Assembly: GCA_013152385.1 (NCBI GenBank)
Contig: JAADGL010000009.1
Span: 1-38,467, forward strand
Length of the DNA stretch: 38,467 bases
From: Acidobacteriota bacterium
GTDB taxonomy: Bacteria > Acidobacteriota > Holophagae > Thermotomaculales > Thermotomaculaceae
Direction of reading: 5' to 3'
Below, in pieces: positions 1 through 38,467 of this stretch; positions within the stretch are counted from its first letter, which is position 1; every line of letters starts with the position of its first letter. The translations under genes and the position numbers were made by a program. The notes under the pieces were generated by a model that did not search any database, was not told where the DNA came from, and saw only the letters and a list, made by a program, of their open reading frames with translations.

Positions 1-3
1 TTT

Positions 4-124
4 GCTGCTTCGAGGCCCGCGCAAGCGGGACGGCATTAGAGCCGGGCGGCGATTATGCCTGCATAAAAGAGCTGCCCGGTTCTAATGCCGGCAAGCGGCA
101 CATCGTGCCGCGCCCCGAAGCAGC
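4..124. repeat. Imperfect inverted repeat with internal hairpins
   Basis: The two ends are exact complements (GCTGCTTCG at 4-12 and CGAAGCAGC at 116-124). A second, 16-nt pair matches with one mismatch-type difference (32-47 with 74-89), and the centre holds TTATGC-CT-GCATAA. Between these arms are small hairpins: CCCGC-GCAA-GCGGG at 16-29 and CGGCAC-ATC-GTGCCG at 96-110. The whole could fold into a branched cruciform-like structure. It looks like a REP/MITE-type intergenic element. No coding potential is seen in it. Confidence 0.6.
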
Positions 125-174
125 TCCCCTGCCGGCAAGTGGCACAATGTGCCGTGTCTTGAAGCAGCTCCCCT
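87..174. repeat. Two tandem 44-nt repeat units
   Basis: The units 87-130 and 131-174 are the same length and agree at about 37 of 44 positions. Most differences are C/T transitions. Each carries a GGCAC...GTGCC hairpin and ends in GAAGCAGCTCCCCT. Degenerate fragments of the same vocabulary continue to about position 255 (for instance TTAGAGCCG near 220). The first unit is also the right arm of the larger inverted repeat at 4-124. Together they suggest an intergenic repeat cluster. The rest of 1-321 holds only the promoter candidate noted separately. Confidence 0.6.
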
Positions 175-257
175 GCCGCACATCACGCTGTGCGCACGCA
201 CCCGTGCTTCTCTCATGGGGTTAGAGCCGCAGTTTGCGGGACAGGCCGTGTTTCTGC

Positions 258-286
258 TTGACGAAGGGGGCGGCCTTTGAGATGAT
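258..286 (+). promoter_or_regulatory. Candidate promoter for the TPR gene
   Basis: TTGACG (258-263) and GATGAT (281-286) are separated by 17 nt. The -35 box is good and the -10 box is mediocre. Transcription would begin near 293, which is compatible with the GTG start at 322 and argues against a longer reading frame beginning at 289. Confidence 0.35.
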
Positions 287-321
287 GTGTGTTGATTTTG
301 AAATGTGTACAGGAGGCGTTT

Positions 322-1041
322 GTGGCGCAGAAAAAGTATTCCCACAGAAGAATGAAGAAAATGATGAAAGAGGACGAGTTTGCATCTACGATTGATAAAC
401 TGCTCAACTGGATGAAACCCCATAAAGCAATTGTGATCTCCGGCCTTATCGGGCTTTTTTTGGTTGTCGGTATTTATGTGATTGCATCCAGTTATATTCA
501 CAGCAGGGAAAACAGTTCCGAGAAGATGCTGGCGGATGCGCTGGAAGTTTATTATTATCAGCCGGTGAAGGGGGAAACGCCCAAATATGAAACCCCCGCG
601 GCACAGCAGGAAGCGGCGTTGAAGAAGCTTCAACAGGTTATTGACGGCAAACCGACGGAATCGGTTGAACAGCGCGCCCGTTTTTATATGGCTGCGGATT
701 ATGTGAAACTTCATAAAATCGATAAAGCTGTTAAGATTCTGGCGAATCTTTTTGAGGAAGCCGATTATCCTTTTAAGCCGCTGGTGGGGATTAAATATGC
801 CGCACTTCTGAAAGAGCAGGGGAAATTAAAGGATGCCTTGAAGGTGTATAACACTCTCTCCGGTGTTGATATTTCCAAGGATACAATCAAGGATTATGTT
901 CTTTTGCAGAAAGGAAAGCTTCTCAAGAAGATGGGCAAAGCGGACGAGGCAAAAGCGGCATTCAGCACCCTTGTACAGAAATTTCAGAATTCAAGGTATG
1001 CGAAAGAAGCACAGTCACAATTGGATCAGCTGGGCTCGTAA
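322..1041 (+). CDS. Membrane-anchored TPR protein, YfgM-like
   Basis: 239 residues. A lysine/arginine-rich N-terminus is followed by one transmembrane segment at about residues 36-57, then an alpha-helical region with TPR-like repeats (for example GKLKDALKVYNTL and GKADEAKAAFSTL). This is the architecture of YfgM/TPR_21 proteins, inner-membrane proteins with an extracytoplasmic TPR domain linked to the secretion machinery and periplasmic chaperones. The GTG at 322 is chosen because AGGAGG lies 5 nt upstream; an upstream in-frame GTG at 289 has no such site. The last 44 nt overlap the next gene in another frame. The specific partner cannot be deduced. BamD-like or other TPR lipoproteins are less likely because there is a membrane anchor and no lipobox. 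Confidence 0.7.
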   Translation: MAQKKYSHRRMKKMMKEDEFASTIDKLLNWMKPHKAIVISGLIGLFLVVGIYVIASSYIHSRENSSEKMLADALEVYYYQPVKGETPKYETPAAQQEAALKKLQQVIDGKPTESVEQRARFYMAADYVKLHKIDKAVKILANLFEEADYPFKPLVGIKYAALLKEQGKLKDALKVYNTLSGVDISKDTIKDYVLLQKGKLLKKMGKADEAKAAFSTLVQKFQNSRYAKEAQSQLDQLGS

Positions 1042-1981
1042 CAGCCTGCTGGTTTTTGGATTTCTGACCTTCCTCCCGGGCTTCGCGTCCGGGGGGCCTC
1101 TTTTTGTTAAGAATAATTCTCCCGCCTATCTCTGGATTCTCTCCCCTTCTTTTGAACAATTTGATTTTTACAACGGAAATAAATGGAATGTACTGGTATT
1201 GAACCAGTATTCCAGTATGTTTGCCGTGTCGGAGATTGACCGGCCAGACCTGAAAAATCCGGTGGATTTTGATATGGAGACGTTCAGTATTTTCGGGCGA
1301 TTTGAACGGCGGCTCAACGCATTTTCTTCTGTATATGCCGAAATACCGGTGGTTTACAATTGGAAGGGTATGTTTGATTCCATTATTGAAAATTATCACA
1401 GTATTATCGGGGTTGATAACGGCGGCCGTCAATTCCGGCCGGACAATCAATTTGCGTTCCGTTTCGGCAGTTTGAACCTGACAGGGCCGGAAATGGGCCT
1501 TGGGGATATAAAGCTTGGTGTCAATATCTTCAAAATCGGGGATATCAGCAATTTCCGCTTTGCTTTTTCCCTTTTCTGCAAACTGCCGACAGGCAGTGTC
1601 GCAAAAGGGCTCGGTTCCGGCTCTTTTGATGTCGGAGCCCAGGCGTCTTTTTCCAACAATTTTGACCGTTTTCAGCTGGATTATGGTTTCGGTTTCATCA
1701 ATCCGGGCAGTCCGGATGAACGTCTGGACACCACGTTAAACAGTATGGGTTTCGGTTATGTGGCGGTTTCAGCCGACATTTACCGGGGGATACGGGGGGT
1801 TGTGCAGCTCTACCTTTCCTCCTCGCCCTATGATACCGGTTATGACCGGCTGGACGATTACCAGGCGATGCTGACCGTCGGTGCTGTCTGGCGGGATTGG
1901 CAGTTCAGTTTTTCCGAAGATGTTTTTACCTATACCGCCGCCGATATTACGGTTTCCGTTGCCCGAAAATTTCGATTCTGA
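998..1981 (+). CDS. DUF3187 family outer-membrane protein
   Basis: 327 residues. The ATG at 998 gives a convincing signal peptide: RKK near the start, a hydrophobic core LLVFGFLTFLPGF, and likely cleavage after ASG around residue 32. The mature part starts PLFVKNNSP, resembling the start of DUF3187 proteins (PLpvrNlnP), and shows many alternating beta-type stretches and a C-terminal aromatic residue (KFRF), as in outer-membrane beta barrels. The segment around IENYHSIIGVDNGGR matches the family's conserved W/Y-H...FG-ggR region. Function of the family is unknown. The start lies inside the preceding TPR gene (44-nt overlap), so translation is probably coupled. A longer open frame from 863 is non-coding overlap. 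Confidence 0.72.
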   Translation: MRKKHSHNWISWARNSLLVFGFLTFLPGFASGGPLFVKNNSPAYLWILSPSFEQFDFYNGNKWNVLVLNQYSSMFAVSEIDRPDLKNPVDFDMETFSIFGRFERRLNAFSSVYAEIPVVYNWKGMFDSIIENYHSIIGVDNGGRQFRPDNQFAFRFGSLNLTGPEMGLGDIKLGVNIFKIGDISNFRFAFSLFCKLPTGSVAKGLGSGSFDVGAQASFSNNFDRFQLDYGFGFINPGSPDERLDTTLNSMGFGYVAVSADIYRGIRGVVQLYLSSSPYDTGYDRLDDYQAMLTVGAVWRDWQFSFSEDVFTYTAADITVSVARKFRF

Positions 1982-2059
1982 CTTTTAGTTTCCCTACACA
2001 TCGCCGGTGTTTTCAATTGAAGGGGGGTTGTGTATTTTTTGTTATTTCATGATATTTTG

Positions 2060-2074
2060 GTCCAATTTAGTCCA
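2060..2074 (-). promoter_or_regulatory. Upstream inverted MraZ-box candidate
   Basis: On the minus strand this reads TGGACTAAATTGGAC: two TGGAC motifs with a 10-bp period. It is an inverted copy, with one difference, of the element inside the mraZ promoter at 2169-2183, placed 109 bp upstream. MraZ of E. coli binds TGGGN repeats with the same 10-bp period upstream of mraZ. That this protein binds here is inference. Confidence 0.5.
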
Positions 2075-2161
2075 AATATGTAATTCATAGAAAAATATAT
2101 AATAAATTTAGCATAGGTACATTTTTTTTGTGCTTATGGTGAAAAAAATAGTTAAAAATAC

Positions 2162-2189
2162 TTGCGAATGGACTGAATTGGACTATAAT
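2162..2189 (+). promoter_or_regulatory. dcw cluster promoter (PmraZ)
   Basis: TTGCGA (2162-2167), a 16-nt spacer, and a perfect TATAAT (2184-2189). The upstream 100 nt are very AT-rich. Transcription would start near 2196, about 40 nt before mraZ. It is the only convincing promoter seen for the long division and wall operon. Confidence 0.7.
2169..2183 (+). promoter_or_regulatory. Operator candidate in the mraZ promoter spacer
   Basis: TGGACTGAATTGGAC fills almost the whole -35/-10 spacer. It has two TGGAC motifs spaced 10 bp apart, so a protein bound here would block RNA polymerase. The period fits the MraZ box layout, although the motif is TGGAC rather than TGGGA. Confidence 0.55.
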
Positions 2190-2237
2190 GAAGACATAGA
2201 TTGCTCATTAAGAGTACCGGAAAAGGGATGGTGACGG

Positions 2238-2705
2238 ATGTCCGTTGAGTTTTATGGAACCAGGGAAATTACAGTGGATGGTGCCGGAAGGGTGAAGCTT
2301 CCTTCTGCCTTTCGCCGGGAGTTTGAGGTGAACGGATTCGGCCCGGATATTGTAATTGCGTATCGGGAGCTCAACGGAAACGGGTTTATGATGCTGTATC
2401 CCCGGGGAATCTGGAAACGGATGCTGGAGCATGTTTCGGATGTTTCGGATTTGTCCGCGCTGGAGGTGGAGGCAATGCGCCGCCGCCTGAACCGCTGGTC
2501 GGAAATGGCGTCAATGGATAAACAGGGGCGGATAATGCTGCCGAAGCGGTTTACCGAAAAAGCAGGCCTTTCCGCCGGCAGCGAAGCGGCACTGGTGGGG
2601 TCCGGCAACCGGATTGAAGTCTGGCAGCTGGCGCTGTGTGACAGAACAGTTGATGAAACACCGCTGGATGATGAAAAAATCGCAGCTGTTCTGAATTTTA
2701 AGTGA
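2238..2705 (+). CDS. mraZ: Transcriptional regulator MraZ
   Basis: 155 residues, first gene of the dcw cluster as in most bacteria. It contains two SpoVT/AbrB-like halves: an N-terminal one with the motif VDGAGRVKLP (about residues 13-22) and a second with MDKQGRIMLP (about residues 93-102). MraZ is a ring-forming DNA-binding protein that represses its own promoter and so tunes the downstream cluster. The tandem TGGAC repeats in the promoter are its likely targets. The ATG at 2238 follows AAGGGA at 2223-2228 with a rather long gap. One nucleotide separates its stop from rsmH. Confidence 0.93.
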   Translation: MSVEFYGTREITVDGAGRVKLPSAFRREFEVNGFGPDIVIAYRELNGNGFMMLYPRGIWKRMLEHVSDVSDLSALEVEAMRRRLNRWSEMASMDKQGRIMLPKRFTEKAGLSAGSEAALVGSGNRIEVWQLALCDRTVDETPLDDEKIAAVLNFK

Positions 2706-2706
2706 T

Positions 2707-3642
2707 ATGCATGTACCGGTTTTGCTTGAAGAGTCTGTATCGTACCTGAATGTCGGCCAGGAGGGGGTATGGATGGACTGCACGTTCGGCGGCGGCGGCC
2801 ACGCGAGAGAAATTCTCAACAGGATGGGCAGTGCGGGGCGTCTTATCGCTTTGGACAGAGATGCGGAGGCGGTGAACCGGGGGCGTGAACTGGAAGCGGA
2901 ATTCGAAAATTTGAAAGTGCTGCATCGGAATTTTACCGATTTGATGGATGTCGCAAAGGAAGAAGGTGTTTTCGGCAGGGTGAACGGCATTCTCGCAGAT
3001 CTCGGGACTTCCATGTTTCAGTTGAAGAATCCCGGACGCGGATTCAGTTTTTCCGCAGACGGCCCGCTGGATATGCGAATGGATACCGGAACCGGCCTGA
3101 CAGCTGCCGATATACTGAATCAGTATGCGGAGGAAGACCTTGTGCGGATTTTCCGGGATTACGGGGAAGAGCGTTACGCTGGACGGATTGCCCGGGAAGT
3201 GGCGGTAAGGCGCAGGCATGTTCCGTACCGGAACACATTGGATTTCGCGAAGCAGGTTGAAGATATTTATGGCGGAAGAAGGGGCCGGATTCACCCGGCA
3301 ACCCGCTGTTTTCAGGCGTTGAGAATCGCGGTAAATGAAGAGTTGGAATCTCTGCCCCGTTTTCTGGAAAGCGGGTTGGAAGTTCTGGCAACAGGCGGAA
3401 CTCTGGTGGTGATTTCTTTTCATTCCCTGGAAGACCGTATTGTGAAGAACTTTTTCAGGGACAAAGCAAAGGGCTGTATCTGTCCGCCGGAGCAGGCGCA
3501 GTGTACCTGCGGCGGAAATAACGCGAAACTCCGGATATTGACCCGGAAGGTTGTGCGTCCCTCAGGATGGGAAGTGGAACGGAACCCCGCATCCCGGAGT
3601 TCCCGGTTGCGGGCCGCGGAAAAACTGGGGGCGGCACAATGA
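2707..3642 (+). CDS. rsmH: 16S rRNA m4C1402 methyltransferase RsmH
   Basis: 311 residues, normal for the family. RsmH (MraW) methylates N4 of C1402 in the decoding centre of 16S rRNA using S-adenosylmethionine. Seen: N-terminal HVPVLLEE, the SAM-binding DCTFGGGGHARE (about residues 25-36), ILADLGTSMFQL, the ISFHSLEDR motif and the cysteine-containing CICPPEQAQCTCGG segment typical of the C-terminus. It is the second gene of the cluster. Its stop overlaps the ftsL start as ATGA. Confidence 0.96.
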   Translation: MHVPVLLEESVSYLNVGQEGVWMDCTFGGGGHAREILNRMGSAGRLIALDRDAEAVNRGRELEAEFENLKVLHRNFTDLMDVAKEEGVFGRVNGILADLGTSMFQLKNPGRGFSFSADGPLDMRMDTGTGLTAADILNQYAEEDLVRIFRDYGEERYAGRIAREVAVRRRHVPYRNTLDFAKQVEDIYGGRRGRIHPATRCFQALRIAVNEELESLPRFLESGLEVLATGGTLVVISFHSLEDRIVKNFFRDKAKGCICPPEQAQCTCGGNNAKLRILTRKVVRPSGWEVERNPASRSSRLRAAEKLGAAQ

Positions 3643-3929
3643 AACAGGTGTTCTTTTTTCTTCGGTTTTTTTCGCTGTTGGCGCTTCTTGTTACCCCCAT
3701 TGCCGCGTACATTCTGATGCGAAACGCAACTCTGGAACAGGCGCGGAAGGTAAAGAATCTGGAAGGGAATGTTCTGATTTTGAAGAAAGATATTAATAAT
3801 CTGGAACAGGAGCTTTCCGAGCAGATCAACTATCGGAAAATCGAGAAACTTGCCCGGAGAAAGTATGGATTGGCATTTATTTATGAAAACCGGAATCCGA
3901 TTATTGTTGTCAGGGAGAAAGCAAAATGA
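3639..3929 (+). CDS. ftsL: Cell division protein FtsL-like
   Basis: 96 residues. It has a bitopic membrane layout: a short cytoplasmic start, a transmembrane helix at about residues 5-25, then a coiled coil rich in leucine and charged residues (about 29-60) and a short extracytoplasmic tail with KIEKLARRKYGLAF. FtsL forms a complex with FtsB and FtsQ that activates FtsW/FtsI at the septum. The sequence is poorly conserved, so the name rests on size, topology and its position between rsmH and ftsI. The ATG at 3639 overlaps the rsmH stop and removes an unlikely 24-residue extension. It overlaps ftsI by ATGA. Confidence 0.8.
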   Translation: MKQVFFFLRFFSLLALLVTPIAAYILMRNATLEQARKVKNLEGNVLILKKDINNLEQELSEQINYRKIEKLARRKYGLAFIYENRNPIIVVREKAK

Positions 3930-5845
3930 GGCGAAACCGGCCGTCAATGTTTTTACATGCGGATTTTTTGGATGTGACAATTGTTGGCTTGTTGTTTTTT
4001 ACGCTGATGGTTCTGGTTTGCGTAAGTATTCTGAAGTTGCAGAGCCTGAACCATGCCTATGCGGGAGTGGGAACCGTTTACGGAAATCGTACGGAAAAAT
4101 TATCCCGGATCTGGGGCTGTATCTATGACAGGGACGGGGAGCTGATCGGCGGAAACTATTTTGAGATGCAGGTGGGGGCTTCCCGGGTGGCACTGGAAAA
4201 AATGGGGTACAAAAAATTCAAGGAAGTGGCGGATCTTCTTCAGATTAATGATTCAAAATCCACTTATAATAAACTGATTCAAAGTGGGAAAAAGCGGGTA
4301 AAGCTGAAAACTTATCCTTATCAGGATTTTAATTACCGTTATATCAGCCGGAGATTAAGGAAAATGAAAATGTCCTCTCTTCTGGTTTTTTATCCGCGAA
4401 ACCGCCGGTATTATCCGAAAAAGCGTTTTTATTCTTCTTTTTTAAGTTACGCTTCTTCCGACAGAAGTGAAATTCATGGGATTGAGCGCTCAATGGACCG
4501 TTTTCTCAGTGGAAAAGCGGGTGACCGTGAATATTCTTTGAGCCGAATTATTCCGTCATTTACCGAACACAGCCCGGTGGACGGGGATGATGTGGAATTG
4601 ACTATTGATTCCGCTGTTCAGTTTATTGTGGAAACGGAGTTGAAGAAGCAGGTGATAAAGACCCGTGCCAGGGGCGGTTATGTGGTGGTGACAAGGCCGG
4701 ATACAGGGGAAATTCTTTCTTTTGCCGGCTATTATCCCGGAAAAATCGGATTGAATGTTCTCAGCGTTGCGGCCCGGTTTGAGCCGGGTTCCACAATCAA
4801 ACCTATTCTGGCGGCGGCCCTTCTGGACAAAGGAATTATCACGACCCGTTTTCATACTTTCTGTGGGAACGGGCGGCTTAAAATCGGAAAGCGGACAATC
4901 CGGGATCATGCCCGTTTCGGAGACTTGTCGCTTCCTGAAATTATCTGGCATTCCAGTAATATCGGTGCTGTAAAACTGGGAAGGCTGTTGTCAAACCGGG
5001 ATTTTTACAATGCTTTCCGTGCTTTCGGACTGGGCAGAAAAACCGGTGTGATGCTTCCGGGTGAAACAGCTGGTCTTTTGCTTTCTCCTGACAAATGGGG
5101 AGAAGGAACGAAAACATCAATGTCTTTCGGTTACGGTTTGTCGGTGAACCTTCTGCAGATGACAGCGGCATTGAATACTGTGGTAAACGGTGGCGTGTGG
5201 AAACCTCCCCACCTCATTAAGGAGGTGATGACTCCGGGCGGAAAAGCCGTGAATTTTCATTTGAAACGGAAACCGGCAAGAGTAATCAGTGAATTAACTT
5301 CGGCAAAAATGCGGGATATCCTCCGGGGTGTTGTCATGTTCGGAACCGGAAAAGAGGCGGCTGTCCGGGGTATTGATGTCGGCGGTAAGACCGGGACGGC
5401 CCGGAAGGTTGTGAGGGGCCGCTACACAAACCGCTATCTTGCGTCTTTTTACGGTTTTTTCCCGGTTAACCACCCGGAAGTGTCCATTTATATTGTAATT
5501 GATGAACCCAAAACCGATCATTACGGCGGACGGGTTGCGGCGCCCCTGTTTCATAACATTGCCCAGAAAGTGATGCCGCTTCTGATTGATGAAATCGGAG
5601 GCATTGACATGGATATGCGCCTTGCCGCAGATTTTCCCCTGTCTCTTCCCCCCGCAAGGCCGGTACAAAAGGGCAGGGTGCCGGATTTGAAAGGCCTTGC
5701 CTTCCGGGACGCACTGATTCTGGCTCATCAGGCCGGATACCGTGTCCGCTGTATCGGCCATGGTTTTGTGAAATCACAGTCTCTTCCCGCCGGCCTTGTG
5801 AGTCCGGACGGAACGCTGATTCGTCTGCGCGGAAGTGTCAGATGA
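3926..5845 (+). CDS. ftsI: Septal peptidoglycan transpeptidase FtsI (PBP3)
   Basis: 639 residues. Class B penicillin-binding protein that crosslinks septal peptidoglycan with FtsW. One transmembrane helix lies at about residues 15-37, then the N-terminal pedestal with the GCIYDRDGELIGG motif. The transpeptidase domain carries the three active-site motifs: S289-T-I-K292, S343-S-N345 and K488-T-G490. The last ~60 residues (VPDLKGLAFRDALILAHQAG and following) look like one PASTA domain, a feature found in some FtsI proteins. Its stop overlaps murE as ATGA. The assignment to FtsI rather than another class B PBP is supported by the cluster. Confidence 0.94.
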   Translation: MRRNRPSMFLHADFLDVTIVGLLFFTLMVLVCVSILKLQSLNHAYAGVGTVYGNRTEKLSRIWGCIYDRDGELIGGNYFEMQVGASRVALEKMGYKKFKEVADLLQINDSKSTYNKLIQSGKKRVKLKTYPYQDFNYRYISRRLRKMKMSSLLVFYPRNRRYYPKKRFYSSFLSYASSDRSEIHGIERSMDRFLSGKAGDREYSLSRIIPSFTEHSPVDGDDVELTIDSAVQFIVETELKKQVIKTRARGGYVVVTRPDTGEILSFAGYYPGKIGLNVLSVAARFEPGSTIKPILAAALLDKGIITTRFHTFCGNGRLKIGKRTIRDHARFGDLSLPEIIWHSSNIGAVKLGRLLSNRDFYNAFRAFGLGRKTGVMLPGETAGLLLSPDKWGEGTKTSMSFGYGLSVNLLQMTAALNTVVNGGVWKPPHLIKEVMTPGGKAVNFHLKRKPARVISELTSAKMRDILRGVVMFGTGKEAAVRGIDVGGKTGTARKVVRGRYTNRYLASFYGFFPVNHPEVSIYIVIDEPKTDHYGGRVAAPLFHNIAQKVMPLLIDEIGGIDMDMRLAADFPLSLPPARPVQKGRVPDLKGLAFRDALILAHQAGYRVRCIGHGFVKSQSLPAGLVSPDGTLIRLRGSVR

Positions 5846-7299
5846 AGGCGTCTGAGCTGTTGTCCGGCATAAATTACAATGCTTCGAGCCTTTCCCCTGA
5901 TGCCGAAATAAGCGGAATTGCCATTGATTCCAGAAAATGCAGGGAAGGCGACCTCTTTTTCGCCCGTAAAGGATACCGTGAAAACGGTGAAGACTATGTT
6001 CCGGATGCCATCCGGGCCGGGGCTGTGGGCGTGGTGGCGGAGCGCAATTTTTCCGGAGTGCCGGCGGTGTTTGTTGATGATGTCCGGGAGGCGCTGGCCC
6101 TTTCCGCTTTGAATTTTTACCGCCATCCGGACCGTTCGCTGGGGCTGATCGGAATCACCGGGACCAACGGCAAGACAACGACAGCATGGTTTCTCCGGCA
6201 TCTTCTTCAGCACAGCGGCGGGTGCGGGCTGTTGTCCACGGTTGAGAATTTTGACGGGAAGAATCGGACGGCTGCTGCGTTGACAACCCCGGAAGCACAT
6301 GAAGTCTGTGAAATGCTGTCAAGAATGATAAAAAACAATTGCAGCCGGGCGGTGATGGAAGTTTCCGCCCATGCCGTGAGTTTGAAACGAATTTTCGGAT
6401 TTCATTTTCAGGTGGGCGTTTTTACGAATCTGTCTCAGGATCATTTGGATTTTTACGGGAATATGGAAAGTTATTTTGAAGCGAAAAAGAAGTTTTTTGA
6501 AGCACTGCTGCCGGATGCCTGCGCCGTAATCAATATTGACGATCCGGCGGGAAAACGCCTCCTGGAGATTTTGAAATGCCGGGTGATTACAGTCAGTCCC
6601 GCCGGCGGAAACGCGGATGTACGGGTGATGGGCACCCGGTCCCGTGATGCCGGAATCATTGTCCTCCTTCATGCGGAAGGAAAAGAAAAGGAAGTGTTTG
6701 TGCCGTTTCCCGGCCTGCATAACGCCGCGAATCTTGCCTCCTCAGCCGGTGTTCTGCTGGCCCTGCAGATGGATCCGTTCAATTTCCTTTCTTTACTGGC
6801 TTCCATGCGTTTTGTTCCCGGACGTATGGAAGCCGTTCCTTCCGGTGACGGGGTTCGGTATCTCGTGGACTTTGCCCACACTCCGGACGGGCTGGAAAAA
6901 GTGCTGTCATCTCCGGATATTCATGAAACCGGCCGTGTGATCTGTGTGTTCGGCTGCGGTGGCGACCGGGACAGGGGGAAGCGTCCCCTGATGATGCGGG
7001 CGGTGTGTGAGCATGCCGACATTGTGATTGCAACGGCGGATAATCCCCGTACCGAGAGCCAGAAACAGATTTTCAGGGATATGGCGGAAGGGGAAACCGG
7101 AAGCTGCCGTGTTTTGTATATTGAAGATAGAAAAATAGCGGTTCGTACGGCAATTTCGGAAGCAAGAGCCGGAGATGTTGTGATTGTGGCGGGAAAGGGC
7201 CATGAAACGTATCAGCTGATTGGCAGCCGGAAGATACCTTACAGTGATGCCGCGGAACTCCGTATCGCTTTGAAGGAGGCCGGCCGTGCGGGTCAGTGA
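5842..7299 (+). CDS. murE: UDP-MurNAc-tripeptide synthetase MurE
   Basis: 485 residues. ATP-dependent ligase adding the third amino acid to UDP-MurNAc-L-Ala-D-Glu. It shows the P-loop GITGTNGKTTT (catalytic K111), the middle-domain TTPEAHEV and EVSAHA motifs, and the C-terminal D400-N-P-R403. DNPR is the signature of enzymes that select meso-diaminopimelate rather than lysine, so the peptidoglycan should be meso-DAP type. It overlaps ftsI by 4 nt and murF by 14 nt, so translation is coupled. AAGGAGG inside its 3' end serves murF. Confidence 0.96.
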   Translation: MKASELLSGINYNASSLSPDAEISGIAIDSRKCREGDLFFARKGYRENGEDYVPDAIRAGAVGVVAERNFSGVPAVFVDDVREALALSALNFYRHPDRSLGLIGITGTNGKTTTAWFLRHLLQHSGGCGLLSTVENFDGKNRTAAALTTPEAHEVCEMLSRMIKNNCSRAVMEVSAHAVSLKRIFGFHFQVGVFTNLSQDHLDFYGNMESYFEAKKKFFEALLPDACAVINIDDPAGKRLLEILKCRVITVSPAGGNADVRVMGTRSRDAGIIVLLHAEGKEKEVFVPFPGLHNAANLASSAGVLLALQMDPFNFLSLLASMRFVPGRMEAVPSGDGVRYLVDFAHTPDGLEKVLSSPDIHETGRVICVFGCGGDRDRGKRPLMMRAVCEHADIVIATADNPRTESQKQIFRDMAEGETGSCRVLYIEDRKIAVRTAISEARAGDVVIVAGKGHETYQLIGSRKIPYSDAAELRIALKEAGRAGQ

Positions 7300-8647
7300 A
7301 CTGGCAAAATGGAGCGGCAGATCCCCGGAAAACTTTCATGACTGTGAAATTTCCGGTTTTTGTGCCGACAGTCGGATAATTAAACCCGGTGAGGCCTTTG
7401 TTGCAATCCGAACTGCCAGGGCGGATGGGAATCGTTTCCTTTCGGATGCTGAAGGCAAAGGCGCAGTTGCATTTATTGCCTCCGCTTGTCCGGAGGAGAG
7501 GGCGGAGAGGTACAACAACCTTTTTCTTGTTAAGGATCCGGTTCATTTCCTTGGAGATGCGGCAGGAAGGCTTTTGATTGCCAGGGTGGAAACCCGGGTT
7601 GCAGTCACCGGAAGCGCAGGGAAAACCACCACAAAAGAATTGATTGCCAGGCTTTTGTCTGTTTCCGGGGAAACACTGGCGACAAAAGGAAATTATAACA
7701 ATACAATCGGTTTGCCGATGACGGTTCTGGAGCAGCTGGATCATCCGGTTATCTTTTTTGTCACGGAGATGGGAATGAGTTATCCGGGGGAAATCAGGCG
7801 TCTGGTCCAGATTGTTCGGCCCGATATCCGGGTATGGCTCAATGTACTTACCGCCCATATCGGAAATTTCCGGGGGATTGAGGAACTGAGGGATGCCAAA
7901 GCGGAAATTCTGTCCCGGCGCGGGGCGGAGGACATAATCATTTACAATCATGATGATTTACTGGTTAAATCGAGGGTGGAGCAGGAGGTGGGGCTGAAGT
8001 ATAGTTTCGGGGCAGGTATGGGAGCGGATTTCCGCATTGTTTCTTCCCGTGTGCTGAGCCTTGAATCCGCGGTTCTTGACGTGGAGTATGAGGGGCGCCT
8101 GCACCGTTTCCATCACCGTCTGCCGGGGCTGCATAACAGTTACAACATCGCTGCCGCAGTGCTGACCGCGTTGTCGGCCGGTGTGTCGCTGGAAGCCGTA
8201 CAGCAGGTGTTGCAGGACTTCCGTCCGGTTCGCCATCGGGGCAGGGTAATTCAGGCAGGGCCGGTTTCGATCTATGATGATTGCTACAATTCGAATCCGG
8301 CTGCCGTGAAACAGGTGCTGTCCATGTTTCGGGAGGTAGAACTTCCGGGGAGAAAGATTGTGGTGCTGGGAGATATGCTGGAACTTGGCGATTTCTCTGA
8401 AATGCGGCATCGGGAAATCGGTTTGATGTCTGCCGGCCTGAAGTTTGACGAAGTCGTGTTTTTCGGAAATAAAATGCGGGACGCTTTTGAAAGTTGTACG
8501 GCAACGTGCAGCTGGTTTGAAGATAACCGGGCTGCTGCGGAATATCTCAAAAAAAATGTGGTGCCGGGGGATGTGGTGTTGATAAAAGCATCCCGGGGTA
8601 TGCATGGCGAAGTAATTATTGAGCAGTTGAGGGAGCAGTTTGAATAA
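7286..8647 (+). CDS. murF: UDP-MurNAc-pentapeptide synthetase MurF
   Basis: 453 residues. It adds D-Ala-D-Ala to the UDP-MurNAc tripeptide. The P-loop VTGSAGKTTTKE (K113) and GNYNNTIGLP are diagnostic for MurF. EMGMSYPGEI and DDCYNSNP are further family motifs. The GTG start at 7286 is preceded by AAGGAGG at 7273-7279 with a 6-nt gap, which fixes it. In most clusters mraY follows murF; here the murF stop overlaps the next gene murD, so no mraY or remnant of it can lie between them. Confidence 0.95.
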   Translation: MRVSELAKWSGRSPENFHDCEISGFCADSRIIKPGEAFVAIRTARADGNRFLSDAEGKGAVAFIASACPEERAERYNNLFLVKDPVHFLGDAAGRLLIARVETRVAVTGSAGKTTTKELIARLLSVSGETLATKGNYNNTIGLPMTVLEQLDHPVIFFVTEMGMSYPGEIRRLVQIVRPDIRVWLNVLTAHIGNFRGIEELRDAKAEILSRRGAEDIIIYNHDDLLVKSRVEQEVGLKYSFGAGMGADFRIVSSRVLSLESAVLDVEYEGRLHRFHHRLPGLHNSYNIAAAVLTALSAGVSLEAVQQVLQDFRPVRHRGRVIQAGPVSIYDDCYNSNPAAVKQVLSMFREVELPGRKIVVLGDMLELGDFSEMRHREIGLMSAGLKFDEVVFFGNKMRDAFESCTATCSWFEDNRAAAEYLKKNVVPGDVVLIKASRGMHGEVIIEQLREQFE

Positions 8648-9983
8648 AATGGAAAAGATTCTGGTTGCGGGAATGGGCAAAAGCGGTGAATGGGCGGTGC
8701 GGCTGGCATTGAAAAACGGGATTTCGTGCCTGTTGTACGATGATCGGGATCTTTCCCTTCCCGGAGCATTGCCGGATGACATTGCCTGCGGCAAAGACGT
8801 AAAAATTGTGAAAAAGGTGGATAAATTGCTGCTGGAAACCGTGGGGCTGGTGGTTATCAGCCCGGGATTTGCACCGTCTCATCCGGTACGCAGCATTTCG
8901 GAAGAAGCGGAATGCGGCCTGGTATCGGAAATTGAATTCGCGGCGGCTTATTGCAGCGGAAGAATTTTTGCCGTTACCGGATCCAACGGGAAAACAACAG
9001 TGACGGGGCTTACCGCGCACATCCTCAAATCTTCGGGGGCAATGGCGGTTCCCTGCGGAAATTTCGGGACAGCTTTCTCGCAGGCGGTGTTGGAATCCGG
9101 AGGTGAAGGTGACTTTGTTGTGGAACTTTCGTCGTTTCAGCTGGAACATGTGCAGCACTTCAAACCTGATTTTGCCGCACTTTTAAATCTGACGCCGGAT
9201 CATCTGGATCGGTATTCGGAAGCAGATGAATACTACCGGGCTAAGATGGCGTTGTTTCGGAATATGGATGCCGGGACCCCGGCATTCCTCAACCGGGATG
9301 ACCCGGTCACAGAATCATACAGCCGCTACTTTCCTCCCAATGTTAAATGGATCGGAAAAACACCGGATTCCACTGTCCGGGTGACATCAGATGCGCTTTA
9401 TTACGGGGGGGAGAAATTGATCGAACTGAAAGAAACCCGTCTTCGGGGCCGTCATAACCTCTACAATGCCGCATTTTCAGCCGGAATGGCCCTTTTTGCC
9501 GGGATTTCCGCAGACAGGGTCCGGGAGGGCATTCTTTCTTTTCAGCCGATACCGCACCGGCTGGAGTTTGTGAATGAAAAAAACGGGGTTCGATTTTATA
9601 ACGACTCCAAAGCAACCAACTTCGATTCGGTGGTAAAAGCGTTGGGGAGTTTTCCCTCCATCCGCTGGATTGCCGGCGGACGGTTCAAAGGCGGAGATTT
9701 TGACGAATTGTTTGAAGCGGGGAAAGGCCGGGTGAAAGCCGCGTATTTTATCGGGGAAAGTGCCCCGCTGTTTCAAAAGAAACTCGAAAACCGCTTTAAC
9801 TGCCGGATTTCCACAACCCTGGAGCAGGCGGTGGCGGAAGCATGGCGGGACGCAGTTTCCGGTGACGTTATCCTGCTTGCGCCGGGGTGTTCAAGCTATG
9901 ATCAGTTTAAGAATTTTGAGGTCCGGGGAGACCGGTTCCGGGAGATTGTCAATGAAATCGGGAATGAAGGAAATTGCAGCTGA
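8640..9983 (+). CDS. murD: UDP-MurNAc-L-alanine:D-glutamate ligase MurD
   Basis: 447 residues from the TTG at 8640. An ATG three codons later (8649) is a possible alternative. GAGGGAG at 8629-8635 is 4 nt from the TTG and 13 nt from the ATG, so the choice is open. MurD adds D-glutamate to UDP-MurNAc-L-Ala. Seen: Rossmann-like GMGKSG at the N-terminus, P-loop AVTGSNGKTTVTGL (K118), ELSSFQLE, LTPDHLDR and the C-terminal NDSKATN motif, all typical. It overlaps murF by 8 nt and ftsW by 32 nt. Confidence 0.94.
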   Translation: MNKMEKILVAGMGKSGEWAVRLALKNGISCLLYDDRDLSLPGALPDDIACGKDVKIVKKVDKLLLETVGLVVISPGFAPSHPVRSISEEAECGLVSEIEFAAAYCSGRIFAVTGSNGKTTVTGLTAHILKSSGAMAVPCGNFGTAFSQAVLESGGEGDFVVELSSFQLEHVQHFKPDFAALLNLTPDHLDRYSEADEYYRAKMALFRNMDAGTPAFLNRDDPVTESYSRYFPPNVKWIGKTPDSTVRVTSDALYYGGEKLIELKETRLRGRHNLYNAAFSAGMALFAGISADRVREGILSFQPIPHRLEFVNEKNGVRFYNDSKATNFDSVVKALGSFPSIRWIAGGRFKGGDFDELFEAGKGRVKAAYFIGESAPLFQKKLENRFNCRISTTLEQAVAEAWRDAVSGDVILLAPGCSSYDQFKNFEVRGDRFREIVNEIGNEGNCS

Positions 9984-11070
9984 AAAAAAAGGATTTATGA
10001 TCACAGTGGTAATGCTGGTGGTGTTCGGCATTGTGATCACCATGTCAGCTTCCATATCTGTCAAGATTCACAATGGCGTGGATATTACGACAAAAATCTT
10101 TGCCAATGTTGTTATTTCCATCCTGATAATGGCACTGGTGATGTGGAAAGCACCCATTGAGCGATGGAAGAATCAGGGAATGCTTTATCTCGCAGTGGCT
10201 GTTACATTGATCCTGCTGCTACTTCCGATTCTGTTGAATATCCGTATTAATGGGGCCTACCGCTGGATTTCACTTGGTATTTTCAGCCTGCAGCCGGCTG
10301 AACTGGCAAAGGTGGTGGTCGTTGCCTATTTGGCGTATATTTTTTCCACGATGAAACACCCCCGGCCTACCATGGATGAACTGATTCCCATTGGTGTAGT
10401 CACCGGGGTAATTGTGCTCTGTATTTTTCTGGAGCGGGATCTCGGAATTCCCCTCGTGATTGCCGTTACAGTATTGGCAATGCTTTTTGTTACCCGTACC
10501 AACCGTTTGGTTGTGGTGGGGCTTATGGTTTTGGGGCTTCTTATTTTTGCCGTCGCGGTGATGACGGCACAGCACCGGCGCAGCCGGGTAATTCAGTTCT
10601 GGGACAGGAAAACCGGGGTGACCGCCCTGTCATTTGATAAAATACCTGATGATCAGATTGGTGCCGCGCTGCTGGCGGTGAGTTCGGCGGGGTTAAAGGG
10701 CAAGGGGCTGGGGAACAGCGAAACAAAGTTCAGTTCTCTCACCGAAGCGCATAACGATTTTGTTTTTTCGCTGATTATTGAGGAGTTGGGGCTGGCTGGT
10801 TTTGCCATAGTTGCATTGCTCTTTACACTGTTCATGATTTTTGGCCTGCGGATGGCATTTACCGCCCAGGGCCGGTTTGAACACTACTTTCTTATCGGCA
10901 TGGTTTTCCTTACCGTCAGTCAGGCGGTGCTGCATATGATGGTAAACGTGGACATGCTGCCGGCGAAGGGATTCGGACTGCCGTTTATCAGTTACGGCGG
11001 GTCTTCCATGGTTTCTCACATGATGATGGTGGGTCTTGCGCTGACTGTAAAACTGAAAGGGGAAGAATAG
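9952..11070 (+). CDS. ftsW: Septal peptidoglycan polymerase FtsW
   Basis: 372 residues. SEDS-family glycosyltransferase that polymerises lipid II at the septum with FtsI. It is strongly hydrophobic with about ten membrane segments and has family motifs near NGAYRWISLG, QPAELAK, EAHNDFVFSLIIEELG and the C-terminal GFGLPFISYGGSSM. The ATG at 9952 lies within the murD 3' end and follows GGGAG by 7 nt; an internal ATG at 9964 is possible. A longer open frame back to 9760 is antisense-like overlap with murD and is ignored. murG, which usually follows ftsW, is absent. Confidence 0.95.
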   Translation: MKSGMKEIAAEKKGFMITVVMLVVFGIVITMSASISVKIHNGVDITTKIFANVVISILIMALVMWKAPIERWKNQGMLYLAVAVTLILLLLPILLNIRINGAYRWISLGIFSLQPAELAKVVVVAYLAYIFSTMKHPRPTMDELIPIGVVTGVIVLCIFLERDLGIPLVIAVTVLAMLFVTRTNRLVVVGLMVLGLLIFAVAVMTAQHRRSRVIQFWDRKTGVTALSFDKIPDDQIGAALLAVSSAGLKGKGLGNSETKFSSLTEAHNDFVFSLIIEELGLAGFAIVALLFTLFMIFGLRMAFTAQGRFEHYFLIGMVFLTVSQAVLHMMVNVDMLPAKGFGLPFISYGGSSMVSHMMMVGLALTVKLKGEE

Positions 11071-11072
11071 GG

Positions 11073-11183
11073 ATGATAGGATTGAGTTTAACTTTAAGTA
11101 AAGGCATAAAGCTGCGGAATTCTGTAATTTTTCCGGTATCCGGCTGTAACGGCTGTTCATTTCCCGGACCGGGGGGGGACTGA
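11073..11183 (+). CDS. Candidate 36-residue small protein
   Basis: An ATG two nucleotides after the ftsW stop opens 36 codons that end with TGA directly before the murC ATG, in the same frame as murC. AAGGGG at 11057-11062 sits 10 nt before it. The peptide starts MIGLSLTLSKGIKLRN and has two cysteines (CNGC) and a Pro/Gly-rich end. I do not recognise it, and it does not look like the start or end of MurG. A G8 run near its 3' end (11171-11178) also serves as the murC ribosome-binding region. It may be a leader peptide, a remnant or simply untranslated spacer. Confidence 0.3.
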   Translation: MIGLSLTLSKGIKLRNSVIFPVSGCNGCSFPGPGGD

Positions 11184-12560
11184 ATGTTCGGACGGTTTAA
11201 AACGATACATTTTGTCGGTATCGGCGGAACGGGAATGAGTGGAATTGCCGAAGTGCTTCACAACCTCGGTTTTAGCGTAACAGGTTCGGATTTGAATCAA
11301 AGTGACTATACAAAGCGGCTGGAATCCCTTGGAATCAAAATCAGTTATATCCATGATGCCGCAAATGTGGCGGATGCCGATGCGGTGGTGGTTTCCACCG
11401 CCATCAGGCGGGAAAACCCCGAATGGCAGGCAGCGGAGATCCGGAATATCCCGGTGATTCCCCGGGGTGAAATGCTGGCGGAGCTGATGCGGATGAAAGC
11501 GGGAATCGCGATTTCCGGTACCCACGGGAAAACCACTACAACTTCAATTGCCGCTTCGGTTCTTTCGCAGGGGGGGCTGGATCCCACCGTTATTATCGGA
11601 GGGATTTTTGCGGCCTATGGTTCCAATGCCAGGCTGGGCAGTTCCGAATACCTGGTGGCCGAAGCGGACGAATCGGACGGCTCGTTTCTGCGGTTGAGTC
11701 CCATTTACAGTATTATCACAAACATTGATGAAGACCATATGAACTATTACAAAACAATGGATAATCTGAAGGACAGTTTTGTTGAATTCGCTAACAAAGT
11801 GCCGTTTTTCGGAGCAACGATTGTCTGCCTTGAAGACAGCCGTATCAAGTCCATTATTCCGGACATCAGACGCAGGGTGATCAGTTACGGCTTTTCCGCA
11901 CATTGCGATTACCAGGGAGTGGATATCCGTGTTACTGGCAAAGGATATGAATTCGGGGTTCGGGAAAACGGAGAGAAGCTCGGGAACTTTATTCTGAAAG
12001 TACCGGGGCGCCACAATATTCTCAATACGCTTTCGGTTATTGCCCTTGCCAGAGAGATGGAGTTAAGTAAAGAAGATATTTACAAGGGGGTTGCGGCCTA
12101 TACGGGAACCAAACGCAGGTCCGAGACAGTGGGATGGTACCGGGGGTGCAGGGTAATTTCCGATTATGCCCACCACCCGGTTGAAATTGAAAAAACCCTG
12201 GGGGCGCTGCGGGAATTCTACCGTCCCGGGCGCATTATCTGTATCTTTCAACCCCACCGATACAGCCGGACAAAAAACCAGTTCGAAAATTTTCATTTTT
12301 CGTTTCATCAGTCGGATGTTCTGAATCTTCTGCCCATTTATCCGGCCGGGGAAACACCTATTGAAGGAATTTCCAGCGAAGCTCTGGTGAACGGGATTCG
12401 CAAGGCGGGCCACCGGGATGTCAACCTGATTGAAAACAGTGGGATGCTCCCGGAAACGTTACGGGGCATTGTTCGGGACGGAGATCTTGTGGTTTTTCTC
12501 GGGGCCGGTACAATTGACCTTCTGGCAAGACAGTTTGGGAAGGAGGAATGTGAAAAGTGA
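11184..12560 (+). CDS. murC: UDP-MurNAc:L-alanine ligase MurC
   Basis: 458 residues. First amino-acid ligase of peptidoglycan precursor synthesis, joining L-alanine to UDP-MurNAc. Seen: N-terminal VGIGGTGMSGIAEVL, the P-loop AISGTHGKTTTTS (K116), EADESDGSF, and C-terminal FQPHRYSRT, all characteristic of MurC. Length is normal and there is no MurB or Ddl fusion. A G-rich stretch ending 5 nt upstream is the ribosome-binding region. Its stop overlaps the ftsQ GTG (GTGA). Confidence 0.96.
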   Translation: MFGRFKTIHFVGIGGTGMSGIAEVLHNLGFSVTGSDLNQSDYTKRLESLGIKISYIHDAANVADADAVVVSTAIRRENPEWQAAEIRNIPVIPRGEMLAELMRMKAGIAISGTHGKTTTTSIAASVLSQGGLDPTVIIGGIFAAYGSNARLGSSEYLVAEADESDGSFLRLSPIYSIITNIDEDHMNYYKTMDNLKDSFVEFANKVPFFGATIVCLEDSRIKSIIPDIRRRVISYGFSAHCDYQGVDIRVTGKGYEFGVRENGEKLGNFILKVPGRHNILNTLSVIALAREMELSKEDIYKGVAAYTGTKRRSETVGWYRGCRVISDYAHHPVEIEKTLGALREFYRPGRIICIFQPHRYSRTKNQFENFHFSFHQSDVLNLLPIYPAGETPIEGISSEALVNGIRKAGHRDVNLIENSGMLPETLRGIVRDGDLVVFLGAGTIDLLARQFGKEECEK

Positions 12561-13330
12561 CCCGTAAAAGCCCTGCGACTATCCGGGTGAAAATGCGTTT
12601 TAACCGTTTTCTCAGAAAATATGGGGGGCGAATCGGCTTTTATTTTGCCGGGGTGGTAGTGCTTGTCATTTTAGCTGCCTGGATTTTCCCGCCGTTGAAA
12701 TACTATTTTACCGATATTTTCAAAGTACGGGAGTTTCGGATTCTGAACGTGTATTACAATAATCCTGCGGAATTGCAGCAGGCGCTGGCCCCCTTTCTCG
12801 GCCGTTCCTACTGGGACTTAGACAAGAAAGCCGTAAAAAAGACAGTGGAAGCGGTTCCCTGGGTGGATCATGCCAGTGTTCGGGCCCTTCCCGGCAGCCG
12901 GGTAACGGTAGTGGTTACGGAAAAACAACCGGTGGCGTTGTTTCGGACAAAAAAAGGGGACATCTGGATTGTGGATGGCAAAGGCAGCAGGATTGCCCCT
13001 TTTACTCCGGATTTTTCCTACCGAAATTTTCCTCTCATTGATTGTGACAGAAAGAAACTTCCCTTCGTTGTTCACAAACTTGAAAAGATGAAAACAGTGG
13101 ATAACGGCATTTTTTTCAATCGCTTATCTGAGCTTGTGGTATTGAAAAATAATGAAAAGTGGGAATGTTTTCTCCGGGATATTCCGTGGAAAATTTATGT
13201 AGACCCCTTTGGTTCCTTTAAAAATGTGAGACAATTTTTAAAGGTGGAGAAATTTATCAAATCACGGTATGATAATGTTGAATATATTGATTTATCATTT
13301 CGGCATGAAATTGTGGTAAAACCAGAATAA
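12557..13330 (+). CDS. ftsQ: Cell division protein FtsQ/DivIB
   Basis: 257 residues. It has a cytoplasmic arginine-rich N-terminus, one membrane helix at about residues 26-47, then a POTRA domain (FKVREFRILNVYYNN onward) and a beta domain with the EKQPVALFR motif typical of FtsQ. FtsQ bridges early and late divisome proteins with FtsL and FtsB. The GTG at 12557 overlaps the murC stop, with AGGAGG 10 nt upstream. Sequence similarity in this family is weak; topology plus position before ftsA and ftsZ make the call firm. Confidence 0.9.
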   Translation: MTRKSPATIRVKMRFNRFLRKYGGRIGFYFAGVVVLVILAAWIFPPLKYYFTDIFKVREFRILNVYYNNPAELQQALAPFLGRSYWDLDKKAVKKTVEAVPWVDHASVRALPGSRVTVVVTEKQPVALFRTKKGDIWIVDGKGSRIAPFTPDFSYRNFPLIDCDRKKLPFVVHKLEKMKTVDNGIFFNRLSELVVLKNNEKWECFLRDIPWKIYVDPFGSFKNVRQFLKVEKFIKSRYDNVEYIDLSFRHEIVVKPE

Positions 13331-13340
13331 GGAGTTGTGA

Positions 13341-14603
13341 ATGGCAGGCCGTAACACCATTGTGGCAGTAGATTTGGGATCCAGTGAAATCAAAGCATTG
13401 GTATGCGGGTTTGACGAAGATAATGCCAGAATAACCGTTCGGGGTTATCATAAGGGAGAATCCCTCTATATTGATGAAAAGGGCCGGATCACCGATGTCA
13501 ATTCCCTGGCACTCAGTCTCGGAACCGTCATTCACGAAGCCTGCAATATTGCCGGTGTTTCCAGCCCCTGTGTGGTCTGTGGATTGCCGATTACCGACAT
13601 CAATCAATACCACTCCACCGGCCCCATCTCCATTCCCCCTGAAAAAGGCGCCCCGGGCCAGGTAAAAAGAGAACACATCCGCCAGGCGATTGAAACCGCT
13701 CAGAATATCCGCTATCCCGGTGACCATGAAATCATTGACATCCTGGTGGAGGACTACATTATAGACAATAGCAAACGGGTGCAGAATCCCCTGGATATGC
13801 CGGGAAGCCGTCTTGACGTCAATCTGCTTATCTGTTCGGCGCCATCCTCCTCCATTATGGTAGTGCGGAAATGTATTGAAAAAGCAGGATTCTTCTGCGA
13901 AGACATCTTTCTGAATCCCATTGCTGCGGGAACAGTTGCGGTTTCCAGTTATGCCAGGGAAAAAGGTTGTGTCCACATTGATATGGGTGCTTCTCTGACT
14001 ACCTTTTCAGTGTATCAGAAAGGTTCCATCATTTATATGGGCTCGGTGCCGGAGGGTGGAAAGTTTGTAACCTCCGATTTACTGGCGGCTTATCGGGTTC
14101 CCAGCAGTTATAATACATTGAGTGCCGTGGACATGTTGAAAAAACGCTACAACAAATTGAAAATTGACAAAGCAAACGAGGAGATTGTTCTTCAAAGCGT
14201 CTCCGGACAGGCGGAAGCTTCACTGACACGGGAGCAGTTTGTTACCGTAATGGTGGACCGTCTTGATGAAATCTTCGAAGAGGTTGACAACGACATCAAA
14301 AAAAACAGGCTGTTGGAAGAGGTAGATGAGGTCATTCTCTCCGGTGGAACCGCACGTTTTGCCGGAATTACCGAGCTTTGTCGGAAACGATTTGGAAAAC
14401 CCGTCAGTGTTGCCACCCCCTGGGTTACCGGGGATGACATGATGGCGGAAATTAACGTACCTGAATTTGTGACCGCCTACGGGCTGGCAAATTATTATTA
14501 TCTTGGAGACGAACGATCCAAAGCTTTCCGTTCCTATGAAAACGAGGGCGGTACGCTGCGGAACGTTATCCGGGATATTTTTGGAAAATTCAAAAGGGGA
14601 TAA
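13341..14603 (+). CDS. ftsA: Cell division protein FtsA
   Basis: 420 residues. Actin-like ATPase that tethers FtsZ filaments to the membrane. N-terminal phosphate-binding motif VAVDLGSSEIKALV, an inserted SHS2/1C region, a second phosphate motif VHIDMGASLTTFSV and the adenosine motif VILSGGTARFAGI are present. The last residues (LRNVIRDIFGKFKRG) form the amphipathic membrane-targeting helix. AAGGAG precedes the ATG. The gene directly precedes ftsZ, two nucleotides apart. Confidence 0.96.
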   Translation: MAGRNTIVAVDLGSSEIKALVCGFDEDNARITVRGYHKGESLYIDEKGRITDVNSLALSLGTVIHEACNIAGVSSPCVVCGLPITDINQYHSTGPISIPPEKGAPGQVKREHIRQAIETAQNIRYPGDHEIIDILVEDYIIDNSKRVQNPLDMPGSRLDVNLLICSAPSSSIMVVRKCIEKAGFFCEDIFLNPIAAGTVAVSSYAREKGCVHIDMGASLTTFSVYQKGSIIYMGSVPEGGKFVTSDLLAAYRVPSSYNTLSAVDMLKKRYNKLKIDKANEEIVLQSVSGQAEASLTREQFVTVMVDRLDEIFEEVDNDIKKNRLLEEVDEVILSGGTARFAGITELCRKRFGKPVSVATPWVTGDDMMAEINVPEFVTAYGLANYYYLGDERSKAFRSYENEGGTLRNVIRDIFGKFKRG

Positions 14604-14605
14604 AA

Positions 14606-15922
14606 ATGTCAATTAGAGACAGCGCCATTCTGATTGAAGAAAACAAAATGGCACGGCCCATCATCAAAGTGTTTGGTGTGGGTGGTGCGGGATGCAATGC
14701 CGTTAATCGTATGATTGAGTCCAATCTTAAACACGTGGAATTTATCGCGGTCAATACGGACCTGCAGTCCCTGATCCATTCCCACGCTCCCATGAAAATT
14801 CAAATCGGAGAGCGTTTGACCGAAGGACTCGGAGCCGGTTCCGACCCCAAAATGGGGGAACGTTCCGCCATCGAAGATATGGACAAACTCCGCTCCGCCA
14901 TTGAGGGGGCACACATGGTATTTATCACAGCGGGCCTTGGCGGCGGAACAGGGACGGGCGCGGCCCCTGTTATCGCACGCATTGCCAGTGAAATGGGGAT
15001 TCTTACCGTGGCAATCGTTACCCAGCCTTTTGAATTTGAGAAAAATGTCCGTTTCCGCAATTTTGTTGAGGGCTACAGCCAGCTGATAGATCACGTGGAC
15101 TCCATGATCACCATTAAAAATGATAAAATCTTTGACATTCTGCCTGATGATACTCCGTGGAGGATGGCTTACGAAGAAATTGACACCATTTTGAAAAACG
15201 CGCTTCGGGGTATCGTAGATATCGTTTTTGTCACCGGTACCGAAAACGTTGATTTTGCCGACATGCGGACCATATTCGGTTACAAAGGCTTTGCGCTCAT
15301 GGGCTTGGGAGAGGCTGCCGGTGAAGACCGGGCCCGGGAAGCGCTGACTGCGGCTCTGCAATCTCCCCTGCTGGATAATTTTTCTCTTATGGAATCCCGG
15401 GGAGTTATTGTCAACGTTACCGCAGGTACCGGCGAACACCAGCTTACCGTAGGAGAAAACCGTTACCTTCTTCAAACTCTGAACAACGAACTGGGGGAAC
15501 ACGTCCACATGATTAAAGGCACGGTGGAAGAGGAAAGTATCGGGGATAAACTCCGGGTTACGCTTATTGCCACCGGGTTTGATTATGGAAAGATTCAGGG
15601 ACAGGGCCCCCTTGACATTAAACGTGCCCGGACCATGCGGGAGGCTTATCTGGAGAAACGGCCGTCCACCGGCGGAGTGCCTGAAATTACGTCCGACGAT
15701 TTGGAGCCTACAAAACAAATCGAAAGCAAACCGGTTGAAAACGTGTGCGGCGAACATCCCTGCTCGCAAATAGCTACGGAGCTTCTGCAGACGGATGAGT
15801 ACAAAGAGCTCCGCCGGAGTCCTTCCGTTGCCGGTATGGATTCCGGGGATATGGACAAGGTGAGGAAAATTCCCGCATTTCTCAGAAAAGCGATTCAAAC
15901 GGGAAATCTGAACAAAAAGTGA
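14606..15922 (+). CDS. ftsZ: Cell division GTPase FtsZ
   Basis: 438 residues. Tubulin homologue forming the Z ring. It contains the tubulin signature GGGTGTGAAPV, FGVGGAGCNAVNRM, and the T7 loop NVDFADMRTIF needed for GTP hydrolysis. A variable linker (about residues 345-420) ends in the conserved C-terminal peptide KIPAFLRKA, which binds FtsA. AAGGGGA lies 5 nt before the ATG; a 14-residue N-terminal extension precedes the conserved core. It is the last gene of the cluster and two overlapping inverted repeats follow its stop. Confidence 0.97.
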   Translation: MSIRDSAILIEENKMARPIIKVFGVGGAGCNAVNRMIESNLKHVEFIAVNTDLQSLIHSHAPMKIQIGERLTEGLGAGSDPKMGERSAIEDMDKLRSAIEGAHMVFITAGLGGGTGTGAAPVIARIASEMGILTVAIVTQPFEFEKNVRFRNFVEGYSQLIDHVDSMITIKNDKIFDILPDDTPWRMAYEEIDTILKNALRGIVDIVFVTGTENVDFADMRTIFGYKGFALMGLGEAAGEDRAREALTAALQSPLLDNFSLMESRGVIVNVTAGTGEHQLTVGENRYLLQTLNNELGEHVHMIKGTVEEESIGDKLRVTLIATGFDYGKIQGQGPLDIKRARTMREAYLEKRPSTGGVPEITSDDLEPTKQIESKPVENVCGEHPCSQIATELLQTDEYKELRRSPSVAGMDSGDMDKVRKIPAFLRKAIQTGNLNKK

Positions 15923-15928
15923 GCATTT

Positions 15929-15968
15929 GGCAGGGGCGGACACATTGTACATTCCCTGCCTGTACAAT
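15929..15968 (+). other. Two interleaved inverted repeats after ftsZ
   Basis: GGCAGGG (15929-15935) can pair with CCCTGCC (15954-15960), and ATTGTACA (15944-15951) with TGTACAAT (15961-15968). The pairs are interleaved, so they are mutually exclusive hairpins. Neither is followed by a T tract. It may end or process the dcw transcript, or TGTACAAT dyads may bind a protein. Confidence 0.45.
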
Positions 15969-16059
15969 AAAACAGAAAATCAGAATTGGGAATATTTTGT
16001 GGGCCGGTTTTCTTCACAATTTCGACCGCAACCTGAATTGTTTTCTTTTTTCCCAATTT

Positions 16060-16074
16060 GTTACAAATGGTTAC
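16060..16074 (+). promoter_or_regulatory. GTTAC-N5-GTTAC direct repeat
   Basis: Two GTTAC motifs spaced by 10 bp (16060-16064 and 16070-16074), the second overlapping the -35 box of the Spy-like gene. CpxR and other OmpR-family regulators bind 5-bp direct repeats with this period (CpxR: GTAAA-N5-GTAAA), and spy/cpxP are classic CpxR targets. The regulator here is inferred only from layout. Confidence 0.4.
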
Positions 16075-16099
16075 AAAGCTGAAACTCTCATGACATAAT
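16071..16099 (+). promoter_or_regulatory. Promoter of the Spy-like gene
   Basis: TTACAA (16071-16076), 17-nt spacer, CATAAT (16094-16099). A start near 16106 would give a leader of about 50 nt. It lies in the 233-nt gap after ftsZ, which otherwise holds the inverted repeats at 15929-15968 and AT-rich sequence. Confidence 0.5.
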
Positions 16100-16155
16100 C
16101 GGTTCGTATCTTATAAACGTAATCAAACGGCCACGTGGCCGACAGGGAGGAAAAG

Positions 16156-16668
16156 ATGAAAAAAACAGTTATTACCGTACTTGGGGTTTTAATGATTGCC
16201 GGAACACTGATGGCTGCTCCGGGCAGGGACGGGAGCAGAGACCATGCGGGCATGCTTTTCCGGCTGGTGTCTTCCGTCCGGGCTGAACTGGGGCTCAATG
16301 AGACTCAAAACCAGAAATTGGACCAGCTTCTCAATGAAGTCAGAACCTACTGGCAGAGCCAGATGAAAGGTATAAAAGGTCAGCGGGATAAAATGATGGA
16401 TGAATTTGTCTCCGATAACTTCAATGCTGAAGCCATTCGGGTTGAACGGCAGAAACTCCGGGATCAGAAGCGTGCCGAAATTGAAAAATTCCTGGCTGAA
16501 AAGATTCAAGTGCTTCATGACCTGCTGACAAAAGAACAGCGTCAGAAACTGGTAACCATCATGAAACAAAAACGTCAGAATTTCATGAACAATATGCGGA
16601 AAGGCCGGCGCGGCGGAAGAATGGGCGGCGGAATGCAGCAGGGGGCTTTCCCCGGCATGGGAATGTGA
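16156..16668 (+). CDS. Spy/CpxP-like periplasmic LTXXQ protein
   Basis: 170 residues. A clear signal peptide (MKKTVITVLGVLMIAGTLMAA) is followed by a basic, highly helical domain. Two segments resemble the repeated motif of the Spy/CpxP family: LGLNETQNQKLDQL (about residues 40-53) and LLTKEQRQKLVTI, the LTXXQ motif. Spy is an ATP-independent periplasmic chaperone; CpxP and the related ZraP bind the sensor kinase or zinc. The tail is rich in Gly, Met and Arg (RRGGRMGGGM), which might bind metal, although histidines are absent. GGGAGG lies 5 nt before the ATG at 16156. Monocistronic, with its own promoter and terminator. Confidence 0.72.
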   Translation: MKKTVITVLGVLMIAGTLMAAPGRDGSRDHAGMLFRLVSSVRAELGLNETQNQKLDQLLNEVRTYWQSQMKGIKGQRDKMMDEFVSDNFNAEAIRVERQKLRDQKRAEIEKFLAEKIQVLHDLLTKEQRQKLVTIMKQKRQNFMNNMRKGRRGGRMGGGMQQGAFPGMGM

Positions 16669-16700
16669 CAAGCTGATAAAGAACCATTGATTGACATAAA

Positions 16701-16723
16701 AACCCGCCATTTGGCGGGTTTTT
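16701..16723 (+). terminator. Rho-independent terminator
   Basis: AACCCGCC-ATTT-GGCGGGTT stem (16701-16720) running into a T tract. It closes the Spy-like transcript. The A run on its left side means it could also stop the tRNA transcript coming from the other strand. Confidence 0.85.
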
Positions 16724-16756
16724 ATTATGTCTTGACTAAGAAAAAGAACAAAGAAA

Positions 16757-16833
16757 TGGTGGCGGTGCAGGGACTCGAACCCCGGACACTGCGGATATGA
16801 GCCGCATGCTCTAACCGCCTGAGCTACACCGCC
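16757..16833 (-). tRNA. tRNA-Met (CAT)
   Basis: A complete cloverleaf: acceptor GGCGGTG/CACCGCC, D arm GCTC/GAGC, anticodon stem TGCGG/CCGCA around the loop CTCATAT, and T arm with loop TTCGAGT. The 3' CCA is encoded (16757-16759). Anticodon CAT fits elongator Met. Ile2 with a modified C34 also has CAT and cannot be wholly excluded, whereas the paired first acceptor base pair (G-C) argues against an initiator tRNA. Confidence 0.92.
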
Positions 16834-16845
16834 AAAAGCCCGACC

Positions 16846-16874
16846 ATTATATCCATCTCAACCCGTTGAATCAA
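16846..16874 (-). promoter_or_regulatory. tRNA-Met promoter
   Basis: On the minus strand TTGATT, a 17-nt spacer and a perfect TATAAT (16851-16846), with the tRNA 5' end 12 nt beyond the -10 box. Confidence 0.75.
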
Positions 16875-16918
16875 GGAAAAAATCTTTTCTTTTCTTTCGG
16901 CATCAGTCCGAAGCTTTT

Positions 16919-17012
16919 CCAGGCGCGGCGATCTGTTGGTTAACATTCCGCCTGGCTTCTCGCAACAGGCAAAAAGTCGACTGTTTTTTATTGCCTGTGT
17001 TCTTATTGCCTG
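16919..17012. repeat. Inverted and direct repeats after ftsX
   Basis: CCAGGCG (16919-16925) pairs with CGCCTGG (16949-16955). CAGGCA (16966-16971) pairs with TGCCTG (16992-16997). TTATTGCCTG occurs twice (16988-16997 and 17003-17012). This fills most of the 178 nt between the tRNA promoter and ftsX, so it may end the ftsEX transcript, but no classical U-tract terminator is visible. Confidence 0.4.
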
Positions 17013-17052
17013 ATGTTATGGCTGGTAAACCGGGTACATCCGTGCGGGAATT

Positions 17053-17940
17053 TCAGACATAATCAATTCGGGAGGCGGCGAGGGTGCTGGCAAAGAGGCC
17101 CATGGCAATGGACAGGAGGATGATTCCTGCAAAATAGGACAGCGGCAGTGAGGTGATGCGGGAGAGAAAGGGGAGATATTGGAAACGCGTGAGATAGTGG
17201 GCACGGATGACGGAGATAAGGCCGCTTCCGAAGAGCGCGCCGAGTATGCCGCCGGAGAGGCCCTGAAGGGTACCTTCGACTGCGAACGGGGCCCGGATGT
17301 ATTTCATGTCTGCACCCACAAGCTGCATGATGGCAATATCGTTTTGCCGGGCCAGGATGGTAATGCGGATGACGTTGAAAATTGTAAAGACAGAGGCCAG
17401 AACAAGAATGGCCGCGATGAGAGCGATAAAAAAGGATACCGCGGAGGAGATGGATTCCAACTCGGAGAGAAAGAAATGCGGAGAATAAATACTTTCAACA
17501 ATGGTGTAGGGTTTCAATGCCTGTTTGATTGTTGCCGCGGCAGCGGTGTTGATGCGAAGGCGGATACTTAACGGCAGTGGATTTTCTTCAAGGCTTTTCT
17601 GAATTTCACCGGCCAGGGGGAAGCGTTTTGCGAGTTTTTTCATCCCTTCGTCGGGAAGTACAAGTTTGACATCGGAAACACCTTTCAGGGTTTCCAGATA
17701 AAGGGAGAGGTCTTTCCCTTCTTTTACCGTTGTGTCCGATGTGAGAAATATGGAATAAACCGGGTTTTGTTTCATATTTTTCAGGTAGTGGTCCACGTTG
17801 AAGAAGACAGTGGAAAACAGAGTGATGACGGCAATGGAAATGGAGATGATGAGGATGGAGAAAAGGCTGAGCATCCCGGAGCGGGTGAAGTTGGCCCAGC
17901 CTTCCCGGATGTAGAAACCAAAATCAATAAACAGTTTCAT
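17053..17940 (-). CDS. ftsX: Cell division ABC permease FtsX
   Basis: 295 residues. With FtsE it forms an ABC-type complex that activates septal peptidoglycan hydrolases through its large extracytoplasmic loop. Four membrane segments are visible at about 22-44, 165-190, 220-242 and 262-287, with the loop between the first two containing the FtsX-typical SDVKLVLPDEGMKKL region. The stretch ARQNDIAIMQLVGA is the family's coupling-helix motif. It overlaps ftsE by 4 nt and is last in the minus-strand operon. Confidence 0.93.
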   Translation of the reverse strand: MKLFIDFGFYIREGWANFTRSGMLSLFSILIISISIAVITLFSTVFFNVDHYLKNMKQNPVYSIFLTSDTTVKEGKDLSLYLETLKGVSDVKLVLPDEGMKKLAKRFPLAGEIQKSLEENPLPLSIRLRINTAAAATIKQALKPYTIVESIYSPHFFLSELESISSAVSFFIALIAAILVLASVFTIFNVIRITILARQNDIAIMQLVGADMKYIRAPFAVEGTLQGLSGGILGALFGSGLISVIRAHYLTRFQYLPFLSRITSLPLSYFAGIILLSIAMGLFASTLAASRIDYV

Positions 17941-18599
17941 TTTCTGTGCTCCTGAAGGTGCCCGTGGTCAAGATACAGGGTCCGTTTCCGCATCTGTTTG
18001 ATCATTTCCCGGTCATGGGTGGCGATGAGGACGGTGGTGCCCCGGCTGTTGATTTTTTCAAACAGTGCCATGATTTCCAGGGAGAGGTCAGGGTCGAGGT
18101 TGCCGGTGGGCTCGTCCGCGAGAAGAATGAGGGGTTCGTTTACCAGTGCCCGGGCGATGGCAATGCGCTGTTGTTCACCACCGGAGAGCTGGCGGGGATA
18201 ATCGTTATACCGGTGCTGAAGGCCCACAAGTTTCAGGACGTAGAAGGCCCGGTCCCGCAGGAAAGAGGCGGGATAGCCCAATACTTTCAGGATAAAAACA
18301 ATATTTTCAAAGACAGTCCTGTTTTCAAGAAGTTTGAAGTCCTGAAAGACGACTCCGATTTTTTTTCTGAAATCCGGAATCTGATGTTTTTTCAGTGCGA
18401 TGGTGTTCTGATTGTTTGCGACAACCCGGCCGTAGGACGGAAGTTCTTCCCGGAAGATGAGTTTCAGGAAAGTGGTTTTCCCTGCGCCGCTTGGCCCCGT
18501 GAGAAACGCGAATTCTCCTTTGCCGATGGAAACATTGACTTCGTGGAGGGCCCGGTTTCCCTTTTCGTACACCTTGCTCACATGAAAAAAATGTATCAT
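17937..18599 (-). CDS. ftsE: Cell division ATP-binding protein FtsE
   Basis: 220 residues. Cytoplasmic ABC ATPase partner of FtsX. Walker A GPSGAGKT (K41), Q-loop VFQDFKLL, ABC signature LSGGEQ (138-143), Walker B LLLADEPTG (D162, E163) and the switch histidine in IATHD are all present, so it should be catalytically active. Its start overlaps the transketolase C-half stop as ATGA and its end overlaps ftsX, so all genes of this operon are translationally coupled. Confidence 0.95.
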   Translation of the reverse strand: MIHFFHVSKVYEKGNRALHEVNVSIGKGEFAFLTGPSGAGKTTFLKLIFREELPSYGRVVANNQNTIALKKHQIPDFRKKIGVVFQDFKLLENRTVFENIVFILKVLGYPASFLRDRAFYVLKLVGLQHRYNDYPRQLSGGEQQRIAIARALVNEPLILLADEPTGNLDPDLSLEIMALFEKINSRGTTVLIATHDREMIKQMRKRTLYLDHGHLQEHRK

Positions 18600-19528
18600 G
18601 GTTTTAAAAAGGACATTGTCTCCTTTGCCACATCTTCGGCAGTGAGATGATACGCTTTGAGCAGGTCATCTGCTTTGCCGGAGCGGCCGAATTTTTCGAT
18701 CACCCCCATTCTGTGGAGGGGTGCCGGATGATTTTCCGAGAGAGTTTCCGCTACCGCTGAACCGAGGCCGCCGATGATGTTATGTTCTTCAACCGTGACG
18801 GCGCAGCCGGTTTTTTCGACGGATTTCAGGATTGTTTCGGTGTCCAGTGGTTTTAAAGTGGATACATTGATGATTTCGGCGTTGATTCCGTCTTTTTCGA
18901 GACGTACCGCCGCCTGTAGCGCTTCTGCCACCATGACGCCGCAGGCAAAAATAGATACGTCTTTTCCTTTCCGCAAAATTCCGGCTTTTTTATGGGTAAA
19001 TTCATAGTTTTCATCAAAGACCACCGGAGTGGCGGAGCGGGACAGCCGGATGTACACCGGGCCCTGATATGCCGCAGCAAAACGGATGGCGGATTTTGTC
19101 TCATAGTAGTCTGCCGGGACAATGACGGTGAGATTGGGAAGTACCCGGGTGACGGCAATATCTTCCAGCGCCTGGTGGGTGGCGCCGTCCTCTCCTACGG
19201 TGAGTCCGGCATGGGTGGCGACGATTTTAACGTTTTTATTGCCGAGGCAGACGGCCTGACGGAGCATTTCCCATGCCCGGCCGGTGGCGAAGATTGCAAA
19301 TGAACTGGCAAACGGGATTTTCCCGACGGTTGCCAGTCCGGCAGCGGTTGTAATCATGTTTTGTTCGGCGATGCCCATGTCGAAGAAACGATCCGGAAAT
19401 TCTTTTGCAAATAATGAGGTTTTTGTGGACCCGGAGAGGTCCGCATCCAACACCACGATATCCGGGTTTTCTTTTCCCAGTTCCAGCAGTGTTTCTCCGT
19501 ATGCCACGCGTGAGGCTTTCTTTTCCAT
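18596..19528 (-). CDS. Transketolase, C-terminal subunit
   Basis: 310 residues. It covers the pyrimidine-binding and C-terminal domains of transketolase (start VLDADLSGSTKTSLFAKEFPDRF, then DMGIAEQNMITTAAGLA with the catalytic glutamate, then DGATHQALEDIA). The enzyme moves two-carbon units between sugar phosphates in the non-oxidative pentose phosphate pathway using thiamine diphosphate; in the split form it works as a heterotetramer with the N-terminal half. That half is encoded upstream in the same operon with uridine kinase between them. GGAG lies 8 nt before the ATG. A related alternative, a DXS-like enzyme, is less likely because the N-half matches split transketolases. Confidence 0.92.
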   Translation of the reverse strand: MEKKASRVAYGETLLELGKENPDIVVLDADLSGSTKTSLFAKEFPDRFFDMGIAEQNMITTAAGLATVGKIPFASSFAIFATGRAWEMLRQAVCLGNKNVKIVATHAGLTVGEDGATHQALEDIAVTRVLPNLTVIVPADYYETKSAIRFAAAYQGPVYIRLSRSATPVVFDENYEFTHKKAGILRKGKDVSIFACGVMVAEALQAAVRLEKDGINAEIINVSTLKPLDTETILKSVEKTGCAVTVEEHNIIGGLGSAVAETLSENHPAPLHRMGVIEKFGRSGKADDLLKAYHLTAEDVAKETMSFLKP

Positions 19529-19532
19529 ATTT

Positions 19533-20153
19533 CTACTCCGTCAGCAGGGTTTTGATTCGGTTTTCTACAAAGTCCAGGGCAGTGGTGTTGTGGGCACCTT
19601 CCGGAATGATGATTTCTGCCCAGCGCTTGGACGGTTCCACAAATTCTTCGTGCATGAGTTTAACCTGGTTCAGGTATTGATCAATGACGTTCTGCAGGTC
19701 CCGGCCCCGTTGGTGAATGTCACGGAGGATACGGCGGAGTACCCGAACGTCCGCGTCGGTATCCACATAAAGCTTAATGTCAATGAGTTCCCTCAGCTCC
19801 GGTATGACAAATATGAGGATACCTTCGAGAATGATAACTTTCCGGGGTTCGATTTTCAGAAATTTTCCCGGCTTCCGGGTATGGGCGGCATAGTCGTATA
19901 CCGGTTTTTCCACCGGATTTCCTTTTTTCAGGTCCCGCATGTGCTGGATCAGCATGTCAAAGTCCACCGAGTTGGGGTGGTCGAAGTTGATTTTTCTCCG
20001 GTCTTCCAGCGGAAGATGGCCCAGGTCCCGGTAGTAGGAGTCCTGGTCCATCAGTACGATTTCGTTTCCGGGGAAGCGCCGCATGATTTCCCTGGCAAAG
20101 GAGGTTTTGCCGGATCCGGTGCCTCCGGCGATGCCGATGAGAAGGTTTTTCAT
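19533..20153 (-). CDS. udk: Uridine/cytidine kinase
   Basis: 206 residues, typical length. It phosphorylates uridine and cytidine to UMP and CMP in pyrimidine salvage. Walker A GGTGSGKT (residues 10-17), MDQDSYYRDL (catalytic Asp region), NFDHPNSVDFD, YDYAAHTR and the LEGILIF motif are all family hallmarks. It lies between the two transketolase genes: its ATG overlaps the N-half stop, and 4 nt separate it from the C-half. Placement in the operon suggests coordination of pentose phosphates with nucleotide salvage. Confidence 0.95.
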   Translation of the reverse strand: MKNLLIGIAGGTGSGKTSFAREIMRRFPGNEIVLMDQDSYYRDLGHLPLEDRRKINFDHPNSVDFDMLIQHMRDLKKGNPVEKPVYDYAAHTRKPGKFLKIEPRKVIILEGILIFVIPELRELIDIKLYVDTDADVRVLRRILRDIHQRGRDLQNVIDQYLNQVKLMHEEFVEPSKRWAEIIIPEGAHNTTALDFVENRIKTLLTE

Positions 20154-20971
20154 GGCGCCAGCTCTTCCATGGCAATTTTATATTGTTCGTCGTTTGGAGG
20201 GGAGCCGTGGAATTTGTAGTTGTTTTCCATGAAGGAGACGCCTTTCCCTTTGATGGTGTGGGCAATGACGACGGAGGGCTTGTCCGTTACCTTGTGGGCG
20301 GCTCGAACCGCGTTGTTAATTTCATTGAAGTCGTGTCCGTTGATCTCCTGAACGTGCCAGTGGGATGCTGAAAATTTGTCCGGTACCGGGTTGACGTTCA
20401 TGACGTCTTTTACGTTTCCGTCTATCTGCAACCCGTTCAGGTCCACAAACACGGTAAGATTTGCCGTTTTGTAGTGGCCGGCGGACATGGCGGCTTCCCA
20501 GATGAGTCCTTCCTGGCATTCTCCGTCTCCCAGAATGGCGTAAACTTTTCTCTCGGAACCGGAGAGGCGCATTCCAAGCGCCATTCCCACCGCCTGGGGG
20601 AAGCCCTGTCCCAGTGAGCCGGTGGTGACATCCACGCCGGGAACAAATTCATTTTCCGGGTGGCCTTGGAGAATGGAATCAATCTGACGGAACCGGCTGA
20701 GTTCCGCTTCCGGAAAGAATCCTTTCTCCGCAAGGCAGGCGTAGAGGGCGGGGGTGGCGTGCCCTTTGCTCATTACAAGCCGGTCCGTGGAAAATATGTC
20801 CCGGTTTTGTACCGGATATTCCATTTCATGAAAAAAAAGATACGTTAATACGTCAATGATTGACAGAGACCCGCCCGGATGGCCGGATTGCGCCGTATAC
20901 ACCATTTCCACAATTTCCCTTCTGAACTTTCGGGCCAGTGCCTTCAAGCGTTTGACTTCTTCCTGATTCAA
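20150..20971 (-). CDS. Transketolase, N-terminal subunit
   Basis: 273 residues from a TTG at 20971. It carries the thiamine diphosphate-binding half: SGHPGGSLSIID, MSKGHATPALYA, TGSLGQGFPQAVGMA, GDGECQEG...N and VIAHTIKGKG. The TTG is preceded by GGAGG with a 5-nt gap and gives the N-terminus NQEEVKRLKALARKFRREIVEM, as in typical split transketolases. An ATG at 21028 is a second choice. The longest open frame, starting at 21139, would begin upstream of the promoter at 21062-21090 and is rejected. First gene of the five-gene minus-strand operon. Confidence 0.92.
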   Translation of the reverse strand: MNQEEVKRLKALARKFRREIVEMVYTAQSGHPGGSLSIIDVLTYLFFHEMEYPVQNRDIFSTDRLVMSKGHATPALYACLAEKGFFPEAELSRFRQIDSILQGHPENEFVPGVDVTTGSLGQGFPQAVGMALGMRLSGSERKVYAILGDGECQEGLIWEAAMSAGHYKTANLTVFVDLNGLQIDGNVKDVMNVNPVPDKFSASHWHVQEINGHDFNEINNAVRAAHKVTDKPSVVIAHTIKGKGVSFMENNYKFHGSPPNDEQYKIAMEELAP

Positions 20972-21061
20972 GCTCTCCTCCCCTGGGATATAAACGGCTT
21001 TTTCCCGGAAACTCCGAACAGGCGGCATGTTTTCCGGGATTGCCCTTTCCTGTGTTCTTCC

Positions 21062-21090
21062 ATTGTAAAAGACAAATGTGAACCCTGCAA
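21062..21090 (-). promoter_or_regulatory. Promoter of the transketolase-ftsEX operon
   Basis: Minus strand TTGCAG (21090-21085), 17-nt spacer, TACAAT (21067-21062). The transcript would start near 21055, leaving a leader of about 85 nt before the TTG start. Confidence 0.65.
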
Positions 21091-21101
21091 CTTGAAAAGC
21101 A

Positions 21102-21129
21102 TTGCAAAGGAATTCTGATGCGTTACAAT
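21102..21129 (+). promoter_or_regulatory. Promoter of maeB
   Basis: TTGCAA (21102-21107), 16-nt spacer, TACAAT (21124-21129), 32 nt before the maeB ATG. It is back to back with the minus-strand promoter; the two -35 boxes are 11 nt apart. Confidence 0.6.
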
Positions 21130-21161
21130 GAATTTGCAAAATTTATTGAGGAGAAAATGTT

Positions 21162-23411
21162 ATGGGTTTACGGGAAGACGCGTTAGCGTACCACGGGGAA
21201 GGCCGAAAGGGTAAACTGGAAGTCACCCCATGCAAACCGTGCGAAACATCGAAAGATCTGGCTTTGGCTTACACTCCGGGCGTGGCAGTTCCGTGTCTGG
21301 AGATTGAGAAAGATCCGGGTTTGGCCTATGAATATACGAACAAGGGGAACCTGGTGGGTGTGGTTTCCAACGGCTCGGCGGTTCTCGGGCTTGGAAATAT
21401 CGGCGCACTGGCAGGTAAACCGGTGATGGAAGGGAAGGGCGTGCTCTTCAAACGCTTTGCGAACATTGATGTCTATGATATTAACCTGGATACGAAAGAC
21501 CCGGACGATATTATTAAAGCGGTGAAAATGCTGGCACCGACTTTCGGCGGGATTAATCTTGAAGACATCAAAGCACCGGAATGTTTTTATGTGGAAGAAG
21601 AGCTGAAAAAACAATTGGACATTCCGGTCTTCCATGACGACCAGCACGGAACCGCAATCATCTGTACTGCGGCTTTTCTCAACGCGCTGGAACTCACCGG
21701 CAAGAAAATTGAAGAAGTGAAGTGCGTGTTCACCGGTGCCGGGGCGGCGGGAATTGCCTGTGCCAAGCTCTTTGTCCTGATGGGTGTGAAAAAAGAAAAT
21801 CTTTTCATGACAGACAGTAAAGGAATTATTTATAAAGGCCGTACCGAGGGAATGAACCCCTACAAAGAAGAATTCGCGAGGGATACCGAGCTTCGGACTC
21901 TGGCGGAGGCAATCAACGGCGCGGATGCCTTCCTCGGTGTTTCGGCAAAGGGGATTTTGACCAAAGAGATGGTGAAAACCATGGCAAAAGATCCGATTAT
22001 CTTTGCCATGGCAAACCCGGATCCGGAAATTACACCGGAGGAAGTGGCGGAAGTACGGGATGATGCTATTATGGCAACCGGTCGTTCCGATTATCCCAAT
22101 CAGGTAAACAATGTCCTCGGTTTTCCTTTTATTTTCAGAGGGGCGCTGGATGTCCGGGCAACTCAGATTAACGAGGAAATGAAAGCAGCCGCGGTTCATG
22201 CACTGGCGGATTTGGCTAAACAGGAAGTTCCGGATTATGTTACCCGTGCCTATGGCGGTGAAAAATTTAAATTCGGACGGAACTACATTATTCCGAAGCC
22301 GTTTGATCCCCGTGTGCTGTACTGGGAGGCGCCGGCAATTGCCAAGGCGGCCATGGAAAGCGGGGTGGCCAGAAAGCCTATTGAGGATTTTGATGAGTAC
22401 CGTGCCAGACTGGAAATGATGCTGGATAAGTCCAGGGAATTTCTTCAGGTAATCTTTGACAAGGCGAAAGCGGAACCCAAGCGGATTGCCTTCCCTGAGG
22501 GAGACAACGAGCAGATTCTTTCCGCATGCCGGGAACTGATTGCGGACGGTGTCTGCAAGCCGATTCTCATCAGTAATGATGATGAAGAGATAAAGGCTAA
22601 ACTTGCGCACCACGGAATTTCCGAACGTGACGTTGAGATTGTCTGTCCGTTGAATGACGATGATTATCCGGATTATGTTTCCGAGTACTACAATCTCCGA
22701 AAGCGGAAGGGGGTAACGCCCACGGATGCGCAGAAAAGGATGCTGGACCCCCATTATTTCGGTTCCATGATGGTTCGAAGGGGCCGGGCGGACGGACTTC
22801 TCGGCGGTCTGACCCACAACTATCCGACCATTGTCCGGCCGGGGCTGGAAATTATTGACAGGAAGGAAGGTGTCAGCAAAGTCGCCGGCCTCTACATTAT
22901 GATTGTAAAAGGCAAATTACTCTTTTTTGCCGACACCACTATGAACATTACGCCCAATGCGGAAGAACTGGCGGACATTGCCATTCAGGTGGCCGATTAT
23001 GCCAGAAATTTCAATGTAGAACCAAAAGTTGCAATGCTTTCTTTCTCTAATTTCGGCAGTTCCGAACACCGGTATGCAGAAAAAATGAGGCAAGCTGTTC
23101 AGATTCTCCGGGAAAAAGCCCCTTATGTCCTTGTGGACGGGGAGATGCAGGCCGACACTGCCGTAGTTCCGGAAATTATGGAAGAGCACTATCCCTTCAG
23201 CACCTTACAGGGAGGTGCAAATGTTCTGATTTTTCCGGATCTGGATGCCGGGAACATTGCATATAAACTGTTGCAGCGCCTTGGCGGCGCGACGGTGGTC
23301 GGGCCGGTTCTGGTCGGATTTAAGCAGCCGTTGAACATTCTGCAGAAACATGCGGAATTGAAGGAAATTCTCAATATGGCCGCATTGACAGTGGTTGAGG
23401 CACAGAAATAG
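21162..23411 (+). CDS. maeB: NADP-type malic enzyme with PTA-like domain, MaeB
   Basis: 749 residues. Two parts: a malic enzyme (about 1-420) that decarboxylates malate to pyruvate with NAD(P), and a phosphotransacetylase-like domain (about 430-749) that in MaeB proteins is regulatory and binds acetyl-CoA. Seen: [10 protein letters not shown], metal/catalytic FHDDQHGTA (about 158-166), nucleotide-binding [13 protein letters not shown] (about 189-201), [10 protein letters not shown], and in the second domain [19 protein letters not shown] and [15 protein letters not shown]. Length matches MaeB. GAGGAG lies 8 nt before the ATG. It is transcribed away from the transketolase operon and would supply pyruvate and reducing power. 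Confidence 0.96.
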
Positions 23412-23415
23412 TTTG

Positions 23416-23449
23416 TTTTGAGCCGGAAGCAGAAGCTTCCGGCTCAAAA
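23416..23449. terminator. 15-bp perfect hairpin after maeB
   Basis: The arms 23416-23430 and 23435-23449 are fully complementary around the loop AGAA; the stem reads TTTTGAGCCGGAAGC. It begins 4 nt after the maeB stop. No T tract follows on either strand, so it may act as a weak terminator, a 3'-end stabiliser, or both. The next gene starts 20 nt later. Confidence 0.5.
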
Positions 23450-23468
23450 ACCCGGGTGGGGAGGGCGG

Positions 23469-24197
23469 ATGGCGGATCCTTTCAAAAATTTGCAGGTTGA
23501 ATACAAAAAAGGGGAACTGGTGTACCGGGACGGGGATAATGCGTCCGTGATGTTCATTGTTTCAAGCGGTTCGGTTAAACTATTTAAAAAAGACAGTACG
23601 GACCGGCAGATTGACCTTGGAGTTTACCGGAAAGGGGATATTTTCGGCGAATTGGGTGTGATTGAGGCCGGGAAGCGTCTGGAAAATGCGGTTGCTGTTG
23701 AGGATGCCAGAGTTGTCGTGATAAACCGGGAAATGTTCATGACACTGGTTCGGAAAAATCCGGAAATTGCCGTTAAAATGATAAAAAAATTCTCCGCCCG
23801 ACTCAGTGATGCAACGAAAAAGATTGATGAATTGGTCAAACGTACCGGGTTCAAAAGATCTTCCGATATGTTTGCCATGCTGAAAGTTCTGGGGAGTGAT
23901 CAGGTTTTTCCCCTGACTCTGAAACGGAATCTGGTGGGCCGCTATGACCCCACCATTGGAATTTGCCCGGATATTGACATCAGTATGTTTGACCCGCAGA
24001 AAACAGTCAGCCGGAAGCATGCAGTCATTATCAGGGAAAACGGAGAGAGCTTTCTCGAAGAAGAAATGGGTGTTATTAACGGAACCTACCTGAACGGAGA
24101 AAAACTGGAATCCGGCCAACGCTATCCGGTTACGGACGGAGACCGGATCCACTTCGGGCTGGTAGCCTGTGAGTATTCGGAAAAGATTGATGAATAA
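23469..24197 (+). CDS. Cyclic-nucleotide-binding and FHA domain protein
   Basis: 242 residues. An N-terminal CRP-like beta-roll (about 10-115; GDIFGELGVIEAG is the phosphate-binding-cassette region) is followed by a helical linker and a C-terminal FHA domain (about 150-240) with the GR...SRKHA...NGTYLNG signature for phosphothreonine binding. There is no helix-turn-helix domain. The cassette reads RLENA where cyclic-nucleotide binders usually have R-S/T-A, so ligand binding is uncertain. The ATG at 23469 is chosen because GGGGAGGG precedes it; upstream codons fall in the hairpin. It overlaps the next gene by 8 nt, suggesting it controls the PilT-linked unit. Confidence 0.8.
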   Translation: MADPFKNLQVEYKKGELVYRDGDNASVMFIVSSGSVKLFKKDSTDRQIDLGVYRKGDIFGELGVIEAGKRLENAVAVEDARVVVINREMFMTLVRKNPEIAVKMIKKFSARLSDATKKIDELVKRTGFKRSSDMFAMLKVLGSDQVFPLTLKRNLVGRYDPTIGICPDIDISMFDPQKTVSRKHAVIIRENGESFLEEEMGVINGTYLNGEKLESGQRYPVTDGDRIHFGLVACEYSEKIDE

Positions 24198-24630
24198 AGA
24201 TTTTGTAGTTCCGAAAATTCCCGTTGAACTTCAAATTCTCCGGGAAGGTGCCAGCGGCTTTCATCCCTGCCGTCTCTTTTTAAGCAGTTTGTCCCGCCAT
24301 CACTACGGACCGGAGACGGTTGTGGAATTTCTCAATGACGGTATTGATTTTGTCCCGGTGGAACTGGATGGGAAAATTCATATCCTGAACCTGCATCAGA
24401 TCATGGTTTTCCGCGACATTTCCGGTAAATTTGAAGGTTTTGGGAAAGCGGTAAAGCTGACACTGAAAAATACACGGCTGTTTATGGTTCGGCAGGCGGA
24501 AGCACTCCCGGAAAGCCACTGCCGGACACAGGATTACCTAAACGGTAAGGGCCTGTTTGTTGAGTTTGTTTCAGATGAAAACCGGATCTTTGTGAACAAG
24601 TTTTTTATTGTTTCGGCGGTGGATCAGTGA
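24190..24630 (+). CDS. Unrecognised protein between FHA and PilT genes
   Basis: 146 residues, no signal peptide or membrane segment. I do not recognise the family. It looks like a small mixed alpha/beta cytoplasmic protein; the most striking part is SRHHYGPETVVEFLNDGIDFVP followed by ILNLHQIMVF (about residues 35-70), which predicts a strand-helix-strand unit. The ATG at 24190 is preferred to an in-frame GTG at 24169 because GGAAAAG lies just upstream. It overlaps both neighbours (cNMP/FHA gene and pilT, the latter as GTGA), so it is almost certainly made together with them and may act in pilus retraction or its control; that is inference. Confidence 0.6.
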   Translation: MNKDFVVPKIPVELQILREGASGFHPCRLFLSSLSRHHYGPETVVEFLNDGIDFVPVELDGKIHILNLHQIMVFRDISGKFEGFGKAVKLTLKNTRLFMVRQAEALPESHCRTQDYLNGKGLFVEFVSDENRIFVNKFFIVSAVDQ

Positions 24631-25979
24631 AAAACATTGAAAAAATGCTGAATGCCGTACTCCAGCTGAGAGGGGTGTCATTGGAACTCGGCGAGAACTT
24701 AATCCCAGTGGCTCACACGGCGGAAGGAATGCGGAAACTAACAAAAACTCCCCTCGGAGAAAGAGAAATCCGTCTTTTGCTTTCCGAATGGGAAGAGTTG
24801 TCAAAGGGGCAGAAATCCTTTCAGCTGAATGAAGAAGTGTTTCACTTTGAAGAGCGGGGGGGTAAATTTCTTTTTACGCGTGGTAGGCCGGAACACACAC
24901 AGACAGAACAATTTGATACTCAAAAGCTGCTGAAACTGATTGTTGAAAAAGGAGCATCCGATCTCCATCTCTCTTCCGGCTGCCGGCCCATTATTCGGCT
25001 GGACGGAGAAATTATCACCCTGGAAGAATTTGACCCGGTGAATGAAACCGAACTTCTGAATCAATTGAAAGCCATCGTTCCCGCGAATGCACTGAAACAA
25101 TTCGAAGAAACAAACGATGTGGACCTTGCCTATTCCATTCCCGGGCTGGCACGTTTTCGCACCAACATTTTTCGGGATCATCGTGGAGCCTGCGTGGTTT
25201 TCCGTGTAATTCCGTCGGAAATCCTGACCCTGAAAATGCTGGGAGTTCCGAAAGAAGTGGTAGAGCTGACATCCCTCAGCAAAGGGCTGATACTGGTTAC
25301 CGGGCCCACCGGAAGCGGGAAGTCCACGACACTCGCAGCTCTTGTAGACCATATCAACCGAACCTGTAGCAAGCACATAATTACCATTGAAGACCCGCTG
25401 GAATTTATCCATGAGAACAAAAAATCTCATGTGAACCAAAGGGAAATTCATACCCATACCGAATCATTTAAGAAATCTCTTCGAGCGGCACTGCGTGAGG
25501 ACCCTGATGTGATCCTTGTCGGGGAAATGCGTGACCTCGAAACCATTGCCATCGCAGTGGAAATGGCGGTGACCGGCCATCTCGTCCTCGGTACGCTGCA
25601 TACAGCCACAGCAGTGGGAACAGTGGACAGAATTGTGGACCAGTTCCCGGTGGACCAGCAGTCTCAAATCCGGGTGATGCTGTCGGATTCATTGGTGGGA
25701 GTTGTGTCTCAGGTGCTGTGCAAGAAGAAAGGCGGCGGCCGGATAGCCGCTTACGAAGTTCTCATCGTTACCCCTTCCGTGGCCAATCTGATTCGGGAGA
25801 GCAAGACCTTTCAAATTCCTTCTTTAATGCAGACGGGAAGGGGATTGGGAATGCAACTGATGAATGACGCATTGCTTGAGCTTGTGGAAAAGAAAATTGT
25901 ATCTGCGGAAGATGCCGTGGCACGCAGCACAGACCCTGACGACTTGAGAAAAACTTTAAAAATGAAAGGGTTGTCATAA
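24627..25979 (+). CDS. PilT-like type IV pilus retraction ATPase
   Basis: 450 residues, longer than typical PilT (about 345-380). The C-terminal ~350 residues match PilT/PilU: KGASDLHLSSGCRP, AYSIPGLARFRTNIF, Walker A GPTGSGKST (226-234), ITIEDPLEFIH, Walker B DVILVGEMRD and the His box GHLVLGTLHT. PilT hexamers drive pilus retraction and twitching motility. The first ~100 residues are extra; they show spaced motifs reminiscent of a degenerate copy of the PilT N-terminal domain. The GTG start overlaps the upstream stop. No other pilus genes are in the window. PilU is an alternative name; the paralogue cannot be chosen. Confidence 0.85.
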   Translation: MKNIEKMLNAVLQLRGVSLELGENLIPVAHTAEGMRKLTKTPLGEREIRLLLSEWEELSKGQKSFQLNEEVFHFEERGGKFLFTRGRPEHTQTEQFDTQKLLKLIVEKGASDLHLSSGCRPIIRLDGEIITLEEFDPVNETELLNQLKAIVPANALKQFEETNDVDLAYSIPGLARFRTNIFRDHRGACVVFRVIPSEILTLKMLGVPKEVVELTSLSKGLILVTGPTGSGKSTTLAALVDHINRTCSKHIITIEDPLEFIHENKKSHVNQREIHTHTESFKKSLRAALREDPDVILVGEMRDLETIAIAVEMAVTGHLVLGTLHTATAVGTVDRIVDQFPVDQQSQIRVMLSDSLVGVVSQVLCKKKGGGRIAAYEVLIVTPSVANLIRESKTFQIPSLMQTGRGLGMQLMNDALLELVEKKIVSAEDAVARSTDPDDLRKTLKMKGLS

Positions 25980-26025
25980 CAACACCGTTCTTGAGTTCAA
26001 AACATTTCCAACGGAACCGACCCTG

Positions 26026-26721
26026 TTAGCGGGAAAAGCTGCCCCGTTGCAGAAAATGCAGTGTTTCTGTGATTACAGCTTCCGAACGCATGATAAACGG
26101 ATGACTGGTGTGTAAAACAATATGACCCGCGGAACCTGTTTCTTTTGTGCCGGCCACGCTGACGATTCCGTCGTGGGGTGCGGGAAGAATGGAATCAAAT
26201 AAATGGAAGGCGGATCGGTCTCCGGCGATAATTCCGCAGCGGGGGGGAAGGGGATAATGCTCTTCACGGAATGAATTGGCCCCGGTTCCCAGTTCCAGTG
26301 CTGCCGGCCCGAAAAAACTGCCGAACCATCTATATCTTTTCAGTTTATCCACAATTTCGGATCCCTGGTTCGGAGGTGCCAGCATAACTGTTCTGCCGAT
26401 TTTCTCTATTGGCAGGCCCTGAAAGGCAAAGCGCAGTAAAATTCCCCCCATGGAATGGGTGACAAAATGAACCTTTTCCCTGGACTTTGAAAAAACTTCA
26501 ATGATTTCGGGAAGAATAAACCTTTCGGCGAGGGTTTTTATCGGATACTTTCTGGAAGGGTAGCGAAGATTAACAGGGTAAAATCCGACAGATAAGAGTG
26601 CCCGGCCCATCTTTGACATGGACCGGGAAGTTCTTGCAAGTCCGTGAATTAAAATAACAGTCCCGGAAAAAGAGGGGCTTGGCGGCCTTCCCTCTGAACC
26701 TGTCTTTGTTTTAAGCAACAT
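26026..26721 (-). CDS. Alpha/beta hydrolase (lipase/esterase-like)
   Basis: 231 residues, no signal peptide. The fold is indicated by LIHGLAR (oxyanion region, about 24-30), the nucleophile elbow THSMGG with S90, then D184 in PAPHDGIVSV and H207 in HTSHPF, giving a plausible catalytic triad. The segment VMLAPPNQGSEIVDKL is typical of lipase/acetyltransferase-like proteins related to putative triacylglycerol lipases. Substrate is unknown. No clear ribosome-binding site is seen before the ATG, 15 nt after the end of the ytfJ-like gene, so it probably depends on read-through translation. It runs convergent to the pilT gene, with a 46-nt gap and no terminator visible. Confidence 0.75.
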   Translation of the reverse strand: MLLKTKTGSEGRPPSPSFSGTVILIHGLARTSRSMSKMGRALLSVGFYPVNLRYPSRKYPIKTLAERFILPEIIEVFSKSREKVHFVTHSMGGILLRFAFQGLPIEKIGRTVMLAPPNQGSEIVDKLKRYRWFGSFFGPAALELGTGANSFREEHYPLPPRCGIIAGDRSAFHLFDSILPAPHDGIVSVAGTKETGSAGHIVLHTSHPFIMRSEAVITETLHFLQRGSFSR

Positions 26722-26736
26722 GGGAACGCAAAAAAA

Positions 26737-27327
26737 TTATTTTGTGTTTTCTCCTGACGTTTCCGGTTGAGTTGCCGTTTCCGGCTTTTCTGTCATCGCC
26801 TTCAGAGCGGTTTTGATCGTATTGATCAGTTTCTGAATATCCGCATTGGATAGCTTCCCGTCTTTCAGAAAAATCAGTTTTCCGTCTTTGTCAAAACAGA
26901 GAACGGCATAACTTCCGTTTTTCTTCAGATTCCACGCATCGGCAATGTAATAATCCATGTCCCGGACATAAATCGTATCCGGGTAATCTTTCTGTTTCCC
27001 CTTCAGAATTTTGGTGATAATGAAATTCGGTTTCCAGGTTGCATTCATATTGATAACAGCAATGGAACCGTAGAGATTTTTTGGGAAGTTTTGAGCCTTC
27101 AGTGCTTTTTCGGTGGGAATGTTCATGTCTTTTGCATCCGGGTCCACATACATCAGGGTATAAACCTTGCCTTTGATTTCTGCGGAAGACCAAGGCGTTC
27201 CATTTACTCTGCCGCCTTTTTTACCGGACAGCTGAACCGTCGGCGGAACCTGTCCCAGTTCCACCGCGCTTGCGGAAGAAATGCCGAGTAATACCAGAAT
27301 TACCGGAATCATCCATCTTGATTTCAT
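26737..27327 (-). CDS. YtfJ-family periplasmic protein
   Basis: 196 residues. Signal peptide MKSRWMIPVILVLLGISSASA, then a thioredoxin-fold protein of the YtfJ family: VNGTPWSSAEIKGKVYTLMY, an NMNATWKPNFIITKIL segment, DAWNLKKNGSYAVLCFDKDGK and LSNADIQKLI. There is no CXXC motif, so it is not a thiol oxidoreductase. The function of YtfJ is unknown. A charged, Thr/Pro-rich tail (about 180-196) is likely flexible. AAGGAG lies 6 nt before the ATG. Probably the first gene of a two-gene unit with the hydrolase. Confidence 0.75.
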   Translation of the reverse strand: MKSRWMIPVILVLLGISSASAVELGQVPPTVQLSGKKGGRVNGTPWSSAEIKGKVYTLMYVDPDAKDMNIPTEKALKAQNFPKNLYGSIAVINMNATWKPNFIITKILKGKQKDYPDTIYVRDMDYYIADAWNLKKNGSYAVLCFDKDGKLIFLKDGKLSNADIQKLINTIKTALKAMTEKPETATQPETSGENTK

Positions 27328-27490
27328 AGTCCACTCCTTCTCTCAAAGAATTTATCCGATTTTACCACAGTGGCAGGATTGCGGAGAAAAGATTTCCCGC
27401 ATCCGGTGCGGAACATTTCCCCGTAGCGAAGAGGCTTTCCCAACTTCCTCCGGTATTGTAAACTGAAAGAAAGGTAATCGGGAGGCGCGT

Positions 27491-29218
27491 ATGACGGACC
27501 GTCGGTGGACAAAATTTTATGAAGACATATCCAAAACACTGAAATATCCCCGAAAATCCCTCTATGAAGTAGTGATGGATACGGTGGAGAAGATGCCGGA
27601 CGCGGTGGCAACGGATTTTTTCGGTGCCGAAATGACTTATCGGCAGCTTGGGGCCTATATTGACAAAACGGCGGATATGCTGGCCGCGCTGGGCTTTCGC
27701 GCCGGTGATCGGATTACAATTTCCATGCCTACTTCTCCCCAGGGGGTGGCGGCTGTATATGCCGCCAACAAGCTGGGAGGAGTTGCGTCTCTGATTCATC
27801 CTCTTTCCCCCGCGGCGGAGGTTCACGGTTATCTTGCCATGAGCAAAAGTCGTTTCGCGCTGACGCTGGATGCTTTTTACCCGGTTTTTGAGGAAGCAAG
27901 GGGTGAAACTGCCCTTGAAACCCTGATTCTGACCCGGATTTCGGATGAAATGCCGCGTTTAACCCGGTTGGGATTTAAGCTGACAGCAGGCAGGAAGATT
28001 AAAAAGGTTCCGGCGGATGCCGATGCTGTCTGGTGGCATGAAGCGATTGCAGGCGAAAATCCGAAATCCGAAAAAGCTGATGTAAAAGCCGATGACCTTG
28101 CGGCAATTCTGTATTCCGGCGGTACCACCGGTTCCCCGAAAGGCATTATGCTGTCCAATTACAATCTGGTCAGTGAAGGGATGATGGTGGCAAAGTGGGG
28201 GAAAATGGATAGCGGCGGGGTAATTCTCGCGATTTTGCCGATTTTTCACGGTTTCGGGCTTGGGGTTTGTATCAACGCGGCTTTTATGGGCGGTGCAAAG
28301 TCTATTCTGGTTCCGAAGTTTACCCCGGAGGATGTGGCAAAACTGATTCGGAAAAAACGGCCGAATTTTCTTGTGGGCGTTCCCACTCTGTTTGAGGCAC
28401 TGAGCCGGAATCCGGTGTTTCAGAAGACGGACTTGTCCTGTTTAAAAGCAGTGTTCTCCGGCGCTGACACCCTGCCCCGGCCGGTGAAAGAACGCTTTGA
28501 CACTGTGGTGAAAGCGGGCGGCGGCACAGCTGAACTGCAGGAGGGTTACGGGCTGACGGAAGCGGTAACTGCGATTATGGCAATGCCGCTTTCCGAGTAC
28601 CGGGAAGGGAGTATCGGGATTCCGTTTCCGGACATGGACGCGAAAATTGTTAAACCGGGTACAACCGAGGCACAGCCTGCCGGAGAGGAAGGGGAAATCT
28701 GCCTTTCCGGCCCGGCTGTGATGCTGGGGTATCTGGACAATCCGAAAGAAACTGCGGCAATGCTGAAACAGCATGAAGACGGGAATGTCTGGCTTCATAC
28801 CGGAGACTTGGGATTGATGGACGAAGACGGTTTTTTCTATTTCAGACAACGGCTCAAACGAATGATTAAATCCTCCGGCATGAATGTGTATCCCTCTCAG
28901 GTGGAAGCGGTTTTGCTTCAGCATCCGGCTGTGGCGGAAGCCTGCGTGATCGGAATACCGGATCGGGAACAGGTGGAGCGGGTAAAGGCGTTTGTTGTGC
29001 CGGAAAATCCGGAGACCGCCGGGCCGGAAATGGCAGCGGAGCTGATTCGCCACTGCCGGAAAAACCTCATTAAGTGGAGTTGCCCCCGCGAAGTGGCATT
29101 TCGGGACAGTCTCCCGAAAACCGCCGTGGGGAAGGTGGCGTTCCGTGTGCTGATGGAAGAGGAGATTGAACGGATGAAAGCTGCCGGCGGGTATGCCGGA
29201 ACGGAGGATAAACCGTGA
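27491..29218 (+). CDS. AMP-forming acyl-CoA synthetase
   Basis: 575 residues. Activates a carboxylic acid to its CoA thioester via an acyl adenylate. Signature motifs: LYSGGTTGSPKGIM (about 207-220), the QEGYGLTEAV region, TGDLGLMDEDGFFYF (D439 binds ribose), and the C-terminal catalytic lysine K548 in PKTAVGKVAFR. It belongs to the long-chain/4-coumarate-CoA ligase branch; substrate is not predictable from motifs. GGGAGG is 5 nt before the ATG. Its stop overlaps the dehydratase subunit gene as GTGA, so its product is probably the dehydratase's CoA-ester substrate or a precursor of it. Confidence 0.9.
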   Translation: MTDRRWTKFYEDISKTLKYPRKSLYEVVMDTVEKMPDAVATDFFGAEMTYRQLGAYIDKTADMLAALGFRAGDRITISMPTSPQGVAAVYAANKLGGVASLIHPLSPAAEVHGYLAMSKSRFALTLDAFYPVFEEARGETALETLILTRISDEMPRLTRLGFKLTAGRKIKKVPADADAVWWHEAIAGENPKSEKADVKADDLAAILYSGGTTGSPKGIMLSNYNLVSEGMMVAKWGKMDSGGVILAILPIFHGFGLGVCINAAFMGGAKSILVPKFTPEDVAKLIRKKRPNFLVGVPTLFEALSRNPVFQKTDLSCLKAVFSGADTLPRPVKERFDTVVKAGGGTAELQEGYGLTEAVTAIMAMPLSEYREGSIGIPFPDMDAKIVKPGTTEAQPAGEEGEICLSGPAVMLGYLDNPKETAAMLKQHEDGNVWLHTGDLGLMDEDGFFYFRQRLKRMIKSSGMNVYPSQVEAVLLQHPAVAEACVIGIPDREQVERVKAFVVPENPETAGPEMAAELIRHCRKNLIKWSCPREVAFRDSLPKTAVGKVAFRVLMEEEIERMKAAGGYAGTEDKP

Positions 29219-30366
29219 ACAGCACCGAAATCATTGAGAAGTTCCGTACGGCGGCCCGGGACCCTTTTCATTGCGTCCGGAGCTTGAAAAAGGAGAAACA
29301 TTGTCCGGTTGTGGGCTATACCTGCACGTACTTTCCGGAAGAAATCGTACTGGCTGCCGAAGCGCACCCCCTGCGCCTCTTCGGGGAATCCGGTATGGTG
29401 CTGAAAGCGGATGCCCATATTCAGGCCTACGGCTGTTCCCTGGCCCGTTCGGTGTTTGAAGATGCTTTGTCCGGGCAATTGGATTTCCTGGATGTAATGG
29501 CGTTTCCCCACAGCTGCGATACAATGCAGCGTCTGTCCGATATCTGGCGCCTTAACATTAAAAACACGGTCCATCTTGACCTGCTTTTTCCGGTACACCT
29601 GAAAAGTGAAGCGGCAGGGGATTATCTGAAAGCTGTGCTGGAACGGTTCAAAAAAGAACTGGAACAGGCATTGCAGACGGAAATATCCGGTTCCGCCCTC
29701 TCCGGGGCCATTTCCCTGACAAACCGCATCCGTTCCGCTCTCCATTCCCTCTACAGAATCCGGGCAGCGGCACCGGAACGGATTTCCGGCAGCGACTTAA
29801 ACCGGGTTGTCCGTGGATGTATGATTCTGGATCGTTCAACCGCTGCCGATTTACTGGAAACACTGGCAGATGAACTGGGAAGTGTGAATTTCCCGGCGGG
29901 AAAACAGCCGGTAAAACGATTGCTTTTAAGCGGCGGGGCCTGCCTGCACCCGGACATTCACGATATTATTGAACAACAGGGAGGCGCGGTGGTATGGGAC
30001 GATCTTTGCACCGGAAACCGCTATTTTGACACCCCTGTTCCTGATGGGCCAAGCCCCGTTTCCGCCATTGCAGAACGGTTTCTGGACAGAGCTGTCTGCC
30101 CCGCCAAGCACAGCGGCATTGACCGCCGGGGAAAAGAACTGTCGGAACTTGTATCAAAATACGAGATTAACGGTGTTATTTTCCTGCTTCTGAAATTCTG
30201 TGACCCCCACGGTTTTGATTATCCCGATTTGAAAGCCACACTTGAAGAAGCCGGTGTCCCCAGCCTGTTCCTGGAAGTGGAAAGCGGAAAACCGGTGGAC
30301 GGCCCGACCCGTACACGGGTGGAAACCTTCCTTCAAATCCTGAATCAGCAGGAGCCAATGACATGA
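29215..30366 (+). CDS. 2-hydroxyacyl-CoA dehydratase, subunit 1
   Basis: 383 residues, GTG start overlapping the ligase stop. Member of the HgdB/FldC/BcrB family, which builds one half of an iron-sulfur enzyme that removes water from 2-hydroxyacyl-CoA by a ketyl-radical route, or, in benzoyl-CoA reductases, reduces an aromatic ring. Seen: GYTCTYFPEEIVLAA near the start, YGCSLARS, FPHSCDTMQRL, and KFCDPHGFDYP near the end. C37, C74, C101 and C329 are candidate [4Fe-4S] ligands; which bind is not settled. The sequence ends four nt into the next gene. It could equally be the reductase type, since only the family fold is clear. Confidence 0.85.
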   Translation: MNSTEIIEKFRTAARDPFHCVRSLKKEKHCPVVGYTCTYFPEEIVLAAEAHPLRLFGESGMVLKADAHIQAYGCSLARSVFEDALSGQLDFLDVMAFPHSCDTMQRLSDIWRLNIKNTVHLDLLFPVHLKSEAAGDYLKAVLERFKKELEQALQTEISGSALSGAISLTNRIRSALHSLYRIRAAAPERISGSDLNRVVRGCMILDRSTAADLLETLADELGSVNFPAGKQPVKRLLLSGGACLHPDIHDIIEQQGGAVVWDDLCTGNRYFDTPVPDGPSPVSAIAERFLDRAVCPAKHSGIDRRGKELSELVSKYEINGVIFLLLKFCDPHGFDYPDLKATLEEAGVPSLFLEVESGKPVDGPTRTRVETFLQILNQQEPMT

Positions 30367-31592
30367 GCAAAAAAGACTTCAAGAAATCCGCCGCTTACAT
30401 GGAATCCGTGCCGAAGATGAAGAAAATTATGCGGAATTACTATCTGAAGGCAAAATACGCCCGGTATCTCGGCAGGAAAGTTGCCTGGATTACCAGCGGC
30501 GGCCCGGTGGAACCCCTCATTGCCATGGGCATTATTCCGGTGTACCCGGAAAACCACGGTGCCATGATCGGGGTTTCCCGCACCGGAGTAAAACTCTGTG
30601 AGGTGGCGGAAGGGATGGGGTATTCCACCGATCTCTGTTCCTACGCCCGGGCGGACATCGGCTGCTCGGCTGCCGGGGGTGGCCCCATCGGCGGCCTGCC
30701 GAAGCCGGACATGCTGATTTGCTGCAACAATATCTGCGGCACAGTGCTGAAATGGTATGAAATTCAGGCCCGGAAGTTTCGGGTGCCACTTTTTATTTTC
30801 GATACCCCCTTTGTTCACACCGAATTCACGAAGGAAGCCAAAACTTATGTGGACCGGCAGGTGGAAGACTACATCCGTTTCCTTGAAACTGTCATGAAAA
30901 AGAAATTCCCCCGCGACAAAATGAACGTGGTGGGAAAACGCTCGGTGGAAGCCATGCGGCTCTGGCAGCAGGTACTGGACACCGCCACGGCAAAACCCGC
31001 TCCCCTCACCGCTTTTGACGCGTTTTTTCATCTCGCCCTTATCGTTACCCTCCGGGGCACCCGGACGGTTCTCCGCTACTACCGCTTTCTGCTGGACGAG
31101 CTGAACCGGCGGGTGGAAAACGGCATCGGCATGGTAAAAACCGAACAGTACCGCTTTCTCTGGGACAACCTCCCCATCTGGCACCGGATGCGCTGGCTTT
31201 CCAGAACCTTTGCCGCCCGGAATGCGGCGCTGGTCGCCGATACCTACACATCCGCATGGTGCGGCACGGTGGACCACATTGACGAAAACGATTTCCTCGG
31301 GTCCATGGGTGAAGCCTACACCCGTATCTACCTCAATATCGGCGTGGACAAGATGGCGGAAAAAGTGCTGAACATGATTGACAAATATGAGGTGGACGGC
31401 CTTGTTATGCATTCCAACAGAAGCTGCAAACCCTATTCCTTCGGGCAATACGACATCCGGAGAATCGTTCAGGAGAAACGGGGCCTGCCGGTACTGATTC
31501 TGGAATCCGACATGGTGGATGCGCGGAAATTCAGTGAAGCCCAGGCGGAAACCCGCATTGACGCTTTCATGGAAATGGTGGGGCAGAAATGA
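30363..31592 (+). CDS. 2-hydroxyacyl-CoA dehydratase, subunit 2
   Basis: 409 residues, HgdA/FldB-like partner of the preceding subunit. It shows the family's PVEPLIAMGIIPVYPENH start, then C92 in TDLCSYAR, CC-NNIC (C120, C121, C125) followed by WYE, VDGLVMHSNRSCKPYSFGQYD with a further cysteine, and VLILESDMVDARKFSEAQAETRIDAF, the strongly conserved C-terminal block. Both halves together form the catalytic heterodimer with [4Fe-4S] clusters. ATGA overlaps join it to the genes on either side. No ferredoxin or further subunits follow, which fits the dehydratase type better than four-subunit BcrABCD reductases. Confidence 0.87.
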   Translation: MSKKDFKKSAAYMESVPKMKKIMRNYYLKAKYARYLGRKVAWITSGGPVEPLIAMGIIPVYPENHGAMIGVSRTGVKLCEVAEGMGYSTDLCSYARADIGCSAAGGGPIGGLPKPDMLICCNNICGTVLKWYEIQARKFRVPLFIFDTPFVHTEFTKEAKTYVDRQVEDYIRFLETVMKKKFPRDKMNVVGKRSVEAMRLWQQVLDTATAKPAPLTAFDAFFHLALIVTLRGTRTVLRYYRFLLDELNRRVENGIGMVKTEQYRFLWDNLPIWHRMRWLSRTFAARNAALVADTYTSAWCGTVDHIDENDFLGSMGEAYTRIYLNIGVDKMAEKVLNMIDKYEVDGLVMHSNRSCKPYSFGQYDIRRIVQEKRGLPVLILESDMVDARKFSEAQAETRIDAFMEMVGQK

Positions 31593-32359
31593 TCTGCTGC
31601 GGCATTGACATCGGTTCCGTCACTGCCAAAGGGGTGCTTCTGGAAGAATCGAAGCAGATTGCCGGCGCCATCCGGTTCACCGGCTACAATGCCGGAAACG
31701 CGGCGGAAACCATTCTTCAATCTCTACTGGAACAGGCGGGGCTGAAACAGGAGCAGGTGGACGCCATTGTCGCCACCGGCTACGGACGGAACAGCGTGAA
31801 TTTCGCGGACAAAGCCCTGTCTGAAATTATCTGCCACGCCGCAGGTGCCCACTTCGCCGTTCCCGCCGCCCGTACCGTCATTGACATCGGCGGGCAGGAC
31901 AGCAAAATAATCCGTCTCAAAGAAAACGGGCAGGTAACAGACTTTGTCATGAACGACAAATGTGCCGCCGGAACCGGGCGGTTCCTTGAAGTCATGGCCC
32001 GGGCACTGGGAACCGACCTGGACGGCTTCGGGCAGCTTTCCCTGAAAAGCCGCACCCCCGCCGCCATCAGCTCCACCTGTACCGTGTTTGCGGAATCCGA
32101 AGTTATCTCACTGGTGGCAAAGGGCGAAAAACGGGAAAACATTATTGCCGGCATCCACGCCTCCATTGCCGCCCGCACCGTTGCGCTGGCCAACAGAGTC
32201 GGTGTTGTCCCCGCTGTCGCCATGACAGGGGGTGTTTCCCGGAACATCGGAGTTGTCCGGGCCCTTGAAAAACACCTGAATCTTCCGGTCATCATCCCGG
32301 AAAACGCCCAGCTTACCGGCGCTGTCGGTGCCGCTTTGCTTGCACAAAAAGGGAAATAG
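31589..32359 (+). CDS. Dehydratase activator ATPase (HgdC-like)
   Basis: 256 residues, matching homodimeric activators such as HgdC/FldI. This ASKHA-fold protein bridges one [4Fe-4S] cluster between two subunits and uses ATP to inject the starting electron into the dehydratase. Seen: phosphate-binding CGIDIGSVTAKGVLL, TGYGRNSV, VIDIGGQDSKIIRL, the cluster cysteines C125 (MNDKCAAGTGRF) and C164 (SSTCTVFAESEVIS), and the adenosine motif AMTGGVSRN. Its presence means the enzyme is oxygen sensitive and needs a low-potential donor. It is the last gene of the four-gene cassette, overlapping subunit 2 by ATGA. Confidence 0.93.
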   Translation: MICCGIDIGSVTAKGVLLEESKQIAGAIRFTGYNAGNAAETILQSLLEQAGLKQEQVDAIVATGYGRNSVNFADKALSEIICHAAGAHFAVPAARTVIDIGGQDSKIIRLKENGQVTDFVMNDKCAAGTGRFLEVMARALGTDLDGFGQLSLKSRTPAAISSTCTVFAESEVISLVAKGEKRENIIAGIHASIAARTVALANRVGVVPAVAMTGGVSRNIGVVRALEKHLNLPVIIPENAQLTGAVGAALLAQKGK

Positions 32360-32373
32360 AATGTATGAATCCC

Positions 32374-32421
32374 GGATTCCCGCCGTTCCCGGCACAAAAA
32401 TCCGTGCCGTCGGGGGAATCC
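32374..32421. other. Imperfect hairpin after the dehydratase cassette
   Basis: GGATTCCC (32374-32381) pairs with GGGAATCC (32414-32421), CCG (32383-32385) with CGG (32411-32413), and CGGCAC (32390-32395) with GTGCCG (32404-32409). No T tract follows. It may end the cassette transcript or be part of an intergenic repeat. A 21-codon frame here is not considered a gene. Confidence 0.4.
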
Positions 32422-32475
32422 TGTGATACCCTTGTTGGACTTTAACCGGCCGGAATGCCGGAATTGGAGGATATT

Positions 32476-32910
32476 GTGACATCTGTTAAAGCAGGAGATA
32501 CGGTTCGGGTTCATTACACCGGAACCCTGGACAATGGAGAAGTGTTTGATTCATCAAGAGACCGGGATCCCCTTGAATTCAAGGTTGGCGGCGGAATGGT
32601 CATTCCCGGTTTTGACAAAGCCGTACTGGGACTGAAAGCGGGAGACTCCACCTCTGTGAAACTGCCTCCGGAAGAAGCTTATGGTGAAATCCGCAAAGAA
32701 CTGATTATGCCCATGCAGAAAAGCCAGGTTCCGGAAGACATTGTTCCGGAAGTGGGAATGCAGGTCATGCTCCAGGCTCAGAACGGGCAGCAGGTCCCGG
32801 CAACCATCACGGAAATAAATGAAAACACGATAATTCTGGATGCGAATGCGCCTCTCGCGGGGAAAACACTGAACTTCGATATCGAAGTGGTGGAAATTGT
32901 CCGGGACTGA
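32476..32910 (+). CDS. SlyD-like FKBP-type peptidyl-prolyl isomerase
   Basis: 144 residues from the GTG at 32476, which has GGAGG 5 nt upstream; an in-frame ATG at 32455 lacks such a site. FKBP core with VHYTGTLDNGEVFDSS, PLEFKVGGGMVIPGFDKAVLGLKAG, then an inserted flap (IF) region of about 60 residues (ELIMPMQKSQVPEDI onward), and the closing NFDIEVVEI strand. This order is that of SlyD/FkpB-type cytoplasmic foldases. The histidine/cysteine-rich metal tail of E. coli SlyD is missing. It catalyses cis/trans isomerisation of proline bonds and acts as a chaperone. A strong terminator follows. Confidence 0.9.
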   Translation: MTSVKAGDTVRVHYTGTLDNGEVFDSSRDRDPLEFKVGGGMVIPGFDKAVLGLKAGDSTSVKLPPEEAYGEIRKELIMPMQKSQVPEDIVPEVGMQVMLQAQNGQQVPATITEINENTIILDANAPLAGKTLNFDIEVVEIVRD

Positions 32911-32931
32911 TAATAATTAAAACACCATACG

Positions 32932-32967
32932 GGGATTCCGGGAGTATGCCCCGGAATCCCTTTTTTT
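32932..32967 (+). terminator. Rho-independent terminator
   Basis: GGGATTCCGGG (32932-32942) and CCCGGAATCCC (32950-32960) form an 11-bp stem with loop AGTATGC, followed by T7 (32961-32967). It ends the FKBP gene and lies only a few nt past the stop of the converging DUF4019 gene, which it may also terminate. Confidence 0.9.
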
Positions 32968-32972
32968 GTCTT

Positions 32973-33401
32973 TCAGCGGATAAAATAGCCGGAAACGTGC
33001 CAGTTGCCGTCTTTGTCCAGCATGGGGGTTATCGTTTCCACGGCGCTTTTCTTGTTCGCGAAAACAGTTTCAAACTGAATCACCACATATTGCCCGTCCG
33101 GCACCCCGGGAAGAGATGTGGTAAAAGTTGCCGACTTCACTTTCCTTGAAATCAGATCCCCCAGGGGTTTCCGTACCTGAACCATTGCCTTTTCCCACTT
33201 TTCTTTTGAAACCGCCTTTTTGAAAATTGTAGCCGCCTCTTCCCAGCTTTTGACATACTTGCCGTTGTCTACCAGTTGAAGCCAGTTTGTAGCCGCCTTT
33301 ATGGCTGCCGCTTCCTTTTTGCTGTTATCTGCCGCGGTGGAAACAGTTGTAACCCCCGCTACCATCAAAACAGCTGTAAACAAACGCAGAAAATTTTTCA
33401 T
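32973..33401 (-). CDS. DUF4019 family secreted protein
   Basis: 142 residues. Signal peptide MKNFLRLFTAVLMVAGVTTVSTA, then a compact alpha+beta domain with ATNWLQLVDNGKYVKSWEEAATIFKKAVSKEKW, RKPLGDLISRKVKSA and the terminal DGNWHVSGYFIR strand, matching DUF4019. Function is unknown; it is a periplasmic protein found mostly in diderms. The ATG at 33401 has GGGAGG exactly 5 nt upstream; the GTG one codon earlier would be too close. It points away from the peptide transporter. Confidence 0.8.
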   Translation of the reverse strand: MKNFLRLFTAVLMVAGVTTVSTAADNSKKEAAAIKAATNWLQLVDNGKYVKSWEEAATIFKKAVSKEKWEKAMVQVRKPLGDLISRKVKSATFTTSLPGVPDGQYVVIQFETVFANKKSAVETITPMLDKDGNWHVSGYFIR

Positions 33402-33536
33402 CACATCCTCCCATCATGAAGATTACACAAACAGGATACTCCGCAATTTCCTCTTTCATTCAAAACGCATAAAAAAATATTAAAAAAGTATTTTTCATGA
33501 TACAGTCACAAGCACCAACTCATCGGAGGATAAAGA

Positions 33537-34898
33537 ATGACGACAGCCGAAATGACTGCCGGGAAACAGGGATGGAAATTCCCTATGGACTTCTGGCTCG
33601 CCAACTCAATGGAACTGTTTGAACGGGCCGCCTACTATGGATTTTTTATTGTTTTAACACTGTATCTGACTGATATTGTTGGATTCTCGGACAAAGAAAC
33701 CGGCATCGTCGCCGGGCTCTTTTACGGCGGGCTCTACCTGCTTCCCCCCTTTGTCGGGGCGATATCCGACCGAATCGGCTTCAAAAACGGCCTGATTCTC
33801 GCATTCTCCCTTCTGACATTCGGATATGCCATGCTGGGCCTTCAGCCGGTTGTGGAATCCAAAACAATGGTGATTCTCTTTCTGCTTATTGTCATGGTGG
33901 GAAGCTCCTTCATCAAACCGCTGATCACCGGAACCGTCGCCAAAACCACAACGGAAGCCAACCGCGCCAGGGGCTACTCCCTCTTTTACTGGGTTGTCAA
34001 CATCGGGGCATTCAGCGGCAAAACATTTGTGCCGTTTATCCGTCAGGGAATGGGTTTGCGGCATGTAAATTTCTTTTCCGCCGGAATGGCATTCGCGGCG
34101 TTGCTGTTTGCCGTATTTGTTTTCAAAAATATTGAAGCACCGGAAGAACGGAAATCTGTCCGGGAGGTTTTTCATGCCCTGGTTAAAATTCTGACCACAC
34201 CCCGGCTGATTATTCTCACTCTGATTGTGGCTGGATTCTGGACTATTCAGGGCCAGATGTACGCCACCATGCCCAAATACATCATCCGAATGGTGGGACC
34301 CGGTGCCCGCCCCGAATGGCTTGCCAACGTAAATCCCGCCGTAGTGGTGCTGTTTGTGGTACTCATCACCCACTGGACAAAAAAATACAAAGCCGTAACC
34401 GCCATGCTCATGGGAATGGTGCTGATGCCGTTTTCCGCCTTCGCCATGTCAGCCGGGCCCTGGCTCCAGCACATCGCCGGCAATTCCATCCCGATTCTCG
34501 GAATGGTTCTGCACCCTTTCACCGTTATGATGATTGTGGGAATCGCGATTCAGGGATTGGCGGAATGCTTCATCTCTCCCCGATTTCTGGAATTTTTCTC
34601 CCTCATGGCGCCCAGGGGTGAAGAAGGGGTCTACCTCGGATTCAGCCACCTTCATTCCTTCATCTCCGCCCTTGTGGGATTCTTCATGTCCGGTTTTCTT
34701 CTGGACGCTTACTGCCCCGACCCGAAAACCCTTGCCAGCCTCCCGGAAGCTGAACGGGCAGCTCATTACGCCCATGCCCACTACATCTGGTACTACTTTG
34801 TTGCAATCGGATTCACCGCGGCAATTGCCCTGTTCATCTTCCGGCTTGTGACAAATAAAATGGATAAAGCCCCTGTTTTACAATCGGAACAGAAATAA
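33537..34898 (+). CDS. POT-family proton:oligopeptide symporter
   Basis: 453 residues with about 12 membrane helices. The POT signature ExxER in helix 1 is present (SMELFERAAYYG), followed by the GGLYLLPPFVGAISDR loop motif of the major facilitator superfamily. POT proteins import di- and tripeptides with protons. FYWVVNIGAFSG resembles the second PTR2 motif. GGAGG lies 7 nt before the ATG. Substrate may be di/tripeptides, although divergent POT members take other small molecules, so specificity is open. Single gene; no strong terminator is visible immediately after it. Confidence 0.85.
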   Translation: MTTAEMTAGKQGWKFPMDFWLANSMELFERAAYYGFFIVLTLYLTDIVGFSDKETGIVAGLFYGGLYLLPPFVGAISDRIGFKNGLILAFSLLTFGYAMLGLQPVVESKTMVILFLLIVMVGSSFIKPLITGTVAKTTTEANRARGYSLFYWVVNIGAFSGKTFVPFIRQGMGLRHVNFFSAGMAFAALLFAVFVFKNIEAPEERKSVREVFHALVKILTTPRLIILTLIVAGFWTIQGQMYATMPKYIIRMVGPGARPEWLANVNPAVVVLFVVLITHWTKKYKAVTAMLMGMVLMPFSAFAMSAGPWLQHIAGNSIPILGMVLHPFTVMMIVGIAIQGLAECFISPRFLEFFSLMAPRGEEGVYLGFSHLHSFISALVGFFMSGFLLDAYCPDPKTLASLPEAERAAHYAHAHYIWYYFVAIGFTAAIALFIFRLVTNKMDKAPVLQSEQK

Positions 34899-34921
34899 AA
34901 AATTTTCCGCTGTTCTACTAA

Positions 34922-35009
34922 CCGCAGCGAGATTTAAAAAACAGGAAACACATGGAAATTTCATCGTATTGCCGCAGCGGGAACGGAAATTCTTCGTTTT
35001 CGCTGCGGC
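34922..35009 (+). other. Competing hairpin arms upstream of the riboswitch
   Basis: CGCTGCGG (35001-35008) can pair with either CCGCAGCG at 34922-34929 or at 34972-34979. The nearer pairing gives a 9-bp stem (34971-34979 with 35001-35009) with a 21-nt loop. It lies in the 410-nt gap between the peptide transporter and btuB and may end the upstream transcript. Confidence 0.4.
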
Positions 35010-35051
35010 AGGTCGAATTGTTTTTCTCAGATAATTGTGCCAGAATACAAA

Positions 35052-35213
35052 TGCCAGGTTCCAGTGATGGAGGCAAGAGGGAATCCCGTGGAAATCGGGA
35101 ACGGGCCCGCCGCTGTAACCGGGGACCGAAGCTGGAAAATGCCACTTTTTGCCGAAAGGCGAATGGGAAGGCCCGGCAGAGGGTTGATCCGGAAGTCAGA
35201 AGACCTGCCTGGA
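35052..35213 (+). promoter_or_regulatory. Cobalamin riboswitch (AdoCbl type)
   Basis: Conserved core visible in order: GAGGGAA followed by a CCCG...CGGG hairpin, CCGCCGCTGTAACC-like segment, GCCACT, GGCGAATGGGAAGGCC and the B12 box AAGTCAGAAGACCTGCC. P1 closes with CCAGG (35054-35058) and CCTGG (35207-35211). It binds adenosyl- or methylcobalamin and lowers expression of B12 uptake genes. Downstream a stem (TCGG-C-GAATGA with TCATTC-C-CCGG, about 35236-35267) and AAGGAGG at 35296-35302 could form the expression platform; no U tract, so translational control seems likelier. Confidence 0.92.
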
Positions 35214-35308
35214 CATATCAGCTGACGGAGGCTCGGCGAATGATGTTTTCTTATATTCATTCCCCGGCAGTCCAATTTATTCGTTTCAGCGTATCAAGGA
35301 GGAATTGT

Positions 35309-37207
35309 ATGCGCGTGGTTTTTTCTGTGTTGTTGGGGGTTTTGTGGATGGGGTGTTCACCGCTTTTTGCCGTAAATTCACCGGTGAAGGTCTCGGATGA
35401 AGTAACCGTTACCGCCACAAGAAATCCGGTGGAAACAAAAAAACTCTCCCGGACGGTGAAAATTATTACCCGAAAAGAAATTGACGCAAGCGGTGCCGTA
35501 ACGGTTCTGGATGTTCTCCGGACGGTTCCCGGCATTGTGGTGAATCAAAACGGGGGCATCGGAAGCCCTGCTTCCGTTTATCTCCGGGGTTCAAAACCGG
35601 GCCAGACACTGGTTTTAATTGACGGAATGGAAGTCAATGACCCGATGACGCCGGACCGGTCGGTGGACTTTTCCGCCTTCCCGCTGGATTCGGTTCAACG
35701 GATTGAAGTGGTATTCGGCCCCGCCAGCGCGGTTTACGGTTCCGATGCGGTGGCGGGTGTGATTAACATTATCACCGGCGGCGGCGCCGCAGGCGGCACG
35801 GTTCGGGTCGAAGGCGGTTCCAATGCCACCTGGACCACCGGTGTACACTACCGGGACAAGTTCTCCCTCGGCACTTACTGGGTTTCCGGTACGTTTTTTG
35901 ATACCAACGGGATTTCCGCCGCCGACAAAGCGGACGGCAACACCGAAGCTGACGGTTATACCAACCGGGCGTTTTCCGGAGGTACGACGATGAAATTCGG
36001 CCGCTCCGCTTTGAATTTTACCGGTATGGTCATCAATGCCGACGGGGACTTGGATTCTGCCGGCGGCGTCGGCGGCGATAACCCTTTTTACCGCTTTGAC
36101 CACACCGAAAAGCATTTCAAAGGCAGCTATACCTTGTCGGATCCTTTCGGGATTTCCGGAATCAGCCGGTTCACCGTGAGCTATGGAGACAATGAGCGGT
36201 ATTACCGGAACCCTTCCGAAGATTACCTGCCTACGGTAAACAGCCGGTACAATGGTTCCCTTGTCCGCTATAACTGGCACAATCATCTAATATTTTCAGA
36301 AAAGTCGTCCCTCTCTTTCGGGCTGGAATACAGCCGGGAAGCCGGAGACTCGGAATATCACAGTGTATCGGCCTGGGGGCCCTATGACGATATTTTTGTC
36401 CCCCGCCACGCCATTACCCGCAGTGCCTACGCATCAGCGATGACAAATGCCTGGGGAATGGATATGAATATGGGGCTCCGATACGATGACCACGAAGTTT
36501 TCGGTTCCAAAATGACCGGTTCTTTCGGCATTGTCCGGCCCATCGGAGATTCCGGTTTCCGGATTCGCGCCAATGCCGGGACATCTTTCAAATCTCCCAC
36601 CCTGTACCAGCTTTATTCCCCCTACGGCACCGTGGATTTGAACCCGGAAAAGGGCACATCTTACGAATTTGGAATAGAGAAAGTACTGATGGCCAAGCGC
36701 CTGACACTATCCCTGATCTGGTTTCACAACCGCTATGACGACATGATTGATTTTGATATGAACACTTACAGTTACTACAACATTGCCAAAGCGACAATCA
36801 AAGGGCTGGAAGCGGGGGTACGGTACAGTGGAAAGGCGCTGTCGTGGCAGGTCTTTTACAACTATTACGATACAAAGGACGATACAACAGGCGAGCGGCT
36901 TCTCCGGCGCCCGGACTCCAGTTTTACGGCAAAGCTGGACTATCTGCGGGGACGGTGGGGGCTTCATCTGGATATGCTGGCCAGCGGCAGCCGGGATGAT
37001 ATGGACTTCTCCGCCTGGCCCCCCGCCCGTGTGGAACTCTCAAGCTACACAGTGTTTAACCTGAAAGTGGACTACCGGGTGAATGAAAACCTGACCGCTT
37101 ACCTGAAAGGCCGCAACGTGACGGATGAGAATTATGAGCTGGTCAAGGGATACGGTACACTGGGAGACACCTGGTACGGCGGTTTTGTTTTTCATTTTCA
37201 CAGGTAA
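35309..37207 (+). CDS. btuB: TonB-dependent vitamin B12 receptor BtuB
   Basis: 632 residues. Signal peptide ends LFA (about 21). The TonB box DEVTVTA (residues 30-36) matches E. coli BtuB's DTLVVTA layout. Then the plug (ITRKEIDASGAVTVLDVLRTVPGI, VYLRGSKPGQTLVLIDGMEVND, RIEVVFGPASAVYGSDAVAGVINII) and a 22-strand barrel ending LKGRNVTDENYEL...YGGFVFHFHR. It imports cobalamin across the outer membrane. Start ATG 35309 has AAGGAGG 6 nt upstream; the open frame back to 34952 runs through the riboswitch and is not coding. The riboswitch and following btuF and btuD support a B12 cargo. Confidence 0.92.
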   Translation: MRVVFSVLLGVLWMGCSPLFAVNSPVKVSDEVTVTATRNPVETKKLSRTVKIITRKEIDASGAVTVLDVLRTVPGIVVNQNGGIGSPASVYLRGSKPGQTLVLIDGMEVNDPMTPDRSVDFSAFPLDSVQRIEVVFGPASAVYGSDAVAGVINIITGGGAAGGTVRVEGGSNATWTTGVHYRDKFSLGTYWVSGTFFDTNGISAADKADGNTEADGYTNRAFSGGTTMKFGRSALNFTGMVINADGDLDSAGGVGGDNPFYRFDHTEKHFKGSYTLSDPFGISGISRFTVSYGDNERYYRNPSEDYLPTVNSRYNGSLVRYNWHNHLIFSEKSSLSFGLEYSREAGDSEYHSVSAWGPYDDIFVPRHAITRSAYASAMTNAWGMDMNMGLRYDDHEVFGSKMTGSFGIVRPIGDSGFRIRANAGTSFKSPTLYQLYSPYGTVDLNPEKGTSYEFGIEKVLMAKRLTLSLIWFHNRYDDMIDFDMNTYSYYNIAKATIKGLEAGVRYSGKALSWQVFYNYYDTKDDTTGERLLRRPDSSFTAKLDYLRGRWGLHLDMLASGSRDDMDFSAWPPARVELSSYTVFNLKVDYRVNENLTAYLKGRNVTDENYELVKGYGTLGDTWYGGFVFHFHR

Positions 37208-37219
37208 ACGGAGGGCGTA

Positions 37220-38068
37220 TTGAAGCGGTTTTGCCGGGTTTGCATCCTTATTTTCCTGATTTACGCGCAGGCAGCGGCAGGGGGGATTGTATCCCTCCTG
37301 CCCTCTGTAACCGACATGGTAGTGGATTTGGGTTCGGCAAACCGTCTCGTGGGCATCACCCGCTACGGCGTGGTGCCGCCGGGGGGTTCAGTGACGCGGC
37401 TCGGCGGCATCTACGACTTGAACGTAGAAGCCGTGCTGCGGCTGAAACCGGCGCTGGTACTGGCGTATCACGGAGCGGAATCCCGGCTGAAAGCGGTTGA
37501 AGATGCCGGAATCCCTGTGGTGTACCTGAAAATCAACACGTTGAATGAAGTGCTTTCAAGCTATCTGCGGGTGGGACAACTGCTGGGAAAGGCGGAACTG
37601 GCGAAAAAGCGGGTGGAAAAACTGAAAGCCATGCTGGAACCGGCAAAAAAAGGACAGGGCAAAAAACCTTCCGTACTGCTGATTACCAGCCCCGGCGGCC
37701 TGGCGTCACCCCGGATATACATTTCCGCCAACTCCTTCTACGGCAACCTGCTTTCCGAAATCGGCGCGAAAAACGCGGTACAGTCAACCGTTGCATATCC
37801 CGCCCTGAGCCGGGAAGGGCTGCTTGCCGCCGCGCCGGACATCATCATTCTGTTGTCGGAGAAAAAAGAACCGTTGACAGACTGTGAAAAAGAACCGTTC
37901 TCATTTCTGAAAGCGTGCCAAAACAATGCGGTTTTCAATGTGTACGGGGGGCGGATCATGCACCCCGGCCCCATGGTGTTTCAATTGCTGCCAATTTTGA
38001 AAAGGATACTGAACGCCTATGCTGGCCATTCAACAGCTCTGCTGCCGAAACATATTAAACTCCGTTGA
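37220..38068 (+). CDS. btuF: Periplasmic B12-binding protein BtuF
   Basis: 282 residues. Signal peptide to about residue 20 (AQAAA), then a helical-backbone type III binding protein: GIVSLLPSVTDMVVDLG, LVGITRYGVVPPG, DLNVEAVLRLKPALVLAYHG, PVVYLKINTLNEVLSSYLRVGQLLG and APDIIILLSEKKEP are typical of BtuF. It delivers cobalamin to BtuCD. The start is TTG at 37220 with GGAGGG 4 nt upstream. It lies 12 nt after btuB and overlaps btuD by 50 nt in another frame. Confidence 0.88.
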   Translation: MKRFCRVCILIFLIYAQAAAGGIVSLLPSVTDMVVDLGSANRLVGITRYGVVPPGGSVTRLGGIYDLNVEAVLRLKPALVLAYHGAESRLKAVEDAGIPVVYLKINTLNEVLSSYLRVGQLLGKAELAKKRVEKLKAMLEPAKKGQGKKPSVLLITSPGGLASPRIYISANSFYGNLLSEIGAKNAVQSTVAYPALSREGLLAAAPDIIILLSEKKEPLTDCEKEPFSFLKACQNNAVFNVYGGRIMHPGPMVFQLLPILKRILNAYAGHSTALLPKHIKLR

Positions 38069-38467
38069 TTTCAGCGCGAAGTCAGGGGAATTTATCGGCA
38101 TTGTCGGGCCAAACGGCTCCGGGAAAACCACACTGGGGAAAACCACACTGCTTCGCTGTGTGGCGGGGATTCTCCGGGATTTTTCAGGGAAAATCGAGCT
38201 GAACGGGCAAAACCTCGCGGAACTTCCCAGCCGCCGGATTGCAAGGCTGGTATCCTATGTGCCGCAGATTGTAGAAACCGTCATTCCCTTCACCGTAACA
38301 GAATTTCTTCGTCTATCCCGTTTCCCCTATCAGGGGATGGCTTCCGGAATGAGCCCGGTACCGGACATTGAAGGCCTGCTTCGGAAAATGGAAATCTCCC
38401 ACCTGAAAACCCGGCAGATTGCCACATTGAGCGGTGGGGAGTTGCAGCGGGTTCTCGTTGCCGCCGC
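38019..38467 (+). CDS. btuD: ABC transporter ATPase BtuD (3'-truncated by window)
   Basis: 149 complete codons are visible before the window ends. Cytoplasmic ATPase that, with the permease BtuC (not yet seen; likely downstream), imports cobalamin. Seen: GEFIGIVGPNGSGKTTL (Walker A), a Q-loop VSYVPQIVET, and the signature LSGGELQRVLVAA. Unusual: the Walker A is followed by a second GKTTL, an exact 15-bp tandem duplication at 38121-38150. The start motif lacks the A-loop aromatic residue usual in the first strand, and there is only a weak ribosome-binding site, so the ATG at 38019 is provisional. Confidence 0.8.
   Translation, partial: MLAIQQLCCRNILNSVDFSAKSGEFIGIVGPNGSGKTTLGKTTLLRCVAGILRDFSGKIELNGQNLAELPSRRIARLVSYVPQIVETVIPFTVTEFLRLSRFPYQGMASGMSPVPDIEGLLRKMEISHLKTRQIATLSGGELQRVLVAA
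38121..38150 (+). repeat. Perfect 15-bp tandem duplication in btuD Walker A
   Basis: GGGAAAACCACACTG occurs twice with no gap (38121-38135 and 38136-38150). In frame it repeats G-K-T-T-L, adding five residues after the P-loop lysine and threonine. Either copy can fit GxxxxGK[ST]. Confidence 0.97.

Follow-up and report, generated by a model that had tools for sequence, protein, structure and literature searches.

A ligase-linked radical enzyme cassette pairing a dehydratase-type catalytic subunit with a predicted double-cubane subunit

Introduction

Within the BCR/HAD superfamily of radical enzymes, a single recycled electron suffices for the characterized dehydratases, which have lost the double cubane, while a reductase needs a store of at least two electrons, and the current evolutionary picture is that the dehydratases arose through loss of both double cubanes (PMC11971306). 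The first double-cubane enzyme to be given a defined catabolic role was BzdNO (PMC11971306). A four-gene cassette from an uncultured, anaerobic bacterium of the Acidobacteriota type, located in a window of 38,467 nucleotides (the whole stretch of DNA that was analyzed), raises the question of what reaction is carried out by an enzyme in which a catalytic subunit resembling that of a dehydratase is paired with a partner that has the cysteines of a reductase. No description of such a pair was found in the open-licence literature, and although one paper there mentions both double cubanes and these dehydratases, no report was found to tie either of them to a ligase cassette. We propose, with a probability of about 0.52 and from sequence comparison, that the cassette represents an ATP-primed subfamily of (R)-2-hydroxyacyl-CoA dehydratases that has a double-cubane electron store and feeds beta-oxidation.

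Results

The four open reading frames are all on the forward strand (27491-29218, 29215-30366, 30363-31592, and 31589-32359) and each of their junctions is a 4-nt stop/start overlap, either GTGA or ATGA. Their products match, in gene order, the Pfam families AMP-binding plus AMP-binding_C, HGD-D, HGD-D, and BcrAD_BadFG, all well over the cut-offs, and the coordinates and matches together bear out the initial annotation of a self-contained ligase-dehydratase-activase cassette. Paired HGD-D subunits with a BcrAD_BadFG ATPase activator, and predicted folds that agree, place the enzyme in the BCR/HAD superfamily. The activator (31589-32359, forward strand, 256 aa; TIGR00241, 298.6 bits against a cut-off of 125.4) has the GIDIGS ATP motif and two cluster cysteines, C125 and C164; it is the only activase gene in the cassette and, as in HAD enzymes, is of the one-gene homodimer type.

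The catalytic subunit B (30363-31592, forward strand, 409 aa; HGD-D, 9.5e-77) is HadB-like. It contains the counterparts of HadB Ser37 (S45) and Glu55 (E63), together with Y94 and the predicted [4Fe-4S] ligands C92, C125, and C355, and these three cysteines, S45, and E63 are found in all 82 homologs, the pattern of a HAD catalytic subunit. The motifs WITSGGP and YPEN are likewise invariant in these homologs, and B shares NNIC and NRSCK with HadB as well. This HadB-type motif is present in HadBC-like relatives and not in benzoyl-CoA reductase-type subunits, and the best match of the structural model of B is HadB (PDB 3o3m, 33-34% identity). The active-site residues of BzdO, His131, Trp46, and Leu302, are absent, with V128, G47, and W299 in their place in 82 of 82 sequences. 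Judged by these residues, the active site of B is of the 2-hydroxyacyl-CoA dehydratase type. Its pocket, however, is not that of HadBC, since G47 occupies the position of HadB Phe39 (BzdO Trp46) throughout.

The electron-transfer subunit C (29215-30366, forward strand, 383 aa; HGD-D fold, 2.6e-82) presents a different picture. Its score is 169.8 bits against BzdN versus 163.3 against HadC, and these two proteins are also the best fold matches of its structural model (pLDDT 89), BzdN (chain 8s02_B) being the best PDB match by E-value. In a tree its placement among the solved references involved long branches with weak support, so individual residues were relied upon instead. The [8Fe-9S] cluster of BzdN is ligated by Cys36, 73, 100, 263, 293, and 327 (PMC11971306), and C has a cysteine at each position: C37 (codon 29323-29325, assigned from the BzdN alignment), C74 (29434-29436), C101 (29515-29517), C265 (30007-30009), C295 (30097-30099), and C329 (30199-30201), all on the forward strand. 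The surrounding BzdN-type residues R54, R269, R292, and H332 are present as well. In the alignment of 64 full-length orthologs of C, all six ligand positions are cysteine in every sequence, Arg53, 267, and 290 (BzdN numbering) are also conserved, and the position of His330 is histidine in 59 and phenylalanine in five from Bacteroidales; the six cysteines and three arginines are thus invariant across phyla at an overall identity of 41-50%. The complete six-cysteine set is absent from HadC and MbdN when aligned with C, and from the dehydratases compared here; C37, C265, and C295 are among the cysteines missing in HadC or in relatives with only three of the six. The residues of a double cubane therefore occur in one subunit, as in the BZD-type enzymes, and no full-length member shows the reduction of the second subunit to a single-cubane site that is characteristic of HAD enzymes. 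From these conserved ligands we infer that C carries the rare [8Fe-9S] double-cubane cluster. Consequently, the assignment of both HGD-D proteins as dehydratase subunits is only half right, as it holds for B but not for C with its complete set of double-cubane cysteines.

The first gene encodes a FadD/4CL-like AMP-forming acyl-CoA ligase (27491-29218, forward strand, 575 aa; Pfam AMP-binding, 8e-80) whose nearest solved structures are 4-coumarate-CoA ligase and FadD, and whose best NCBIfam match, PRK05605 (429 bits), is under the cut-off of 766. It has the features of an ANL acyl-CoA ligase, namely the AMP-binding domains, the ATP-binding loop (SGGTTG), and the C-terminal catalytic lysine (K548), the last two being invariant in 22 homologs. 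It forms its own subfamily and is 55-67% identical to ligases adjoining the same enzyme in other phyla. Charging by an ATP-dependent ligase had been considered unusual, but within this family the ligase is the common charging enzyme. In relatives its place is taken by a different ligase or by a CoA-transferase. In sequenced Desulfosarcina species, D. alkanivorans has the ligase and D. widdelii has none in the neighborhood. The idea that the ligase makes the cassette special was rejected, as charging enzymes are interchangeable across the family and the choice of ligase or transferase says little about the chemistry.

The cassette is not an oddity of the window, as the search found 564 relatives, of which 80 were kept. 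It is retained in all four species of the genus: two other genomes (G002 and G003) show an identical four-gene arrangement, and a third (G001) has the ligase, C, and the start of B at a contig end that falls within the cassette. Desulfobacterota, Bacteroidales, and Spirochaetes have catalytic subunits with ~63-70% identity to B, in many cases accompanied by this ligase, and the four genes are kept at dozens of distant loci as well. The cassette is common to many anaerobes. Its proteins also co-diverge, with distances for ligase, C, and B correlating over 27 loci (Mantel r 0.84-0.90, with none of 2000 permutations as high), and this correlation, together with the recurring order, argues that the arrangement is not due to chance. 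One apparent cluster of neighbors (F4) consisted of reverse-strand reading frames overlying subunit B and was discarded.

The comparison of the subunits covered HadBC, BzdNO, MbdON, DCCP, and plasmid relatives. Their closest relatives with solved structures are ~27-34% identical and neither HGD-D subunit reaches an NCBIfam equivalog cut-off, which sets the cassette apart from all enzymes of known structure. HadBC with HadI has the same composition of two HGD-D subunits and one homodimer-type activase, and HadB shares the serine, glutamate, and three cysteines of B. However, of the residues that mark the C family, two of the six cysteines and all but one of the four Arg/His shell positions are missing in HadC, HadBC is charged by the CoA-transferase HadA rather than a ligase, and the HadBC equivalogs NF052455 and NF052456 are missed by a wide margin (302 bits against a cut-off of 750, and 205 against 700). 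With the BZD-type class I benzoyl-CoA reductase BzdNO (8s02) the situation is reversed, as C has all of the BzdN ligands and shell residues while B lacks those of the BzdO active site; in addition, BZD-type enzymes have a two-subunit activator where the cassette itself has a single activase gene, and both subunits fall under the cut-offs of TIGR03190 and TIGR03191. DCCP (6eno, 7yyl) has the six-cysteine pattern and an ATP-driven activase partner, but it is only 24-25% identical and forms a homodimer in which both chains hold a double cubane, whereas the cassette has two different subunits, of which B has just the three [4Fe-4S] ligand cysteines. Closer to the genus, an operon of a sister genus (L022-L025) has the same C-B-activase order and a B that is 39-41% identical, but with no ligase and only three of the six cysteines in C, the layout of an ordinary dehydratase.

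Discussion

In the proposed mechanism, the ligase would join CoA to a carboxylic acid at the cost of ATP and the activase would spend ATP to drive a low-potential electron into C, which would hold it on the double cubane and hand it on to the [4Fe-4S] cluster of B. The acyl-CoA would bind at B and undergo a one-electron radical reaction there, most likely with the net loss of water from an (R)-2-hydroxyacyl-CoA; the resulting 2-enoyl-CoA would enter the beta-oxidation of the cell. The dehydration step is suggested by the active-site residues and by the gene context of relatives: a LarA-like 2-hydroxyacid racemase gene lies opposite C-B-SDR at six loci, five of which have a CoA-transferase, and at another (L062) a 3-hydroxyacyl-CoA dehydrogenase-like protein and a thiolase precede C-B-activase-ligase. 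A family search of the present genome found no second HGD-D pair. No ferredoxin, Etf, or acyl-CoA dehydrogenase gene lies beside the cassette, as initially noted, but elsewhere the genome has 10 acyl-CoA dehydrogenase-family, four enoyl-CoA hydratase-family, and three thiolase-domain matches, and these beta-oxidation-family genes favor the proposed reading. Certain observations run against a dehydratase: a double cubane is a multi-electron store, which is a need of reductases, the neighborhoods with LarA or beta-oxidation genes belong to relatives outside the genus and the present genome has no LarA gene, and the pocket of B differs from that of HadBC.

The main rival, which we regard as unlikely but worth serious attention, is an ATP-dependent two-electron acyl- or aryl-CoA reductase that resembles the BZD type and acts on another substrate, where the double cubane would gather electrons from the activase and B would reduce the CoA-activated acid. 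Such an enzyme would account for a double-cubane set as complete as that of BzdN, a reductase subunit, and ATP-dependent CoA ligases also feed aryl-CoA reductases. It would also fit a locus (L139) at which a ligase of the same family (60% identical) adjoins another six-cysteine pair with a different active site. It is opposed by the first shell of B, which is of the dehydratase type (Ser37, Glu55, and YPEN, without His131 or Trp46), by the racemase-like gene adjoining in six relatives, and by the single activase gene. More speculatively, and with some doubt on our part, a dehydratase-type radical site combined with a multi-electron store might define a so far unrecognized functional class of ATP-dependent enzymes, common in sulfate reducers and syntrophs, with a non-aromatic acyl-CoA as the substrate of a reduction or a reductive dehydroxylation.

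We consider it improbable that the enzyme is an ordinary HadBC-like dehydratase in which the additional cysteines are mere leftovers from an ancestor and hold no second cubane. While the overall scores of the subunits are equally near HadBC and BzdNO, leftovers are difficult to reconcile with six cysteines and three arginines that stay invariant at such low identity, or with the three-cysteine relatives of the sister genus that do without these residues. Least probable is a different chemistry, such as a biosynthetic or lipid-modifying step with no entry into beta-oxidation, for although the family as a whole shares no neighbor besides these four genes, such that context does not fix the pathway, the exchangeable CoA-charging enzymes and the transporters (SBF, Mem_trans), TetR/FadR-like regulator, and beta-oxidation genes near relatives look catabolic.

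The double-cubane dehydratase favored here would constitute a new subfamily of BCR/HAD radical enzymes in which a dehydratase-type catalytic subunit works with a reductase-type double-cubane subunit. This widespread family represents either an intermediate state in the history of the dehydratases or a reductase that acts on a new substrate, and on either reading it offers a simple four-gene test bed for the purpose of the double cubane in sequenced species of Desulfosarcina. The cassette could also account for the disposal, by anaerobes, of acids whose fate is not explained by current annotation.

As for the surroundings of the cassette, a scan for sigma-70 promoters was uninformative (four found versus 4.6 expected). 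The neighboring FKBP, YtfJ, and DUF4019 genes were dropped as candidate parts, as they are not kept beside the cassette elsewhere, and no FKBP match was found at the cassette loci of the other species. The FKBP-type peptidyl-prolyl isomerase gene (32455-32910, forward strand, assigned by profile match) begins 95 nt downstream of the cassette and may be co-transcribed with it. A strong hairpin with a T tract, resembling an intrinsic terminator by match to the consensus, lies 3' of this gene (32931-32961, forward strand) and has a 12-bp stem with eight G-C pairs.

Results

Organization and conservation of the cassette

The cassette is encoded on the + strand by an AMP-binding ligase (27491-29218), the electron-transfer subunit C (29215-30366), the catalytic subunit B (30363-31592), and an activase (31589-32359), with Pfam HGD-D domains in both subunits, a BcrAD_BadFG domain in the activase, and a 4-nt stop/start overlap at every junction. 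The four ORFs, their places, and their overlaps are as given in the initial annotation. The source genome (2.57 Mb, 99% complete; the window is its entire contig C3) was found to contain no HGD-D proteins beyond the cassette pair. A dcw-type cell-division/peptidoglycan cluster, with a transpeptidase, four Mur ligases, FtsA, and FtsZ, occupies 3947-15922.

A search of 61 genomes of the class recovered close orthologues from all four species of the genus and from no other, with the order ligase-C-B-activase in G002 and G003 and a contig end within B in G001. Within the genus, subunit C (70–75% identical) diverges much faster than subunit B (90–93%). Widening the search to 84,980 species, each represented by a single genome, recovered 564 relatives of subunit B. 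The best 80 are 63–70% identical except for two near relatives; most belong to Desulfobacterota and other MAGs labelled Deltaproteobacteria (Syntrophaceae, Smithella, Desulfosarcina), and the remainder include Bacteroidales, Spirochaetes, and SAR324. Window genus and Bacteroidales group together in the C tree (SH-aLRT 99). Of the 42 loci flanked on both sides by 2.2 kb or more, 21 contain the same ligase family and 29 the activase. The usual gene order is ligase-C-B-activase, the variants being C-B-ligase and a divergent ligase. Judging from this conservation across relatives and from the correlated distances of ligase, C, and B (r 0.84–0.90, 27 loci), these genes form a unit of long standing.

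Subunit B resembles HadB and subunit C resembles BzdN

Subunit B shares with HadB, and with relatives from Proteus and Fusobacterium, three cluster cysteines, the equivalents of Ser37 and Glu55, and the motifs YPEN, NNIC, and NRSCK, and HadB is the closest match to its predicted fold. The BzdO active site is absent: all 82 homologues have V, G, and W in place of its His131, Trp46, and Leu302. The position occupied by Phe in HadB and by Trp in BzdO is an invariant Gly47, which suggests a roomier pocket.

In the structural study of BzdNO (PMC11971306), Cys36/73/100/263/293/327 of BzdN are given as the ligands of its double cubane and Arg53/267/290 and His330 as the surrounding shell. Subunit C, whose predicted fold is about as close to BzdN as to HadC, has C37, C74, C101, C265, C295, and C329 at the ligand positions and R, R, R, and H at the shell positions. 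The six Cys and three Arg are present in 64/64 full-length members of the family clade, and a truncated member has all five Cys that it covers; the shell His is Phe in five Bacteroidales. This set is missing from HadC, MbdN, and the C proteins of ligase-less sister-genus operons, and likewise from plasmid-borne relatives and from HadBC-like pairs in Proteus and Fusobacterium. Additional six-Cys proteins in the bacteria that carry the family are DCCP-like or BzdN-like.

Gene context in relatives

In some loci a FabG-like SDR separates B from the activase and in others an SBF/BASS-type organic-anion symporter does; a FadR-like TetR regulator is often divergent. At six loci a LarA-like protein (nickel-pincer 2-hydroxyacid racemase family) is divergent beside C; the family ligase was not seen in these, and five of them have a butyryl-CoA:acetate-type CoA-transferase. 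Since the LarA loci are nested within the family tree, the chemistry should be shared, while the substrate may differ. In L062, C-B-activase and a second type of ligase are preceded by a Pfam-confirmed thiolase and, judged by its N-terminus, a 3-hydroxyacyl-CoA dehydrogenase-like protein. These contexts point to 2-hydroxy acids and β-oxidation; the window's genome has β-oxidation-family genes and no LarA.

In three deltaproteobacterial loci (L035, L042, L059) a DJ-1/PfpI-like protein lies directly upstream of B, where C is expected. Loci L082, L092, and L110 have the order C-B-ligase followed by a conserved protein of 771–793 aa, which is hydrophobic near its N-terminus and weakly matches BNR/fn3, and by an IclR regulator.

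Discussion

The cassette is a member of the BCR/HAD superfamily and, going by the open-licence literature, apparently an undescribed subfamily. The comparison covered HadBC, BzdNO, MbdON, DCCP, and plasmid relatives; FldBC, HgdAB, and LcdAB may include a six-Cys partner. The interpretation in the initial annotation is partly supported, its term dehydratase subunit suiting the HadB-type subunit B and not the BzdN-like subunit C. We favor a dehydratase with a double cubane, at a probability of about 0.5. The ligase would convert the acid, with ATP and CoA, to its acyl-CoA, and an ATP-driven electron from the activase would pass through the double cubane of C to the [4Fe-4S] cluster of B, enabling an (R)-2-hydroxyacyl-CoA to lose water by the radical route of the HADs (reviewed in PMC11574389), with the enoyl-CoA presumably entering β-oxidation.

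The main rival is a reductase, as a double cubane could serve two-electron reduction equally well; this is a weaker candidate, and subunit B, unlike that of a BZD-type reductase, lacks the BzdO active site. An ordinary dehydratase is improbable. The cassette is no HAD in the strict sense, which would have a single-cubane second subunit; C has six Cys. Some other chemistry is the least credible reading. The cassette also differs from DCCP, which is a homodimer.

Other HGD-D pairs

A second six-Cys HGD-D pair with a different active-site motif (PTENY/PTENF) occurs in G069 (L139 on contig C62 and L131 on C102), adjoining in L139 a ligase 60% identical to that of the window, and is a sibling cassette of probably different chemistry. 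Plasmids of aerobes or denitrifiers, namely Azoarcus KH32C, Rhodococcus ruber, and Sphingopyxis (L114, L116, L117), carry HGD-D pairs together with genes for an activase, an SDR, and an AMP-binding or CaiB/BaiF protein, their subunit B having a distinct HGEA motif. On a Rhizobium leguminosarum plasmid (L118), two activases and a bile acid:sodium symporter accompany an HGD-D pair.
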